A DNA stretch of 64,000 nt from Sulfitobacter sp. HNIBRBA3233. Lineage in GTDB: Bacteria; Pseudomonadota; Alphaproteobacteria; Rhodobacterales; Rhodobacteraceae. How positions within the stretch are numbered: the stretch's first letter is position 1; each line of letters begins with the position of its first letter. This document shows positions 1 to 64,000 of the stretch, piece by piece. The stretch spans positions 186,001 to 250,000 of the forward strand of contig NZ_JBEFLP010000002.1 in assembly GCF_040149665.1 (NCBI RefSeq), in the 5' to 3' direction. Made by a program: the position numbers and the translations under genes. The notes below the pieces were generated by a model that ran no database searches, was not told where the DNA came from, and worked only from the letters and a program-made list of their open reading frames with translations.

Positions 1-600
1 GCCAGCTGGACAGGCCTGATCGAAGGTCAGGTCGACGCGGCCTTCGCCTCCACGAACTCGGGCAAGGCCTATGAGGCCGAAGCCGGTCCGCGCGGTCTGT
101 TCTGGCCCCCGATCGATCCTGACAACACCGAAGGTCTGGAGCGGATGACGGCCATCGCGCCCTTCTTCACGCCCAACAAGGCCATGGTCGGTGCCACGAT
201 CGACGGAACCGATGGCTATCAGGGCGCGGGCTATGCCTATCCGGTGCTCACGGCGATCGAAGCGACCGATGACGATCTGGTCTACAACATGACAAAGGCG
301 ATGGTTGAACTGTTCCCGCAGTACGATGGCAAGGCACCGGGTATCGGTGGCTGGGCGATCGACAAGCAGGACATGGAGTGGGTGGTTCCCTACCACGAGG
401 GTGCGATCCGCTACTACAAGGAGCAGGGCGTCTGGACCGATGCGGCGCAAGCCCACAACGACAACCTGATCGCCCGTCAGGAAGCGCTTGCCGCAGCGTG
501 GGAAGCGCTGAAAGCGGAAGCGCCGGAAGATTGGGAAGCAGCATGGGATGCGGCACGTCGCGCAGCCCTGAAAGATGGCGGTTTCCAGGTCACATTCTGA
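1..600 (+). CDS. TAXI-type TRAP transporter solute-binding protein, C-terminal part (5' end outside window)
   Basis: The reading frame is open from base 1 and ends at a TGA, leaving about 199 residues of a periplasmic receptor. It reads through motifs such as QVDAAFASTNSG and PNKAMVGATIDG, ends in a long Ala/Glu/Trp-rich helix, and lies directly upstream of a fused TRAP permease. That context and sequence style fit the TAXI (TRAP-associated extracytoplasmic immunogenic) family. The receptor would bind a small carboxylate-type substrate and deliver it to the membrane subunit. The ligand cannot be told from this fragment. The signal peptide and true start lie to the left of the window. Confidence 0.85.
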   Translation, partial: ASWTGLIEGQVDAAFASTNSGKAYEAEAGPRGLFWPPIDPDNTEGLERMTAIAPFFTPNKAMVGATIDGTDGYQGAGYAYPVLTAIEATDDDLVYNMTKAMVELFPQYDGKAPGIGGWAIDKQDMEWVVPYHEGAIRYYKEQGVWTDAAQAHNDNLIARQEALAAAWEALKAEAPEDWEAAWDAARRAALKDGGFQVTF

Positions 601-617
601 TCCGCTGACACCTTCGG

Positions 618-647
618 AACCGGCCGGTGATCCCACCGGCCGGTTTT
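618..647 (+). terminator. Strong hairpin between receptor and permease genes (attenuator or processing site)
   Basis: A perfect 12-bp inverted repeat (AACCGGCCGGTG at 618-629, loop ATCC, CACCGGCCGGTT at 634-645) is followed by a short run of T. It sits 18 bases after the receptor stop and 36 bases before the permease start. The T run is only four bases, so partial termination or 3'-end protection is as likely as full termination. Either would give more receptor than permease, as TRAP systems usually need. Confidence 0.7.
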
Positions 648-682
648 CCCCTGTTTCCAACCCTTCCATGTGAGTTTGGCCC

Positions 683-2677
683 ATGACAGACAACAGCACC
701 CAACCCGGGAGCGCGAAAGGCGTCGAGCAAGTCGCGATAGACGGAGAGACCCCCGCAGAACGCCTCGGAGGCGTTGCGCGCTGGGTGGTCATTGCCGGCA
801 CGATCCTGTCGCTTGTCCTTGTGGTCAATCAGCTTTTCAACCTTCAGATCGCGGGCATCGTCCTGATCGAAGGGCGCTATCTCTATATTCTCGGCGGCCT
901 GTTTCTGGCGCTGAGTTTCCTGATCTTCCAGATGCGCGGCGGCAAGGGCGGGGTGCCGAGTATCCTCGACTGGGTGCTGTTCGCGTTGTCGCTCGGATGT
1001 ACGGCCTACCTGTCGCAGACCGCCCAGCAGAACCTGTCGCAGGGCTGGGAATATGCCGCGCCGGAGCAGGCGCAATACGTATCGGTCATTTTCTTCTTCC
1101 TCATCCTCGAGGCCACGCGCCGGGCGGGGGGGCTGATCCTTTTCATTATCGTGACCTTCTTCGCCTTCTACCCCACCTTCGCGGGGCAGGTGCCTGACCC
1201 GTTCTCGGGCTTCCAGAGCACGTTCATGCAGACCGTGCCCTATCATATCTATTCCGCCGAAAGCTCCTTTGGCATCCCGATGAAGGCCTTTGGCGGCGTG
1301 GTGATCGGCTTCATCCTCTTTGGCGCGGTGCTGCAACGCACCGGCGGCGGCCAGTTCTTCAACGATCTGGCCATGGGCATGGTCGGCGGCTATCGCGGCG
1401 GGGCAGCGAAAGTGTCGATCTTCGCCTCCGGCTTCATGGGCTCGATGTCGGGCTCGGTCATCTCGAACGTGCTGACCACCGGCGCGGTGTCGATCCCTGC
1501 CATGCGCAAGACCGGTTTTTCGGCCAAGACCGCCGCCGCGACCGAAGCCTGCGCTTCGACGGGCGGTGTGTTGATGCCACCGATCATGGGCGCCACCGCG
1601 TTCATCATGGCGTCGTTCCTGTCGCGCCCCTATGTGGAAATCGCGCTGGCGGCCGCGATCCCCTCGATCCTGTACTACTGGAGCCTCTTCGCCCAGATCG
1701 ACGCCTATTCGGCCAAGCGCGGATTGCGCGGCCTGCCAAAGCCCGATCTGCCGCGCCTGAAGGAAGTCATGGCCGAAGGCTGGCCCTATATCTCGGTCTT
1801 CGCGCTGCTGCTCTACATGATGATCGCCTTGCGACAGGAAAGCTCGGCGCCGTTTTATTCGGTTGTGCTGCTGTTGATCGTCAACCAGTTCCGCAAGCGG
1901 TTCCGCCTGAACATGCAGCGGCTGGGAAACATGGTGGTCGGTGTCGGCATGGGTCTGGCGGAGTTGACCGCGATCCTGCTGGGCGTGGGGCTGATCGTCG
2001 GGTCGTTTTCGGCGACCGGCCTTGCGGGCACCTTGGTGAACGAACTGGTGTTCATGGCCGGCGACAACACTCTTGTCCTGCTGCTGATGGGGGCACTTAC
2101 GGCCTTTATCTTCGGCATGGGGATGACCGTGACGGCCTGCTATATTTTCCTTGCCGTCGTGCTGGCTCCCGCGCTCGAGGCCGGTGGTCTCAACACGCTC
2201 GCGGTGCACCTCTTCATTCTCTACTGGGGGATGGTCAGCTATATCACACCGCCGGTGTCGCTGGGTGCTTTCGCGGCCTCGACCATGGCCGGATCGAACC
2301 CCATCGCGACGGGGTTCGAGGCGATGCGCCTCGGCGGGGTGATCTATATCGCGCCGTTCCTCTTCGTGCTGAACCCGGCGCTGATCGGACAGGCCCCCGC
2401 CTGGGAGGTCACCGTGGCACTGACCTGCGCGATCATCGGGGTCGGGCTGATTTCGGCGGCATTGCAGGGCTTTATCAGCCTCGTCGGGCCGATCGAGGGG
2501 CCGATGGGGATCCCCCTGCGGGTGATGCTGTTCGTGGGCGGGTTGCTGATCGCCAAACCCAAGACCGACCTGCTGAACTGGGGCTATGCCCTGTCTTTCG
2601 TGGTGGGGGCAGCCATCTGTATCCTGCCGATCATCGTAGCATGGCGGGCGCAAAAGACCCGTGACGCAATGGCCTGA
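683..2677 (+). CDS. TAXI-family TRAP transporter fused permease (DctQ-DctM fusion)
   Basis: This 664-residue, highly hydrophobic protein joins the small four-helix subunit (roughly residues 30-200) and the large ion-coupled permease (rest) in one chain, as is typical of TAXI-type TRAP systems. Conserved-looking permease stretches include GSMSGSVISNVLTTG, GVLMPPIMGATAF, GMGMTVTACYIFLA and YITPPVSLGAFAAS. It would carry out Na+- or H+-coupled import across the inner membrane of the ligand held by the upstream receptor. The ATG at 683 follows the intergenic hairpin; the gene ends just before the CoA-ligase-like gene, so the cassette is probably one transcription unit. Confidence 0.93.
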   Translation: MTDNSTQPGSAKGVEQVAIDGETPAERLGGVARWVVIAGTILSLVLVVNQLFNLQIAGIVLIEGRYLYILGGLFLALSFLIFQMRGGKGGVPSILDWVLFALSLGCTAYLSQTAQQNLSQGWEYAAPEQAQYVSVIFFFLILEATRRAGGLILFIIVTFFAFYPTFAGQVPDPFSGFQSTFMQTVPYHIYSAESSFGIPMKAFGGVVIGFILFGAVLQRTGGGQFFNDLAMGMVGGYRGGAAKVSIFASGFMGSMSGSVISNVLTTGAVSIPAMRKTGFSAKTAAATEACASTGGVLMPPIMGATAFIMASFLSRPYVEIALAAAIPSILYYWSLFAQIDAYSAKRGLRGLPKPDLPRLKEVMAEGWPYISVFALLLYMMIALRQESSAPFYSVVLLLIVNQFRKRFRLNMQRLGNMVVGVGMGLAELTAILLGVGLIVGSFSATGLAGTLVNELVFMAGDNTLVLLLMGALTAFIFGMGMTVTACYIFLAVVLAPALEAGGLNTLAVHLFILYWGMVSYITPPVSLGAFAASTMAGSNPIATGFEAMRLGGVIYIAPFLFVLNPALIGQAPAWEVTVALTCAIIGVGLISAALQGFISLVGPIEGPMGIPLRVMLFVGGLLIAKPKTDLLNWGYALSFVVGAAICILPIIVAWRAQKTRDAMA

Positions 2678-2681
2678 GAGT

Positions 2682-4250
2682 ATGATACCGACAAATCCCC
2701 CGACACCTGAAAACCCGCCACGGGAAACCGTTGTTGCGCGCATCCGCGCGAATGCCGCCGCCCACCCGGAGGCCCCGGCACTGGTGTGCGGCGACACGCG
2801 CCTGACATGGGGCGCATTCGATGCACGGATCAACCGCGTGGCGAACGCCCTGATCGGCATGGGGATCAGGAAGGGAGACAATGTCGCGATCCTGTCGGCG
2901 AATTCCATCCCCTACGCCGAGCTTTTCATGGGCATCCTGCGGGCGGGCGGCTGCGTGACGCCACTGTCGTCGATGGCCGCCCCCGAGGCATTGCACAAGA
3001 TGCTGGCCGACTGCGGCGCGCGGGCGATTTTCGTGGCCGAACAGTACTTCGGTCTGGTCGAGGGCTTCGTCGACGATCTGGACCTGCACCGCGTGGCGAT
3101 AGATTTCGACCGTGAAGGTATGGCGGATTACGAGACATTGCTGGCGGAGGCCGATACCACCGATCCCATGGTCCCGCTGGAGATGTCGGATGCCTTCAAC
3201 CTGATCTATTCGTCAGGCACCACCGGCACGCCGAAGGGTATATTGCACAATCACTGGATGCGCGCGGCGCAGATGGACCGCGTGTCGCCAAACGGCTATG
3301 ACGACAACGCGCGCACGCTGATCTCCACGCCTCTCTATTCCAACACCACCATCGTCGCGTTCATCCCGACGCTGTTCGGCGGATCGACAGTGCACCTGAT
3401 GCCCAAGTTCGACGCCCGCGCCTATCTCGAAATCGTAGAGCGCGAGGGGATCACGCATACCATGCTGGTTCCGGTGCAGTACAAGCGGATCATGGATGTG
3501 CCCGACTTCGACAGCTTCGATCTGTCGTCGATGCGCGTCAAATTCTCGACCTCGGCGCCCTTGCGGGCGGACGTGAAGAAAGACGTTCTCGACCGGTTTC
3601 CAGGCAAGCTGATCGAATACTACGGCCTTACCGAAGGCGGCGGGGTCAGCGTTCTGGTGGCCGACGAAAACCCGACCAAGCTGCACACTGTAGGCCAGCC
3701 CGCGCCGGGCAATGACATCCGCCTGATCGACACCGAAGGCCGCGAAGTGCCACAGGGCGAAGTGGGCGAGATCGTGGGGCGTGGCCCGACGATGATGGCG
3801 GGATATTTCGGGCGCGACGACCTGACCGCAGATTACATCTGGCGCGACGAAAACGACCGCGTCTATTTCCGCTCGGGCGATATGGGCAGTTTTGACGAGG
3901 ACGGCTTTCTGGTGCTGTCGGACCGCAAGAAGGACATGATCATTTCGGGCGGGCTGAACATTTATGCCAACGATCTGGAGCTGATCCTGCTGGACGATGC
4001 GGATGTGGTCGACGCAGCCGTCATCGGTGTGCCCTCCGACGCATGGGGAGAGACGCCTCTGGGCCTTGTGGTGCTGCGCGACGGGGCCACGCGGACCGGC
4101 GACGAGATACTGGAAAAAGCTAACGCGCGGCTGGGCAAGAGCCACAGATTGTCTGCGGTTGAACTGCGCGAGACACTCCCGCGCAGCACCATTGGCAAGA
4201 TCCTCAAGAGGGATCTGCGCGCACCCTATTGGGAAAAGGAGAAGACGTGA
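2682..4250 (+). CDS. Class I adenylate-forming enzyme, acyl-CoA synthetase-like
   Basis: All core motifs of the AMP-binding superfamily are present: the P-loop-like YSSGTTGTPKG, the YYGLTEGGG adenylation motif, the hinge region FRSGDMGSFDEDGFLVLSDR, and the C-terminal catalytic lysine in RSTIGKILKRDLR. It would activate a carboxylic acid to an acyl-AMP and then an acyl-CoA. Substrate unknown; the TRAP importer upstream may supply it. The start is uncertain: a GTG at 2661 would overlap the permease gene, while the ATG at 2682 has GAGAG just upstream and begins after the permease stop. The 3' end overlaps the next gene by four bases. Confidence 0.88.
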   Translation: MIPTNPPTPENPPRETVVARIRANAAAHPEAPALVCGDTRLTWGAFDARINRVANALIGMGIRKGDNVAILSANSIPYAELFMGILRAGGCVTPLSSMAAPEALHKMLADCGARAIFVAEQYFGLVEGFVDDLDLHRVAIDFDREGMADYETLLAEADTTDPMVPLEMSDAFNLIYSSGTTGTPKGILHNHWMRAAQMDRVSPNGYDDNARTLISTPLYSNTTIVAFIPTLFGGSTVHLMPKFDARAYLEIVEREGITHTMLVPVQYKRIMDVPDFDSFDLSSMRVKFSTSAPLRADVKKDVLDRFPGKLIEYYGLTEGGGVSVLVADENPTKLHTVGQPAPGNDIRLIDTEGREVPQGEVGEIVGRGPTMMAGYFGRDDLTADYIWRDENDRVYFRSGDMGSFDEDGFLVLSDRKKDMIISGGLNIYANDLELILLDDADVVDAAVIGVPSDAWGETPLGLVVLRDGATRTGDEILEKANARLGKSHRLSAVELRETLPRSTIGKILKRDLRAPYWEKEKT

Positions 4251-5806
4251 GCAACGAGAAGATGAACGGCGCCGAGAGCCTGGTCAAAAGCCTTCTGGCA
4301 AACGGGGTCGAGGTTTGCTTTACCAACCCCGGCACATCGGAGATGCATTTCGTGGCGGCCCTCGATCATGTGCCGGGCATGAGATCGATCCTCGCGCTGC
4401 ACGAAACTGTCGCGACCGGCGCCGCGGACGGCTACTTCCGCATGGCCGGCAAACCCGCCTCGACCTTGCTGCACCTCGGGCCGGGCCTCGCCAATGGTCT
4501 GTCGAACCTGCACAACGCCAAAAAGGCAGGGTCGGGCATCGTAAACATCATCGGTGAACATGCTTCGACACACATCGAACTCGACGCGCCGCTGACCGCA
4601 GACATCGAGGGCATCGCGCGCCCGATGTCGCATTGGGTCCATACCTCGCATTCCGCTGCCGATGTGGGCCGCGATGCCGAGGAGGCTGTGCGTGCCTCGA
4701 TGGTCGCGCCGGGCCAGATCGCGTCGCTGATCCTGCCCAGCGATACCGCGTGGAACGACGGCGGTGTGGCCGCAACTGGGGCCGAGATGCCCGCGCCCAC
4801 CGGATTTGACGAAAGCGGGCTGGACCGGGCCGCCGAATTGCTCGACGGGCCTGAAACGCTGCTGTTGCTGGGCGGTGCGGCCCTGACGGAAAGCAATCTT
4901 GAGACGGCGGGGCGCATTTCGGCCAAGACCGGGTGCAAGCTGTTGTCGGAATGGTCCAACGCGCGTCTGGAGCGCGGCGAGGGGCGGGTATTTATCAACC
5001 GCGTCCCCTATCCGATCGATATCGCGCTCAAGGTTCTTGAGCCGTTCAAGCGCATCGTTCTGGTCGGTGCCCGTGCGCCCATCGGTTTCTTTGCCTATCC
5101 GGGTAAACCCGCAATCCTGACCAGCGAGGGGACGGAAATCCTGCCGCTTGCCGACAAGAGCAACGATCTGACCGCCGCACTCGACGCGCTCTGCGCGGCC
5201 ACCGGGGCGCAGGAAACCGCACCTGCCCATGTGGTCACGGCCGAGACGCCCGAACCGCAAAGCGGCACCATCAACCTCGACAATCTCGCGGCGTGCATTT
5301 CGCGCGCGATCCCGCAGGACGGGATCGTGGTGGACGAATCCGTCACAACCGGCCGCGCGTTTTCCCCCGCCACCAAGGGGGCGAAGCGGCACACATGGCT
5401 CAACAACTGTGGCGGCTCCATCGGCTATGCCATGCCCGCTGCCATCGGTGCGGCTGTGGCCTGTCCGGACCGTCGCGTGATGTGCCTGACCGGGGACGGG
5501 TCGGCGATGTATTCGGTGCAGTCGCTGTGGACCATGGCCCGCGAGAATCTGAATATCGTGACGCTGATCTTTGCCAACCGCAGCTACAAGATCTTGCGCG
5601 GCGAGTTGACCAACGTCGGCGTCCAGAACGCGGGACCGCGTGCGATGGATATGCTCAGCCTCGACCGTCCGGCACTGGATTGGGTGCAGATGGCGCAATC
5701 CATGGGGGTGCAGGCCATCAGCGTCAGTGAATGCGAGGCGCTCGAAGCGGCACTGGACGATGCGTTGAACGCCGAAGGCCCGCGCCTGATCGAGATCATG
5801 CTCTAA
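4247..5806 (+). CDS. Thiamine-diphosphate-dependent enzyme, acetolactate synthase large subunit-like
   Basis: The protein (519 residues) has the three-domain ThDP-enzyme layout: an N-terminal pyrimidine-binding domain with the activating Glu in NPGTSEMHFVAALD, a middle domain, and a C-terminal diphosphate-binding motif starting GDGSAMYS and ending near ANRSYKIL. Family members include acetolactate synthase and benzoylformate decarboxylase. No regulatory small subunit (ilvN) is adjacent, so a branched-chain biosynthetic role is unlikely; a 2-keto-acid decarboxylase or carboligase role in the cassette is an inference. The start is set by AAGGAGA five bases before a GTG that overlaps the stop of the ligase gene. 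Confidence 0.85.
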   Translation: MSNEKMNGAESLVKSLLANGVEVCFTNPGTSEMHFVAALDHVPGMRSILALHETVATGAADGYFRMAGKPASTLLHLGPGLANGLSNLHNAKKAGSGIVNIIGEHASTHIELDAPLTADIEGIARPMSHWVHTSHSAADVGRDAEEAVRASMVAPGQIASLILPSDTAWNDGGVAATGAEMPAPTGFDESGLDRAAELLDGPETLLLLGGAALTESNLETAGRISAKTGCKLLSEWSNARLERGEGRVFINRVPYPIDIALKVLEPFKRIVLVGARAPIGFFAYPGKPAILTSEGTEILPLADKSNDLTAALDALCAATGAQETAPAHVVTAETPEPQSGTINLDNLAACISRAIPQDGIVVDESVTTGRAFSPATKGAKRHTWLNNCGGSIGYAMPAAIGAAVACPDRRVMCLTGDGSAMYSVQSLWTMARENLNIVTLIFANRSYKILRGELTNVGVQNAGPRAMDMLSLDRPALDWVQMAQSMGVQAISVSECEALEAALDDALNAEGPRLIEIML

Positions 5807-5850
5807 GCAGAGTATATCATCCGGTTCCGGCGTTTGCCCGGAGTGTTCGA

Positions 5851-5874
5851 AGGCCGCTCACCAGCGGCCTTTTT
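5851..5874 (+). terminator. Rho-independent terminator of the TRAP/ligase/ThDP cassette
   Basis: A perfect 8-bp stem (AGGCCGCT, loop CACC, AGCGGCCT) is followed directly by five T. It lies 45 bases after the stop of the ThDP-enzyme gene, in the right orientation. Confidence 0.9.
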
Positions 5875-5992
5875 CACGTTCTCCGCCGTCCTGCCGCGCA
5901 GGAAAGGTCAACGGGTTCGAGCATGTGTGGGGGAGGTCCGGCAGCGGCTGCCCAAGACTGCGCAAGGCCGCCGGCGGATATGGGAGAGGGTC

Positions 5993-6020
5993 GCGGGCGC
6001 AACTGAATGCGCCCGCGTTT
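5993..6020. terminator. Hairpin downstream of the molybdenum hydroxylase operon
   Basis: A 9-bp perfect stem (GCGGGCGCA / TGCGCCCGC, loop ACTGAA) ends ten bases beyond the stop of the minus-strand iorB-like gene. The T-rich side (GTTTTAG) faces the plus strand, so as a minus-strand terminator it lacks a U tract. It may protect the 3' end of the minus-strand transcript or act as a second plus-strand terminator. Confidence 0.45.
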
Positions 6021-6025
6021 TAGTC

Positions 6026-8338
6026 TTACGCCTTCATCGCCGACAGCACCGCGTCGCTGGTGATCGGCAGGTGACGCACACGCGCGCCGGTCGCGTTGAA
6101 GATCGCATTCGCGATCGCTGGCCCCACAACCGTGGTGCCCGGTTCACCCAGACCGACGGGCACTTCCGTGCTGTCGATGAACTCGATCTCCATCTCTGGC
6201 ACGTCGGCCAGACGCAGGGGCGTGTACGCCCCGAGATTGAGATCGACGACCTTGCCGTTTTCGATGCGGGTGCCTTCATGCAATGCCATGGACAGACCCC
6301 AGAGTGCCGCGCCCTCGCATTGCGCGCGCGCACTGTCGGGATCGACCACGGTGCCGCAGTCGAACGCCAGCCACATCTTCTGCACATCCACATCGCCGGT
6401 TTCGCTGTCGACGGCCAGTTGGACGACCGCGGCGGTCCAGGTCGGCATGGTGCGCGACTGACCGAAGGTCGTCGCGATACCCATCGACGTGCCTTCCGGT
6501 AGATCGGTGTTGCCGTAGCCCGACATCTCGGCCACCCGCCGCAGAACAGCCGCCTGCCGTGTGGCACCGCCGACCGCATTGGGCGCGGAGCCCGCGTTCA
6601 TTCCCTCTGCCGTCAGATGATCGAGCCGGAACTGTAGCGGATCAGCACCGACCTTGTGCGCGGCTTCGTCCATGAAGCTTTCGACGGCAAAGTTGGTCCA
6701 GCCCGGCCCCACCGACCGCAACCAACCGGGACGGAAGGTCGCGTTGGCCAGATCGTTGGAAATGGCCCGGACACGATGCGCGCCCACGTCGTACCAGTGA
6801 TCGGCCCCGTCGATGGCGAAGGGATCGTAGGGTTCCTCGTTCACGCCCTTGGGCATGAAACCCGGTGCCATGACCTGCGTCGGCCATCCGGCTGTGGCGT
6901 GATGCTCCATCCCGGTCACCGCCTGTGCATCGTCGAACGCCATGCGCAGCTTTTGCACCGAAGGCGAACGGATGCTGTCGAATTCGGCATCCTGTTCCCG
7001 CGAGAAGACCAGCTTTACCGGTTTGCCCACGGCCTTTGACGCCAGTGCGGCCGGCACGATGTAATCACCGTTGAGACGACGGCCAAAACCACCGCCCAGC
7101 ATGTAACTGCGCATCACGATCTTGTCCGCCGGCACTTCGAGCGCGGTGGACAGCGTTGGCAGGATCAGGGACTGCCACTGGTTGCCTGCATGGGTTTCCC
7201 AGATGCCGTCGGCATTCTGGAAGACCGTGGCGTTCACAGGCTCCATCTGGAAGTGCAGCACGGACTGCGTCGTGTACTCTGCCTCCAGCGTGTCGGCGGC
7301 GGCATCGAAAGACGCCGACGTATCGGGTTGCGCGGTGTGCAGGATCGCTCCGGCATCACTGTCGATCAGTTCACGCCCGCGGGCCTGGATGTCGTCCTCG
7401 GACACATCCACAGTTTCGCCCGCTTCCCAGTCCACGCTGATTTCCATGGAGGCTGTCCGCGCCGCATAAAGCGATTGGCCCAGCACCACGACCCAACCCG
7501 GCACCGTGCCCGAAGGATCGTCCAGCACAACGGTTTCAAGGTAGCCCTTGATGCCCTTTGCCGCGCTGTCGTCGACCGAATTCACCTTCGATCCGTAGCG
7601 TGTCGGGGGCAGCATCGGCACGCCGTACACCATCCCATCGACCTTGGCATCAAGACCGTAGATCGCCTGACCCGTGGTTTTCGTATCGAGGTCGAGCGGA
7701 TGCACGTCCTGTCCGACAAGGCGCAGATCGGCATGGGGTTTCAGCGGCAGCGCGGCCAGCTCGTCCTCGGTAAAGGAGCGGTCGAGCCCGCTGGCCACCA
7801 GATCGCCGTAGCTGATGGTCTGGGTGCCGTCTGTGACAGTGCCGTCGCGCGCGGTGAGGCCGGATGCATCCACGCCCCACATCTTGGCTGCGGCTTCGAT
7901 CAATGCGGTACGGCCGGCGGCACCCGCCTGCCGGTAGACCGGCCAGCTTTGCCAGACAGACCAGCTGCCCCCGGTGACCATGAAACCCCATTTTTCAGCC
8001 GAGTCGACATGCGTGATACGGACGTTCTCCCACGCCACTTCCAGCTCGTCGGCAAGGATACGCGCGATGGCGGTCCCGACGTGCTGGCCCATCTCGGCGC
8101 GGATGATGTTTACGTTGACCTGACCCTCGGCGTCGATCCAGTACCACAGCGACGGCTCGAAGGTTTGTCCGGTCGGGGTGACGGGCGTGCCGCTTGGAAC
8201 CTCGGGGTTCATCGCAGCCTGCGAGGCCTGCGGAAAGCCGAAGGCCACGCCGGTGGCGGTCATGGTTACCAGAAACCCGCGGCGGGTCATCTGCGGCTGG
8301 CTGTCAGAGCCAGCCAGTCGGGACATAAGATTAGTCAT
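6026..8338 (-). CDS. Molybdopterin-binding subunit of a xanthine dehydrogenase-family hydroxylase (IorB-like), Tat-exported
   Basis: The 770-residue protein starts with a twin-arginine signal (TRRGFLV at about residues 18-24, then a hydrophobic stretch), so the folded Mo enzyme should be exported. The body carries molybdenum-hydroxylase motifs such as [14 protein letters not shown] and [16 protein letters not shown] near the C-terminus. The single-chain form with a separate small Fe-S partner matches the isoquinoline 1-oxidoreductase / periplasmic aldehyde oxidoreductase group, which hydroxylates N-heterocycles or oxidises aldehydes. The start overlaps the end of the Fe-S subunit gene by 8 bp. 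The substrate is not evident, and no cytochrome c subunit or XdhC-type chaperone gene is adjacent. Confidence 0.88.
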
Positions 8339-8801
8339 TTGCGGAATCTCCCATTGCGGTGGCCGCGGTCCGGACAGCTTGCCGGATGCGCGAATAGGTC
8401 ATGCACCGGCACAGGTTGCCGGTCATCACCGCGTCGATGTCTTCGTCGCTCGGATTCGGTGTGTTCTTCAGCAGCGAAGCGGCCTGCATGATCTGGCCCG
8501 ACTGGCAGTATCCACACTGGGGCACGCGCAGGTTGCGCCACGCTTCCTGAACCGGATGGCTGTTGTTTTCGTCAAGACCTTCGATCGTGGTCACCTTCAT
8601 GCCCGCGACATCAGACAGGTATGTGACGCAGGACCGCGCCGCAGTCCCGTCGATGTGCACGGTACAGGCGCCGCAGGCACCGATGCCGCAGCCGAATTTC
8701 GTGCCGGTCAGACCGATCTCGTCCCGGATCGCCCAAAGCAGCGGGGTATCCGGATCGGCGTCGACCGAGATTTGCTGTCCGTTCAATTCGAATTCTATCA
8801 T
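8331..8801 (-). CDS. [2Fe-2S] iron-sulfur subunit of the molybdenum hydroxylase (IorA-like)
   Basis: At 156 residues this is the normal size for the small subunit. Two cluster motifs are visible: a plant-ferredoxin-type [13 protein letters not shown] and the C-terminal CGYCQSGQ ... NLCRCMTY pair. It would pass electrons from the Mo site of the downstream large subunit to an outside acceptor. It has no signal peptide of its own and would be exported as a passenger with the Tat-signal-bearing partner. AAGGGGGA precedes the ATG. First gene of a two-gene operon. Confidence 0.92.
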
Positions 8802-9138
8802 AGGATGATTCCCCCTTGGGTATGTTCTGCCTCCGGGGACGGTACAGATGACCCCCGGAGGGCCACTGTAGACAACCGTGGCGGGTGATTAAAGCGCAAT
8901 GACCGCCGGACGGCAGGTCGCGTCAGTCTGCGCATCTTGAAAACGCTGCCCGCAGAGGATGTGCCATTAGCGAATGGCATTGCCTCCATAGGTCTGCGAA
9001 GAAGCGTGATTATCCAGAGTGCCTGGGCTCCTTTGGCGGCACCCGGCCTTGTCCGCAGAAGGCTACGAGCCAGACGATGCCGCTGGCTGACGCGCACATA
9101 TACAGCGCTTTATGCTGCAAGATCGGATCGGGGAAAAA
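8802..9138. other. Intergenic region without a recognisable gene
   Basis: Between the iorA-like start and tRNA-Gln. It contains a small stem-loop (TGCCATT, AGCG, AATGGCA at 8962-8979) and should hold the promoter of the Mo-hydroxylase operon near 8802-8880. The short open frames here have no coding character that I recognise. Confidence 0.5.
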
Positions 9139-9213
9139 TGGCTGGGATGGTAGGATTCGAACCTACGGTACACTGTACCAAAAACAGTTGCCTTACCACT
9201 TGGCTACATCCCA
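9139..9213 (-). tRNA. tRNA-Gln (anticodon TTG)
   Basis: Read on the minus strand the gene folds as a full cloverleaf: acceptor TGGGATG pairs with CATCCCA, the anticodon stem ACTGT/ACAGT encloses loop TTTTGGT (anticodon TTG), and the T arm is GTAGG-TTCGAAT-CCTAC. The discriminator is G, and the CCA end is encoded, followed directly by a run of five T that may terminate transcription. The TTG anticodon reads CAA and, by wobble, CAG. Confidence 0.97.
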
Positions 9214-9224
9214 ACGTGCGGCGT

Positions 9225-9253
9225 TATTTAGAGCGGCTTGGCAGCGGGCGCAA
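9225..9253 (-). promoter_or_regulatory. Sigma-70-type promoter of tRNA-Gln
   Basis: On the minus strand a -35 element TTGCGC and a -10 element TAAATA are separated by exactly 17 bases. The -10 lies 11 bases before the mature tRNA 5' end, placing the start point just upstream of the tRNA. Confidence 0.6.
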
Positions 9254-9283
9254 GCCATTATCTGGATAATTTTGCCTGTTCTT

Positions 9284-10615
9284 CTATTCCTGAGCGGCGT
9301 TGTCGCGCAACAGATCGGACCGCTCCTCCGCGCGCTCCAGATCCACGATCTCCTGTAGCTGCTTGTCCTCGGTGGCGTCGGTGTCCTGCACCGGTGCAGG
9401 GGTTTCCACGCTACGCGGCGTGGCAGAGGTTTCGGGCGCGGTTTCCGGAGCGATTGGCGCACCCGCAGGGCCGATGTGCTGCAATCTGTAGGTGGGCACG
9501 TCCGCCGCGAGCCCCGCGCCGTCATAGGCGGCCTGCGTCAGGCGGATCGCTTCGGAGCGGGCCAGAACGATCGATGTGTCGTTCTGGTTGATCCACGCGG
9601 CCATGTTCATCGTTACCCAGCTGTCGTCGATCGATTCCACCCAGACCGATACGGCGGGTGTCTTGAGGACGAAAGGCAGCGCTTCGAGAGTGTCATGGGC
9701 AACCGTGCGCGCCAGATCGAGGTCCGCATCGGGCCGCACGGACAGACCAAAGGTGAAACGGCGCTCGGCGTTGCGCGAAAAATTCACGATCCGGCTTTTG
9801 AACACTGTCGCGTTGGGTATGCGGATGTGGTTGCCATCGAAGCTCAGCAGGATGGTCGCACGGGAGGTCAGCCGGATCACCTTGCCGGTGTCGCCCTCGA
9901 TCTCGACGGTATCGTTGGGCCGGAAGGGTTGGCGGATCGACAGCATGATCGACGCGATGAAATTCTCGACCGTGTCGCGCACGGCAAAGCCGATGGCCAG
10001 ACCGACGATCCCCGCAGCGCCCAGAATACCCGACAAGAGGGCGGTCGCGTTCACGATATCGAGGGCGACCACCAACCCGCCGACGATGAACAAAAGGCGC
10101 AGGATCTGCCGGTAGATATCGGCGATGAACGCATTCGGCGCCATCCTGTCCCACGGCTGTTTGCGGCGCGCGATGAAAAAGCCGAACAGGACGATCAGCA
10201 CAAAGACCGACAGCGCCACCAGCGCCAGCGGCAGGAATGCCAGCACCTGCAACCCGCGCGCCTTGAACCGCTCTACCGCCGGGTTGAGGCGCCGCACCAC
10301 ATCGGTGGTTTCGGCGACCTCGTTCTCGATTGCCACGACGCCTTCGATACGTCCGACAAGATCGTTCAACCTGCCGGATGTCGCGCTGTCCAGCGTGCTG
10401 CCGCGAAGCGTGACGATGCCCGACTTCACGGCGACGGTGACGTCATCGAACCCTTCAAGCTCTCCCAGAATATCGCGGATGCGGGTCGCGATCGCGGCGT
10501 CCTGGTCGGCGTCCGCACCGACCGCGATTGTGCCGGTGGGCTGTCCGGTTTCCTGTGCCCCCGTGGCAGAGGCAAAGGTCAGCAGAAGGCAGCAGGCCAG
10601 AATGAAATTGCGCAT
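9284..10615 (-). CDS. Mechanosensitive channel of the MscS family with N-terminal BON domain
   Basis: The 443-residue protein has a signal peptide (cleavage near ATGA-QE), then a BON domain (about residues 40-105: two beta-alpha repeats with VTVAVKSGIVTLRGST), then three hydrophobic segments (about 122-150, 170-200, 205-225) and the MscS beta domain, with FRPNDTVEIEGDTGKV as the typical entry into it. It should open under membrane tension on hypo-osmotic shock; BON domains are thought to contact the envelope. The C-terminal tail (about 60 residues) is Pro/Thr/Glu-rich and looks disordered. It is followed by tRNA-Gln on the same strand. Confidence 0.92.
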   Translation of the reverse strand: MRNFILACCLLLTFASATGAQETGQPTGTIAVGADADQDAAIATRIRDILGELEGFDDVTVAVKSGIVTLRGSTLDSATSGRLNDLVGRIEGVVAIENEVAETTDVVRRLNPAVERFKARGLQVLAFLPLALVALSVFVLIVLFGFFIARRKQPWDRMAPNAFIADIYRQILRLLFIVGGLVVALDIVNATALLSGILGAAGIVGLAIGFAVRDTVENFIASIMLSIRQPFRPNDTVEIEGDTGKVIRLTSRATILLSFDGNHIRIPNATVFKSRIVNFSRNAERRFTFGLSVRPDADLDLARTVAHDTLEALPFVLKTPAVSVWVESIDDSWVTMNMAAWINQNDTSIVLARSEAIRLTQAAYDGAGLAADVPTYRLQHIGPAGAPIAPETAPETSATPRSVETPAPVQDTDATEDKQLQEIVDLERAEERSDLLRDNAAQE

Positions 10616-10704
10616 GAATGCTCCCGCCCGAAAATCATCTCAAATACCGGGGGAGTTTAGGGGCCTCGCGACGGGATTGGCAATCGCGGACTGTTGCGGC
10701 CCGA

Positions 10705-11694
10705 TCAGGCGCAGTCTAGAAGGATAGCCCCCTCGCGCTTGCCCTGCTGCACCGCGTTATGGGCAGCGGCGCAGTCTTTCAGTGCAAAGGTTTGCTCCAC
10801 AGGGCAGACCAGTGCGCCGTCCTGCAGGGCGCGGTGCAGCCGCGCGATACGTTCCTGACGCTGGGCGAGGGGCAGCAGGTAGATCAGGATGATGTCGATG
10901 GTCGCCGCCTTGAACAGCAGCGGCCCGAAGGGCACGGTCGGTGTCATGTCGATTTGTGAGCCGTAGGCGGCGATCACGCCATTCGGCTTGATGACATCGG
11001 CGCATACACCTGCGTTCACGCCGAATTCGACCTCGACCACCCTGTCGACGGGCGCATCGCCATTGGCGGCAAGGATATCTTCGGCCAGCGTGTCACTGCG
11101 GTAGTCGAGAACGGTTTGCGCTCCCGCCGCGCGGACGCGGTCGAAATCCCGCGCACTGGCTGTGGCGATCACCTTCGCGCCGCCCCATTTGGCAAGCTGG
11201 ACCGCGAGGTATCCCACTGTGCCGCCGCCGCCGGAAACCAGCAGGGTCTGCCCCTCCACATCGCCCGCGCCGAAGACCGCTTCAGTCGCTGTCAGGCCGG
11301 GAATGCCTAGAACGGCACCGGCTTCCAGCGCGATGCCTTCGGGCAGCAATACCGCCTGTTCGGAGGGCAGGGTGATATGCGTGGCCGCCGTGCCGAAGGC
11401 GCGTTGCCACTGTCCGTTCCAGATCCAGACCCGTTCGCCCACGCGGGCGGGATCGACGCCGTCGCCGACCGCCTCGATGGTGCCGGCGCCGTCGCTGTCG
11501 GGCACGACCTGTGGAAAGGGAGGCTTGGTGATGCCCGGCCTCGATCCGGCGCGCGCCTTGATGTCGGAGGGGTTGACGCCCGAGAACGCGAGCCGCACCG
11601 AAACCTCGCCCGCTGCGGGTGAGGGGGTCGGGATATCCGAAAGGGTCAGGACGTCTTCGGCGGGGCCGAAACGATCATAGGTGATAGCTTTCAT
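10705..11694 (-). CDS. NADPH:quinone reductase / zinc-type alcohol dehydrogenase family protein
   Basis: A medium-chain dehydrogenase of 329 residues. It has the N-terminal GroES-like fold (MKAITYDRFGPAEDVL) and a Rossmann domain with the nucleotide motif LLVSGGGGTVGYLAVQLAKWGG. The catalytic and structural zinc cysteines of true alcohol dehydrogenases are missing, as expected for quinone oxidoreductases (zeta-crystallin type). It would reduce quinones or enones with NADPH. An upstream in-frame ATG at 11754 would add 20 residues overlapping the SH3 gene end; the family N-terminus favours 11694. Confidence 0.85.
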   Translation of the reverse strand: MKAITYDRFGPAEDVLTLSDIPTPSPAAGEVSVRLAFSGVNPSDIKARAGSRPGITKPPFPQVVPDSDGAGTIEAVGDGVDPARVGERVWIWNGQWQRAFGTAATHITLPSEQAVLLPEGIALEAGAVLGIPGLTATEAVFGAGDVEGQTLLVSGGGGTVGYLAVQLAKWGGAKVIATASARDFDRVRAAGAQTVLDYRSDTLAEDILAANGDAPVDRVVEVEFGVNAGVCADVIKPNGVIAAYGSQIDMTPTVPFGPLLFKAATIDIILIYLLPLAQRQERIARLHRALQDGALVCPVEQTFALKDCAAAHNAVQQGKREGAILLDCA

Positions 11695-11754
11695 GGCGGC
11701 GTTCTCCGTGCGGTTGGACCGCGCCACCATGGCCGAGGCCCGGAGGATGTGCAA

Positions 11755-12285
11755 TCAGTCGAAGATCTCTGCCGCCTGCACGCCCCAGACACGGGCCTTG
11801 GGTGCCCAGCCCTTGTAGCCGCCGGACCGCAGCAGGCACCATTCCGCCTGGCATTCGCTGACCCGCGCGACCACGCCCAGTTCCAGCGCCGCCACGACCT
11901 GCGCGCGCGCGTCCGGGCTTGCATGCAGGCTCAGCATGTCTTTTTCGATGATGACGGTGCGGGTGCCCGACAGAAGCGAATAATGCACCCAGCCCCCCAT
12001 GCCGTCGCGGTCCTCGACGCGGCGCCAGTGGCCGTGTTCTGCGGTGATTCTGAGCGGCATGTCGCGGCGTTTGAAAACCCAGTCGATGCGGTGGCTCAGC
12101 GATGGTCCACGGCGCACATTGCCTTCGGACGCCTTCATCGAGACGAAGCGTGGAATCGGGCGTTTGGTCACCTGTCCGATGCGGCTTTCGTCCGCAAAGG
12201 CGGGGCCCTGCGCAAGGCACAGGGTAAAGAGCACGGACGCCGCAAGGACGACCGCAAGAAACTTGACGGATATCGTTCTGAACAT
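11755..12285 (-). CDS. Secreted SH3 domain-containing protein
   Basis: This 176-residue protein begins with a signal peptide (MFRTISVKFLAVVLAASVLF, cleavage near FA-DES). Two bacterial SH3-like modules follow: one with the motif EGNVRRGPSLSHRIDWV and a GGWVHYSLLSG core, and a second ending YKGWAPKARVWGV with the pair Cys145/Cys150. Such proteins bind cell-wall or envelope components in the periplasm. The length fits the Rhodobacterales SH3 protein that often lies beside a divergent 2-hydroxyacid dehydrogenase gene, as here. No catalytic domain is visible. Confidence 0.82.
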   Translation of the reverse strand: MFRTISVKFLAVVLAASVLFTLCLAQGPAFADESRIGQVTKRPIPRFVSMKASEGNVRRGPSLSHRIDWVFKRRDMPLRITAEHGHWRRVEDRDGMGGWVHYSLLSGTRTVIIEKDMLSLHASPDARAQVVAALELGVVARVSECQAEWCLLRSGGYKGWAPKARVWGVQAAEIFD

Positions 12286-12412
12286 TGGTGCTGCCTGCAC
12301 TGTCTTTTGACTATATTGCTCTTTTTCAGCGCTCCGGGGTTCTTGTGCCTCGTGACCGCATGGGCCACCATGGCCCCAGAAAAGCGCGAGCGCCAAGACC
12401 GGAGACCAAATT

Positions 12413-13399
12413 ATGCCAAAACAGCAATTGAGTGTTGTAGTCACGCGACGGTTGCCCGAAGTCGTGGAGAACCGGTTGTCGGAACTGTTTGACGTGAAGC
12501 TGCGCGAAACGGACGAGCCGATGACCCGCGCCGAGTTGCAGGAAGCCGTGCAGACCTGCGACGTTCTGGTGCCGACCATCACGGACGAGATCGACAACGC
12601 CCTGATCGCGCGGGCCGGTCAGCGCCTGAAGCTGATCGCGAATTACGGCGCGGGCGTCGATAACATCGACGTGGCGACCGCGCGGCAAAACGGCATTCTG
12701 GTGTCCAACACCCCCGGCGTGCTGACCGACGACACCGCCGATATGACCATGGCGCTGATTCTGGCCGTGACCCGCCGCATGTCCGAAGGCATGGCGAAGA
12801 TGCAGAAGGGCGAATGGACCGGCTGGGCGCCGACGGCGCTTCTGGGGGGACGGATCGCGGGACGCCGCTTGGGCATTCTGGGGATGGGGCGGATCGGACA
12901 GGCGGTCGCGCGCCGCGCGGCGGCGTTCGGGATGCAGGTCCACTACCACAACCGGCGCCGCTTGCGCCCCGAAACCGAAGCCGAATTCGGCGCGACCTAC
13001 TGGGAAAGCCTCGACCAGATGGTGGCGCGGATGGACGTGATTTCGGTCAACTGCCCGCATACGCCCTCGACCTTCCATCTGATGAACGCCCGGCGGCTTC
13101 AGCTTATGAAGCAGGACGCGGTGATCGTGAATACCTCGCGCGGGGAGGTGATCGACGAGAACGCTCTGACGCGGATGCTGCGCTCCGGTGCGATCAAGGG
13201 TGCGGGACTGGACGTCTACGAGCACGGGCAGGAGATCAACCCGCGCCTGCGCGAGCTGGAGAACGTGGTTCTCCTGCCGCATATGGGATCGGCCACACTG
13301 GAGGGCCGGATCGAGATGGGCGAGAAGGTGATCATCAACATCAAGACCTTCGACGATGGCCACCGGCCGCCGGACCAGGTCGTGCCGTCGATGCTGTGA
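12413..13399 (+). CDS. D-isomer 2-hydroxyacid dehydrogenase (glyoxylate/hydroxypyruvate reductase-like)
   Basis: The 328-residue protein shows the family core: the YGAGVDNIDV substrate-domain motif, the nucleotide motif GILGMGRIGQAVARRAA, followed by an Arg-rich strand end (HNRRR) that suggests NADPH use, and the catalytic residues in VNTSRGEVIDE (Arg) and LPHMGSAT (His). It would reduce glyoxylate or hydroxypyruvate to glycolate or glycerate. It is the first of a run of plus-strand genes for glycolate-like and amino-acid-derived compounds, and is divergent from the SH3 gene. Confidence 0.88.
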   Translation: MPKQQLSVVVTRRLPEVVENRLSELFDVKLRETDEPMTRAELQEAVQTCDVLVPTITDEIDNALIARAGQRLKLIANYGAGVDNIDVATARQNGILVSNTPGVLTDDTADMTMALILAVTRRMSEGMAKMQKGEWTGWAPTALLGGRIAGRRLGILGMGRIGQAVARRAAAFGMQVHYHNRRRLRPETEAEFGATYWESLDQMVARMDVISVNCPHTPSTFHLMNARRLQLMKQDAVIVNTSRGEVIDENALTRMLRSGAIKGAGLDVYEHGQEINPRLRELENVVLLPHMGSATLEGRIEMGEKVIINIKTFDDGHRPPDQVVPSML

Positions 13400-13436
13400 G
13401 CCCCTTCACCCTGCACGTGCGGGGAGGGTGCGGGAT

Positions 13437-13456
13437 TGAGTTTATTGGCAAAATGG
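13437..13456 (+). repeat. Dispersed repeat, copy 1 (intergenic)
   Basis: TGAGTTTATTGGCAAAATGG occurs here 38 bases after a dehydrogenase stop and 20 bases before the gamma-glutamyltransferase start; an identical copy lies at 28321-28340 on the other strand and a variant inside xdhA at 33928-33947. A hairpin (CACCCT ... AGGGTG) precedes this copy. Confidence 0.75.
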
Positions 13457-13476
13457 AGAAGTCGGGGAGGAATACG

Positions 13477-15258
13477 ATGCGGTCCATGGCGTTCTTGATC
13501 GGGGTTTTCGCGGCGGGTGCCGCGATGGCCCAGCAAGCGGCAGACGGTATTGCGCCCGAAGCGGCGGGGGCGGGCGGGATCGCGCCAGTTTCCGCGCAGG
13601 TTGACGCGGCAATCGCGGCCAAGGAAGCGGGCAGGCCCGTGCGCGGCGAGACATGGATGGTTGCCGCGGCCAATCCGCTGGCGGTTCAGGCCGGTGCGGA
13701 TGCACTGGCTGCGGGCGGATCCGCCGCGGATGCGCTGGTCGTCGTGCAAACGGTGCTGGGACTGGTCGAGCCGCAAAGTTCGGGTCTGGGCGGTGGCGCC
13801 TTTCTGGTGTGGTACGATGCGCAGAGCGGCCAGCTGACCACTCTCGACGGGCGCGAGACGGCGCCTCTGGCCGCGACGCCGCAACTGTTTCAGGATGCGC
13901 AGGGGGAGCCTCTGAAATTCTTCGATGCGGTTGTCGGCGGGCGGTCTGTCGGAACTCCGGGCACGCCTGCGCTGCTGGCCGAGATCCACCAGCGCTGGGG
14001 GACCAAGGACTGGGCGACGCTGCTTGCTCCGGCGATAGAGCTGGCCGAGGCGGGTTTTGCCGTCAGTCCGCGCCTTGCGCAGCTGGTCGAGGGCGATTCC
14101 GAGCGGCTTGCCAGTTCTGACATCACGGCGGAATATTTCATGCCCGGCGGTGCGCCGGTGAAGGCGGGCGACACGCTCGTCAACCTGCCCTACGCCGAGA
14201 CGCTGCGCAGCCTTGCTGCCGAGGGCGTTGGCGCCTTTTATGCCGGCGATCTGGCGCGCAGTATCGTGGCGACCGTGCAAACTGCCAAAGGAAACCCCGG
14301 CGTGCTGTCAGAGGTCGATCTGGCGATCTACCGGGTGAAGGAGCGCGCACCGGTCTGCGCCCCCTACCGCGCGCATGAGATTTGCGGCATGGGGCCGCCG
14401 TCGTCCGGCGCTCTGGCCATCGGGCAGATTCTGGGGCTGCTGGAGTCGTTCGATCTGGCCGCGGGCCCGCAGGACGCGACGGTCCGGCGGCTGATGGGCG
14501 ACGCCGCGCGGCTGGCCTTCGCGGATCGCGGTCGCTACGTGGCCGATACCGATTATGTGCCGGTTCCGGTCCGCGGGATGCTGGACCCTGCCTATCTGGC
14601 GCAGCGCGCCGACGTGTTGACCGGGCAGACCGCACTGGAGGAGGTCGCCCCGGGGACGCCCGCGTTCGACCACGCGCTGATCCGCGCGGATGACGAGGCA
14701 ATCGAGCTGCCGTCGACCTCCCATATCTCGATCGTGGATGCGGCGGGCAACGTGGCGTCGATGACGACAACCATCGAGAACGGTTTCGGCAGCCGGTTGA
14801 TGGTCGGAGGCTTCCTGCTGAACAACGAGATGACGGATTTTTCATTCCGCAGCCATGTGGATGGTGTGCCGATTGCCAACCGCGTCGAACCCGGAAAGCG
14901 GCCGCGTTCGTCGATGGCCCCGACAATCGTGATGCGCGACGGGCAGCCGGTAATCGCGCTGGGATCGCCCGGTGGCAGCCGGATCATCGGCTATACGGCA
15001 CAGACCATCGTTGCCATGCTGGACTGGGGAATGGACCCGCAGCAGGCGGTGATGGTGCCGCATGCGGTCAACCGGTTCGGCACCTATGATCTGGAGGAAG
15101 GGACCGCAGCAGCCGAGCTTGCAGGCCCTCTGGGCGAAATGGGATTCGACGTGGAAACGCGCGACCTGACATCGGGTCTGCATGTGATCGCGATCGACGA
15201 GGCAGGAATGTCTGGCGGGGCGGATCCGCGCCGCGAAGGCATCGCATTGGGAGACTGA
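13477..15258 (+). CDS. ggt: Gamma-glutamyltransferase, periplasmic
   Basis: The 593-residue precursor has a signal peptide (residues 1-18, AAGAAMA-QQ). It belongs to the Ntn-hydrolase GGT family, which transfers or hydrolyses the gamma-glutamyl group of glutathione. The predicted autocleavage Thr is Thr414 in the motif TSHISIVD, matching the E. coli TTHYSVVD site; GSPGGSRII near residue 493 forms the oxyanion region. The frame is open further upstream over the neighbouring gene, but the ATG at 13477 has GGGGAGG six bases before it and begins the signal peptide. Confidence 0.93.
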   Translation: MRSMAFLIGVFAAGAAMAQQAADGIAPEAAGAGGIAPVSAQVDAAIAAKEAGRPVRGETWMVAAANPLAVQAGADALAAGGSAADALVVVQTVLGLVEPQSSGLGGGAFLVWYDAQSGQLTTLDGRETAPLAATPQLFQDAQGEPLKFFDAVVGGRSVGTPGTPALLAEIHQRWGTKDWATLLAPAIELAEAGFAVSPRLAQLVEGDSERLASSDITAEYFMPGGAPVKAGDTLVNLPYAETLRSLAAEGVGAFYAGDLARSIVATVQTAKGNPGVLSEVDLAIYRVKERAPVCAPYRAHEICGMGPPSSGALAIGQILGLLESFDLAAGPQDATVRRLMGDAARLAFADRGRYVADTDYVPVPVRGMLDPAYLAQRADVLTGQTALEEVAPGTPAFDHALIRADDEAIELPSTSHISIVDAAGNVASMTTTIENGFGSRLMVGGFLLNNEMTDFSFRSHVDGVPIANRVEPGKRPRSSMAPTIVMRDGQPVIALGSPGGSRIIGYTAQTIVAMLDWGMDPQQAVMVPHAVNRFGTYDLEEGTAAAELAGPLGEMGFDVETRDLTSGLHVIAIDEAGMSGGADPRREGIALGD

Positions 15259-15262
15259 GAGA

Positions 15263-16666
15263 ATGGTACAGGCAGTTGCGATGGCGCGGAACGAGGACGG
15301 GATCGGCACGGCGCTGGGGATCCTGAAACAGCAGTTCGGGGAACGTTGCCAGACCGGCATGGCGATCCGTGAACAGCACGGCCATACCACGACGTGGATC
15401 GTGAACCAGCCACCCGATGCGGTGATCTTCGCCCATTCCACCGAAGAGGTCAGCGCCATCGTCAAGGTCTGCGCGGCCCACGGCGTGCCGATCATTCCTT
15501 TCGGCACCGGCACCTCGCTGGAAGGGCATGTGAACGCCCCGGCGGGCGGGGTCAGCATCGATCTGTCGCAGATGAACGAGGTGCTGGAAGTCAACGCAGG
15601 CGATCTGGATTGCCGGGTCCAGCCCGGTGTCACCCGCATGGCGCTGAACACCCACCTGCGCGATCAGGGGCTGTTCTTTCCGATCGATCCCGGAGCGGAT
15701 GCCAGCATCGGCGGCATGACGGCCACGCGGGCGTCGGGCACGAACGCCGTGCGTTACGGGACGATGAAGGACAACGTCCTGAGCGTCGAGGCCGTGATGG
15801 CAAACGGAGAGATCATCCGCACCGCCAGCCGTGCGCGCAAATCCTCGGCCGGCTACGATCTGACGCGCCTGATGGTCGGCTCGGAAGGAACCTTGGGGGT
15901 AATCACCGAAATCACGCTGCGCCTGCAGGGCATTCCAGAGGCGATATCGGCGGCAAGCTGTTCCTTTCCCACCATCGAGGCCGCCTGCGAGGCGGTCATG
16001 GCGACAATCCAGTACGGGCTGCCTGTGGCGCGGATCGAACTGCTCGATGCGCTCGTGGTCAAGGGGGTGAACGCCTATTCGAAGCTCAGCCTTCCCGAGA
16101 CGCCGCTCTTGCTGCTGGAATTCCACGGGTCGGACGCGGGTGTGGCCGAGCAGGCCGCCACATTCGGGGAGCTGGCCGCAGAGTTCGGCGGATCGGGCTA
16201 TGCGGCAACGACTTCTGCGGAGGAACGGACAAAGCTCTGGCAGGCGCGCCACGACGCCTATTGGGCGATGCTTGCCCTGCGCCCGGGCTGCAAGGCGGTC
16301 GCAACCGATGTCTGCGTTCCGATCTCGCGGCTGGCCGAAGCCGTTGGCGGCGCCAATGCCAAGGCCGCCGAGCTGGGGCTGATCGCGCCGATCGTGGGCC
16401 ACGCGGGCGACGGGAATTTCCACGCCTCGCTGCTGCTGGACATGGACAACCTCGACGAGGTCGCCCGGGCGGAAGAATACGTCAGCTGGCTAAACGACAG
16501 GGCCATCGCGCTTGGCGGGACCTGCACCGGAGAGCACGGGATCGGGCAGGGCAAGCGGCCCTACCTGCTGCGTGAACTCGGCGGTGCGGTCGAGGTGATG
16601 GGCGCGATCAAGCGCGCGCTCGACCCCGACAACATCATGAATCCGGGAAAGATCCTTCCAGCCTGA
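15263..16666 (+). CDS. FAD-binding oxidoreductase, GlcD / D-lactate dehydrogenase-like
   Basis: The 467-residue flavoprotein has the PCMH-type FAD domain (IPFGTGTSLEGHVN, then DPGADASIGGMTATRASGTNAVRYG) and the C-terminal FAD-oxidase domain ending GTCTGEHGIGQGKR ... PDNIMNPGKI, the hallmark of glycolate oxidase subunit GlcD and D-lactate dehydrogenases. It would oxidise a D-2-hydroxyacid and pass electrons to the respiratory chain. GlcE and GlcF are not adjacent, so a stand-alone D-lactate or D-2-hydroxyacid dehydrogenase is more likely than glycolate oxidase. The ATG is four bases after the ggt stop, so the two are co-transcribed. Confidence 0.88.
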   Translation: MVQAVAMARNEDGIGTALGILKQQFGERCQTGMAIREQHGHTTTWIVNQPPDAVIFAHSTEEVSAIVKVCAAHGVPIIPFGTGTSLEGHVNAPAGGVSIDLSQMNEVLEVNAGDLDCRVQPGVTRMALNTHLRDQGLFFPIDPGADASIGGMTATRASGTNAVRYGTMKDNVLSVEAVMANGEIIRTASRARKSSAGYDLTRLMVGSEGTLGVITEITLRLQGIPEAISAASCSFPTIEAACEAVMATIQYGLPVARIELLDALVVKGVNAYSKLSLPETPLLLLEFHGSDAGVAEQAATFGELAAEFGGSGYAATTSAEERTKLWQARHDAYWAMLALRPGCKAVATDVCVPISRLAEAVGGANAKAAELGLIAPIVGHAGDGNFHASLLLDMDNLDEVARAEEYVSWLNDRAIALGGTCTGEHGIGQGKRPYLLRELGGAVEVMGAIKRALDPDNIMNPGKILPA

Positions 16667-16884
16667 TCGAGCGGACGCGCCGGACATCTCCGGCGCAGGG
16701 CCGGTTTTCCCGGTGATCGCGCAGCCTGCGTCAGGGCAAAGTTCGGCCTGCCCCTGGGCGTATTGACCCCGAAGCGAAAGCACAGATGCGGCGAGGTCGT
16801 TTTTCGCCCCGCACTGTCGCGGGTTGGCGCAGGGGGGCTGCGCTTTTGTCTAAAACGGCACTTGAACGAGAGGGAGTCGCGGGC

Positions 16885-19377
16885 ATGAAAACGCAAGTCA
16901 AAGCTTTGGTCGTGGGCGGCGGTGCCGTGGGCACGTCGATTGCCTATCATCTGGCCAAGGCCGGATGGGAAGATGTGATGCTGCTGGAGCGTGACGAGCT
17001 GACATCGGGTTCGACATGGCATGCGGCGGGGCTGCTGCCCTATTTCAACATGTCCTACGCGACGACCCACATCCACGACTATTCGATCAAGTTCTACAAG
17101 ACCCTCGAGGAAGAGACCGGCCTGAACGCGGGTTTCGCCGTCGTGGGCAACCTGCGCATGGCACAGACGGACGAACGCATGGACGAATACATGCTCTATG
17201 CGTCGACCGCCGAAACCTGCGGTGTGCCCTACCAGTGGATGACCCCCGACGAGATCAAGGCGAAATGGCCGCTGATCCGGACCGAGGATCTGAAGGGCGC
17301 GCTCTATCACCAGACAGATGGCTACATTAACCCCGCCGATGTGACGATGGCGATGGCCAAGGGTGCGCGCCAGCGCGGCGTGGCGATCGAACGCAAGTGG
17401 CAGGCCGATGCCTTCCACTGGAACGGCGAGGCGTGGGAGGTGACCTGTACCAAGATGGTCGAGCGCGGCGGCAACCTTGTGCCGTCGGACGAGCAGATCG
17501 TCATCACCGCCGAACACGTCGTCACGGCGTCGGGCAACCATGCGCAGCGTACGGCGAAGATGCTGGGGATCAAGATGCCCGCGATCCCCGTCGAGCATCA
17601 GTTCATCGTGATGGATCAGGACCCCGAGCTGGTGAAGTTCCGCAAGGAAGGCAATGTCGAGCATCCCGTGATTCGCGACGCGGACGCGCAATCCTACGTG
17701 CGCGAAGAGCGTGGCGGCTGGATCCTCGGCGTTTATGAGCCGAACGCGCCCGCGCGGTTCGAATACGGTGTGCCCGACAGCTTCCGCGCCGATCTGTTCC
17801 AGCTCGATCTCGACCGGATCGAGGACCAGTACATGGCAATGAACCACCGCATTCCTTCCGCCGAGAATTGCGGCCTGAAGGACGATTTCAATGGCCCGAT
17901 CTGCTATACCCCCGATGGCAACCCGCTGGTCGGCCCGGCGCCGGGACTGCGCAACATGTGGCTGGCCGAAGGCTTTTCCTTCGGCATCACCGCAGCGGGC
18001 GGGACGGGCTATTACCTTGCCCAGCTGATGGTCGAGGGCGAGGCCGAGATCGACATGGCGTCGCTCGACCCCAAGCGCTACGGCGACTGGATGACGACGG
18101 AATACGCCGCCCGCAAGAACGAGGAAGCCTACGAGCACGTCTATATCCTGCACCACCCCGACGAGGAGCGGCCTGCGTGCCGGCCGTTGCGGACATCGCC
18201 CGCCTACGACCGGCAAGCCGCGCGCGGCGCGCAGTTCGGCCATGTGAACGGCTGGGAGCGACCCAACTATTTCGCGCCGGAGGGGTTCAGTGACCATGAT
18301 GCGCGCAGTTTCCGGCGCGGTGGCTGGTGGCAATACGCCGTCGAGGAGGCAAAGGCGATCCGCGAGGGCGTCGGCCTGATCGACGCCACCGCCTTTACCA
18401 AGCATCTGGTGCGTGGCCCCGGCGCGACCGCTTTTCTGGACTGGTTCACCTGCAACAAGCTGCCGTCGGTGGGGCGGATCAACCTGACCTACGCACTGAC
18501 CGGCCACGGCACCACCCGCACCGAATACACCATCGTGCGTCTGGCAGAGCACGAGTATTACCTCGTCAGCGCGGGCGCCTGGACGGCCTATGACAGCGAT
18601 TACCTGCGCAAGGCTATCGAAGACAAGATGCCCGAGCTTGGCTATATCGAATGTCACGACGTGACCACGCAGTGGGGTGTCTTTGCCATTGCCGGACCCA
18701 AATCGCGCGATGTTCTGAAAGAGATCGTCAAGGACGCGGACCCCGAAACGGTCCTGTCGAACAAGCGCTTCCCGTGGCTGACCATGCGCAATATCGAACT
18801 GGGCATGTGTCCGGTGCGCGCGATCCGTGTCGCCTATACCGGCGAGCTGGGATGGGAATTGCACCACCCGATCGAGATGCAGAACTACCTGTTCGACCAG
18901 CTTGAGAAAGCGGGCGAGAAGCACGGCATGAAACTGGTCGGGGCACGGGCGCAGAACTGGCTGCGGCAGGAGAAATCCTATCGCGCGTTCGGCAACGAAT
19001 TGGGCCGCGATGCCACTCCGCTGGAGGCAGACCTGCCGCGCTTCGTCGATCTGAACAAGGATTTCCACGGCAAGCAGGCGATGGCCGATCACGGGATCAA
19101 CGCGAAATGCGTCACACTTCTGATCGACGGGCCAGAGGACGCCGATCCATGGGGCCGCGAAGTGCTGTACCACGGGGAGACCCGCGTGGGGCGTCTGACC
19201 TCGGGGGGCTATTCTGTCGCTTTCGGCAAATCCATCGGCATGGGCTATGTCTCTCCCGATGTGGCCGACGTCGGCACGAAGTTGAAGGTCAAGATGTTCG
19301 ACCGTCTGTGGGATGCGGAAATCGTCGAGGACAGCCCCTACGATCCCAAGAATGCCCGCATCCGGATCGACGGGTGA
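16885..19377 (+). CDS. GcvT-family FAD-dependent demethylase (dimethylglycine/sarcosine dehydrogenase-like)
   Basis: The 830-residue chain has an N-terminal DAO-type FAD oxidoreductase (dinucleotide motif VVGGGAVGTSIAYHLAKAG, then ERDELTSGSTWHAAGL) over about residues 1-390, a short linker domain, and a C-terminal GcvT-type aminomethyltransferase (from about 430; AGPKSRDVL, VAYTGELGWELH). Enzymes of this design demethylate N-methylated amino compounds and hand the one-carbon unit to tetrahydrofolate. The substrate (dimethylglycine, sarcosine or another methylated amine) is not determined. The ATG at 16885 follows GAGGGAG and starts the FAD motif; an earlier in-frame ATG at 16786 would add 33 residues. 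Confidence 0.88.
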   Translation: MKTQVKALVVGGGAVGTSIAYHLAKAGWEDVMLLERDELTSGSTWHAAGLLPYFNMSYATTHIHDYSIKFYKTLEEETGLNAGFAVVGNLRMAQTDERMDEYMLYASTAETCGVPYQWMTPDEIKAKWPLIRTEDLKGALYHQTDGYINPADVTMAMAKGARQRGVAIERKWQADAFHWNGEAWEVTCTKMVERGGNLVPSDEQIVITAEHVVTASGNHAQRTAKMLGIKMPAIPVEHQFIVMDQDPELVKFRKEGNVEHPVIRDADAQSYVREERGGWILGVYEPNAPARFEYGVPDSFRADLFQLDLDRIEDQYMAMNHRIPSAENCGLKDDFNGPICYTPDGNPLVGPAPGLRNMWLAEGFSFGITAAGGTGYYLAQLMVEGEAEIDMASLDPKRYGDWMTTEYAARKNEEAYEHVYILHHPDEERPACRPLRTSPAYDRQAARGAQFGHVNGWERPNYFAPEGFSDHDARSFRRGGWWQYAVEEAKAIREGVGLIDATAFTKHLVRGPGATAFLDWFTCNKLPSVGRINLTYALTGHGTTRTEYTIVRLAEHEYYLVSAGAWTAYDSDYLRKAIEDKMPELGYIECHDVTTQWGVFAIAGPKSRDVLKEIVKDADPETVLSNKRFPWLTMRNIELGMCPVRAIRVAYTGELGWELHHPIEMQNYLFDQLEKAGEKHGMKLVGARAQNWLRQEKSYRAFGNELGRDATPLEADLPRFVDLNKDFHGKQAMADHGINAKCVTLLIDGPEDADPWGREVLYHGETRVGRLTSGGYSVAFGKSIGMGYVSPDVADVGTKLKVKMFDRLWDAEIVEDSPYDPKNARIRIDG

Positions 19378-20132
19378 CCCGCAGGCTGCTTCTTGCGCTG
19401 CTGTGCGTGCTGGCGCTGACGGCTGCGCTCTTTCGTGACAACCCGCTTGTGGGCGCCGCGCAGGGCTACGCGCGCGGCGTCGCGACGACCGCGGCGGCCA
19501 GCTATGTGACGCTGCGCACGCTGAACGCCTTTCTGTCCACCGCGCAGGAGATCGAGGTCGGATTGTCCTTCATCGCCTCGGGCTCCGCGCGGCCCCTGAA
19601 AGTGCTGGAGCCGATCGATGATACCGTTGAGCGTATCGCGAGCCTTGTGTTTGGCGTGATGGTTGTCACCGGCGTGATCGCCGTGGCGCTGGGGCCGGTC
19701 AGCGCCATCGGTCTGGCGATGCTTGCCATTGCGCTGGCGCTATGGGCGGCAAGCGGTCGGGGCCACGCGGGCCTGCCGCGGCGGCTGGCGTGGTACGGCG
19801 GATTTCTCGGTCTTGCGCTGCCGCTGGCGCTGGTCGCGTCCGAACCGCTGGCATTCTCGCTGACCGAAACCACCTACCAGCGCAACATTGCCCTGGTCGA
19901 AGAGATTACCGCGCGCGTCGGCGGCAGTGATGCGCTGGGCGAGGACGAACCGGGGCTCACCGAATACCGCCAGCTCGCCAACAATCTGTGGCGGCGCGCG
20001 GATGAGCTGATCGGCGCGCTTCTGGCCGTGCTGGGCGTGCATGTCTTCCGCATTTTCATTCTTCCGCTGATGCTGATCGGTGGATTATTCGTCGTGGCGC
20101 GCCATTTCGCGAGGGACACACCGGCCCGCTGA
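19374..20132 (+). CDS. Membrane protein of unknown function
   Basis: A 252-residue protein with an N-terminal hydrophobic anchor or signal (LLLALLCVLALTAALF), two to three closely spaced membrane segments at about residues 94-145 and another near the C-terminus (residues 222-243). The middle part between the helices (about 150-215) is charged. I do not recognise the family. The GTG start overlaps the stop of the GcvT-family gene (GTGA), which shows the reading frame and start and suggests co-translation. Confidence 0.65.
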   Translation: MTRRLLLALLCVLALTAALFRDNPLVGAAQGYARGVATTAAASYVTLRTLNAFLSTAQEIEVGLSFIASGSARPLKVLEPIDDTVERIASLVFGVMVVTGVIAVALGPVSAIGLAMLAIALALWAASGRGHAGLPRRLAWYGGFLGLALPLALVASEPLAFSLTETTYQRNIALVEEITARVGGSDALGEDEPGLTEYRQLANNLWRRADELIGALLAVLGVHVFRIFILPLMLIGGLFVVARHFARDTPAR

Positions 20133-20157
20133 TCGGGCCTCGGACGCGGAGGATGCG

Positions 20158-20643
20158 ATGAAGCGGCGGCGCAGGACCGTGCTGGGAGCAGCGGCAGGTG
20201 CGATCCTTGGCATCTTTGCGTTGGGGGTGATGCTGTCGCCGCCGCGTGTGCCGACTGTCGCGGTGATCGGGGACCGCGCCGAGGAGCTCAGGGAGGCGCT
20301 GGGCGCCGAGCGGCGCGAGGAGGCCCCAGAGGGCGCCACTGTCACTTTCGCGCTGATCGACCGCTGGGAAAGCCTGCGCCACCTGCCCGATATTGCCGAA
20401 CTGTGCTGGAGAGCCTGCCACGAGCGCGCCGCAGGGCATATCACCATTACACGGATGCGATTCGGGGCCACCGCCAAGACGGTGATCTTCCACTTGCCCA
20501 GCTTCGACGGCGATATCGCCTGCGTCGCGGAACGCGCCCGTCTTGAACTGACGTCCCTGCGCGGCGCCGCGCCGCCCTGTCGCACCTCGGTAAGCCGGAT
20601 GCCCGTCTACGTGCTGCCCATGGGTCTTGGGCGCACCTCCTGA
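20158..20643 (+). CDS. Hypothetical membrane-anchored protein
   Basis: A 161-residue protein with a basic N-terminus (MKRRRR) and one hydrophobic segment (residues 8-28), so it is probably anchored in the inner membrane with a periplasmic body. Four cysteines (in CWRAC, IACVA and APPCRT) may form disulfides. No family recognised. The ATG is chosen because GGAGG lies six bases upstream; it starts 25 bases after the previous membrane-protein gene and is likely in the same unit. Confidence 0.6.
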   Translation: MKRRRRTVLGAAAGAILGIFALGVMLSPPRVPTVAVIGDRAEELREALGAERREEAPEGATVTFALIDRWESLRHLPDIAELCWRACHERAAGHITITRMRFGATAKTVIFHLPSFDGDIACVAERARLELTSLRGAAPPCRTSVSRMPVYVLPMGLGRTS

Positions 20644-20649
20644 TCCTGC

Positions 20650-21432
20650 CTAGCGCAGCGCGCGCCGTGCCAGCCACGCCCGCCAGTCGGCGGCGCTGCC
20701 GGAAAAGGCATTCAGGTCGACTTCTCCCTCGATCCCGCCGATGACGCCCGTCGCGGAATACTGCCAGAACCGCCAGCTTTCACCGGGGAAAGCCTCGCGC
20801 GGGGGCTTGGCAGTGGTGCGCAGCCAGAACTCGTAGCCGTCGAAATTCGTCAGCCGGTTCTCCTCGTAAAAGCGTGGGGTGGTATAGATGATCGGCCGCT
20901 GCCCGTAATGCGACGTCACAATCCGCAGCCAGCGGCGCATTTCGTCCTGAACCACATCCGCCGGCGGGCGCCGGTGCGCACAGGTGGGCGAAAACGGGTT
21001 CCATTCCATATCCAGCACCGGTGGCAGGGTGCCTGCGGCCTTCGGTACGTTGCGAATGAACCACCGCGCCTGATCCTCGGGCGAGGTGCAGAAGTAGTAA
21101 AAGTGGTAGGCCCCGCGTGCGACCCCGGCGGATGCGGCGTCCCGCCAGTGGCTCTCGAACATCGGATCTATCAGGTCGCCGCCCTCGGTTGCCTTGATAA
21201 AGGCGAAGTTGACCCCGTTCTGGCGAGCCTGACGCCAGTCGATGCTTTGCTGGAACCGCGCGGCGTCGATGCCGTGGACGGCGTAGCGGTCGGGGCGCTG
21301 GCTGCCGAAATCAACCGGATCCCTGTCGCGAAAGTCGGGGGCGATCACATCGCCCACCGGCACCGCAGGCGGCCCGCCGCAGGCCCCCAGCAGGGCGATC
21401 ACGACAGCGGCGAAGGCGTGGCGTAGTCTCAT
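20650..21432 (-). CDS. Glycoside hydrolase family 25 (lysozyme-like) lipoprotein
   Basis: The 260-residue protein opens with a lipoprotein signal (lipobox LLGAC at about residues 14-18). The catalytic domain carries the GH25 landmarks: HGIDAARFQ at the first strand, FAFIKATEGG, GAYHFYYF, PVLDMEWN (two acidic residues of the active site) and PIIYTTPRFY, and ends with FWQYSATG. It should cleave the MurNAc-GlcNAc bond of peptidoglycan from a membrane-anchored position. The ATG overlaps the stop of the DUF938 gene by four bases, making it the last gene of a four-gene operon. Confidence 0.88.
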   Translation of the reverse strand: MRLRHAFAAVVIALLGACGGPPAVPVGDVIAPDFRDRDPVDFGSQRPDRYAVHGIDAARFQQSIDWRQARQNGVNFAFIKATEGGDLIDPMFESHWRDAASAGVARGAYHFYYFCTSPEDQARWFIRNVPKAAGTLPPVLDMEWNPFSPTCAHRRPPADVVQDEMRRWLRIVTSHYGQRPIIYTTPRFYEENRLTNFDGYEFWLRTTAKPPREAFPGESWRFWQYSATGVIGGIEGEVDLNAFSGSAADWRAWLARRALR

Positions 21433-22085
21433 CTCTGATCCTTCGTGGCAATGAATGCGAGGTTGTTGGAGGGCATCTTGCGGACGTCTTCCAGAAGCAG
21501 GCCCGCGCCCTGCAGGCAGGTCTCGATCCAGATATCATCCTTGTACCCGATGGCGGGATCGCTGGCGCGCAGTTGCGCATCGAAACTCAGGTCACCGGGT
21601 GACGTGGCCTGCCCCGAGCGCAGGAAAGGGCCGTAAAGGACCAGCCGCCCGCCCGGCAAAAGCGCCTGCGCCGCCTCTGAGATCACGGTTCGTGCGGCGT
21701 CGGTGGGGATGAGGTGCAAAAGATTGATCACATGGATCATCCCGAACGGGCCCAGCCGATCCGCCCAGCCGACCGTGCAGGCATCCAGCCGCGTTGCGGG
21801 ATGCAGATTGGCAAGTCGCGCCTCGGCCGCGTAGGCCGCGATACTGGCAAGCCGGTCCTCGGCGATATCGCTCGGAAACCATTCGGTCTGCGGGATCGCC
21901 GCAGCGAGGGCGACGATATGCTGTCCTGTCCCCGACGCGATTTCCAGCGCCCTGCCACCCGGAGGCGCCACTTCGGACAGCAGCGCGACAATCGGAGCCG
22001 TGTTGCGCGCGGCGGAGGGCGCGAAAAGCTTGGCGCCGGTGCCCTCGCGGTGGGCGACACTCGCGCTGCGGGGCAGGGTCGTCAC
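21429..22085 (-). CDS. DUF938 family SAM-dependent methyltransferase-like protein
   Basis: This 218-residue protein has a class I methyltransferase core: the SAM-binding glycine motif LEIASGTGQH, the acidic second strand (WFPSDIAE), and the post-I region GPFGMIHVINLLHLIP typical of the DUF938 family. Biochemical substrate unknown. The GTG start at 22085 overlaps the stop of the upstream amine oxidase gene (GTGA), and its own stop overlaps the start of the GH25 gene. Confidence 0.82.
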   Translation of the reverse strand: MTTLPRSASVAHREGTGAKLFAPSAARNTAPIVALLSEVAPPGGRALEIASGTGQHIVALAAAIPQTEWFPSDIAEDRLASIAAYAAEARLANLHPATRLDACTVGWADRLGPFGMIHVINLLHLIPTDAARTVISEAAQALLPGGRLVLYGPFLRSGQATSPGDLSFDAQLRASDPAIGYKDDIWIETCLQGAGLLLEDVRKMPSNNLAFIATKDQR

Positions 22086-23158
22086 ACGCGAAACCGGTCG
22101 GGCACGAGGGCCGCGACCACGGCGGCCTCGATCTGCGGGGGTCTGGCGTTCACCAGATCGGCCACCAGTTGCGATGCTGCGGGCGCGGTCTGGAAACCGT
22201 AACCGCCCTGTGCGGCGCACCACACGAACGATGGCACATCGGGATCGGGGCCCAGCACCAGCGCGCGGTCGGGCGCGAAGCTGCGCAAACCGGCCCATGT
22301 GCTGATCGGTCTGGTCACCTCCTCGGTCACCATCTCCTGATAGCGGGCAAGGCCCTCTGCCAGCGTCATGTCGTCGGGGAAGGCATCGTGCGGATGGGTC
22401 GCATCCTCCTCTGCCGGAGAGACCAGCAGCGCACCGGCGTCGGGCTTGGCGTACCACTGCTCGCCGGTGCCGAAGAACATCGGCCAGCGGGTTACGTCAT
22501 GCCCGCCCGGCGCCTTGAGGCGGGCCATGGACCGGCGGTGCGGCACGATCCCGATAGGTGTCACACCCGACAGCCCCGCGACCAGATCGGCCCATGCACC
22601 GGCTGCGTTGACGATCATTTCGGCCTCGTACTCCACGCCCGCAGCGGTCACCGTCCAGCCCCGCTCGTGTTGCCTGATCTGGGTGACGGTGGCGTCTGTG
22701 ACCAGCGTCCCCTCGTTCTGGCGCAGGGTGCGGACGAAATCCTGCATCTGACGGTCCGTGTCGATATCGTAGGCGGCCTCGTGATACCCCGCGAGGGCGG
22801 CTGCCGGCGACAGGATCGGCACCATTTCCCGCGCCTCCTCGGCGCTGATCCGGTCCACCCCCATGGTGGCCACGTCCTTCAGAAACGCGTCCTCGTCTTC
22901 CTTGTCGGCAACGATCAGCAGCCCGCGCGGGCTGAGATATCCGCCGTTGGCCTCGCGGTGGTAATCCGCCGAGGCCATGTTCAGCGCGATGGTGCTGGGC
23001 AGGCCGTAGTTCTGCTCGAACAGCGCGGCAGAGCGTCCGGAGGCGTGGTAGCCCACGCCGCTTTCCATTTCGAGCACGGTCACACGGGCGTCCGCCGACA
23101 GGCGTGCCGCTGCCGAAAGGCCCGCAATTCCTCCGCCGATCACGATAATGTCGCTCAT
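22082..23158 (-). CDS. FAD-dependent oxidoreductase, glycine/D-amino acid oxidase family
   Basis: The 358-residue flavoprotein starts with the dinucleotide motif IVIGGGIAGLSAAARL and the adenine-ribose contact VTVLEMESG; a second FAD contact region lies near GYGFQTAPAASQLVADL at the C-terminus. DAO-family enzymes oxidise D-amino acids, glycine derivatives or N-methyl amines to imines with release of hydrogen peroxide or reduction of another acceptor. The substrate is not predictable. The start and stop both overlap neighbours by four bases (ATGA and GTGA). Confidence 0.87.
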   Translation of the reverse strand: MSDIIVIGGGIAGLSAAARLSADARVTVLEMESGVGYHASGRSAALFEQNYGLPSTIALNMASADYHREANGGYLSPRGLLIVADKEDEDAFLKDVATMGVDRISAEEAREMVPILSPAAALAGYHEAAYDIDTDRQMQDFVRTLRQNEGTLVTDATVTQIRQHERGWTVTAAGVEYEAEMIVNAAGAWADLVAGLSGVTPIGIVPHRRSMARLKAPGGHDVTRWPMFFGTGEQWYAKPDAGALLVSPAEEDATHPHDAFPDDMTLAEGLARYQEMVTEEVTRPISTWAGLRSFAPDRALVLGPDPDVPSFVWCAAQGGYGFQTAPAASQLVADLVNARPPQIEAAVVAALVPDRFRV

Positions 23159-24087
23159 GCTTCCTCCGTTCGGTCTGTGGCGGGCGGCGGTGCAGGCACC
23201 AGCGCCGCCAGTTCATCATAAAGATCGTCTGGCATGTCATAGTCGAGCGCGGCCAGAGACGGGGCAAGCTGCGCAGGGTCGCGGGCGGAAATGATCGGCG
23301 TGGGCGCGGTGGGATGCGCCGCGGCCCAGGCCACGGCAAGTGTTGCCGGATGCGTGCCCCGCGCCGCCGCAATCTGCGACAGCCGCGCGGCGGCGTCATG
23401 CATCACCCGCGCCCCGTAGCGTTCGGCGTATCTGTCGTCCTCGGTCAATCGCCCCGATCCGCCTTCGGCATATTTACCGCTCAGCAAGCCGCCACCCAGC
23501 GGCGAGTAGGGCGCGCAGAGCATCTCCATATCCGCTGCCATCGGCAGGATCTCGACTTCGGCCTGTCGTTTGACAAGGCTGTACATCGGCTGGATCAGGT
23601 CAATGGACAGATCGAATTTCGACGCGACCCAGCAGGCCTTCACGGCCTGCCACGCGGCATAGTTGGATATGCCGACATAGCGGATCAGCCCGGCCTGCTT
23701 CAGCTCTGCCAGAGCCTCGAAAGTGTCGTGCAGATCGGTGTCGGGATCGAACCTGTGCATGTAGAGCGCGTCGATCACATCGATGCCCAGACGTTTGCGC
23801 GACGTCTCTAACGACGTGCGGATCGTGTCGGGGCGCGCGCCGCCGGTGTAGGCGGCTTTTGTCGCGATCAGCAGGCTGTCGCGGTCCTTGGCAATCAGCT
23901 TGCCCAGTATCTTTTCCGACGCGCCGTCGGTGTAGACATGCGCAGTGTCAAAGTGGGTGATGCCCGCCGCGCGGCAGGCGTCGAACATTCTGGCCGAGGC
24001 GGTTTCATCCGCGCGGCCCCCGAATTGCATCGTGCCGAATGCCAGCGCGCTGGCCGCCGTGCCGTTGGGACTGGTAAGCTGTTTCAT
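23155..24087 (-). CDS. Aldo/keto reductase
   Basis: A 310-residue TIM-barrel reductase with the family signatures: FGTMQFGG at the first strand, HFDTAHVYTDGASEKILGK with catalytic Asp and Tyr, the lysine in IATKAAY, and QPMYSLVKRQAE before the NADPH-binding region. It would reduce aldehydes or ketones with NADPH. First gene of the overlapping operon that continues with the amine oxidase, DUF938 and GH25 genes. Confidence 0.88.
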   Translation of the reverse strand: MKQLTSPNGTAASALAFGTMQFGGRADETASARMFDACRAAGITHFDTAHVYTDGASEKILGKLIAKDRDSLLIATKAAYTGGARPDTIRTSLETSRKRLGIDVIDALYMHRFDPDTDLHDTFEALAELKQAGLIRYVGISNYAAWQAVKACWVASKFDLSIDLIQPMYSLVKRQAEVEILPMAADMEMLCAPYSPLGGGLLSGKYAEGGSGRLTEDDRYAERYGARVMHDAAARLSQIAAARGTHPATLAVAWAAAHPTAPTPIISARDPAQLAPSLAALDYDMPDDLYDELAALVPAPPPATDRTEEA

Positions 24088-24202
24088 GCCATATGGGTGA
24101 CACGCCAGCCGACGCGGTGCAATCGTCCGAAGGCGCAGGCGGGCGGAATCTCGCGCTTTCCGCCCGCCGCTGCCTTCCGCGCTAGCAGCAGAGGTCGCGG
24201 GC

Positions 24203-24811
24203 TCAGAAGCCGCCTTTTTCCACGGCGCGGCGGAAGGCGGGGCGCGCTTCGATCATCGTGCAGAACGCACCCAGTTTCGGGTATTGATCCGCATCGCGCA
24301 GCCGCATGGCGATCTGCGCCGGAAAACTCAGCATGATGTCCGCCGCGGAGAGATCATCCAGCACGAAATGCCCCGATGGCCGGATGACGCTTTCCATGTA
24401 AGAAAAATGGTTGTCGAGTTCGTCGTTGATGCGCGGATGCAGCGGCTCTCCCGCGTCGCCCAGACGCCCGACGTAGAGGTTCAGCAAGATCGGCGTCATC
24501 GCCGACCCTTCGGCAAAATGCATCAGTTCCAGATGCCGCACATGCGCCGCCGTGCCCGGATCGGGCACCATGCCGGGGGCATGCATCGCGCACAAAAGCT
24601 CGACGATCGCGGCACTTTCGACGATGCGGTCGCCGTCGATCTCGATCACCGGTGATTTGCCTAGTGGGTGCAGTTCCTTCAGCGCAGGCGGCGCAAGGTT
24701 CGTGCGCTCGTCACGCTGGTGCAGCACCAGATCGTAGGGCTGCCCCAGTTCTTCGAGAAGCCACAGAATGCGGAGCGAGCGGGACCTGTTGAGGTGGTGC
24801 AAAGTAATCAT
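24203..24811 (-). CDS. Glutathione S-transferase family protein
   Basis: A 202-residue protein with the thioredoxin-like N-terminal domain (HHLNRSRSLRILWLLEELGQ with Ser/Arg at the glutathione thiolate position, cis-Pro in HPLGKSPVIEIDG, and the ESAAIVELL gamma-glutamyl contact) and an all-helical C-terminal domain ending in RPAFRRAVEKGGF. It would conjugate or reduce substrates with glutathione. The start at 24811 begins the canonical fold; longer in-frame starts up to 24928 have no family support. Confidence 0.87.
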   Translation of the reverse strand: MITLHHLNRSRSLRILWLLEELGQPYDLVLHQRDERTNLAPPALKELHPLGKSPVIEIDGDRIVESAAIVELLCAMHAPGMVPDPGTAAHVRHLELMHFAEGSAMTPILLNLYVGRLGDAGEPLHPRINDELDNHFSYMESVIRPSGHFVLDDLSAADIMLSFPAQIAMRLRDADQYPKLGAFCTMIEARPAFRRAVEKGGF

Positions 24812-25058
24812 ATGCAGAAGCCTACGCCGATTGCTTGCGACTGGAAAGATGGCCACTGAAGATGACGGGGCGAATAATTCTCTTGAACGCGCGATGTGCT
24901 GTGCCACTTTGGCCGCCGCGCGCAGCACCCATGACGCCAGAGCCGATCATCCCCCCTGAGACCCTTCCGATCCACGATGCGGACACGCGGGTTTTCGCGG
25001 CGCGTTCGAGATCTACAGCCACAGCGATGAATTGAATTCTTCCGCCTGCCTCTGTGAC

Positions 25059-25090
25059 AAAAAAGGGCCGGCAACAGCGTGCCGGCCCTT
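25059..25090 (-). terminator. Rho-independent terminator of the xdh/BMP transporter operon
   Basis: On the minus strand a perfect 10-bp stem (AAGGGCCGGC, 8-base loop, GCCGGCCCTT) is followed by a run of T. It lies 34 bases beyond the stop of the BMP receptor gene, the last gene of the seven-gene operon. Confidence 0.92.
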
Positions 25091-25123
25091 TCCTCGCGTA
25101 TCGCCGCTATGCGGCAGCCGCGC

Positions 25124-26203
25124 TTATTGCGGAATGTCGCCTTCGATGCCTTCGACATAGAAGTTCATGCCGGCAAGCGTGCCATCATCGGCAGTCTCGC
25201 CCTCGGCCAGGAAAACGCTGCCGTCCTGCTTGTTCAGCGGGCCGGTGAAGGGATGGTATTCACCCGATGCGATGCTGTCCTTCAGTGCCAGCGCTTCTGC
25301 TTTCACGTCCGCAGGAACGGCATCTGTGATCTCGCCAATGCCGACCATGCCTGCGCCGATCCCGTCCCATGTGTCCGTGCTTTCCCATGTGCCGTCCATC
25401 ACGGCCTTTGTGCGCGCGATGTAGTAGGGTGCCCAGTCGTCAATGATCGACGAGACGCGCGGGAAGGGCGCGTATTGCGCCATGTCCGAGGCCTGACCGA
25501 ATGTTACGACGTTGCCAGCCTCCTGCGCGGCGGCCTGTGGCGCGGTGGAGTCGGTGTGTTGCAGGATCACGTCCGCGCCCTGTTCGATCAGCACTTTCGC
25601 TGCATCCGCTTCCTTGGCGGGATCGAACCAGGTGTAGGCCCATACGATCTTGAACTCGACATCGGGGTTCGCCTTGCGCGCGTGGATGAACGCCGAGTTG
25701 ATGCCGCGGATCACTTCGGGGATCGGGTAGGAGCCGATGTAGCCGACGATGTTGCTTTCGGTCATCTTGCCCGCGATGTGGCCCTGAATCGCGCGGCCCT
25801 CGTAGAAACGTGCCGAATAGGTCGAAACGTTGTCGGCGCGCTTGTAGCCGGTCGCGTGTTCGAATTTCACGTCCGGGAATTTCGCCGCAACGTTGATCGT
25901 CGGATCCATGTAACCAAACGAGGTGGTAAAGATCAGGTCGGCGCCGTCCAGCGCCATCTGCGTCATCACCCGCTCGGCGTCGGGGCCTTCGGCAACGTTC
26001 TCGACGAATACGGTTTCGACCGCATCACCGAACTCTTCCTCGACCGCGAGACGGCCCTGGTTGTGCTCGTATGTCCAGCCGCCGTCGCCGACGGGGCCGA
26101 CGTAGACAAAGCCGACCTTGGTCTTCTCATGGCCATCGGCAAAGGCCGCTGTCGCCATACCGGCAGCCAGCGCAAGGCCGGTCAGCAGATTGGTGAATTT
26201 CAT
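25124..26203 (-). CDS. BMP-family ABC transporter substrate-binding protein
   Basis: A 359-residue periplasmic receptor with a signal peptide (MKFTNLLTGLALAAGMATAA, cleavage near FADG) and the Bmp/PnrA fold: VGFVYVGPVGDGGWTYEHN at the start, the ligand-pocket region FTTSFGYMDPTINVAAKFPDV, and EVIRGINSAFIHARKANPDV. BMP proteins bind nucleosides or purine bases. The operon with xanthine dehydrogenase makes a purine such as xanthine, hypoxanthine or a nucleoside the likely ligand (inference). GGGGAG precedes the ATG. Confidence 0.9.
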   Translation of the reverse strand: MKFTNLLTGLALAAGMATAAFADGHEKTKVGFVYVGPVGDGGWTYEHNQGRLAVEEEFGDAVETVFVENVAEGPDAERVMTQMALDGADLIFTTSFGYMDPTINVAAKFPDVKFEHATGYKRADNVSTYSARFYEGRAIQGHIAGKMTESNIVGYIGSYPIPEVIRGINSAFIHARKANPDVEFKIVWAYTWFDPAKEADAAKVLIEQGADVILQHTDSTAPQAAAQEAGNVVTFGQASDMAQYAPFPRVSSIIDDWAPYYIARTKAVMDGTWESTDTWDGIGAGMVGIGEITDAVPADVKAEALALKDSIASGEYHPFTGPLNKQDGSVFLAEGETADDGTLAGMNFYVEGIEGDIPQ

Positions 26204-26250
26204 CAGGTATCTCCCCAGTTTTCAGTGCGCCCTTTTCGGGCAATTGGGCC

Positions 26251-27171
26251 TCAGGACGAGGCGTGGAACGTGCGACCCAGTGAACCGGGCGCGCGATTGT
26301 TGTCTCGGGACAGCACGACCAGAACGATGATCGTGATCACGTAAGGCGACATTGCCAGATACTCGACAGGAATGGCAACGCCCACGCCCTGAAGGTTCAG
26401 TTGCAACTGGACCAGCCCGCCGAAAAGATAGGCACCAAGCAGCACGCGCAGCGGCTTCCATGAGGCGAAAACCACCAGCGCGAGGGCGATCCAGCCGACG
26501 CCCGCTGTCATCCCTTCGGTCCATTGCGGCACACGGATCAGGCTGATGTAGGCCCCGCCGACACCGGCACAGGCCCCGCCGAACATGATCGCGAGCGTAC
26601 GGATCCGCTTCACCTTGAACCCCAGCGCATGGGCCGCATCGTGGTTCTCGCCCACGGCGCGCAGGACAAGGCCGATGCGGCTGTATTTCAGCACCGCCCA
26701 GACCGCGATGACCAGTGCAAGGCCGAGATAGACGATGAGGTCATGGCTCAGCAGGATGGGTCCGATCACCGGGATCTCGCGAAGCGGGCCGAAATCGATA
26801 TCGCCCAGCCGCGGCGGCTTGATCCCTACATAGCTCTGGCCCAGCAGCGCGGAGAAACCCAGCCCGAAGAGCGTCAGCGCAAGCCCCGAGGCGACCTGAT
26901 TGGCCAGCATGACCTGCGTGAGAAAGGCGAACAGAAGGCTCAGGGCGGCCCCGCCGACCGCCGCCGCGGCAAACCCAAGCAGGGGTGACCCGGTTTCGAC
27001 TGCCGTGGCGAAGCCGCAGATGGCGCCGACGATCATCATCCCCTCCACCCCGAGGTTCAGCACCCCCGTCCGCTCGACCACCAACTCGCCGATCGCGGCG
27101 AAAATCAGCGGTGTCGCGGCGACAAAGAAGCCTGCGATGAAAAGCACCGGGTTGATTGCCGACAGGTCCAT
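26251..27171 (-). CDS. BMP-type ABC transporter permease (second permease)
   Basis: A 306-residue, strongly hydrophobic protein with the GERTGVLNLG-like motif ERTGVLNLGVEGMMIVGA, which is shared by the permeases of nucleoside and branched-chain amino-acid importers. It forms the membrane channel with the permease encoded just upstream. Its ATG at 27171 overlaps the stop of that gene (TGATG); an adjacent GTG at 27174 is an alternative start. The receptor gene follows 47 bases later. Confidence 0.9.
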   Translation of the reverse strand: MDLSAINPVLFIAGFFVAATPLIFAAIGELVVERTGVLNLGVEGMMIVGAICGFATAVETGSPLLGFAAAAVGGAALSLLFAFLTQVMLANQVASGLALTLFGLGFSALLGQSYVGIKPPRLGDIDFGPLREIPVIGPILLSHDLIVYLGLALVIAVWAVLKYSRIGLVLRAVGENHDAAHALGFKVKRIRTLAIMFGGACAGVGGAYISLIRVPQWTEGMTAGVGWIALALVVFASWKPLRVLLGAYLFGGLVQLQLNLQGVGVAIPVEYLAMSPYVITIIVLVVLSRDNNRAPGSLGRTFHASS

Positions 27172-28253
27172 CACGCCACCTCCGCCCGGCCAAGGCGCAG
27201 CCGGTAGTTCGTGAACAGATCAAAGGCCAGAAGGAAAAACAGCAGCATCCCCTGAAACACCTGTATCGCCGCGGCGGGCAGGCCCAGCTTTGACTCCGCG
27301 ATATCGCCCCCGATATAGGTCAGCGCCATCAGCCCGCCCGCAAGCAGGATGCCGACGGGATGCAGCCGCCCCAGGAAGGCAACGATGATCGCGGTAAACC
27401 CGTAGCCTACATTGAATTCGATTGTGACCTGACCTGCCGGACCCGACACCTCGAAGAGCCCCGCAAGCCCGGCCAGAAGGCCCGAAATACCAAGGCAGAA
27501 CAGCACCAGCCGCGATGGGTTGACCCCGGAGAACTTCGCGGCGCGCGGCGCCTCGCCGGTGACGCGAATGGCAAATCCCAGCCTGTGCCTGGCCAGCAGC
27601 ACATAGCCGAAGATCACCGCGATCAGGGCCGCGACCACACCCCAGTGCATCCCCGATCCCGCGATCAGCTCACCGTTGTGCGCACTGGCGTATTGTTGCA
27701 GATTGCGCGATCCCGGAAATCCGAAGCCTTCGGGGTTTTTCAACAGCCCCAGTGACATGGAGGCGAGAAACTGCTCGGCAACATAGACCAGCATCAGCGA
27801 GACGAGGATCTCGTTGGTGCCGAATTTCACCTTGAGAACGGCAGGGATCATCGCCCAGACCCAACCGCCAAAGGCCCCCGCCAGCACCATCAGCGGAAAG
27901 ATGAAGACGCTCTCCATCGGGTAGAACGCCAGACCGACGCCCGCGCCGAAAAGCGCTCCCATGATGTACTGCCCCTCGGCGCCGATGTTCCAGATCCCCG
28001 CCTTGAATCCCAGGCTCAGCCCGATGGCGATCAGCACCAGCGGCGCCCCCTTGATCAAAAGCTGCGGGCGGTAGAAAAACGCGAATTCGCCAAACAGCGG
28101 CTCCCAGAAAATCGTCCCGATCGCGGTCAGGGGATCCTTGCCCAGAAACGCAAAAAGGATCCCGCCGAAAACCATGGTCGCAACCACCGCCAGCACCGGC
28201 GCCGCGAGAGAGAAAAACCGGCTCGGCTCGGCCCGTTTGACCAGCGCGATCAT
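27171..28253 (-). CDS. BMP-type ABC transporter permease (first permease)
   Basis: A 360-residue permease with about eight to ten membrane helices and the signature SLGFKAGIWNIGAEGQYIMGAL, typical of the YufP-like permease of nucleoside/purine ABC importers. The start at MIALVKRAEP (28253) fits the family; an in-frame ATG at 28292 would add 13 residues rich in Cys. The gap of 99 bp to the upstream ATPase gene is the only real gap in this operon and contains a dispersed repeat. Confidence 0.9.
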   Translation of the reverse strand: MIALVKRAEPSRFFSLAAPVLAVVATMVFGGILFAFLGKDPLTAIGTIFWEPLFGEFAFFYRPQLLIKGAPLVLIAIGLSLGFKAGIWNIGAEGQYIMGALFGAGVGLAFYPMESVFIFPLMVLAGAFGGWVWAMIPAVLKVKFGTNEILVSLMLVYVAEQFLASMSLGLLKNPEGFGFPGSRNLQQYASAHNGELIAGSGMHWGVVAALIAVIFGYVLLARHRLGFAIRVTGEAPRAAKFSGVNPSRLVLFCLGISGLLAGLAGLFEVSGPAGQVTIEFNVGYGFTAIIVAFLGRLHPVGILLAGGLMALTYIGGDIAESKLGLPAAAIQVFQGMLLFFLLAFDLFTNYRLRLGRAEVA

Positions 28254-28320
28254 GGGGCACGCACCTTTGGCGAAACAGCCCGCGCAGCACACCGGCCAGC
28301 GGGTGCGCGCAGCGGTCTCT

Positions 28321-28340
28321 CCATTTTGCCAATAAACTCA
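28321..28340 (-). repeat. Dispersed repeat, copy 2 (inside the operon gap)
   Basis: Read on the minus strand this is TGAGTTTATTGGCAAAATGG, identical to copy 1 at 13437 and matching on for three more bases. It lies 12 bases beyond the ATPase stop, between the ATPase and first permease genes. Confidence 0.75.
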
Positions 28341-28352
28341 AATGGCATGACA

Positions 28353-29870
28353 TCAGACATGGGCCACCTCCATCCCGTGGGCCCCGCCCATCATCAGCCC
28401 GATTTCCTCGACACCCAGCCCCTGTGTCGGGCGGCTGTCACTCAGGCGGCCCTCGTTCAGCGCGGCAAAGCGGTCCGAGATTTCCATCAACTCGTCAAGA
28501 TCCTGCGAAATCACGATGACCGCGGCCCCCGCTTCGGCGAGATCCAGCAACGCCTGCCGGATGGCCGCCGCCGCCGAGGCATCGACACCCCATGTCGGCT
28601 GGTTCACGACCAGCACATCGGGGTTCTGCATGACCTCGCGGCCGATGACGAACTTTTGCAGGTTGCCGCCTGACAGGGACCGCGCTGCCGCCTGTGTTCC
28701 GGGCGTGCGCACGTCGAACCGTGCGATTATCTCGCCGGCGAAGGCGGTCGCCGCAGACCAGTCCAGAAAACCGCGCCGGTCAAATCCCTGCCGCGTAGCA
28801 CCGGTCAGCATCGCATTCTCGGCAAGCGACATATCGGGCGCTGCGGCATGGCCGATCCGTTCTTCGGGGGCCGCGAGGATGCCCCGTTTGCGGCGGGCCG
28901 TCGGGCCCATCGGGCCGATATCCTCGCCACGGTGGGCGATCATGCCGCGCGCGACGGGGCGTTCGCCCGACAGCGCCGCCAGCAATTCGTCCTGCCCGTT
29001 GCCCGCCACACCGCCGATGCCCAGAACCTCGCCCGCGCGCAGCGCGAAAGACACGGATTTGAGCGACATGCCGAAGGCGCTGGGCGCAGGTGCTTCGAGT
29101 GCGCTGACAGTCAGGACCGTCTCTCCGGGCTCATGCGCCGCACGGGTCGGGGTGGCAAGGATCTTGCCGACCATCATCTCGGCCATATCGCGCGCGGTGG
29201 TCTCGCGCGGGGTGCACTGGCCGACCACGCGGCCCAGTCTCAGGATCGTGGCGCTGTCGCAGAGGCTGCGGATTTCTTCCAGCTTGTGCGAGATATACAG
29301 GATCGCGGTGCCCTCGGCGCTCAGTTTGCGCAGGGTCTCGAACAGGATCTCGACCTCCTGCGGGGTCAGAACGCTCGTCGGCTCGTCCATGATCAGAAGC
29401 GTCGGGTCCTGAAGAAGGCAGCGGATGATTTCGACACGCTGCCGCTCCCCGGCGGACAGATCGCCCACGATGCGGTCGGGCGACAGCGGCAGGCCGTAGG
29501 TTTCCGACACCTCCCGAATTTTCGCCGAAAGCTCGCCCAGTTTCGGCGCGTCCTCCATTCCCAGCGCGATGTTTTCCGCCACCGTCATCGCGTCGAACAG
29601 CGAAAAATGCTGAAACACCATGCCCACACCCGCCGCCCGCGCCGCCCGCGGCTCTGCGGGGGCGAAGGGCTGTCCGTGCATTTCCATCGTGCCGCTGTCG
29701 GGGCTGACAAGGCCGTAGATCATCTTGACCAGCGTGGATTTCCCCGCGCCGTTCTCGCCCAGCAGCGCGTGCACCTCGCCGGGCGCGATTTGAAGTGACA
29801 CATCGTCATTGGCGACCACCCCGGGGTAGGCTTTGGTCAGGCCGGTCATCTTCAGCAGTGGGGCGGTCAT
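28353..29870 (-). CDS. BMP-type ABC transporter ATP-binding protein (two ATPase domains)
   Basis: A 505-residue protein with two fused ABC domains. The N-terminal domain is complete: Walker A LLGENGAGKSTL, signature LSAGERQRVEI, Walker B LLIMDEPTS. The C-terminal domain has a Walker A-like GIGGVAGNGQDELL without the Lys, and the signature LSGGNLQKF followed by VLVVNQPTWGVD, where Asn-Gln replaces the usual Asp-Glu. This asymmetric layout is normal for sugar and nucleoside importers, in which only one site hydrolyses ATP. The ATG overlaps the stop of xdhC (ATGA). Confidence 0.93.
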   Translation of the reverse strand: MTAPLLKMTGLTKAYPGVVANDDVSLQIAPGEVHALLGENGAGKSTLVKMIYGLVSPDSGTMEMHGQPFAPAEPRAARAAGVGMVFQHFSLFDAMTVAENIALGMEDAPKLGELSAKIREVSETYGLPLSPDRIVGDLSAGERQRVEIIRCLLQDPTLLIMDEPTSVLTPQEVEILFETLRKLSAEGTAILYISHKLEEIRSLCDSATILRLGRVVGQCTPRETTARDMAEMMVGKILATPTRAAHEPGETVLTVSALEAPAPSAFGMSLKSVSFALRAGEVLGIGGVAGNGQDELLAALSGERPVARGMIAHRGEDIGPMGPTARRKRGILAAPEERIGHAAAPDMSLAENAMLTGATRQGFDRRGFLDWSAATAFAGEIIARFDVRTPGTQAAARSLSGGNLQKFVIGREVMQNPDVLVVNQPTWGVDASAAAAIRQALLDLAEAGAAVIVISQDLDELMEISDRFAALNEGRLSDSRPTQGLGVEEIGLMMGGAHGMEVAHV

Positions 29871-30631
29871 GCGAACTTCTTCATCGTGGGATCGGACACG
29901 AGGTCCCGGATGACCCCTTCTGCAATCTGCGGGGGCGCTTTGCCAAGGGACTTATCACCGATCGGGCAGGTAATCCGCGCCGGATCGTGGCCCAGATCGG
30001 CCAAGCGACGCGAAAAGCGGCGCCATTTGGTGTCTGATCCGATCAGGCCGATGGATTTCGGCCCGCGCTGCAAAAGCGCCGCGCAAAGTGCGAAATCGAT
30101 GTCGTGGCTGTAGGTCAGGATCAGGTGATGCGCCTGACGTGCGGCCCGTTGCGCCAGCAGGGGCATGTCGGCGGCGGGCAGGGCGGTGACATTGGGCGGC
30201 ATCTCTGCCGGGAACCGGTCGGCCGCGCTGTCGATCCAGGTGATGTCGAACATCTGCGATGGGGCTGTGGCGACGACCGCGCGCCCCACATGTCCTGCCC
30301 CCCAGACCCACAGGGACTGCGCAGGTCCAAGGCAGCCGGCAAATCCATTCGTGACCGGCCCTCGTGGATCGGTGCGCCGTACCTCGCGCCCGTAGGCCAG
30401 CGTGACGGCACCACCGCAGCACTGCCCCAGACCCGGACCGAGGGGGATCGTCTCGGCCATGTGGTCGCAACCTTCCGAGAGCATCCGCCGGGCGGTTGCG
30501 ATGGCGCGGTGTTCCAGCGCGCCCCCGCCGATCGTGCCGGTGATGCCGTTGGCGGTGACTGCCATCGCGGTACCCGCATCGCGCGGTGCGGAGCCGCGCG
30601 TGGCGGTGATCTCGACGTAGATCACGCTCAT
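29867..30631 (-). CDS. xdhC: Xanthine dehydrogenase accessory protein XdhC
   Basis: A 254-residue chaperone that binds the molybdenum cofactor, promotes its sulfuration and inserts it into XdhB. The N-terminal XdhC/CoxI domain contains EITATRGSAPRDAGTAM and IGGGALEHRA with the Cys pair in GLGQCCGG; the C-terminal Rossmann domain carries VWGAGHVGRAV and ends with IGLIGSDTKWRRF and the CPIG motif. The ATG overlaps the xdhB stop and the stop overlaps the ATPase start, so it is in the middle of the operon. Confidence 0.92.
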   Translation of the reverse strand: MSVIYVEITATRGSAPRDAGTAMAVTANGITGTIGGGALEHRAIATARRMLSEGCDHMAETIPLGPGLGQCCGGAVTLAYGREVRRTDPRGPVTNGFAGCLGPAQSLWVWGAGHVGRAVVATAPSQMFDITWIDSAADRFPAEMPPNVTALPAADMPLLAQRAARQAHHLILTYSHDIDFALCAALLQRGPKSIGLIGSDTKWRRFSRRLADLGHDPARITCPIGDKSLGKAPPQIAEGVIRDLVSDPTMKKFA

Positions 30632-33027
30632 CCGCGCACCCGTCCTATGGCGGTGAGCACTTCTTCGGCGGTGGCCGGGGCGTGCAGATCGGCAAAGCCC
30701 TCCCCGCAGGACTGTACCGCGTCGTTCAAAGCGGCCCAGGCCGACAGGCCCAGCATCAAGGGCGGCTCGCCCACCGCCTTCGACCGGTAGATGGTGCGCG
30801 CCGGGTTGGGCTGGTCCCAAAGGGCGACATTGAAAATCCTCGGCCGGTCGGAACAGGCGGGGATCTTGTAGGTCGAGGGCGCATGCGTCTTCAGGGCTCC
30901 GCGATCGTCCCAGACCAGCTCCTCGGTGGTCAGCCATCCGGCGCCCTGCACATAGCCGCCCTCGATCTGGCCGATGTCGATGGCGGGGTTCAGCGACTGG
31001 CCCGCGTCATGCAGGATATCGGTGCGCAGGATCCGGTTCTCGCCGGTCAGCGTGTCGATGACGACCTCGGTCACCGCGGCACCGTAGGCGAAGTAAAAGA
31101 ACGGACGACCCTTGCCCGCGATCCGGTCCCACTGGATGTCGGGGGTCTTGTAAAAGCCAGTCGCCGATAGCGATACACGGTTCTGGTAGGCCGTCTGTGC
31201 CGCTTCGGCAAAGCTGAGGACGTGGCCTCCGGCGGTGACCTGTCCGTCCGCGAAAGCAACATCCGCCGGGGTGCAGTCGTGCATTGCGGCCAGGCAGGCC
31301 GCGATCCGGTCGCGGATCGTATCGCAGGCGTTCAGGACCGCCATGCCGTTCAGATCGCTTCCCGAGCTTGCCGCCGTGGCGGATGTATTGGGCACCTTCG
31401 CCGTGTCCGTCGCGGTGATTTTGACCGCCTCGACAGCGATGCCAAAGCGGCTGGCCGCGACCTGCGCGACTTTCTGGAACAGCCCCTGTCCCATCTCGGT
31501 GCCGCCGTGGTTCAGGTGGACCGATCCGTCCTGGTAGACATGCACCAGCGCACCCGCCTGATTGAGATGTGTCAGCGTAAAGGAAATCCCGAATTTCACC
31601 GGTGTCAGCGCGATCCCGCGTTTCAGGACAGGCTGCTGCCGGTTCCAGTCGGCGATGGCCGCACGACGCGCGGTGTAGCCGGAGGTTTCGATCAACCGGT
31701 GGGTCAGCGCGTTGATGATGCAGTCGGTGACGGGCTGGTGATAGGGCGTGGTCTGTACGTCCGGCGCCGGATCGGGGGCCTGCACCTGCGGTTGCAGATC
31801 CGCCTGCGCCCCGCGCGAGGCGAGATCGGCGTCGCTGTCGGCGGGGGGGAGGGCGTCGGTCTCGATATCGGGCGGTGCGATGCGCAGATCGCTGTAGAAA
31901 TTGCGCTGCCGGACAGACAGCGGATCGCACCCGAGGTGGCGGGCGACATGTTCTATCACCCGCTCCATTCCGACCATTCCCTGCGGTCCGCCGAAGCCGC
32001 GAAAGGCTGTGGCGCTTTGGGTGTTGGTGCGCAGGCGGTGCGAGGTGATGCGCACATCGGGCAGATGATAGGCGTTGTCGGCGTGCAGCATCGCGCGATC
32101 CGCGACCGGCAGGCTGAGGTCCATCGCCCATCCGCAGCGCGCGTAATGCGTCACATCGAGCGCGGTGATCCGGCCGTCGTCGTCAAATCCCACCTCGTAG
32201 TCGATGCGGAAATCGTGGCGCTTGCCGGTGATGATCATATCGTCGTCGCGGTCGTAGCGCATCTTGCAGGGCTGGCCGCTGCGCGCGGACGCCACGGCAC
32301 AGGCGACCGCCAGCGCATTGCCCTGACTTTCCTTGCCACCAAAGCCGCCGCCCATGCGCCGTGTCTCGACGCGCACGCTGTGCATCGGCTGGCCCAGTGC
32401 TTCGGCGACCTTGTGCTGGATTTCGGTGGGATGCTGGGTGGAGCTGTGCACGGTGATATCACCGGCCTCTCCGGGCAGGGCAAGCGCGGCCTGTCCTTCG
32501 AGGTAGAAATGTTCCTGACCGCCGATGTCGACCGACCCGGACAGCCGGTTGCGCGCGGCGGCCAGCGCGCCTTCGGCATCGCCTTTTGCGTAGATGCGCG
32601 GCGTGTCCTCGAACCGCCATCCGGCTGCGAGTGCGTCCTCGATGGTCAGGACCGGAGGTTCTTTTGCGATCTCGACATGCCCCAGCACAGCTGCGTGCCG
32701 CGCGGCAAGATGCGATGTGGCGACCACCAGAAAAAGCGGCTGGCCGATGTAATGGACCTCGCCGGTGGCGAGCAGGGGTTCGTCGTGGTTGGAGGGGGAT
32801 ACGTCGTTGGCGTGGGGCAGGTCCGCCGCTGTCAGCACGTCGATCACGCCCGCGGCGGCGCGCACCGCGTCCAGATCCATCGACGTGATCCGGCCACGGG
32901 CCTCGGTCGACAGGCCGAAGGCAAGGTGCAGCGTGCTGGCCGGCGTCGCGATATCGTCAACGTAGCGCGCGGCACCGGTCACATGCAGGCGGGCGGCATC
33001 GTGGGGGAGGGGCTTTGCGACGCTCAT
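30628..33027 (-). CDS. xdhB: Xanthine dehydrogenase molybdopterin-binding subunit XdhB
   Basis: The 799-residue large subunit binds the molybdenum cofactor and hydroxylates hypoxanthine and xanthine to urate. Visible motifs include [68 protein letters not shown] and the C-terminal [15 protein letters not shown] (with the active-site Glu). Between RNFYSD and [10 protein letters not shown] there is an extra, Asp/Pro/Gln-rich stretch of about 35 residues that looks like a flexible insert. ATG overlaps the xdhA stop (ATGA). Confidence 0.93.
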
Positions 33028-34427
33028 GCGCGGACCGCGTGCAGGTTCGTTTCGGTGCCCGACAGCGTGTGATAGCTGCGCAGCAGCATGTTGCGCGCCG
33101 CTTGCATCCGGTAGGCCGCCGACGCGCGCATGTCGGTCAGCGGCGAGAAATCCTGTCCGAGCGCGTCCATCGCGGCCTGCACGCTGTCGAGGCTCACAGG
33201 CGCTCCGCGCAGCGCGGCCTCGGCCCGTGCCGCGCGTTTTGGCGTGGCGGCCATACCGCCAAAGGCAAGACGAACCGCGCCGAAGCAGTCGCCCTCCACC
33301 GGCAGGTTGAAGCACCCGCAGACTGCCGAGATGTCCTGATCGAACCGCTTGGATAGTTTGTGGCAATGCAGGCTGTCGGATTGTCTGGGCACGTCGATCG
33401 CCTCGACGAATTCGCCGGGCGCGCGGTCCTGTTTGCCGTAATCGACGAAGAAATCCTCAAGCGGCATCTGCCGCCTTTCGCTGCCGTGGCGCAGATGCAG
33501 CGTTGCCCCCAGTGCGATCATCGCGGGGCTGCCATCGCCGATGGGCGATCCGTTCGCAATGTTTCCGCCCAGTGTCGCCGCCGCACGCACCTGCGCCGAT
33601 CCGTAGCGGCGCAGCATCGCGCCGAGGCTGGGAAAATGCGGATCCAGCGTCCGTTCGACCTGCGCGAGGGTGGTCGTTGCGCCGATGCGCCAGGCGCTGT
33701 CGGTTTCGGTAATACCGCGCAGATCCGCGCAATGCCCGAGAAAGATCACCTTTCCCAGATCGCGCATCTGTTTGGTGACCCAGAGCCCCACGTCGGTCGC
33801 ACCGGCCACCAGAGTGGCGCCCGGGTGCGCCGCGTAGAGGTCGGCCAGCGTGTCCGTATCGCGGGGTTGATGGTAGGCCAGGGGCTCTGCCCCCGCCCGC
33901 TCCTGCGGGGCAGGAGCGGCCCCCCCCGGAGTTTTATCGGCAAAATGGAGAAGATGCGAGGGGACTGGGGCGTCTTGGGCAGCCTGCGCCGCGCGGATGA
34001 TCGGGGCGTAGCCGGTGCACCGGCAGAGGTTGCCCGCCAGTGCGGTGTCGTGGTCCCTGTCCCCGTTCAGATGCGCCGTTGCCATGCTGACGACGAAGCC
34101 CGGTGTGCAAAAGCCGCATTGGCTGCCGTGGGTGTCTATCATGGCGCGTTGCACCGGATGGAGCGTGCCGTCCGGTGCGCTCAGCCCTTCGACAGTGGTG
34201 ACATGTTTTCCGTCAAGCTGCGGCAGAAACAGGATGCAGGCGTTCAGGGGCGCGTTGCCCGCCCCGTCGCTGACCATCACCGTGCAGGCGCCGCAGTCGC
34301 CTTCGTTGCAGCCTTCCTTGGTGCCCGACAGGTGGCGCGTTTCGCGCAGCCAGTCGAGCAGGGTCGTCGTGGGCGATGGGTCGTCGATCCGGACGGGCGC
34401 GCCGTTGAGTGTGAATGAAAGATGCAT
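33024..34427 (-). CDS. xdhA: Xanthine dehydrogenase small subunit XdhA (2Fe-2S and FAD)
   Basis: The 467-residue subunit carries two [2Fe-2S] domains (cysteines in [14 protein letters not shown] at residues 37-50 and in QCGFCTPG ... NLCRCTGY at 103-140) and a C-terminal FAD domain (about 184-460; [27 protein letters not shown]). It takes electrons from the Mo site to NAD+. The linker, residues about 158-183, is encoded by a hairpin-rich repeat that also occurs between genes elsewhere in the window. First gene of the seven-gene operon; the promoter should lie in the 248 bp between it and dnaE. Confidence 0.93.
33881..33954 (+). repeat. Composite repeat inside xdhA, copy 3
   Basis: The element consists of a small hairpin (GGGGC TCT GCCCC, 33881-33893), a 9-bp perfect hairpin (CGCTCCTGC GGG GCAGGAGCG, 33898-33918), a run of C, and GAGTTTTATCGGCAAAATGG (33930-33949), a variant of the two intergenic copies with one extra T and one A-to-C change. 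On the coding strand it is read in frame as [19 protein letters not shown]. Confidence 0.75.
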
Positions 34428-34675
34428 GGGGGTAACCCCGCCGCGGTACCTGATGCGTCCCTGACCTTCGGGGTTCGATGCGGCGTAGAACCACCGGTCG
34501 GGGACAGGCTACGGCGGGGGTGCGGCCTTTGGCAAGGGGCGCAAGTGCCGTGACGCAAGGGCAAGCGCAGCCGCGCGTCCGGGGTGCATGCATTCTGGTC
34601 CCATTCGCGCCGAAGTTTGGACCCGCGCGGTTTTGGAGGTGGCGGGGCAGGCGGCCCATGGGGTAGCTTTGGCGC

Positions 34676-37600
34676 ATGACAAACACTCCCCGATTCATTC
34701 ACCTGCGCACCCATTCCGAATACTCGCTGCTGGAGGGGGCGCTGCGGCTGAAAAAGCTTCCCGGCATGTGTGTGGATGCAGCCATGCCCGCGCTGGCGCT
34801 GACCGATACGAACAACATGTTCGCGGCGCTGGAATTCTCGGTCGCGATGTCGGGGGCGGGGGTTCAGCCGATCATCGGCTGCCAGGTCGATCTGGAATAC
34901 GTCAGCGTCCAGCCCGGCGAGCGTGCGCGCCCGCCCGCGCCGGTGGTGCTGCTGGCGCAGACGGAAGCAGGCTACGAGAACCTGATGAAGCTGAACTCGT
35001 GCCTCTACCTCGACAAGGCAGGGGCGCTGCCGCAGGTCACGCTGGACGAGTTGGAAGTGCATTGTGCTGATGTGATCTGCCTGACCGGCGGTCCGGGCGG
35101 TCCGGTGGGGATGCTGTTGCAGAACGGCCAGCGCCCGGCGGCGGAGGCCCTGATGGCCCGGCTGCACAAGGCTTTCGGAGATCGGCTCTACGTCGAGCTT
35201 CAGCGCCACCCCGGCGAGGACGGCGCGCCCGAAGCCGAACGCCAGACCGAGCGCGGATTTATCGAAATGGCCTACGATATGTCCATTCCGCTGGTCGCCA
35301 CCAACGATGTCTATTTTCCCAAGGCCAAGATGTACGAGGCGCATGACGCGCTGATCTGCATCGCCGAGGGCGCCTATGTCGACCAGCAGCAGCCGCGCCG
35401 CCGGCTGACCCCGCAACATTATTTCAAATCGCAATCCGAGATGGTGACGCTGTTTGCCGATCTTCCCGAAGCGATCGAGAACACCGTCGAGATCGCGCAG
35501 CGCTGCGCGTTCCAGGCCTATCGCCGCGATCCGATCCTGCCGCGCTTTGCCGATGACGAGGTGGCCGAACTGCGGCGGCAGGCGCAGGAGGGGCTGAAAG
35601 CGCGTCTTGCAATCATCCCGCACGCCGCACCGGTCGAAGAGTACGAAAAGCGGCTGGAGTTCGAACTGGGCATCATCGAAGGCATGGGGTTCCCCGGCTA
35701 TTTCCTGATCGTTGCCGATTTCATCAAATGGGCGAAAGAGGCAGGCATCCCCGTCGGGCCGGGACGTGGGTCGGGGGCGGGCAGCCTTGTGGCATACGCG
35801 CTGCTGATCACCGATCTCGATCCGCTGCGCTATTCGTTGCTGTTCGAGCGGTTCCTGAATCCCGAACGGGTCTCGATGCCCGACTTCGACATCGATTTTT
35901 GCATGGACCGGCGCGAGGAAGTCATCCGCTACGTCCAGGAAAAATACGGGCGCGACAAGGTCGGGCAGATCATCACCTTCGGTGCGCTTTTGTCCAAGGC
36001 GGCGGTGCGCGACATCGGCCGCGTGTTGCAGATGCCCTACGGCCAGGTCGACCGGTTGTCCAAGATGATCCCGGTGGAAGGGGTCAAACCCGTCAGCATC
36101 GAAAAGGCATTGGCGGACGAGCCGCGCCTGCGCGAGGAGGCGCGCAACGAGGAAGTGGTGGCACGGCTGCTGGACTACGGCCAGCAGGTCGAGGGGCTGC
36201 TGCGAAACGCGTCGACCCACGCCGCGGGGGTGGTGATCGGGGATCGCCCGCTGGACCAGCTGGTGCCGCTCTATCAGGATCCGCGGTCGGATATGCCCGC
36301 GACGCAGTTCAACATGAAATGGGTCGAACAGGCCGGTCTGGTCAAATTCGACTTTCTGGGCCTGAAAACCCTGACCGTGATCCAGAACGCGGTGGACCAG
36401 ATCAAGGCGTCGGGTCGGCATTTGCACATCGCCGCAGACGGCACCGAGCTTTTCGAGCCACCCGAGGGGTTGCTGGACGATATCGCGACAATCCCGCTGG
36501 ACGACGAGGCGTCCTACAAGCTTTATGCCGCCGCAAAGACGGTTGCCGTGTTCCAGGTGGAAAGCTCGGGCATGATGGATGCGCTCAAACGCATGAAGCC
36601 CACCTGCATCGAGGATATCGTGGCGCTGGTGGCCCTTTACCGTCCCGGCCCGATGGAGAACATCCCGACCTATTGCGAGGTCAAGAACGGCAAGCGCGAA
36701 CGCGAATCCGTTCACCCGCTGATCGACCATATTCTGGAAGAAACCCAAGGCATCATCGTCTACCAGGAACAGGTGATGCAGATTGCGCAGGTCATGGCCG
36801 GATACTCCCTCGGCGGGGCCGATCTGCTGCGCCGCGCGATGGGCAAGAAGATCGCCGAGGAAATGGCAAAGGAACGCCCCAAGTTCGAAAAGGGCGCCAT
36901 GGAGAATGGCGTCGACAAGAAGAAGGCGTCGGAGGTGTTCGACCTTCTGGAGAAATTCGCCAACTACGGTTTCAACAAATCCCACGCGGCGGCCTATGCC
37001 GTTGTCAGTTACCAGACAGCGTGGCTCAAGGCGAACCACCCGGTCGAATTCATGGCCGGTGTGATGAACTGCGATATCCACCTCACCGACAAGCTGGCGG
37101 TCTATTTCGAAGAGGTGCGCAAGCGGCTGGAACTGCCGTGGGTGCCGCCCTGCGTGAACCGGTCGGATGCCACGTTCAAGGTGGTCGATGGTGCGCTTGT
37201 CTACGCGCTGGGCGCGCTCAAGAACGTCGGCGTCGAGGCGATGCGGCTGGTTGTCGAAGGCCGTCACGTCGACGGTGTGGACAGACCCTTTGCCACGCTT
37301 TTCGATCTGGCGCGTCGTGTCGATCTCAAGCGGGTGGGCAAGCGGTCGCTCGAGATGTTGGCGCGGGCGGGGGCGTTTGACGCGCTCGACAGCAACCGTC
37401 GCCGTGTCTTTGGCGCGCTGGACGCGCTGACCGCCTATTCCGCCGCGATCTTCGAGCAGAAATCATCGAACCAGGTATCGCTCTTCGGCGAGGCGGGGGA
37501 CGATCTGCCCGAGCCACGGATCATGCCCTGCGACGATTGGTTGTCGGCAGAGCGGCTGACCGAGGAATTCAAGGCGGTGGGTTTCTATCTGTCGGGCCAT

Positions 37601-38212
37601 CCGCTGGATGACTACATGGGGCCGCTCAAGCGCAAGTGGGGCAATGACCGCGGTGTGCCGTTCATGACGCTTGACGATCTGAACGAAAGAGTTGCCCGGA
37701 AGGGCGCGATGAATGCCCGCCTCGCCGGTGTGGTGGCAGGCCGTCAGGAACGCAAATCGGCACGCGGAAACCGTTTTGCCTTTGCGCAACTCTCCGATCC
37801 GACGGGCGCCTACGAAGTCACGCTGTTCTCGGACACGCTGGAACTGGCGCGGGACCACCTGGAAACCGGATCAAAGGTCGTCGTGACGGTCGAGGCAACG
37901 ATGGAAAGCGACCAGCTGAAGCTTCTGGGCCGTTCCGTGGCACCGGTCGAGGCCGCCGTTGCGGATGCGGCGGGCATGGGGCTGAAGATCTACATCGAAA
38001 GCCCCGCAGCGATCTCGGCCGTGTCGGACGTTCTCGAAGGCGCGCGCCACGCCGCGCGGGCCGCCGGAAAGGGGCCGGTGCAACTGTGCCTCATGGATCC
38101 GGCGCTGCCCGGCGAGGTCGAGGTTGACCTCGGCGCTGAGTTCCCCGTGACCCCGCAGATCAAGGGCGCGATACGCTCCCTTGGCGGTGTCCTGGAAGTC
38201 GAGGAAATCTGA
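34676..38212 (+). CDS. dnaE: DNA polymerase III alpha subunit
   Basis: The 1178-residue replicative polymerase begins with the PHP domain (FIHLRTHSEYSLLEGALRL, ALTDTNNMFAA). The catalytic core has PGRGSGAGSLVAYAL and the metal-binding PDFDIDFCMDRR, followed by HAAGVVIGD; the tudor/OB region near the C-terminus (LAGVVAGRQERKSARG) completes the DnaE1 layout. The length is normal. It is a housekeeping gene, divergent from xdhA, and its promoter lies in the 248-bp gap. Confidence 0.97.
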   Translation: MTNTPRFIHLRTHSEYSLLEGALRLKKLPGMCVDAAMPALALTDTNNMFAALEFSVAMSGAGVQPIIGCQVDLEYVSVQPGERARPPAPVVLLAQTEAGYENLMKLNSCLYLDKAGALPQVTLDELEVHCADVICLTGGPGGPVGMLLQNGQRPAAEALMARLHKAFGDRLYVELQRHPGEDGAPEAERQTERGFIEMAYDMSIPLVATNDVYFPKAKMYEAHDALICIAEGAYVDQQQPRRRLTPQHYFKSQSEMVTLFADLPEAIENTVEIAQRCAFQAYRRDPILPRFADDEVAELRRQAQEGLKARLAIIPHAAPVEEYEKRLEFELGIIEGMGFPGYFLIVADFIKWAKEAGIPVGPGRGSGAGSLVAYALLITDLDPLRYSLLFERFLNPERVSMPDFDIDFCMDRREEVIRYVQEKYGRDKVGQIITFGALLSKAAVRDIGRVLQMPYGQVDRLSKMIPVEGVKPVSIEKALADEPRLREEARNEEVVARLLDYGQQVEGLLRNASTHAAGVVIGDRPLDQLVPLYQDPRSDMPATQFNMKWVEQAGLVKFDFLGLKTLTVIQNAVDQIKASGRHLHIAADGTELFEPPEGLLDDIATIPLDDEASYKLYAAAKTVAVFQVESSGMMDALKRMKPTCIEDIVALVALYRPGPMENIPTYCEVKNGKRERESVHPLIDHILEETQGIIVYQEQVMQIAQVMAGYSLGGADLLRRAMGKKIAEEMAKERPKFEKGAMENGVDKKKASEVFDLLEKFANYGFNKSHAAAYAVVSYQTAWLKANHPVEFMAGVMNCDIHLTDKLAVYFEEVRKRLELPWVPPCVNRSDATFKVVDGALVYALGALKNVGVEAMRLVVEGRHVDGVDRPFATLFDLARRVDLKRVGKRSLEMLARAGAFDALDSNRRRVFGALDALTAYSAAIFEQKSSNQVSLFGEAGDDLPEPRIMPCDDWLSAERLTEEFKAVGFYLSGHPLDDYMGPLKRKWGNDRGVPFMTLDDLNERVARKGAMNARLAGVVAGRQERKSARGNRFAFAQLSDPTGAYEVTLFSDTLELARDHLETGSKVVVTVEATMESDQLKLLGRSVAPVEAAVADAAGMGLKIYIESPAAISAVSDVLEGARHAARAAGKGPVQLCLMDPALPGEVEVDLGAEFPVTPQIKGAIRSLGGVLEVEEI

Positions 38213-38326
38213 AACCGGCCGCTATCCGCGCAGACCGGCGGTGGTGCGCCGGTCCGCACGGGGGGATTGCTGGACGTCGCGGGTGCGCTTCTTTAAAAGA
38301 CAGCGAAGGTCTGATGGGAGGCGCGT

Positions 38327-39211
38327 ATGCGCGGAATTCTGGGTGTAGCATTTTGTCTGGCACTTGCGGGCTGCGGTGATCCGCTGTCGGGTGTCGACCG
38401 CCTGTCGGATGTCGATGTGGATCAGACCGATCCGGCCGCCTCCGTCCTGCCCGATGCCGCCGAGATCGAGCGCGAGGGTTTCTTTGGCACGGCCGCCGCT
38501 GCGGGCGGTGCCGAAACCGCCGACCCGCAGGCTGCCGCGCCCGCACAGGCTGGCGGCGGGTTTCTGAGCGGGTTGTTCGGACAGCGTACCGCCCAGACAG
38601 CCGAACCTGCGCAAGTGGCCGCACTCGCACCCGAAAACAATCCAGCCGACACTGCGGAGGATGCGCCCACCGGACTGGCCGCGATATTCGGCGGTGGCGC
38701 GGATGCGCCGCGCAACGGTCCCGACAAGCTCGATGTCGCCTATGGCACGGTGCTGCCCTTCGGGGAAATCGCGCGGGTCTGCGATGCGAAGGGGCGCAAC
38801 CTCGGCCAGCGGGTCGATGTGGCCTCGCGGCGCGGCTTCACCCTTTATGACAGCGTGCCGGGGATCGTGGCCAAGCGGACCTATTACCTGACGGGATTCG
38901 ACGACGGCTGCCCGCGTCAGTTCACCGCCGCCAATGCCCTGATCGGCACCCCTTCGAGCTATGAGCAGTTCCGTTTCGGGCCAGCGGGGGCGAATATGCC
39001 CTATGCGGCGACCGATGCGGCCTATGACAAGATCAAGGCCCGCGAATGCGGCTCGCGCAAGGCCAAGCCCTGCGGCAGCAAGATCGGGAAACTGGACAAA
39101 CAGACGGCCTTCGTGAGCGCCTACGAGTTCAACGAACACAATGGCCGGTGGAAGGAATTCCTGGTCCACAACGGCGAAGTGGTCGAGGCCGCTCTGAAAT
39201 CAATGAACTGA
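38327..39211 (+). CDS. Putative lipoprotein of unknown function
   Basis: A 294-residue protein with a lipobox (LALAGC, residues 11-16). Residues about 30-130 are Ala/Pro/Gly-rich and look disordered. A folded C-terminal half (about 135-294) follows, with six cysteines including CDAKG, DDGCPRQF, ARECGSRKAKPCGSK. It ends WKEFLVHNGEVVEAALKSMN. I do not recognise a named domain; the composition suggests a periplasm-facing lipoprotein. It follows dnaE by 114 bp and lies beside slyX on the other strand. Confidence 0.72.
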   Translation: MRGILGVAFCLALAGCGDPLSGVDRLSDVDVDQTDPAASVLPDAAEIEREGFFGTAAAAGGAETADPQAAAPAQAGGGFLSGLFGQRTAQTAEPAQVAALAPENNPADTAEDAPTGLAAIFGGGADAPRNGPDKLDVAYGTVLPFGEIARVCDAKGRNLGQRVDVASRRGFTLYDSVPGIVAKRTYYLTGFDDGCPRQFTAANALIGTPSSYEQFRFGPAGANMPYAATDAAYDKIKARECGSRKAKPCGSKIGKLDKQTAFVSAYEFNEHNGRWKEFLVHNGEVVEAALKSMN

Positions 39212-39241
39212 CGCGCCGCGCGTCCCGCGCAGGGGTGCGGA

Positions 39242-39445
39242 TCAATAGTGGGGCGGGCGTTCGTCGCCGACCACCACGCCGCCCGTGCCATCGGCGTCAC
39301 GCTCCGCCTCGCGCCGCATCAGCATGGCGACATGGCGGGTCAGGCGGTCAATCTCGCTCTGCTGGGTGGCAACGATCGTGCTGAGATCGTCCACCGTGCG
39401 TTCGAGATGCGCTATTTTCTCTTCGATATGGTCCATGTCCCGCAT
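39242..39445 (-). CDS. slyX: SlyX family protein
   Basis: A small (67 residues) coiled-coil protein with heptad-like pattern through [20 protein letters not shown] and the C-terminal RPPHY that is characteristic of SlyX. Function unknown in most bacteria. Convergent with the lipoprotein gene and divergent from hisS. Confidence 0.85.
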
Positions 39446-39574
39446 CTAGGCGGCGTTGCCCGCCGGCGCAAGGGCCGTGATCCGGTGGCGCCCCCGCGTG
39501 ACGCCTGCGCCTTGCCCCGCTCTGCGCCATCCGGTAGAGCCTGCGGCAACTGCCGTCTCTTGCAGAGGACCGTC

Positions 39575-41071
39575 ATGGCCAAGCCCAAGAAAACCCCGCG
39601 CCCCAAGGCCGAAACGCCCCGGGGATTCCGTGACTATTTCGGTGCCGAAGTCACGCGCCGGACCGAGATGCTGCGCAAGATCGCGGCGGTTTACCATCGC
39701 TACGGGTTCGACGCGCTGGAAAGCTCGGGCGTGGAGCGGGTCGAGGCATTGGGCAAGTTCCTGCCCGATGTGGACCGCCCCAACGAGGGCGTTTTCGCGT
39801 GGCAGGAGGACGCCGAGGCCGAGAAACCGGGCGACTGGCTGGCGTTGCGCTATGATCTGACGGCCCCACTGGCGCGGGTCTATGCCCAGCACCGCAACGA
39901 TCTGCCGACCCCCTATCGCCGCTACGCGATGGGCCCTGTGTGGCGCAACGAAAAGCCCGGACCGGGCCGGTTTCGCCAGTTCTACCAGTGCGATGCGGAT
40001 ACGGTGGGCGCAAAGGATGTCGCGGCAGATGCGGAAATCTGCGCCATGCTGGCCGATTGTCTGGAAGAGGTCGGGATCGCCCGTGGCGATTACGTGGTGC
40101 GGGTGAACAACCGCAAGGTGCTGAACGGTGTGCTGGAAGTTGCGGGATTGTCCGGGGACGACAAGGAGGCCGAGCGCGGTATCGTCCTGCGTGCCATCGA
40201 CAAGCTGGACCGTCTGGGCCCCGACGGCGTGCGCGCGCTTCTCGGCGCGGGCCGCAAGGACGAAAGTGGCGATTTCACCGACGGCGCGGGGCTGGATGAT
40301 GCGCAGGCGGATGTGGTCATGGGTTTCATGCAGGCCAAGCGCGAGAGCGGCAGCGAGACCTGCGCGCGCCTGCGCGAACTGGTTGCAGGCAGCGACATCG
40401 GGCTTGAGGGCGTGACCGAGCTCGAGACAATCGCGTCGCTTCTGGGGGCAGGGGGCTATGCCGCCGACCGGATCGAGATCGACCCGTCCGTCGTGCGCGG
40501 GCTCGGCTATTACACCGGTCCCGTCTACGAGGCGGAACTGACCTTCGAGATCACCGACGACAAGGGCCGGGTGCGCAATTTCGGCTCGGTTGCCGGGGGC
40601 GGCCGCTATGACGATCTGGTCAAGCGGTTCACCGGACAGGAAGTGCCCGCAACCGGTGTGTCCATCGGTGTGGACCGCCTGCTTGCCGCGCTGGATGCCA
40701 AGGGGCGTCTGGAAGACGACGCCGAAGGTCCGGTCGTGGTGACGGTGATGGATAAGGCCCGCATGGCGGACTATCAGGCAATGGTGGCCGAACTGCGCAA
40801 GGATGGTATCCGCGCCGAAGTCTACCTCGGCAATCCCAAGAACTTCGGCAACCAGTTGAAATACGCCGACAAGCGCGGCAGCCCGGTTGCGATCATCGCG
40901 GGTGGCGACGAGTTCGACAAAGAGGTTGTACAGATCAAGGACCTGATCCTCGGCGCGAAAATCGCACAGGACGCGACGCTGGAAGAATGGAAAGACCGCC
41001 CCAGCCAGTATGAGGTCGTGCGCGGGGATATGGTCGCGAAGGTACGCGAGATACTGGAGCTTTACCGCTGA
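39575..41071 (+). CDS. hisS: Histidyl-tRNA synthetase
   Basis: The 498-residue class II synthetase has PRGFRDYFG at the start, motif 2 in [24 protein letters not shown], the histidine-binding [19 protein letters not shown] and motif 3 [11 protein letters not shown], with a C-terminal anticodon-binding domain. The frame is open to 39248, but the ATG at 39575 begins the family N-terminus. Its TGA overlaps the next ATG by one base (TGATG). Confidence 0.96.
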
Positions 41072-42147
41072 TGCCCACCCGTGCGCAGACCAATGCCCGC
41101 GCCGCCGAGCTGCGCGCGCGCTTCGAGGCGGCGGGCGCGCAGCCCGTCGAGCCGCCGATCCTCCAGCCGGCGGGCACGCTTCTGGATCTCTACGGTGAAG
41201 ACATCCGCGCGCGCGCCTACGTCACCTCCGACGCGTTGCGGGGCGAGCAGATGTTGCGCCCCGATTTCACGGTGCCGGTCGTTCAGATGCACATGCAGGG
41301 CGGGGCCGAACCTGCGCGCTATACCTACGCGGGCGAAGTGTTCCGCCGTCAGGAAGAGGACGAGGACCGCGCTAGTGAATATGTGCAGGTTGGCTACGAA
41401 GTGTTCGAACGTGCCGATCCTGCCGCCAGCGATGCCGAAGTCTTTGCCCTGATCGCGGCGGGTTTTGGCGATTTGCCGGTGCGGGCGATGACCGGCGACA
41501 TCGGCGTGTTGATGGCCGTCGTTGACGGGCTGGCGACTACTGAAATGCGCAAGGCCGCGCTGCGCCGGCACATCTGGCGCCCGCGGCGGTTTCGCGCGCT
41601 TCTCGAGATGTACGCGGGCCGGACGCCGCCGCCGCCCCAGCGTGACGCGCTGCTGGCGGGGCAGGTATCGTCGGACGCGCCACTGGTCGGCCTGCGCAGC
41701 CAGCGCGAGATCGACGCGCGGATCGCTGTGTTGCGCGCGGACCGCGAGGCCCCGGCGCTGGCCGACCGCGAAGTCGCGCTGATCGAGGCGCTCCTCGATA
41801 TCGCGGCACCTCTGAGCGAGGCGATCGGGATGCTGGAGGATCTTGCCGTCGATCTGCCCGCGATCGAAGCGGCGGTGGGGCGGGTCAAGGCCCGCGCGCA
41901 GGCGCTGGAGGCACGGGACGTGGATGTCTCCACCCTGATGTTCGAGGCAAGCTATGGCCGCTCGTCGATGGAATACTACGATGGGTTTGTTTTCGGCTTT
42001 CGTGCCGAAGCGCGCCCGGACCTGCCACCGCTCGCCACCGGGGGGCGCTATGACGCGCTGACGCGGCGACTGGGCGGCGGGGCCGAGATACCCGCCGTGG
42101 GCGGTGTCATGCGTCCGGGTCTGATACTGGAGGTCGAGGGATGCTGA
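41071..42147 (+). CDS. hisZ: ATP phosphoribosyltransferase regulatory subunit HisZ
   Basis: A 358-residue paralogue of the HisRS catalytic core. It has LQPAGTLLDLYGEDIRARA, RPDFTVPVVQMHMQGG and YTYAGEVFRRQEED, but lacks an anticodon-binding domain. HisZ joins the short form of HisG to make the hetero-octameric enzyme for the first step of histidine synthesis and gives it feedback inhibition. Fits between hisS and hisG with overlaps at both ends. Confidence 0.94.
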   Translation: MPTRAQTNARAAELRARFEAAGAQPVEPPILQPAGTLLDLYGEDIRARAYVTSDALRGEQMLRPDFTVPVVQMHMQGGAEPARYTYAGEVFRRQEEDEDRASEYVQVGYEVFERADPAASDAEVFALIAAGFGDLPVRAMTGDIGVLMAVVDGLATTEMRKAALRRHIWRPRRFRALLEMYAGRTPPPPQRDALLAGQVSSDAPLVGLRSQREIDARIAVLRADREAPALADREVALIEALLDIAAPLSEAIGMLEDLAVDLPAIEAAVGRVKARAQALEARDVDVSTLMFEASYGRSSMEYYDGFVFGFRAEARPDLPPLATGGRYDALTRRLGGGAEIPAVGGVMRPGLILEVEGC

Positions 42148-42824
42148 AGCTGGGCGTGCCGTCCAAGGGCCGGCTGATGGAAAAGACCTTCCAGTGGTTC
42201 GCCGCGCGGGGCATCACCCTGACGCGGACCGGATCGGACCGCGAATACGCAGGGGCTGTCGAGGGGATCGACGGTGTCGCGCTGGTGCTGCTCTCTGCCG
42301 GAGAGATCCCGCGCGAACTGGCGGCGGGACGTATCCACCTTGGCGTTACCGGCACCGATCTGGTGCACGAGAAACTTGCCCTTTGGGACAGGCTGGTCGA
42401 ACCGGTCGCTCCTCTGGGATTCGGTCAGGCCGATCTGATCATCGCCGTGCCGCAGGCATGGATCGACGTCGATACGCTGCACGATCTGGATGCCGCCGCG
42501 GCGGCCTTTCGCGCCGAACACGGCCACCCGTTGCGGATCGCGACGAAATACCACCGCCTCGTGCGGGAGTTCCTGCGCCATTCGGGTGTCGCGGATTATG
42601 CGCTGGTCGACAGCCAGGGCGCGACCGAGGGCACGGTGGCAAATGAAACCGCCGAGGCGATCGCCGACATTACCTCGACCGGAGAGACCCTGCGCGCAAA
42701 CCATCTGAAAATTCTGGGCGATGGCCTGATTCTGCGCAGCGAAGCGACCCTGTGGCAATCGCGCCGCGCGCCGCTGGACGGGGGTGTGCGCGACACGCTC
42801 GATGATCTGCTTTCGCGCCTGTAA
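42141..42824 (+). CDS. hisG: ATP phosphoribosyltransferase, short form
   Basis: The 227-residue catalytic subunit lacks the C-terminal regulatory domain of long HisG, as expected with HisZ upstream. Motifs include LGVPSKGRLMEKTF at the N-terminus, LGVTGTDLVHE, the substrate loop RIATKYHRLVREF and EGTVANETAEAIADI. It condenses ATP and PRPP to phosphoribosyl-ATP. It starts 7 bp inside hisZ, so the three genes form one operon. Confidence 0.96.
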   Translation: MLKLGVPSKGRLMEKTFQWFAARGITLTRTGSDREYAGAVEGIDGVALVLLSAGEIPRELAAGRIHLGVTGTDLVHEKLALWDRLVEPVAPLGFGQADLIIAVPQAWIDVDTLHDLDAAAAAFRAEHGHPLRIATKYHRLVREFLRHSGVADYALVDSQGATEGTVANETAEAIADITSTGETLRANHLKILGDGLILRSEATLWQSRRAPLDGGVRDTLDDLLSRL

Positions 42825-42845
42825 CGGGCAGGGGCGCCCGCAGCC

Positions 42846-43277
42846 TCAGAGGACGCCGATATCGGCCAATGCGCGGCTGAGTTCGGCAGGGATCGCCTCT
42901 TCGCCCGAACGGCCCTTCGGCAGGTCGGCGGGCGCGTCTTCGGGCTTGAGATACCGCCAGCCCTGAAAAGGCCGGCGCAGCGCTGTCACGGTGGGAATCA
43001 CCTCAGGATCCAGCACGATTCCGCAGCGCCTGATCCCGTCCTGACCGAATTTCTCGTCAAGGCGGATAATCCGCTGGCGTGCGGAAATCTCTCCCTTGAT
43101 GACCCAGTAGATCGAGCCGCCGTTGATGATCTCGGCCTCCCGCTTTGGCCACATGCGCGTCAGGTGGTAATACTGCCCGTTCTCGATCTGTTTCGAGCGG
43201 TGCAGTTGCCAGTCGATCAATTGATCGACGCTTTCGGTTCCGACCGACAGCTTGATGAGATGAATGTGCGAAGCCAT
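42846..43277 (-). CDS. DUF1489 family protein
   Basis: A 143-residue protein containing HIHLIKLSVGTESVDQL at the start, TRMWPKREAEI, GSIYWVIKG and RPFQGWRYLKPEDAP near the end; this combination is the DUF1489 family, which is widespread in alphaproteobacteria and has no known function. Convergent with hisG (21-bp gap) and divergent from nrdJ. Confidence 0.85.
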   Translation of the reverse strand: MASHIHLIKLSVGTESVDQLIDWQLHRSKQIENGQYYHLTRMWPKREAEIINGGSIYWVIKGEISARQRIIRLDEKFGQDGIRRCGIVLDPEVIPTVTALRRPFQGWRYLKPEDAPADLPKGRSGEEAIPAELSRALADIGVL

Positions 43278-43535
43278 ACCGATCTATCCCCGATTCCCGA
43301 AAGCGACACAATTGAAAAAAATGGCGTGTTTAACCATATAGTGTGTTGACGCATGTGCGTCCTACCACATATGCCGTCTCTCGAACAGCCACCAATCGCC
43401 ATGGATCTATCCTTACCACCGCCGAGGGTGATTTCCCATGCGGCGAAATTGACGATATTGCCAGTTGAGATTTGTGGCCCGACAGACCAAGATGCAGGTC
43501 CCCCTGCCGACACCTCCAATGATGAAAGTGCGCCC

Positions 43536-45824
43536 ATGACACGCTTTGCCGCCCCGATCGCCGAACAAATCTGGGATATGAAATATCGCTTCAAGGCTGC
43601 CGATGGCACGCCCAACGATGTCACCGTCGAGGACACCTGGCGGCGCATCGCGCGCGATCTGGCGCAGGTCGAGGAGGACAAGGGCGCGTGGGAAGAGACG
43701 TTCTTTGCCGCGCTCGAAGATTTCAAATACCTGCCCGCGGGCCGGATCACGGCAGGGGCCGGAACCGCGCGCCGCGTGACCTTGTTCAACTGCTTCGTGA
43801 TGGGCACCGTTCCCGACAGCATGGCGGGCATTTTCGACATGCTGAAAGAGGCCGCGCTCACCATGCAGCAGGGGGGCGGGATCGGCTATGATTTCTCGAC
43901 GATCCGTCCCAAGGGAGCGGATGTCAAAGGCGTGTCCGCCGATGCCTCTGGCCCGCTGTCGTTCATGGATGTGTGGGACGCGATGTGCCGGACCATCATG
44001 TCCGCGGGATCGCGCCGCGGTGCGATGATGGCGACGATGCGCTGCGATCACCCCGATATCGAATCCTTCATCTCGGCCAAATCCGACGCGGCGCGGTTGC
44101 GGATGTTCAACATGTCCGTGCTGGTCACGGATCCCTTCATGGATGCGGTCAAGGCCGATGGTACATGGGATCTGAAATTCGACGATCATGTCTACAAGAC
44201 CGTGCAGGCGCGCGATCTTTGGAACAAGATCATGAAGGCGACCTACGACTACGCCGAGCCCGGTGTGATTTTCATCGACCGTATCAACAAGGCAAATAAC
44301 CTCAGCTATTGCGAAACGATCGCGGCGACGAACCCCTGTGGCGAACAGCCCCTGCCGCCCTACGGCGCGTGTCTGCTGGGGTCGATCAACCTTGCCCGCC
44401 TTGTCACCGACCCGTTCGAGGAGGCCGCCGAACTGGACATCACCCGCCTGAACGATCTGGTCGCGACCGCCGTGCGGATGATGGACAACGTGGTCGACGT
44501 GTCGAAATTCCCTCTCGAAGCGCAGGCGCAGGAAGCGCAGGCAAAGCGCCGCATCGGTCTAGGTGTGACCGGCCTTGCCGATGCGCTCTTGATGCTGGGG
44601 CTGCGTTACGGCTCGGACGAGGCTGCCGCCCAGACCGAGGCGTGGCTGAAGGCCATCGCCCGCGCGTCCTATCTGGCGAGTGTGGAACTGGCGAAGGAAA
44701 AGGGCCCGTTCCCGCTGTTCGATGCGGACAAGTATCTGGCCTCCGGCACCATGCAGATGATGGACGATGACGTGCGCGAAGCCATTCGCACGCACGGTAT
44801 CCGCAACGCGCTGCTGACGTCGATTGCGCCCACCGGTACGATCAGCCTCTATGCGGGCAACGTCAGTTCGGGAATCGAGCCTGTGTTCGCCTATGCCTAC
44901 ACCCGCAAGGTGTTGCAGAAAGACGGGTCGCGCACCGAAGAAGAGGTTGTGGATTACGCGGTGCAGATGTGGCGCGACAAATTCGGCGACCGCGAGCTGC
45001 CCGACTATTTCGTCAACGCCCAGACGCTGGCCCCGCTGGACCACGTCAAGATGCAGGCGGCTGCGCAGAAATGGGTGGATTCGTCGATCTCCAAGACGAT
45101 CAACTGCCCCGAGGATATCTCTTTCGAGGCGTTCAAGGACGTCTACATGGAGGCGTGGGATTCGGGGTGCAAAGGCTGCACGACCTACCGGCCCAACGAC
45201 GTGACAGGATCGGTCCTGAGCGTTTCCGAAGACAAGAAAACCGCACCCGAAGTGATATCGCGCGACGGCGAGGAACCGCAGGCGCCCCACGGCGATGTCA
45301 TCTATATGTCCGAGCCGCTGGACCGGCCCGAGGAACTGGAAGGGTCGACCTACAAGATCAAGTGGCCCGATAGCGAGCACGCGCTTTACATCACGATCAA
45401 CGACCTGATCGTCGGCGGCAAGCGGCGGCCCTTCGAGGTGTTCATCAACTCCAAGAACATGGAGCATTTCGCGTGGACCGTGGCCCTGACACGGATGATC
45501 TCGGCCGTGTTCCGGCGCGGCGGTGACGTATCCTTCGTGGTGGAAGAGCTGAAAGCCGTGTTCGATCCGCGCGGCGGTGCGTGGATGGGCGGCAAGTACA
45601 TCCCGTCGATCCTGGCTGCCATCGGTGGCGTGATCGAACAGCACCTGATCACCACGGGCTTTATCGCCGGCGAAGGCATGGGTCTGAAATCCGACCCGCA
45701 GGCAAAGGTTGTCGGTCTCGACAAACCGCGCGGCAAGGCATGCTCAAGCTGTGGTCAATACGACCTGCGCATGGTCGAGGGCTGCATGACCTGCGGCAGC
45801 TGCGGTCACAGCAAATGCGGCTGA
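43536..45824 (+). CDS. nrdJ: Adenosylcobalamin-dependent ribonucleoside-diphosphate reductase (class II)
   Basis: The 762-residue enzyme makes deoxyribonucleotides with B12 as radical source and works with or without oxygen. Landmarks are FNCFVMGTVPDSMAGI, QQGGGIGYDFSTIRPKGA, ATNPCGEQPLPPYGACLLGS (active-site region), APTGTISLYAG and a C-terminal zinc-type cysteine cluster (CSSCGQYD ... CMTCGSCGHSKCG) used for re-reduction. The frame is open from 43353, but the ATG at 43536 (MTRFAAPIAEQIW) begins the family N-terminus. A strong terminator follows. Confidence 0.93.
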   Translation: MTRFAAPIAEQIWDMKYRFKAADGTPNDVTVEDTWRRIARDLAQVEEDKGAWEETFFAALEDFKYLPAGRITAGAGTARRVTLFNCFVMGTVPDSMAGIFDMLKEAALTMQQGGGIGYDFSTIRPKGADVKGVSADASGPLSFMDVWDAMCRTIMSAGSRRGAMMATMRCDHPDIESFISAKSDAARLRMFNMSVLVTDPFMDAVKADGTWDLKFDDHVYKTVQARDLWNKIMKATYDYAEPGVIFIDRINKANNLSYCETIAATNPCGEQPLPPYGACLLGSINLARLVTDPFEEAAELDITRLNDLVATAVRMMDNVVDVSKFPLEAQAQEAQAKRRIGLGVTGLADALLMLGLRYGSDEAAAQTEAWLKAIARASYLASVELAKEKGPFPLFDADKYLASGTMQMMDDDVREAIRTHGIRNALLTSIAPTGTISLYAGNVSSGIEPVFAYAYTRKVLQKDGSRTEEEVVDYAVQMWRDKFGDRELPDYFVNAQTLAPLDHVKMQAAAQKWVDSSISKTINCPEDISFEAFKDVYMEAWDSGCKGCTTYRPNDVTGSVLSVSEDKKTAPEVISRDGEEPQAPHGDVIYMSEPLDRPEELEGSTYKIKWPDSEHALYITINDLIVGGKRRPFEVFINSKNMEHFAWTVALTRMISAVFRRGGDVSFVVEELKAVFDPRGGAWMGGKYIPSILAAIGGVIEQHLITTGFIAGEGMGLKSDPQAKVVGLDKPRGKACSSCGQYDLRMVEGCMTCGSCGHSKCG

Positions 45825-45849
45825 AGCGGGCGTCGAAGGCTGGTTGTAA

Positions 45850-45874
45850 CTGAAAGGGCTTGTTCGCCTTTCAG
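45850..45874 (+). other. Stem-loop in the nrdJ 3' region
   Basis: A perfect 8-bp stem (CTGAAAGG / CCTTTCAG) with a 9-base loop, 25 bases after the nrdJ stop. It has no T run of its own. With the terminator at 45914 it encloses about 90 bases that could be the long 3' end of nrdJ or a small RNA. Confidence 0.5.
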
Positions 45875-45913
45875 AGTAATGTTGCGGCCAGTCGCGCAAG
45901 CTTAACGTAAGAG

Positions 45914-45937
45914 CCGGGCGGAAACGCCCGGTTTTTT
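45914..45937 (+). terminator. Rho-independent terminator of nrdJ
   Basis: CCGGGCG, tetraloop GAAA, CGCCCGG, then six T. A GNRA-capped perfect stem with a T tract, in the plus orientation, 90 bases after the nrdJ stop. Confidence 0.95.
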
Positions 45938-46225
45938 CATCTAAGGAACGTGGTCGCTGTCAGTCGTTTTCGACCGACATCCGGATGCCCGTCGACCCGC
46001 CAGATACCAACGTAAGAAAAATTGGGAATCGGCGGCTACCTGACCCGCTTTCGCGTGAGAGCGGTCTTCCCCGATCCTGCCACCGTATCGCTGGGTTACC
46101 AAAGAAGCATTTGCAGATGATCGCCGCATCCAAGGTCGCTTCCACAAGCTGCAGCCGAACCGGTGAGGCCGCGAAATCGCGCCATACCCTTGTGCCGTAA
46201 ATCTTCTGCCTATACACGCACGCTC
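45938..46225. other. Intergenic region and presumed promoter of the que operon
   Basis: Between the nrdJ terminator and the riboswitch no convincing gene is seen; short frames on both strands overlap each other and have no family signature. It should contain the que operon promoter close to 46150-46215. Confidence 0.5.
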
Positions 46226-46261
46226 AACCGGTCGCAGCCTACCCGGTCAACAAAACAAGGG
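46226..46261 (+). promoter_or_regulatory. preQ1-I riboswitch (class I type II-like), upstream of queC
   Basis: The segment has the P1 stem ACCGG/CCGGT, the loop TCGCAGCCTAC, and the A-rich tail CAACAAAACAAGGG. It is almost the same, position by position, as the structurally solved Thermoanaerobacter tengcongensis preQ1 aptamer (stem, GUCGCAG loop, UUAACAAAACAAGGG tail). The last bases AAGGG would form the pseudoknot with the loop (CCTACC) and are also the Shine-Dalgarno of queC, six bases before its ATG. Binding of preQ1 should hide the ribosome site, so control is translational. It sits upstream of exactly the genes that make preQ1. Confidence 0.93.
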
Positions 46262-46267
46262 TTAAAA

Positions 46268-46969
46268 ATGAATACTCTGGTCATCTGCTCTGGCGGGCTC
46301 GATTCCGTATCGCTCGCCCATATCGTCGCTGCCGAGCATCGGCTCACGCGGCTTGTCTCCTTCGACTACGGCCAACGCCACCGCAAGGAGCTGGATTTCG
46401 CCGCTGCCGCCGCACGGCGGCTGGACGTCCCGCATCACCTCATCGACATGCGCACCATCGGTGCGGCGCTGACCGGATCGGCGCTCACCGACGACATCGA
46501 CGTGCCCGACGGCCATTACGCCGAAGAGACGATGCGCATCACGGTCGTGCCGAACCGCAACGCGATCATGCTGGCGATCGGCTTTGGCGTCGCTGCGGCC
46601 AATGGCGATGAGGCCGTCGCCACCGCGGTTCACGGCGGCGATCACTTCATCTATCCCGATTGCCGCCCGGCCTTCACGCAGGCTTTTGAGGTGATGCAGC
46701 GCATGGCCCTCGACGGCTACGCCGACGTGCGGCTCCATACGCCCTTCGTGGAGCGGACCAAGGCGGATATTGTAGTCGAGGGGGCCAAGCACGGCACGCC
46801 CTTCGCCGAGACGTGGTCCTGCTACAAGGGCGGCGCGGTGCATTGCGGACGCTGTGGCACCTGCGTGGAGCGGCGCGAGGCTTTCCACCTCGCCGGCATC
46901 AACGATCCGACCGACTATGCCGATCCCGATTTCTGGGCGAAAGCCGTGGCCGACAAGGAGGCGCGCTGA
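46268..46969 (+). CDS. queC: 7-cyano-7-deazaguanine synthase
   Basis: The 233-residue enzyme turns 7-carboxy-7-deazaguanine into preQ0 using ATP and ammonia. The PP-loop SGGLDS is at residues 8-13, and the C-terminal zinc site is CYKGGAVHCGRCGTC. The ATG is fixed by the riboswitch, whose AAGGG is the ribosome binding site; an upstream open frame from 46163 is not used. Its stop overlaps the queD start by one base. Confidence 0.97.
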   Translation: MNTLVICSGGLDSVSLAHIVAAEHRLTRLVSFDYGQRHRKELDFAAAAARRLDVPHHLIDMRTIGAALTGSALTDDIDVPDGHYAEETMRITVVPNRNAIMLAIGFGVAAANGDEAVATAVHGGDHFIYPDCRPAFTQAFEVMQRMALDGYADVRLHTPFVERTKADIVVEGAKHGTPFAETWSCYKGGAVHCGRCGTCVERREAFHLAGINDPTDYADPDFWAKAVADKEAR

Positions 46970-47322
46970 TGTTTCGTATTCGCAAGGAGTTCCACTTCTC
47001 CGCCTCCCACCAGCTGGCAAACCTGCCCGCCGACCACCAATGCGCCCGGCTGCACGGGCATAATTACATCGTGGTGATCGAACTGGCGGCGGAGGCGCTC
47101 GATGCGGACGGTTTTGTGCGCGATTATCACGACCTGAAGCCGCTCAAGTCCTATATCGACGACACCTTCGATCACCGGCATCTGAACGACATACTGGATG
47201 TTCCCTCGACGGCGGAAAACATGGCCAAGCATTTCTACGACTGGTGCAAGGCCCGCTGGCCCGAGACCAGTGCAGCACTGGTCAGCGAGACGCCCAAGAC
47301 ATGGGCGGAATACCGGCCATGA
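46969..47322 (+). CDS. queD: 6-carboxy-5,6,7,8-tetrahydropterin synthase
   Basis: A 117-residue member of the 6-pyruvoyltetrahydropterin synthase family. It has the zinc-binding histidines in FSASHQL and LHGHNY, catalytic Cys in [10 protein letters not shown], the DYHDLKP strand and the [10 protein letters not shown] end. It makes carboxytetrahydropterin from dihydroneopterin triphosphate, the first dedicated step of queuosine synthesis. TGATG coupling with queC, four-base overlap with queE. Confidence 0.95.
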
Positions 47323-48029
47323 CCACCCTGCGCATCGCCGAGATCTTCGGCCCGACGATCCAGGGCGAAGGCGCGCTGATCGGCGAGCCCACGCTCTTCG
47401 TGCGCGCGGGGGGCTGCGATTACCGCTGCACATGGTGCGACAGCATGCATGCGGTGGACAGCGCCTTTCGCCACGACTGGGCGCCTATGTCGCCGCAGGC
47501 GGTCTGGGAGGAATTGCATCGGTTGTCCGAAGGTCAGCCCGTGACGGTATCGCTGAGTGGCGGCAACCCGGCGATCCAGGATTTTGGCCCGCTCATCGCG
47601 CTCGGGCGCGCGCAAGGCTACCGCTTCGCCTGCGAGACCCAAGGCTCAGTCGCGCGGCCCTGGTTTTCGGATCTCGACACGCTGGTTCTGTCCCCCAAAC
47701 CGCCCTCGAGCGGTGAACGGGTGGATTGGGACATCTTCGCCGATTGCGTCGAAGCCGGTCGCGGCGCCCGCAGTACGGTGATGAAGATCGTGATCTTCGA
47801 CCAGACCGATTACGACTGGGCCAAGGACGCCCATGGTCGCCACCCCGACCTGCCGCTCTACCTCCAGCCGGGCAATCCCGAGGTCGACCCCGAGACGCCC
47901 GTCGACCCGCAGGCCCTGGCCGACCGGCTTGGCTGGCTGACCGAAACCGCAATGGCGGATCGCTGGTTCGCCCCCCGTATCCTGCCGCAATTGCATGTCC
48001 TGATCTGGGGCAACAAGCGCGGCGTCTGA
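47319..48029 (+). CDS. queE: 7-carboxy-7-deazaguanine synthase (radical SAM)
   Basis: The 236-residue radical SAM enzyme contains GPTIQGEG at the start and the cluster-binding cysteines Cys33, Cys37 and Cys40 in [22 protein letters not shown] is the SAM-contact strand and LSPKPPSSG the family motif. It ring-contracts carboxytetrahydropterin to CDG, the substrate of QueC. It lies third in the que operon and starts within the queD stop. Confidence 0.95.
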
Positions 48030-48045
48030 CCTTCCGGAGACCCTT

Positions 48046-48510
48046 ATGACCTCATCGATCTACAGCGACCTGAAGCAACTCGGCGGGGAAACCCGCGTTC
48101 CCGGCAGCCCCGAAGAGGCCGAGCTTGAACGGGTGGCCAATCCGCAGGCCGACATCGCCTACAACGTGCGCTTTACCGCGCCGGAATTCACCTCGCTCTG
48201 CCCGATGACGGGGCAGCCCGACTTTGCGCATCTGGTCATCGACTACGTGCCCGGCCAGTGGCTGGTGGAGTCGAAGTCGCTGAAGCTCTACCTCACGTCC
48301 TTCCGCAACCACGGCGCCTTTCATGAGGACTGCACCATTTCGATCGCGCGCCGGCTGGTCGACTTCCTCGATCCGCAATGGCTGCGCATCGGCGGCTACT
48401 GGTATCCGCGCGGCGGTATTCCCATCGACGTGTTCTGGCAGACCGGTCCGCTTCCGGAAGGCGTGTGGATTCCCGATCAGGGTGTTCCGCCCTATCGGGG
48501 ACGGGGTTGA
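48046..48510 (+). CDS. queF: preQ0 reductase (NADPH-dependent 7-cyano-7-deazaguanine reductase), short form
   Basis: The 154-residue protein is a unimodular QueF of the T-fold superfamily. The nucleophile is Cys52 in [15 protein letters not shown], with Asp59, Glu75 in the VESKSLKLY substrate motif and His93-Glu94 in [10 protein letters not shown]. It reduces preQ0 to preQ1, the ligand of the riboswitch at the head of this operon, so the operon makes its own regulator. Last gene of the operon, 16 bp after queE. Confidence 0.96.
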
Positions 48511-48685
48511 TTAGGGGATAGCGTTCGGTCCCTGCGGCTGCAACGTCTGCGCGCCAACAAGGAATGCGGGTTCAAATCTGACCCCGGCAAAGGCTGGTTT
48601 GTACCCGCGCTGTCGCTTGCCCGATCTTGTCGTCACGCGGAATGGATCTGCTCGCCTGCCCGGCAATCCGCGTCAGTCGCGGCCA

Positions 48686-48717
48686 AGGCTGCGCCTGTCT
48701 CGCGACAGGCGTAGCCT
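48686..48717. terminator. Long hairpin at the 3' end of the hydroxylase gene
   Basis: AGGCTGCGCCTGTC, loop TCGC, GACAGGCGTAGCCT: a 14-bp stem with one mismatch that abuts the minus-strand stop codon. There is no T run, so it may stabilise the message end or end transcription with help from Rho. Bases 48511-48685 before it hold nothing I recognise. Confidence 0.5.
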
Positions 48718-49376
48718 CAATCGTCGTACCACAGCCGCGACAGGTTGGCCTTGGATTTGAACACGCGGTCGAAGGCCGGGGTCTTGCCGGTCTCGTCATG
48801 CAGCAAACGGGCCGCTACATCGAGATCGTGCAGGATCTCGCGGCGTGCGGGGTCGCGCACCCAGCTGGTGATCCACCCGACGATGGCGACGCGCTCTCCG
48901 TCCGTGACCGGTTCGACCCGGTGCAGCGCGGATGTCGGATAAAGGATCATATCGCCGGCTTGCAGCTTGATGGCGCGATCTTCCAAAGCATCCTCAAGCA
49001 CAAGCTCTCCGCCGGTGTATTGCTCCGGGTCCGTCAGCGAGAGCGTGAAGGATAAATCTGTGCGCAGACCGTTCATCACCGGATCGTCGACATGGGTGCC
49101 GTAGGTCATGCCGCCACGATAGCGCGACAACAGCATACGCGCGTAATGCCGTGGCCGCGCGAAGGAGCGGACCAGTTCGTGACCATCGAGGGTCCTGCGG
49201 ACCTTCTCGAAAATCGCTTCCAGTCCGGGCGACTTGCTGGCCTGGAGGTTCGCTTTGACGTCCCGGGCATAGCGACCGGCCGTCTTGCGCCCGTCTTCGT
49301 AGTCGAGTGCGTCGGCGGCGTCCCGAAGGGCCGCCAACGCCTCGTCACCAAGCACATTGGAGATGACGATTGCCAT
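48717..49376 (-). CDS. Fe(II)/2-oxoglutarate-dependent PKHD-type hydroxylase (PiuC/YbiX-like)
   Basis: A 219-residue dioxygenase of the P4Hc fold. The metal ligands are His95 and Asp97 in GTHVDDP and His152 in ALHRVEPV, with Arg162 ten residues later for 2-oxoglutarate; YTGGELVLED is the family beta strand. Relatives (PiuC, YbiX) are often iron-regulated and lie beside siderophore receptor genes, but their substrates are unknown. No TonB receptor is within this window. The ATG is three bases after the stop of the repeat-protein gene, so both are translated from one message. Confidence 0.9.
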   Translation of the reverse strand: MAIVISNVLGDEALAALRDAADALDYEDGRKTAGRYARDVKANLQASKSPGLEAIFEKVRRTLDGHELVRSFARPRHYARMLLSRYRGGMTYGTHVDDPVMNGLRTDLSFTLSLTDPEQYTGGELVLEDALEDRAIKLQAGDMILYPTSALHRVEPVTDGERVAIVGWITSWVRDPARREILHDLDVAARLLHDETGKTPAFDRVFKSKANLSRLWYDD

Positions 49377-49379
49377 GGT

Positions 49380-50318
49380 TTAACCGCCTTCGCCTTCGCC
49401 TTCGCCTTCACCCTCGGCTGCGCTTTCGGCATGGCCCAGCGACAGGCCGGCCAGTTCCATGCGCGCTGCCGCGCCGTAGATCACTTCGGCATTTGGATCG
49501 AAGCTGCCCTGACCCTGAAGGTCGCCATAGACCGCATCGGTCACGCCCACCTGCTCGAGCAGGGTTTGCGCCACTTCGGCCAGCGCCGTGTCGCCGCTTT
49601 CTGCCATCTGCGTTGCTTCGGCCTCGACCACCCGCAGGAAGCCCCAGCTATCTTGGTATTCGTGCAGGTCGGTCACGGTTTGATTGTCGCCGATGGCGGC
49701 GCTGTATTCCTCGCCCGCGATGCGGGTCAGCGCCACAAGGCTTTCGACCTGCGTGTCGGCGGGATAATCGGCGCGTACGGCTTCCATCGTCTCGCGCATC
49801 TCGGTGAACAGGGCCTGCACCTCGGACAGATCTGCCTCGGCCTCGGTTGCGGCGGCCAGCGCCGCGATCTGGCCCTCAAGAGCCCCGTGGCCGGATTTCT
49901 CCAGCGCGTCCTCGACCGCTTCGTATTTCTCTTCGATCGGATGACCCATGTGGGTTTTTGCCGCCGCAAGATCGCCAGCCTCGTAAAGCGCGAGGCCCGC
50001 GCGCACATGCCCCTCCATGAAGGCAAGCCCGGTCAGAAGCGCGACGCCGCCATCGGCGGATGCACTGCCTTCTCCTTCGCCTTCACCCTCTCCTTCGCCA
50101 GAAGCGGTTTCCGGTGCTGCGCTGTGGCCTTCTCCTTCGCCCTCGGCCTGGGCGGAGATCGTGCTGGTCTGCTCGACAGATTCGCCTTCGCCTTCACCTT
50201 CCGCATAGGCTCCGCTGGCGGCGATAAACCCTGCGGCGGTCAAGGCCGCAACGCCTGTCAGGGTTGAGACTCGGCGCGCATTCACAAGGCGCGGACGGTT
50301 GTTTGGAGTATCGGTCAT
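49380..50318 (-). CDS. Exported protein with Gly-Glu repeat tracts, unknown function
   Basis: A 312-residue protein. A signal or Tat-like N-terminus (two Arg at 15-16, hydrophobic 19-35, AYA-EG cleavage) is followed by acidic Gly-Glu tracts at residues 40-46, 59-64 and 74-84, and another closes the protein at 302-312. Between them (90-298) is an Ala/Glu-rich, almost wholly helical domain with His103, His123, His126, His143, His219 and His296. I do not recognise it. Acidic Gly-Glu runs and helical His residues suggest metal or cation binding (inference), which fits its partner hydroxylase. GAGAGG lies six bases before the ATG. Confidence 0.78.
   Translation of the reverse strand: MTDTPNNRPRLVNARRVSTLTGVAALTAAGFIAASGAYAEGEGEGESVEQTSTISAQAEGEGEGHSAAPETASGEGEGEGEGEGSASADGGVALLTGLAFMEGHVRAGLALYEAGDLAAAKTHMGHPIEEKYEAVEDALEKSGHGALEGQIAALAAATEAEADLSEVQALFTEMRETMEAVRADYPADTQVESLVALTRIAGEEYSAAIGDNQTVTDLHEYQDSWGFLRVVEAEATQMAESGDTALAEVAQTLLEQVGVTDAVYGDLQGQGSFDPNAEVIYGAAARMELAGLSLGHAESAAEGEGEGEGEGG
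49383..49415 (-). repeat. Hexanucleotide repeat coding for the C-terminal Gly-Glu tract
   Basis: On the plus strand CCTTCG is repeated four times in a row, the last unit degenerate (CCTTCA). Further runs of the same unit lie at 50069-50100, 50126-50144 and 50184-50201 in the same gene. A six-base unit keeps the reading frame when copies are gained or lost. Confidence 0.8.
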
Positions 50319-50759
50319 GACTTACCTCTCATGCTTGGTTTTCTGGCCTCTCGTGTAGGCGCCTGCATGTCCAACGTCAATCCTTAGTATTTTAGTATGA
50401 AATAAATTTGATCCGCTGGCTTGAGGATCTTGGGGCTATCCGGCGGTTGCTGTGCGGGTTTGGCGACGGTGTTGGGTGTGGCTTTCCGCCTGCTGGAGCG
50501 TCTGGTTTCATTTGCAGCGATGGGCCGCAATGGGTGCAAAAGGCCTCTTGGAAGAACTTCTAATCCGGCACGATCCGATGCCGTTCGAAACAACGCACGG
50601 GAAGGAGAAGGTGTGACCCCACGGTGATGGTCCGACTGCCGCGCGCGAGGCCCGCCAAGCGCAATTGGAAATAAGATTTTGGCTGAATCGATTCCTCGCA
50701 GTAATCTGTCGAAGGCCGTTTGCTGAGATTGCCGCGAAAATTTTACAAAGGGGGCGATC
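50319..50759. other. Divergent intergenic region
   Basis: This 441-bp gap separates two divergent exported-protein genes. An AT-rich patch at 50381-50410 includes a tandem TTAGTAT/TTTAGTAT. Frames in the remainder (for example on the minus strand through 50384-50824) run into the next gene and have no family signature, so I call no gene. Confidence 0.5.
50352..50380 (-). promoter_or_regulatory. Possible sigma-70 promoter of the repeat-protein/hydroxylase operon
   Basis: On the minus strand TTGACG (good -35) is followed after exactly 17 bases by TACACG (weak -10), about 34 bases before the start codon. The tandem TTAGTAT repeats lie just upstream of the -35 and could be an activator or repressor site. 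Confidence 0.35.
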
Positions 50760-52124
50760 ATGCTGTCGTTTTTCAAAAATCCTCTGAAGACATCGCTGGC
50801 GCGGATCGCCTTGGCGGGAGTCACATGCTTCGGTCTGATGGCCGGTGCGTCAGCGGCGCAGCAAACGGCACAGGGGCAGGGGGCTGCATTCGGCGTCGAT
50901 CTCGTTCAGGCGGCCAGTCGCCTGAGTATGCGCGACAGCTATTCGAGGGGGCTGTACCTCTATATGCGCAGCAACCCTTCCATGCTGGACAATCAGGAGT
51001 TCTACGTCAATTTCCTGATCTATCTCATGACCACTTCCGACAGGTTCAACTGCACGAACGCCTTCGCGAACGAATTCGAGCGCCGAGATTATTTCACTCA
51101 GGCGTTCTCTCTCAAAGAGCAGTTGCGCAGTGCCGTCAATTCCGTCTGGATCCCGCAAAGGTTCGATATCGGGTATTCGATTGATACGGGTAGATACGAT
51201 TTCACCACGGGCGATCTGCCGTTTTCCAATATCCGGAGCGTCGGCCTGCGGCAGGTCCTGTCGGGAAGTTTGCAGCCTGACCGGAATGCGCAGGGATGTG
51301 CAAGGCAGATCCTGCAGGGCACGACCGTCACGACAGAGGCTTTCCCCTGGCAATTTTCGGTGGTGAACGAAGAAGCGAAACGGAACGCGCCGCAATTTCC
51401 GTTCGGCGGGTCGCTCAACCTGTCCCAGCAGGACGCGCGTGCCGTATTCGACAGGTTCGGGCGTCAGTTGTTTGCCATCGTCGGCTATCAATTTCAGGCG
51501 GCCAACAACGGCGAACGGATCGTGCAGATCATCCCCACGGACGGGCAGCTGTTCGGCCTGTCCAAGGATGCGGTGGTGCGGGTGAAGACATTCGAGCACC
51601 CGACATTGAGCATGGTTCAAAGCCTCGATGTCACGAATCCGATGAAGATTACGATCCCCGAATATAACATCGACATGCAGATGCTCTTTCAGCAGCAGGG
51701 ATTTCGCGCTGTCGGAACGGGCACGCGGAAGGTTGCGGGATCGGGCATCACCAGCGGGTCCAGCTTTCCGGTGACCGGATCCGCGGCGGTCGGCAATTCC
51801 GTTTTCGTCATGCGTCTGGAGACTGAAGGTCTGGAAGTCGATCGGCGCCGACTGGAGAACCTGCCAAATGGCGAGCGCTACCTGACGATCTTCGGAAGCA
51901 TCGATCGCGAAAAAGTCACGTCCGATTTTGCGCCCGTGTCGGGGCAGGCAATCGTCCTGCAACGCAATCCCCAGACCGGCGAGTTGCAGCAAACCAGTCC
52001 GGTATCCTTCGGCGGTGGCTTTACCCCGAAAGGCGCCGCTGAACCAAGCCAGCCCAAAGAGCCGGCATCGCAGCTCGACACCTCCCCGGTGATTGCGCCA
52101 AGCTTTTCTGAAGCTACGGAATAA
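50760..52124 (+). CDS. Exported protein of unknown function
   Basis: A 454-residue protein with a signal peptide (hydrophobic 14-31, AGASA-AQQ). The body (about 40-400) is mixed alpha/beta, with SRGLYLYMRSNPSMLDNQEFY near the start, a conserved-looking Cys pair (CTNAF and GCARQ), and beta-rich parts such as RVKTFEHPTLSMVQ. The last 50 residues are Pro/Ser/Gln-rich. I cannot assign a family. AAAGGGGG precedes the ATG by five bases. First gene of the group of six envelope genes; it is convergent with the peptidoglycan-binding gene. Confidence 0.7.
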   Translation: MLSFFKNPLKTSLARIALAGVTCFGLMAGASAAQQTAQGQGAAFGVDLVQAASRLSMRDSYSRGLYLYMRSNPSMLDNQEFYVNFLIYLMTTSDRFNCTNAFANEFERRDYFTQAFSLKEQLRSAVNSVWIPQRFDIGYSIDTGRYDFTTGDLPFSNIRSVGLRQVLSGSLQPDRNAQGCARQILQGTTVTTEAFPWQFSVVNEEAKRNAPQFPFGGSLNLSQQDARAVFDRFGRQLFAIVGYQFQAANNGERIVQIIPTDGQLFGLSKDAVVRVKTFEHPTLSMVQSLDVTNPMKITIPEYNIDMQMLFQQQGFRAVGTGTRKVAGSGITSGSSFPVTGSAAVGNSVFVMRLETEGLEVDRRRLENLPNGERYLTIFGSIDREKVTSDFAPVSGQAIVLQRNPQTGELQQTSPVSFGGGFTPKGAAEPSQPKEPASQLDTSPVIAPSFSEATE

Positions 52125-52142
52125 GCAGCGATTTAGCCGGAA

Positions 52143-52177
52143 ACATGAGCGACCGGAGCAGGGCCGACCGCTCATGT
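52143..52177. terminator. Hairpin between convergent genes (bidirectional terminator candidate)
   Basis: ACATGAGCG (52143-52151) pairs perfectly with CGCTCATGT (52169-52177), with an inner CGG/CCG extension. It fills the 60-bp gap between two convergent stops. There is no T run on either side. Confidence 0.55.
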
Positions 52178-52184
52178 CGAGGCA

Positions 52185-53441
52185 TCAGTTGCTCAGCAGG
52201 CTCGCGTCTGTCGCAGGTGCCGTGAAGGTCATGACCGGAGCTGCGGCGCCCTGTTGCTGCGGCTGCGGTGCGACGGGTTGCAAGACGGCGGGCTGTGTCG
52301 GCTGCTGGGCCACGGCAGCCGGCTGACCCGTGCTTTGGGGCGCAAAGATGTCGAGGGCCGATGGCGCCTGTTGGGGAGCCACGACAATCTGCTGTTGCGG
52401 CGCTGTTGCCCCTCCGGTGCTCGCAAAGATCGCGTTGTTCTGAGGCTGCTGTATGGGCTGAACCTGCTGCGGCTGCGGTGCAGCCTGGGCGGGCGCACCG
52501 AAGAGGGGCTGCTGTTGCTGTTGCGGCATCTGTTGCTGGGTGGGGGCACCGAAAAGCGGTTGCTGCTGCGGTGCGGTCTGGGGTGCGAACCCAGCAGTCC
52601 CCTGTGTCGCGGGCTGCGCCCCAAAGACCGGCTGAGGGGGCGGAGGTGTCGCGAAACCTGCGGATGTCGTGGGCGTGCCAAACTGGTTGTTCTGTTGTGG
52701 CAACTGTCCAAAGTTCGACTGCGGCACGGGCGCTGCGCCAAAACCGGTTGCACCGCTGGCAGCGGCAAACTGGGCCTGTGCCTCTTGCATCAGATTTTGC
52801 GGCAACGTGTAGCCGGCAGCGGTTGACGCCATGGCAAGGGACTGGACCTGCGGGACTTGCATCGGGTTCTGGCCCTGCGACGCCAGAAATGCGGCACGGG
52901 CGTTTTGGGTGCCAGCCCCGTTGATGCCATCGATTGTCCCGCGGTAGAATCCCAGACGCTGAAGGCTTTGCTGAAGCATGACCACTTCGTTCAGGTTGAG
53001 TTGACGGTCAGCGAAAGCGGGTGCTGGCGCGGCAAATCCGACACCCGTCAGGGCGAGGAACTGCGCGCGGGTCATCTGGCCGGTTGCCGCTTCGCCACGG
53101 CTCGCCTGGAATTGCGAGATTGCCGCGCGGCTTTTGGGGCCAAGCGACCCGTCCACGACACCTACATTCAGCCCCATGTTGTTGAGAGAGGTCTGTATCT
53201 GGCGACGCTCGTCGCGTGTGAACTGGCTGTTGAGGCTGGCAGGCACATTTGCACGGTTCTTGACCGTTCGGGTGGTTCTCTTGGCCGTTGCTCTTTTCTG
53301 GGCCTGGCTGTTGCGGACGCTCTGGTTGATCGCCGCACCGATCACGCCGCCGATCAGGGCATCCTTGAGATCCGCGTAAACAGGGTTTGGGGCGCTAAGC
53401 GCGAGTGACAGGGCGATTGCCGAACTCATTGCAATTTTCAT
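52185..53441 (-). CDS. Exported protein with two peptidoglycan-binding domains and a Gln/Pro-rich tail
   Basis: A 418-residue protein. After the signal peptide (MKIAMSSAIALSLALSA, YA-DL) comes a glycine-zipper-like helix (LIGGVIGAAINQSV), then a PG_binding_1 module at about 72-130 (IQTSLNNMGLNVGVVDGSLG) and a second at about 146-193 (LQQSLQRLGFYRGTIDGING). The remainder (200-418) is low-complexity Gln/Pro/Ala with a repeated unit PLFGAP/PVFGAQ. It should sit on the cell wall. The ATG at 53441 follows GAGAGGA; a longer frame upstream has no signal peptide. Confidence 0.8.
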   Translation of the reverse strand: MKIAMSSAIALSLALSAPNPVYADLKDALIGGVIGAAINQSVRNSQAQKRATAKRTTRTVKNRANVPASLNSQFTRDERRQIQTSLNNMGLNVGVVDGSLGPKSRAAISQFQASRGEAATGQMTRAQFLALTGVGFAAPAPAFADRQLNLNEVVMLQQSLQRLGFYRGTIDGINGAGTQNARAAFLASQGQNPMQVPQVQSLAMASTAAGYTLPQNLMQEAQAQFAAASGATGFGAAPVPQSNFGQLPQQNNQFGTPTTSAGFATPPPPQPVFGAQPATQGTAGFAPQTAPQQQPLFGAPTQQQMPQQQQQPLFGAPAQAAPQPQQVQPIQQPQNNAIFASTGGATAPQQQIVVAPQQAPSALDIFAPQSTGQPAAVAQQPTQPAVLQPVAPQPQQQGAAAPVMTFTAPATDASLLSN

Positions 53442-53577
53442 GATATGGTCCTCTCTCGGAACTGAATTGATTTGCGCATAGATTAAATGAATTGCATCGA
53501 CTGTATTCGGAACGGGCCGCTTGTGTCTACGCTCTTGACCGGTCGCGCCGGGCTGTCTGGGGTCGCGCCGAAGGGCG

Positions 53578-54600
53578 CTATGACCCGTCAGGATCGGCCT
53601 TGCCCCGCGCGTTGCCGTTGGAGGAGGGCGGTGTCGCGAAATAGGTATTGGACAGTGCGATCGCCGTTGCCAGCAAACCGAACAGCGTGGCGAGCGCAAC
53701 GGGGATGGTGTCTGCCGCGATCCTCTGTGTCCACGAGACCGGAATGATCGTGGGCGCGCTGCCGATGCGCGTCAGCCGCAGGGCGCTGTATTGCGACGGG
53801 CTTGTCGCGACCATGTCAAAAGCGGGGCTGAGCCTGCTGAGGTTGGTTACAAACAGCGTCGCGACGATATCATCCTCGGCGTTTCCGGCGGGGGCCGTTG
53901 CGCCCCGGTCCCAGAACGGCCCGCTCTGCCGCGCGAAACCGATGCGGTCCCCGGGGTAGAAATCTCCCTGGGCCACCAGCGATGGCCGGCGGGTGATGCC
54001 GAGGGTCTGGCGGATTTCGTACCGCGCTTCGCGGAGCAGCATTTCGTGGCGTCCGTCGGGCAGGTGCCCGATGCTGATGCGTCCCCGCATCGGGATCAAC
54101 GGGCGTTCCGGACCGTCCCACGGAATTCTCAGAATGCTGCCACCCGTGACTTGAAGCTCGGCGGGACTGTCGTAGTCGGCCTGACCATCGCGCATCCGGT
54201 ATCCATCGATGATGACGGGTTTGGCTGTCTCTTCCTTGCCCACCAGAAGAAGAAGGAAAGAAGGGTCGCGCCCCTGAAAGGTCAGCGTGTACCCTTCGCT
54301 CCACCTCAGCGTGATGTCGGCCAGCCGGTGCTGTTCGTAAAGGCTGTTGTCGCAATCCGCGACATCGATGCTGCTGGCCCTGGAACCCTCATTCGTTCGC
54401 AGGCATATGGAGGCGTCGGGCAGCTCCCAATCCGGCGAGCTTTCGTTCACGGTGCGGACAACAAGGTATTCAGTCGATGCAAAGACGGTAAAGGACTGCT
54501 TTCGCGGAAGCACATAATAGATGACGAATGCCACGAAGATGATGGTCAGCCCGGCGCGTGCGATGCGCCCCGAAAAGCCGACCTCGGCGCGGTACGCCAA
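53578..54600 (-). CDS. Membrane protein with two terminal anchors and a periplasmic domain, unknown function
   Basis: A 340-residue protein with one membrane helix near the N-terminus (about 15-32, GLTIIFVAFVIYYVL) and one near the C-terminus (about 298-318, TIPVALATLFGLLATAIAL). The roughly 260 residues between them are beta-rich and would face the periplasm; Cys61 and Cys83 could pair. No family recognised. The start is uncertain: the first usable codon after the upstream stop is the TTG at 54600, with no clear ribosome site, so the frame may begin slightly upstream by coupling with the preceding gene. Confidence 0.65.
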   Translation of the reverse strand: MAYRAEVGFSGRIARAGLTIIFVAFVIYYVLPRKQSFTVFASTEYLVVRTVNESSPDWELPDASICLRTNEGSRASSIDVADCDNSLYEQHRLADITLRWSEGYTLTFQGRDPSFLLLLVGKEETAKPVIIDGYRMRDGQADYDSPAELQVTGGSILRIPWDGPERPLIPMRGRISIGHLPDGRHEMLLREARYEIRQTLGITRRPSLVAQGDFYPGDRIGFARQSGPFWDRGATAPAGNAEDDIVATLFVTNLSRLSPAFDMVATSPSQYSALRLTRIGSAPTIIPVSWTQRIAADTIPVALATLFGLLATAIALSNTYFATPPSSNGNARGKADPDGS

Positions 54601-54641
54601 CAGCCGCCGTCCCGCAGCCAGTGTCCTGCTGAAGACCGCGC

Positions 54642-55418
54642 TTATGGTGCTACTCCCAGGAAAATCACGGCGCTGCGCGGCGCGGAGACCCGTCCGCGAT
54701 ACAGCCGTTTATAGCCGAATCTGAGGGTCGCATCCGCATGCGTCGGCATATATTCTGCGGGAATGGTGAACGAGCACCTGAAGTTGTAGGCCAGCGCATC
54801 GGGGCTGTCTATTCGCGCGCAGGCAGGCTCCAGCCTGATCCGGGTCGATCCTGCCTCGATCAATTCCGCCTCCGCCAGCAATTCGTCGGCCCGTGCGATG
54901 TTCATATTGAGCATCAGTTCGATGTCCTGATCCTCAGCCCCCAGGGTCTCTGCGCCCTCATTCCAGAAATTCGCCAGATATTGGCGATCCGTTTTAGAGG
55001 TATCGCCAATACACCGGCCTTTTTCCAAAGTGATACCGCTGTTGTCCGGCGACACCTCGGAAATGATGTCCTCGTATCTGGAAATGAAATTCAATCTTGC
55101 ACGGCGCGTATTCACTTCTTCGGGAACGTTGAACTCGACGAGCGCGGTGTAATTGCCGACGATTGTCGTGATCCGCGCACATATCGTGGTCCCCAGCCAC
55201 TCTTCGGGAATGACGGCTTCGATCTGTGGCCTTTGCTGTTCGGGAAGGTCGGATCCGATCACATGCAAACCGCGAAGCCAGTTCGGTTTGGAAATCAGTG
55301 TGCGTTCCGGATCCGTTTCGCTGATGACCAGACCTTCGAGCGGCAGCACGTCCTGCGCCGTTGCCTCGCCCGCAAACAGCAGTGCCGAAAGAAGAATTGA
55401 CAGGCGCTTCACGGTCAT
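54642..55418 (-). CDS. Exported protein of unknown function
   Basis: A 258-residue protein with a signal peptide (MTVKRLSILLSALLFAGEATA-QD). The mature part is beta-rich and has paired cysteines (TICARI/GRCIGD and EPACAR/FRCSFT). It ends YRGRVSAPRSAVIFLGVAP. No family recognised. It lies 41 bases upstream of the two-anchor membrane-protein gene on the same strand and is divergent from the trypsin-fold gene (42-bp gap, with the two promoters overlapping or both genes read from outside). Confidence 0.65.
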   Translation of the reverse strand: MTVKRLSILLSALLFAGEATAQDVLPLEGLVISETDPERTLISKPNWLRGLHVIGSDLPEQQRPQIEAVIPEEWLGTTICARITTIVGNYTALVEFNVPEEVNTRRARLNFISRYEDIISEVSPDNSGITLEKGRCIGDTSKTDRQYLANFWNEGAETLGAEDQDIELMLNMNIARADELLAEAELIEAGSTRIRLEPACARIDSPDALAYNFRCSFTIPAEYMPTHADATLRFGYKRLYRGRVSAPRSAVIFLGVAP

Positions 55419-55460
55419 GAACCTTTCGGGAACTCCTTTTCTCCCGAAGGTTAGGCGATT

Positions 55461-56504
55461 GTGATGTTGTTGCGAAGTCTCTTTATACTGGTCCTGCTCG
55501 CCGGTGCGGGACACAGCGCTGACGTGGCGATGGTCGAAGACGATCTGGGGCAGGCGCTGTTGTTCGAAAACCGCGGCCTGTGCTACGCGGTTTTGCCAAA
55601 TCACGTCTCCGCAACCAAAGACCGCGTTGCCCTGTTCGCGCCGTCCCCCCAAACCGTCGGCACCGCCGAGATTTTCTGGCGCGATACCGATAACGATGTC
55701 GCGCTTGCCTACGTCGAGGGCGCATTGAGCGATAGGTGTTCGATCACGTTCGACGCGCTGCCCACAGACCTGTCCGGGGTCCACGTGACAACGGAGACCG
55801 GATTGATAAAGAGCGTGCATTTCGACGGCGCGTTCTTTGACAGGATCGGTGCCACGTTGATCGATGTGGACGACACTTTCGTGACCGTCAGGCTATCGGA
55901 CGCGGGCACCGATGCGGACGTGATACAGGGGCTGTCCGGGGCGGTCCTGTCGGTTGCAGGCACGCTGAGCGGGATTGCCATCGATGCAGGAGACACCGGG
56001 GAGGCGCGTTTCCTCCGGATTGATCGCATCCGCGCGCTCATCGGGCGGCAGCTCAGCGCCACCTTGCATCCCAGCACACAGGCCATCGGCGCGGCGTCCA
56101 GCGGCTACGGATACCGCGTCACGGAGTTCGATGCAGGGGAGGGATCTGGCGTAATCGGACTTGAGCCGGGGGATCAAGGATCAACTTGGATCAGCGAATG
56201 GAGCGGCGCGCCGGTCAATTTCGAAATCACCCTGTCGAATACAGAGATACTGCCACTGAACAAGATTTCGATCTTCAGCTTCGTGTCCTCCACGACGACC
56301 CCGCCCCGCAGGATCAAGATCCTGATAGACAGAGGTCTTCCCGCCAGTCCCTACTGGACGCCGATTGCCACCCCCGATATGTCACCCACCGGCGTTTTCG
56401 AAGCTGCAACGGGCGGCACATGGGCGCGCAGGATCAAGATACAGATCGTCGATGTGTGGTATCCGGAGCGGAGCCTTAGAATTGACCAGCTGGTGGTCGA
56501 ATAG
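55461..56504 (+). CDS. Exported trypsin-fold protein (divergent S1-type serine peptidase) with C-terminal beta domain
   Basis: A 347-residue protein with a signal peptide (LFILVLLAGAGHSA). The N-terminal 200 residues show a chymotrypsin-like triad: His48 in CYAVLPNHV, Asp79 in DTDNDVALAYV, and Ser159 in VIQGLSGAVLS. The GLSGA motif departs from the usual G(D/N)SGGP, so the enzyme may be active with altered specificity or have lost activity. Residues about 215-347 form a separate beta-rich domain (WISEWSGAPVNFEITLSNTEI, WARRIKIQIVDVWYP) resembling a carbohydrate- or protein-binding module. GTG at 55461 and ATG at 55464 are both possible starts. Confidence 0.72.
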   Translation: MMLLRSLFILVLLAGAGHSADVAMVEDDLGQALLFENRGLCYAVLPNHVSATKDRVALFAPSPQTVGTAEIFWRDTDNDVALAYVEGALSDRCSITFDALPTDLSGVHVTTETGLIKSVHFDGAFFDRIGATLIDVDDTFVTVRLSDAGTDADVIQGLSGAVLSVAGTLSGIAIDAGDTGEARFLRIDRIRALIGRQLSATLHPSTQAIGAASSGYGYRVTEFDAGEGSGVIGLEPGDQGSTWISEWSGAPVNFEITLSNTEILPLNKISIFSFVSSTTTPPRRIKILIDRGLPASPYWTPIATPDMSPTGVFEAATGGTWARRIKIQIVDVWYPERSLRIDQLVVE

Positions 56505-56512
56505 GCAGCGCG

Positions 56513-57124
56513 TCACTCCTTGAGATCGATCTGGACCTGAACAAATTCGACATCGTTATAGTTCATGGTCCCGCGCATCACACCGTCATTCCCCAAATTC
56601 AAAACGGCCGATATCTTTTTGCGGTTCGGGAAAGACGGGGTAAGCTGGATCGCGTTGCCGACCTGCCGGATATAGCAACTTTTCTCGCCGCCCCAGCAAT
56701 CAGCGCCGCGGGCGGCGCGCACGCGATACAGAACCTGCCCCTGATTTTCGAGGTACGTGCCGCCATTGTCCGTGACCCACGCGGCGATATTCAGAGCGGC
56801 GCTTCGATCACCGGCAAATTGAATCCGCAGGTTCGGGGAGCTGTCCAGTATCGCCTTGATCGCCGCCTCGCGCATGACCGGATTGGTAGAGAAAAGCGCG
56901 TGTTCTTTCGCGATCCTCTGCAATGCGGGGTCCTCCAGCTTCAGCATTTGCTGGATCAGCGCATATTGCATTCGCGGATCGGGGTTTTGCAGGGCCAACT
57001 GATACTTGCCGATATCCTCGACCTGCTTTTCGGCGTTTGATATGATTTCCTCGAAAGTCTGCGCCGACCCGAGAGTGCCCATCGCGCAAAGAGCGGCTGC
57101 GAGGAATGACATTTTGATGCTCAA
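56513..57124 (-). CDS. Exported protein with HEAT-like helical repeats
   Basis: A 203-residue protein with a signal peptide (MSIKMSFLAAALCAMGTLGSA-QT). Residues about 40-100 hold helical repeats (DPRMQYALIQQML, DPALQRIAKEHAL, NPVMREAAIKAIL) similar to HEAT units; the C-terminal part is beta-rich with Cys141 and Cys147 (ADCWGGEKSCYI). Start: TTG at 57124 has AAGGAAG seven bases upstream, while the ATG at 57112 has none and would give a signal peptide lacking its basic end. It is convergent with the trypsin-fold gene (8-bp gap). Family unknown. Confidence 0.65.
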   Translation of the reverse strand: MSIKMSFLAAALCAMGTLGSAQTFEEIISNAEKQVEDIGKYQLALQNPDPRMQYALIQQMLKLEDPALQRIAKEHALFSTNPVMREAAIKAILDSSPNLRIQFAGDRSAALNIAAWVTDNGGTYLENQGQVLYRVRAARGADCWGGEKSCYIRQVGNAIQLTPSFPNRKKISAVLNLGNDGVMRGTMNYNDVEFVQVQIDLKE

Positions 57125-57358
57125 GATCGTCTTCCTTTCGTGTCGCGCGTTTATAAATATTTTGGATAACGCGGTTTGGATTGACAAGAATTTTCTGGCT
57201 GTGGTTTGCGTCCCGCAGGGTTGCAGGGCGTTTGCGCGGCGGATCAGCCTGACAGGTCGCGGGATGACCGCCAAATTCCACAGACGTTGATTTGTTCGCG
57301 CGCACAGGTCACTCTGGTCGGGAAATGCCGGGTTTCTTTTTCGCGGAAACCTCATTAT

Positions 57359-57370
57359 GTTAGCGCTAAC
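57359..57370. promoter_or_regulatory. Palindromic operator upstream of edd
   Basis: GTTAGCGCTAAC is a perfect 12-bp palindrome with a central CG, the form bound by many LacI-family regulators. It lies 31 bases before the edd start, where a repressor would block transcription. The regulator gene is not in this window. Confidence 0.6.
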
Positions 57371-57401
57371 TAATGTTGAACCGAGCCTTTAGGATCTGCC
57401 C

Positions 57402-59210
57402 ATGACACTGCACCCGAAGCTGACCGAGATCACGGACCGTATCGTCGCACGCAGCGCAGACACGCGCGGCGCCTATCTCGACCGTATGGACCAAGCGCGG
57501 CGCAAGGGGCCGTCGCGCGGGCATCTGTCGTGTTCCGGTCAGGCCCATGCCTATGCGGGCGCGGGCCCGGATCAGGACAAGCTGGCCACGGGGCAACAGG
57601 GCAACCTCGGGATCGTGACGGCCTATAACGACATGCTGTCGGCGCACCAGCCCTACGAGCGCTACCCCACTCTCATCCGGGATGCGATCCGCGCGGCAGG
57701 CGGCACCGCGCAGGTGGCGGGCGGGGTGCCCGCGATGTGCGACGGCGTCACCCAAGGCGAGGCGGGGATGGAGCTGAGCCTGTTCTCGCGTGACGTGATC
57801 GCGATGGCCGCCGGTGTCGCCCTCAGCCATGCGACGTTTGATGCGGCTGTATTCCTTGGCGTGTGCGACAAGATCGTGCCGGGTCTGGTGATCGCGGCGC
57901 AGGTTTTTGGCCATTTGCCGGCCGTGTTCATCCCCGCAGGGCCGATGACCAGCGGGCTGTCGAACGACGAGAAATCGAAAGTCCGCCAGAAATTCGCCGC
58001 CGGTGAATGCGGGCGCGACGAGTTGATGCGCGCCGAGATGGCCGCCTATCACGGTCCGGGCACCTGTACCTTTTACGGTACCGCGAATACCAACCAGATG
58101 CTGATGGAATTCATGGGCCTGCATCTGCCCGGCACCAGTTTCATCAATCCCGGCAATGATCTGCGCGATGCGTTGACGGTGGAAAGCGCCCGCCGCGCGC
58201 TGTCCCTGTCCGATCTTGGCAATACCTATACGCCGGTGTGCGATATCCTGAACGAGAAGGCTTTCGTGAACGGCATCGTCGGGCTGATGGCGACGGGCGG
58301 ATCGACGAACCTGCTGATCCATCTGGTGGCCATGGCGCGCGCCGGTGGCATCGTTCTGGACTGGCAGGATTTCTCGGAAGTGTCCGATCTGGTGCCGCTG
58401 ATGGCGCGGGTCTATCCCAACGGGCTGGCGGACGTGAACCATTTCCACGCAGCAGGCGGTCTGGGCTATATGATCGGCCAGCTTCTGGATGCCGGGCTGC
58501 TCCATCCCGACACAAGCACCGTCGCGGGCGGGGGGCTGTCGCTTTATACCCAAGAGCCGTTCTTGAAGGACGGCACCGTGGCCTGGCGCGAGGGCACACG
58601 CCAAAGCCTGAACGACAAGATCCTGCGCCCTGCAAGTGATCCCTTCCAGTCCAGCGGCGGCCTGCGGCGGCTTGCGGGCAACCTTGGCACCGGTGTCATC
58701 AAGATATCGGCGGTTGCGCAGGAGCATCAGGTCGTGGAGGCGCCGGTGCGTGTTTTCCACGATCAGGACGCGGTCAAGGCGGCGTTCAAGGCCGGAGAGT
58801 TGACAGACGATGTCATCGTCGTGGTCCGGTTTCAGGGGCCGAAAGCGAACGGCATGCCCGAACTGCACAGCCTGACACCGCTTCTGGGGATCTGTCAGGG
58901 GCGCGGGCAGAAGGTGGCGCTGGTCACCGACGGGCGCATGTCCGGCGCGTCGGGCAAGGTGCCTGCCGCGATCCATGTCTGCCCCGAAGCGCTGGACGGC
59001 GGACCGATTGCCAAACTGCGCGACGGTGACATGCTGCGGGTGGATGCGCGGGCCGGTACGCTTGAGATCCTGACAGAGGGTGTGCTGGACCGTCCTGCGG
59101 AAACCGCGGACCTTACGGGAAATCACTATGGCACCGGTCGCGAACTCTTCACCGCGTTTCGCGCGGCAGTGGGTGCCGCGGACAGTGGCGCAAGCGTATT
59201 CGGGAGCTGA
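57402..59210 (+). CDS. edd: Phosphogluconate dehydratase
   Basis: A 602-residue enzyme of the IlvD/Edd family. It dehydrates 6-phosphogluconate to KDPG, the entry step of the Entner-Doudoroff pathway. Cluster and active-site regions visible are [72 protein letters not shown] and [22 protein letters not shown] lies seven bases before the ATG. Length normal. Followed after three bases by eda. Confidence 0.96.
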
Positions 59211-59213
59211 AGC

Positions 59214-59852
59214 ATGACAGGCCAGACGCATTTCATTCGTGAACTCGCGGGGCTTGCCCCGATCATCCCTGTGCTAGTGGTCGACGACGTGGCCGATGCG
59301 GTGCCGCTGGCGCAGGCGCTGGTGCGCGGCGGCCTGCCGGTGCTCGAAGTCACCCTGCGCACCTCCTGCGCACTGGATGTGATTGCGGCGATGTCCGCCG
59401 TCGAAGGCGCGCGGGTCGGCGCGGGAACGCTGGTCACACCGCAGGATGTGAAGGCCGCGATGAATGCGGGTGCGACCTTCGGCGTGTCGCCGGGCGCACC
59501 GGAGGCGCTGCTGTCGGCGTGCGAGGCCGCCAAACTGCCGTTTCTGCCCGGGGCGGCAACAGCGACAGAAGCGATGACGCTCGCCGCGCGCGGCTATGAT
59601 ATCCTTAAATTCTTCCCCGCCGAAGGGGCGGGCGGGATCACCACCCTGAAAGGTCTGGGCGGGCCGTTGCCGCAGATTTCATTCTGTCCCACCGGTGGTG
59701 TCAGCCCCGAGAACGCAGAGCGGTATCTGGCCCTTCCGAATGTCGTCTGTGCGGGCGGAAGCTGGATCGCACCCGCCGAACTGGTACGGGCAGGCGACTG
59801 GGCGCAGATCGAAGAACGCGCGCGCGCAGCGTCTAGACTGTCACGCGGTTAA
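59214..59852 (+). CDS. eda: 2-dehydro-3-deoxyphosphogluconate aldolase (KDPG/KHG aldolase)
   Basis: The 212-residue class I aldolase splits KDPG into pyruvate and glyceraldehyde 3-phosphate. VLEVTLRTSCAL carries the catalytic Glu, VGAGTLVTPQDVKAAMNAGA the phosphate site, and YDILKFFPAEGAGG the Schiff-base lysine; CPTGGVSPENAERYLAL closes the barrel. Paired with edd in one operon. Confidence 0.95.
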   Translation: MTGQTHFIRELAGLAPIIPVLVVDDVADAVPLAQALVRGGLPVLEVTLRTSCALDVIAAMSAVEGARVGAGTLVTPQDVKAAMNAGATFGVSPGAPEALLSACEAAKLPFLPGAATATEAMTLAARGYDILKFFPAEGAGGITTLKGLGGPLPQISFCPTGGVSPENAERYLALPNVVCAGGSWIAPAELVRAGDWAQIEERARAASRLSRG

Positions 59853-60236
59853 GCCGGCGCACCGGACCGCTTGCTGCACATGCGCAACAGCGCCCAAACC
59901 CCGCCTGCGGGCCGATGGAACAGTGTTCTGGTTTCTTTGCATTTTTCATGATATTATTCTGTGAGGGGAGAGATCTCGCTCATCGGAGGATGTGCGGGGG
60001 ACAACTATTCTAACTGAGCTTTGATGCGGCCGTTTTGTCCGCATGATTTTTTGCCGTCAGGAGTTTGCGTTGTATCGAGCGCGAAGACGGGACCGAATGA
60101 CGAGACGCAAAAGCCTCAAATAGCAAGAAATATCTGATAAACAGTTTGTTAACTGAAAAGATCAGGCTGAAGTCTCGCATGGCTCTTTAATTGGTTGTTG
60201 CGTCAACTCGCAGATAGTAGACGATGGGCGGCAGTG
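59853..60236. other. Intergenic region between eda and the MarR-type gene
   Basis: The 384 bp contain no supported gene. The right half is AT-rich and contains a hairpin with a T run (60024-60051) and a short inverted repeat CAGTT-N4-AACTG at 60142-60155 that could be the self-operator of the downstream regulator. Confidence 0.5.
60024..60051 (+). terminator. Terminator-like hairpin, probably of edd-eda
   Basis: ATGCGG (60024-60029) pairs with CCGCAT (60039-60044), followed by GA and six T. It is 170 bases after the eda stop, in plus orientation; the stem is short, so confidence is limited. Confidence 0.5.
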
Positions 60237-60695
60237 ATGACAGATAGCAAGCACGGTGGCATGGAAACAAAACTGGAACAGACCGAAAGGGCCCTGCCCA
60301 TCGCGTTGCTGAGGGCGCGCGAGAAGGTGATGGGGCCCGTGCGCGAAATGTTAGCCAATGCACCAGTGAACGAACAGAAATGGCGGGTGCTGCGGGTGCT
60401 CGACGAAAGCGGCGCGCAGGACCAGAACAGCATCGCCCGGGCGGCCTGTCTGCTGCTTCCCAGCCTCACCCGTATCCTGCGGGCGATGGAATGCGATGGC
60501 CTGATCTCGCGCTGCCCGGACCCAGAAGACAGGCGCCGCAGCATCGTGACCATTGAACAGGGCGGTCGCGATATCCTCGAGAGGTACAAGGACCAGGCGC
60601 GAAAGATCACGGCGGATTTGCGCGAGTCTTTCGGTGCCGACAAGCTCGACAATTTACTCGATCTTCTCGAAGACCTTCAGCGCACCAAGGTCTAG
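60237..60695 (+). CDS. MarR-family regulator, HpaR-like
   Basis: A 152-residue winged-helix regulator: NEQKWRVLRVLDESGAQDQN leads into the recognition helix PSLTRILRAMECDGLI, and the wing SRCPDPEDRRRSIVTIEQGG is typical of MarR proteins. Residues from EQTERALPIALLRAREKVM resemble HpaR, the repressor of homoprotocatechuate catabolism. No hpa genes are in this window, so it is an orphan here. Start at the first ATG after an in-frame GTG; a shorter form from 60261 is also possible. It is convergent with the sulfatase gene (8-bp gap). Confidence 0.85.
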   Translation: MTDSKHGGMETKLEQTERALPIALLRAREKVMGPVREMLANAPVNEQKWRVLRVLDESGAQDQNSIARAACLLLPSLTRILRAMECDGLISRCPDPEDRRRSIVTIEQGGRDILERYKDQARKITADLRESFGADKLDNLLDLLEDLQRTKV

Positions 60696-60703
60696 ACCTT
60701 CGC

Positions 60704-62353
60704 TTACTCCTCGCGGGTCGGCCGGTGTTTCTGCCGGACAGGCCCTCTGTAGCGTTCGGTCAGATCGTCGGGCACTTCGCTTCCGTCGTAGAGAAACGGC
60801 AGGATCCCCCGTCTGAGGGACCGTCCCCGCGACGCCTCGATATCGGCATCCGACCTGGTCACGCGCTGGGACATCCGCCGCCCCCACCTTGCAAGCGCAT
60901 CGTAAAGAACGCCCAGGGCAGGGTGGTCGTTACCGTGCTTGGCCAGATCGTTGAATTCATCCGGATCGGTTTCCAGATCGAAGAGCATCGGCCGGAACCC
61001 GCCCTCTGCATGGATCAGCTTGAACCGCCCGTCAAAGACCATGAACAGCCGTGCGTCCCGCGGTTGAAGACCGAGCTTCATGCATTGCGGCGTCGCCGAG
61101 TAATCGTATTCCGAGATCGCCACCTCGCGCCAGTCGGGGGTCTGCCCGTGCAGCCATGGCATCAGGGACCGGCCTTCGATGATGTGATCGGGCACGGCGC
61201 CGCCCGCGGCCTCGACAAAGGTCGCGGCCAGATCGATGCTTTCGACCAGTGCATCGCAGGTCGTCCCGCGCGTTGCATCCGCGGCGCGGCGCGGATCGTA
61301 GACGATCAGCGGCACCTTCACCGATGCCTCGTGGAACATGTCCTTCTCGCCCAGCCAGTGATCGCCCAGATAATCGCCGTGGTCCGAGGTCAGGACGATC
61401 ATCGTGTCGTCCATCCGTCCGGTATGCTCCAGATGATCCAGCAAGCGGCCCAGCTGGTCGTCGCACTGTTTGATAAGGCCCATGTAGGCGGGAATTACCT
61501 TTTCACGGACCTCGTCGCGCTGGAAGGCCGACGCGATCTTGCTTTCCATATAGGCTGCCAGAACCGGATGCGTGTCCTCGCGCTCCGCCTCGTGGCGTTT
61601 GGCCGGGGGCACATGGGCGGGGCCGTACATATCGTTGTAGGGCGCGGGCACGATATAGGGCCAATGCGGTTTGATATAGCTGACATGCGCGCACCATGGC
61701 CCTTCCTGCCGGTCGATGAAATCGATCGTGCGCGAGGTAAGCCAGGGCGTTTCGCTGTCGGGCTCGGCAATGTTCGCGGGTTTGTCCGCGTTGCGAAACA
61801 TCCACCCCGAAGCGATCTGGTCGTTCGATACGGCGGCATTCGCGTAATCGGCCCAGGGATTTTCGCCGTCGTATCCCCTTGATTTGAGGTATTCATTATA
61901 GGGCGAGCGTTTCTCGTCGTAGTAGCCGTCCGGCCCGTAGCCCCACAGGCCGTCATCGCGGATCCAGACATCAAAGCCGCATTCGGCCTGCCGTGCGCCG
62001 ATCACGCTGTCGGGCGACAGGCCCAGCCGCGCCATCCCCTCGGCGTCTGCCTTCATATGGGTCTTGCCGATCAGCCAGCAGTCCATGCCGAGCTTGCGCA
62101 GATGATCGCCCATCGTCTGCTCGCCCACCCGCAGCGGAAACCCGTTCCATTGCGCGCCGTGGCTTGAGGCATAGCGGCCCGTGTAGGTGCACATCCTGCT
62201 GGCCCCGCAGATGGGCGACTGGACGTAGGCATTGGTAAAGCGCACGCCCATCGCGGCAACGCGGTCGAAATTCGGGGTGTCGAGATGCGGATGCCCCGCG
62301 CAGCCGAGATAGTCGAAACGCAGCTGGTCATACATGATGAAAAGGATGTTCAA
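60704..62353 (-). CDS. Sulfatase/phosphonate monoester hydrolase-superfamily protein
   Basis: A 549-residue hydrolase of the alkaline-phosphatase superfamily. Metal site residues are in FIMYDQLRFDYLGCAG and TSDHGDYLGDHWLGEKD. The formylglycine position is the Cys in SPICGASRMCTYTGRY, which fits the C-x-A-x-R sulfatase consensus and could be modified by a formylglycine-generating enzyme. The lysine/His pair appears in WLIGKTHMK and YIKPHWPY. Without a signal peptide it is probably cytoplasmic. Substrate could be a sulfate ester or a phosphonate monoester. The TTG start has GGAG seven bases upstream. Confidence 0.85.
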   Translation of the reverse strand: MNILFIMYDQLRFDYLGCAGHPHLDTPNFDRVAAMGVRFTNAYVQSPICGASRMCTYTGRYASSHGAQWNGFPLRVGEQTMGDHLRKLGMDCWLIGKTHMKADAEGMARLGLSPDSVIGARQAECGFDVWIRDDGLWGYGPDGYYDEKRSPYNEYLKSRGYDGENPWADYANAAVSNDQIASGWMFRNADKPANIAEPDSETPWLTSRTIDFIDRQEGPWCAHVSYIKPHWPYIVPAPYNDMYGPAHVPPAKRHEAEREDTHPVLAAYMESKIASAFQRDEVREKVIPAYMGLIKQCDDQLGRLLDHLEHTGRMDDTMIVLTSDHGDYLGDHWLGEKDMFHEASVKVPLIVYDPRRAADATRGTTCDALVESIDLAATFVEAAGGAVPDHIIEGRSLMPWLHGQTPDWREVAISEYDYSATPQCMKLGLQPRDARLFMVFDGRFKLIHAEGGFRPMLFDLETDPDEFNDLAKHGNDHPALGVLYDALARWGRRMSQRVTRSDADIEASRGRSLRRGILPFLYDGSEVPDDLTERYRGPVRQKHRPTREE

Positions 62354-62565
62354 GACACAGCTCCGGTCTGATGTATGCAGGGATCGCCGCGGCCCTTGCG
62401 CGGGCCGGCAACGCGCCTTTGCCTGTATTTTGGTCGCGCGACCGTGACACGAAAAGCGCAGCCATCACAAGTTCGCCGTTCGGCGGTGCCGCGCACCTTG
62501 GCGCGCCCGCGCGGTTCACGCTACCAAGTAGGCCGCTGGGGGGCGAAAACAGACGGAATACACTC

Positions 62566-63498
62566 ATGCTTCGCAGCCTTCTCGCCGCGCTTGTCGGTTC
62601 GTGCTTTCTTGCAGTCGGATTGTCCGATGCTGCCATGGCGCAGGACCGCAACAGGCTGGGCTATGGCCGGTTGATGAGCAATGACTACATCGGCGATGGC
62701 AAGGACCGCTGGCGCACGGGGTCCTGGACGTCCTCGCGGGTCTGGGGAAAGACCGACTGGCAGGGATCGGCGCCGTCGCAATTCGGTGATCTGGTCGAAC
62801 TGCGCCTTTCGTTTGAAATTCTCGCCCCCGAGAACCTTTCCGCACCGGCGGTCGGTGACCGGCCCTATGCCGGATCGCTGTCGGTGGGCGCGCATACGCA
62901 TTTCGACTGGAACGGGCTCGAAACCTCGATGGGCGCCGATCTGGTTTTTACCGGCTCGGGCACGGGGCTGGGCAAGCTCCAGCAACAGCTCCACGAAGCG
63001 TTCGGCGTGGACGCGCCGTCCGAAGCGCTGCTGGATGCGCAGATCGGCGGCGGTCTGCATCCCACTGTGGTGGCCGAACTCGGGCGCACGCTGGATCTGG
63101 GCCCGGCGCTGAGGTTGCGGCCCTTTGTCGAGGGGCGTGCGGGCGCCGAAACCATGGTGCGCGCGGGCATGGATCTGACGATCGGGCGCATCGGGCAGGG
63201 TGAATTCATGGTACGCGAAAGCGTGACCGGCCACCGCTACCGCGTCATCCAGAATTCTGACACCACCGGATTTTCCTTCCTGCTGGGTGCCGATGTCGCG
63301 CATGTCGCGGACAGCATCTACCTGCCCGAAGACCGCGGGTACGAGCTGACGCCAAGCCGCGACAGGCTGCGCGCGGGCGTCCATTGGCAGGGCAGGACCG
63401 CGTCGGCCTTCTATGGTCTTACCTATCTGAGCGAGGAATTCGAAGCCCAGACCGAAGGCCAGTTGACAGGATCCGTCCGGATCAACCTGAGCTTCTAG
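62566..63498 (+). CDS. LpxR-family outer-membrane lipid A 3'-O-deacylase-like protein
   Basis: A 310-residue protein with a signal peptide (AAMA-QD) and a beta-barrel alternation throughout, ending in VRINLSF with a C-terminal Phe, the outer-membrane signature. LpxR landmarks are visible: Asn39-Asp40 (RLMSNDYIGDG), GDRPYAGSL (98-105), and the active His143 in QQQLHEAFG. LpxR removes 3'-linked acyl chains of lipid A. The start at 62566 begins the signal peptide; the frame is open upstream to 62371. Confidence 0.85.
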   Translation: MLRSLLAALVGSCFLAVGLSDAAMAQDRNRLGYGRLMSNDYIGDGKDRWRTGSWTSSRVWGKTDWQGSAPSQFGDLVELRLSFEILAPENLSAPAVGDRPYAGSLSVGAHTHFDWNGLETSMGADLVFTGSGTGLGKLQQQLHEAFGVDAPSEALLDAQIGGGLHPTVVAELGRTLDLGPALRLRPFVEGRAGAETMVRAGMDLTIGRIGQGEFMVRESVTGHRYRVIQNSDTTGFSFLLGADVAHVADSIYLPEDRGYELTPSRDRLRAGVHWQGRTASAFYGLTYLSEEFEAQTEGQLTGSVRINLSF

Positions 63499-63629
63499 GT
63501 GCATCCGCCTCGTTCTTGTCGTCGTCCGTGCAACAGTTTTATGTCCTGAGACATAAACGCTCTTCCGCAGGCGAATCATCTTTGCTAGCCTTGTGGGAAT
63601 AAAAAAAGAACGAGGCAGGCGTAACAGAT

Positions 63630-64000
63630 ATGGGAACGGGCTTTCGTGGCACGTTCGTCATCTCTTGGTCGCAAACAGAAATTGATGGTCTTGACGCTGC
63701 ACCCGTGCAGTCGTTGAGCGTAGGGGGCGCATGGGCGTGGCGCGGCGATGCCGTGCGCGTGGACGGACCATCGGATGTGTTGCGGCTGGACAGGGCGGAC
63801 GGCGCAGAAGAATTGCGCAAACGGGCGGCACGCATGGTTCACCGTTTGGTGGGTGCGGCGTTGGAACGGGAAACCGATCCGCGCGCGACGCTTCGGGCTG
63901 CCGACACTTCCGTGCCCTTGATGGACAACAGCTTCGTCGTCACAGATGGCTCCAAAAGCTACAGTGTGACCCTGATCGAGGTCGGTCGCGGCGCGCAGCC
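63630..64000 (+). CDS. Hint domain-containing protein, N-terminal part (3' end outside window)
   Basis: The frame is open from the ATG at 63630 to the window edge (about 123 residues). It reads MGTGFRGTFVISWSQTEIDG, then GGAWAWRGDAVRVDGPSDVL and FVVTDGSKSYSVTLIEVG. This N-terminal region matches a conserved Rhodobacterales family whose C-terminal half is a Hint (hedgehog/intein-type) domain, which self-cleaves. The Hint domain itself lies beyond the window, so this call rests on recognising the N-terminal region. Confidence 0.62.
   Translation, partial: MGTGFRGTFVISWSQTEIDGLDAAPVQSLSVGGAWAWRGDAVRVDGPSDVLRLDRADGAEELRKRAARMVHRLVGAALERETDPRATLRAADTSVPLMDNSFVVTDGSKSYSVTLIEVGRGAQ

Follow-up and report, generated by a model that had tools for sequence, protein, structure and literature searches.

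The gene arrangement closest to the one reported here is the noncontiguous operon menE-menC-MW1733-ytkD-MW1731 of Staphylococcus aureus, in which a gene on the opposite strand sits (PMC7154746) within a co-directional group with almost no intergenic space. A four-gene cassette found in Sulfitobacter sp. HNIBRBA3233 has this same layout; it differs in being known from its genes alone and in having one copy (L122) with all four genes on a single strand. The Tha/Ith system of S. aureus prophages, whose antisense gene couples defence to the phage life cycle, (PMC11087260) likewise combines carriage by a phage with an antisense gene in an accessory system, one copy of the cassette lying in a phage tail operon (L081); Tha, however, is a HEPN-domain RNase, whereas the cassette encodes four predicted exported proteins around a predicted serine protease. 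Superinfection-exclusion morons such as SieA of phage P22 (see PMC10883804) are also phage accessory genes with envelope-acting products, but the cassette has four components including a predicted protease, and some of its copies are plasmid-borne or adjoin transposition genes. With DegP, DegQ and HtrA the predicted protease (g5) shares predicted export and a His-Asp-Ser triad, and the first part of its domain weakly matches a profile of this kind; it differs from them in having no PDZ match, a discoidin-like C-terminus and three constant partners (g3, g4 and g6). We found no description of such a four-gene system in the literature searched. What is new is the gene set, a four-gene unit conserved across two classes; the mechanism discussed below is proposed, and is not part of the claim to novelty.

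The stretch of DNA analysed (64,000 nucleotides, hereafter the window) had been given a preliminary description in which six exported or membrane-anchored proteins were placed at 50760-57124. We confirmed the six open reading frames there (Table 1), with export being a prediction, as well as the repeated strand switching (+ - - - + - from g1 to g6). The start first given for g6, at 57124, is an upstream TTG and was rejected in favour of 57112; the start codon of g3 is also a TTG and is uncertain. An N-terminal hydrophobic 10-mer is present in 69 of 76 members of the g3-g6 families, compared with 143 of 416 flanking proteins (the signal peptides of g1 and g2 were read by eye). The peptidoglycan-binding domains reported for g2 are two PG_binding_1 stretches (E 2.3e-17), and the double anchor reported for g3 is likewise predicted here, with a C-terminal hydrophobic segment in 17/17 members.

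Table 1. Features of the six-gene region and its flank, in window coordinates
Feature	Coordinates	Strand	Description
g1	50760-52124	+	454-aa predicted exported protein, no family match; accessory
g2	52185-53447	-	Predicted exported, two PG_binding_1 domains, Gln/Pro-rich tail; accessory
g3	53578-54600	-	Core; predicted membrane protein, hydrophobic helix at each end, beta domain between, presumably periplasmic
g4	54642-55418	-	Core; predicted secreted all-beta protein, four invariant Cys, possibly tandem Ig/FnIII-like
g4-g5 divergent gap	55419-55460	.	42 bp between starts in the window
g5	55461-56504	+	Core; predicted secreted trypsin-like serine protease, triad H48, D79, S159
g5 C-terminus			Discoidin-like beta domain, weak match
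g5-g6 convergent gap	56505-56512	.	8 bp between stop codons
g6	56513-57112	-	Core; predicted secreted ~200-aa weakly HEAT-like protein, two invariant Cys
Sigma-70-like promoter match	57159-57187	-	TTGTCA-17-CAAAAT, directly upstream of g6; consensus match only

The conserved unit is the four-gene cassette g3-g6 (53578-57112). All four families occur together in 36 distinct places, found through g5, in two classes of one phylum, and in 33 of these loci the layout is identical, with three genes co-directional and g5 on the opposite strand between g6 and g4. Layouts vary at L060, L121, L122 and also L064 (where g3 was assigned by position only), and the genes nonetheless stay together. Loci that duplicated the contig or species of one already included were dropped before counting (L053=L065, L054=L078, L056=L083, L057=L077, L124 as pTM2 [L079], L082, L084 and L086). 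The four protein trees agree (r of 0.80-0.92 between pairwise distances over 32 loci, a level reached in 0/1000 permutations), and, to judge from these comparisons, the four genes move between genomes as a set and share their evolution. The source genome carries a second, diverged copy of the cassette, and extra g6 copies are found at 6/32 loci. A six-gene module as the core was rejected: of the 32 loci retrieved, only three (the window, L051 and L052) have g1 and g2 with the cassette and 29 have neither, setting aside a g2-like protein on the g6 side of L062 (E 4e-13) that may share only the peptidoglycan-binding domains; g1 matches only its own genome among 60 genomes. Because the core genes are linked rather than scattered in relatives, the scattering that the preliminary description had named as its refutation is not what we see, although the linked unit is four genes and not six.

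The cassette is common to distantly related bacteria, plasmids and phages. As lower bounds, with five candidates scored per genome, g5 is found in at least 15 of 394 genomes of the family, at least 7 of 385 of the class and at least 3 of 398 of the phylum; within the genus the cassette is present in 2 of 36 genomes, the source genome included. A marginal g5 match (E 1.1e-5) was recorded for G754. Mobile settings were counted at 14 of 33 loci, a raw count for which Pfam or PHROGs was run only where mobile genes had already been spotted by eye and which includes some fragmentary loci and a weak transposase match (L055, E 0.0053). The settings comprise a phage tail operon, Tn7-like transposition genes alongside the cassette, plasmids and, at L122, a 5-kb repeat-flanked insertion containing the four genes. 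At two loci only is the cassette carried among phage structural genes, in the manner of a moron: in phage contig L081 it lies between the tail-chaperone/tube and tape-measure genes, with g6, g4 and g3 oriented with the tail genes, and in L050 it adjoins terminase genes. The earlier idea of a transferred envelope module is supported for the core genes, which are linked in relatives, and we tentatively read g3-g6, with a confidence a little short of even, as a horizontally transferred, self-contained, four-component envelope protease system.

The prediction that g5 is a trypsin-like serine protease draws on its motif and on weak fold matches. In line with the trypsin-like reading given earlier, the triad and the G157-x-S159-G160 motif are invariant in 19/19 members; profile matches are weak or sparse, with Trypsin_2 matching 1/19 members (1.8e-5) and the best PDB profile match being DegP-like (E 0.018). 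For the C-terminus the matches, weak again, are to F5/8 type C and glucanase chains, and no PDZ domain was matched by Pfam in g5 or its 19-member family at E<=0.1. The window g3, g4 and g5 matched nothing significantly when compared with Pfam, NCBIfam, PHROGs and PADLOC, and none of the 18 g3 or 18 g4 members has a significant Pfam match. Structures were predicted from the L071 members of g4 and g3 with 17 sequences (pLDDT 84.3 and 85.8, respectively). The g4 model has hits of E 2e-3 at best and TM no higher than ~0.3; antibody and tandem Ig/FnIII chains are among them, which is suggestive only of a possible tandem Ig/FnIII-like fold. For the g3 model no relative was found (best E 0.039 in PDB and 0.020 in BFVD), and because its fold matches nothing solved the role assigned to g3 below is a guess. 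The window g6 shows the HEAT-like character noted earlier only weakly (E 0.022, short of the cut-off); across its family, HEAT_2 is matched at E<=0.1 by 6/20 members, the best of them at 1.2e-4.

The start codons of g4 and g5 share a single CATG in 17/32 loci, whereas other offsets average 0.54 loci (maximum 5) and 0/50 flanking divergent pairs have that one (using gene-caller starts); the two starts are in the same relative frame in 26/32 loci (the CATG count covers the first 32 loci, without L121-L125). The window copy is without this overlap, its g4-g5 gap being that listed in Table 1. The convergent g5-g6 gap has a median of 3 bp over 31 loci, and in the window the gap of 8 bp leaves no room for a terminator. 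Given the CATG overlap and the 3-bp gap, g6-g4-g3 may be one transcript running through antisense g5, that is, a noncontiguous operon. The wiring is not essential, because L122 has its four genes on one strand. A Shine-Dalgarno-like match accompanies g4 at 11 and g5 at 5 of 18 CATG sites (L079 counted twice; random background 0.22), and among called ATG starts the counts are 12/26 for g4, 9/28 for g5, 4/22 for g3, 24/37 for g6 and 224/363 for flanking genes; in these related loci the counts weakly favour a leader on the g4 mRNA. A rival account of transcription alone, compatible with any of the functions considered below, puts the g4 promoter inside the 5' end of g5 and vice versa, without read-through from g6, and we rate it as possible to a degree somewhat below even. 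Overlapping starts require merely promoters inside the neighbouring gene, and the g4 Shine-Dalgarno-like matches are expected of a g4 leader from either source; against it, neither strand of the window g4 or g5 contains a sigma-70-like match (the consensus searched being sigma-70 only).

The cassette probably acts in the cell envelope, and its wiring may oppose the gene for the predicted protease to those of its partners. The explanation that we consider best as a whole, and favour with slightly less than even confidence, is a mobile envelope protease system, perhaps anti-phage. In it, g5 would be an active periplasmic serine protease, tethered to a glycan surface by its discoidin-like domain; g3, whose two ends would both sit in the inner membrane, would be the substrate or effector of g5; g4 and g6, with their conserved cysteines, would sense a trigger or restrain the protease; and in the common layout a single g6-g4-g3 mRNA crossing g5 in antisense would cause protease and partners to be expressed reciprocally. 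The benefit, which is the least certain step, would be that the host cell and the carrier element are guarded against phages or elements entering via the envelope. We regard as rather unlikely the stronger form of this idea, an undescribed mobile periplasmic immunity in which entry frees the protease onto the double-anchored effector, the antisense layout separates expression of protease and restraint, and phages tie the partners to their late operon. Should the cassette prove protective, bacterial immunity would gain a layer based on a periplasmic protease, and the copy in the laboratory strain Cereibacter (Rhodobacter) sphaeroides 2.4.1 makes function and selection on noncontiguous layouts jointly testable. 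That copy lies on plasmid pC, where position and protein accession identify g3 as DQL45_RS22035, g4 as RS23585, g5 as RS22025 and g6 as RS22020. Speaking against the favoured explanation, in PADLOC-DB 2.0.0 the window g2-g6, the L030 g5 and the L071 g3 and g4 have no match at E<=1, and g1 matches DndH only, at a negligible level (E 0.067, bits 8.8); the mostly metabolic neighbours described below also count against it, though the C. sphaeroides copy adjoins a protein that matches the PADLOC caspase profile.

One rival is an envelope-stress or maturation protease, DegP/DegS-like in spirit: g5 would process host envelope proteins under stress, g3, g4 and g6 would supply its membrane platform and its regulation, and mobile elements would carry the whole as a general fitness gene. 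This would account for a predicted periplasmic trypsin-like g5 with weak DegP-like matches (E 0.018-0.46) and for the many chromosomal copies that adjoin metabolic genes. The neighbours, read by eye (181 proteins, up to three genes per side), are mostly metabolic, and the sole neighbour group in more than three loci is ABC transporters (10 loci), with several groups in three. We consider this reading unlikely: housekeeping envelope proteases are not patchy in the way that the cassette is even within its genus, and the g5 family lacks the PDZ domain in Pfam scans. It is improbable that the cassette is an addiction module, in which an envelope-damaging g5 kept harmless by g6, g4 and g3 persists by punishing loss, with no other benefit; the mobile distribution, the opposed strands that permit reciprocal expression and the ratio of one protease to three partners are as such a module would have them, but four large components are unusual for addiction modules. 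More improbable still is outward action, with g5 and its partners secreted or displayed at the surface to help in using nutrients, adhering or attacking competing cells, which extends the adhesion or predation role first suggested. Predicted signal peptides, the weakly F5/8 type C-like C-terminus of g5, the peptidoglycan-binding g2 at three loci, a contractile injection cluster adjoining the six-gene copy at L051 and an exported caspase-family protein adjoining the C. sphaeroides copy all point that way, whereas the anchoring predicted for both ends of g3, the restriction of g1 and g2 to those three loci and the neighbour clustering, in which no secretion-system or adhesin family recurs, argue against it; for adhesion or predation the L051 cluster is the sole positive evidence.

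In the window itself, the low GC content reported earlier is borne out in part. GC3 of g1-g6 is 0.67-0.77 (g3 at 0.768 and g5 at 0.744 being the least unusual), mostly under that of the 43 other window genes (mean 0.793, sd 0.030, minimum 0.696), but the region, at 0.56-0.64 GC per kb, is not the sole dip, with 0.582 at 43001-44000 and 0.580 at 60001-61000. No flanking direct repeats, a check proposed with the preliminary description, stand out in the window, and no clean empty site was found in the genus. Five relatives fetched upstream of edd have no match to window ORFs of >=90 aa from 40000-57300; in 5/5 of them edd and its downstream neighbour match the window, and the ORFs adjoining edd vary, by eye, among the 20 places listed.

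Four of the six genes under study, g3 to g6, form a mobile, co-inherited set with predicted export signals, one member of which (g5, a predicted trypsin-like serine protease) has an intact protease triad. Each protein was searched for in 60 genomes (that of HNIBRBA3233, 35 of its genus and 24 of other families), and g3, g4, g5 and g6 were each matched in the same three, in the same order and on the same strands: HNIBRBA3233 itself, which carries a second cassette copy (see the table), G010, also from this genus, and G050, from a different family. There was one extra marginal g6 match, interrupted by stops, in G015; g1 was matched in HNIBRBA3233 only, and g2 in 40 of the 60 genomes, through its common PG-binding domain. 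With a g5 profile, matches came from at least 15 of the 394 family genomes, at least 7 of the 385 class genomes and at least 3 of the 398 phylum genomes (overlapping samples, each including HNIBRBA3233, with five candidates scored per genome), with one further marginal match in G754.

Positions of the cassette, its repeats and its neighbors
Sequence	Positions	Feature
Window	50760-57124	g1 to g6, six ORFs with predicted export signals; strands + - - - + -
Window	48717-50318	2OG-Fe(II) oxygenase (Pfam) after exported protein with Glu-Gly repeats
C1, HNIBRBA3233	938512-941328	Second cassette copy
L122	6859-7158	Direct repeat, in helicase-like frame
L122	11851-12150	Direct repeat, in helicase-like frame
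L050, phage contig	1310-1759	g6 remnant
L051, beside six-gene copy	14788-19000	Contractile injection cluster (gp25, PAAR, baseplate hub, CIS tube, gp19)
L061	11806-13071	murA-like gene
L064	12878-14143	murA-like gene
L083, C. sphaeroides	4491-6933	Genes adjoining cassette
L083, C. sphaeroides	12307-14382	Genes adjoining cassette
L086, C. sphaeroides plasmid	4198-7591	Genes at g3, g4 and g6 places

From genome hits, named genome contigs, phage contigs and plasmids, with duplicates dropped, we obtained 32 distinct loci with all four families, or 36 with L121, L122, L123 and L125, which were fetched later. The layout g3(-) g4(-) g5(+) g6(-) holds in 33 of these 36, and the three exceptions still keep the four genes together (g6 is on the other side in L060; g4, g3 and g5 are co-directional in L121; all four share one strand in L122, from another class). 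In L064 profiles identify g6, g5 and g4, whereas its g3-like protein is assigned from position, the short phage contig L050 has g5 and a partial g6, and g6 is present in two or three copies at 6 of the 32 loci. The preliminary description treated all six genes as one cluster and proposed looking for genomes with at least three of them linked; such linkage exists for g3 to g6 at the 36 loci, whereas g1 and g2 accompany the cassette, in the window's order, elsewhere only in L051 and L052.

Tree distances of the four families are correlated pairwise at 0.80 to 0.92, a level reached in none of 1,000 permutations. The closest kin of the window copy are L051, then L052, then L062, identically for all four genes, and it lies far in the trees from the second copy in its own genome. 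In the g5 tree, which carries no support values, that second copy is sister to L081, a phage copy. Transfer, as suggested earlier, is supported by copies in phage contigs, on plasmids (Cereibacter sphaeroides, Tistrella mobilis and Paracoccus aminovorans) and beside transposition genes, with 14 of 33 loci in mobile settings (a raw count, without a background rate for comparison). In phage contig L081 the cassette lies within the tail operon, between the tail chaperone/tube and tape-measure genes, and g6, g4 and g3 point the same way as the tail genes; in L050 the cassette genes adjoin terminase genes. In L033 the cassette adjoins TniB, TniQ and a transposase of the rve/Mu type, and in L055 it lies between TniB and a Mu-type transposase (weak match, E 0.0053). 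Its neighbors in L078 include a relaxase and an IS21-like transposase; L066 and L075 have integrase fragments next to it, L072 and L059 have transposases, and the second HNIBRBA3233 copy has a recombinase-domain protein at its side. A tail-fibre gene is about 4 kb away in L058. In L122 all four genes fall inside a 5-kb segment flanked by a pair of 300-nt direct repeats that share 95% identity. The g6 remnant of L050 looks as if broken by an insertion, and its start resembles what we take to be the N-terminus of an IS66 transposase.

The window lies at C2:186001-250000 of a 3.92-Mb genome, and its six predicted export signals agree with the earlier claim of six exported or anchored products. 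Lower GC was also claimed: GC3 of g1 to g6 is indeed 0.67-0.77, against a mean of 0.793 (standard deviation 0.030) for the 43 other window genes, but a GC dip by itself is also seen elsewhere in the window. The Glu-Gly-repeat protein to the left was found in 1 of 21 genus genomes, HNIBRBA3233, and the atypical island may therefore reach left of g1.

The divergent genes g4 and g5 have almost no space between them, and their starts share one CATG in 17 of 32 loci (other offsets within 40 bases: mean 0.54 loci, maximum 5), with the same relative reading frame in 26 of 32. Among 50 divergent flanking pairs (starts from a simple gene caller) none had the CATG offset, the median gap was 271.5 bp, and three had gaps of 50 bp or less. 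The convergent g5 and g6 are separated by a median of 3 bp (range -7 to 220, 31 loci), which alone is not rare, because 13 of 43 convergent flanking pairs have gaps of 20 bp or less. In the window copy the two gaps are 42 and 8 bp, respectively.

Where the g4 and g5 starts overlap, the g4 promoter and leader must sit inside g5 or past it. One reading is that a g6-g4-g3 transcript would cross g5 in antisense, the arrangement of noncontiguous operons, in which, according to a review (PMC7154746), the transcript runs through the antisense of an inner gene on the opposite strand. The rival is that internal promoters would act instead of read-through. A consensus scan found no sigma-70-like match inside window g4 or g5, and one, by consensus only, ahead of g6 on its own (minus) strand. 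Shine-Dalgarno counts were mixed.

Only g2 is named by family libraries, via two PG_binding_1 domains; for window g1, g3, g4, g5 and g6, neither Pfam nor NCBIfam gave a match that passed its curated cut-off, and no PHROG match was better than E 0.13. All 19 g5 members compared keep H48, D79 and S159, the GxSG motif and two cysteines, and one of the 19 matches Trypsin_2; against PDB profiles the first part of g5 gave a weak DegP-like match (E 0.018) and its last part weak matches to F5/8 type C or glucanase chains (E 0.023-0.08), the latter presumably CBM32. Four cysteines are invariant in g4 (18/18 members), whose predicted structure is mostly beta (pLDDT 84.3) and nearest, not significantly, to tandem Ig/FnIII chains. 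The g3 model (pLDDT 85.8) has a helix at each end and a beta domain, and searches of PDB and BFVD turned up no relative; g6 combines weak HEAT similarity with two invariant cysteines (20/20). The predicted protease g5 would cleave, or act through, a membrane-anchored partner, g4 and g6 would restrain or sense, and the protease and its partners would be expressed reciprocally.

In being carried by phages, plasmids and transposition loci, the cassette resembles defence or lysogenic-conversion cargo, of which Tha of S. aureus prophages is an example (PMC11087260). Against a defence role, g2 to g6 had no match in PADLOC, and neighbors read by eye are mostly not defence genes; the putative caspase-family protein on the g3 side in L083 (PADLOC caspase profile, E 1.2e-14), accompanied by two small proteins, is an exception. 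A literature search for such a system gave no match among the listings. On the other flank of the L083 cassette, away from g3, lies a protein of 692 aa that, judged by eye, carries a signal peptide. In L086 the annotated genes in the positions of g3, g4 and g6 are shorter than their L083 counterparts (decay or sequencing error). The murA-like genes (by eye) have cassettes just upstream in both L061 and L064, which are from different genera; the L061 cassette copy is canonical and the L064 set very divergent.
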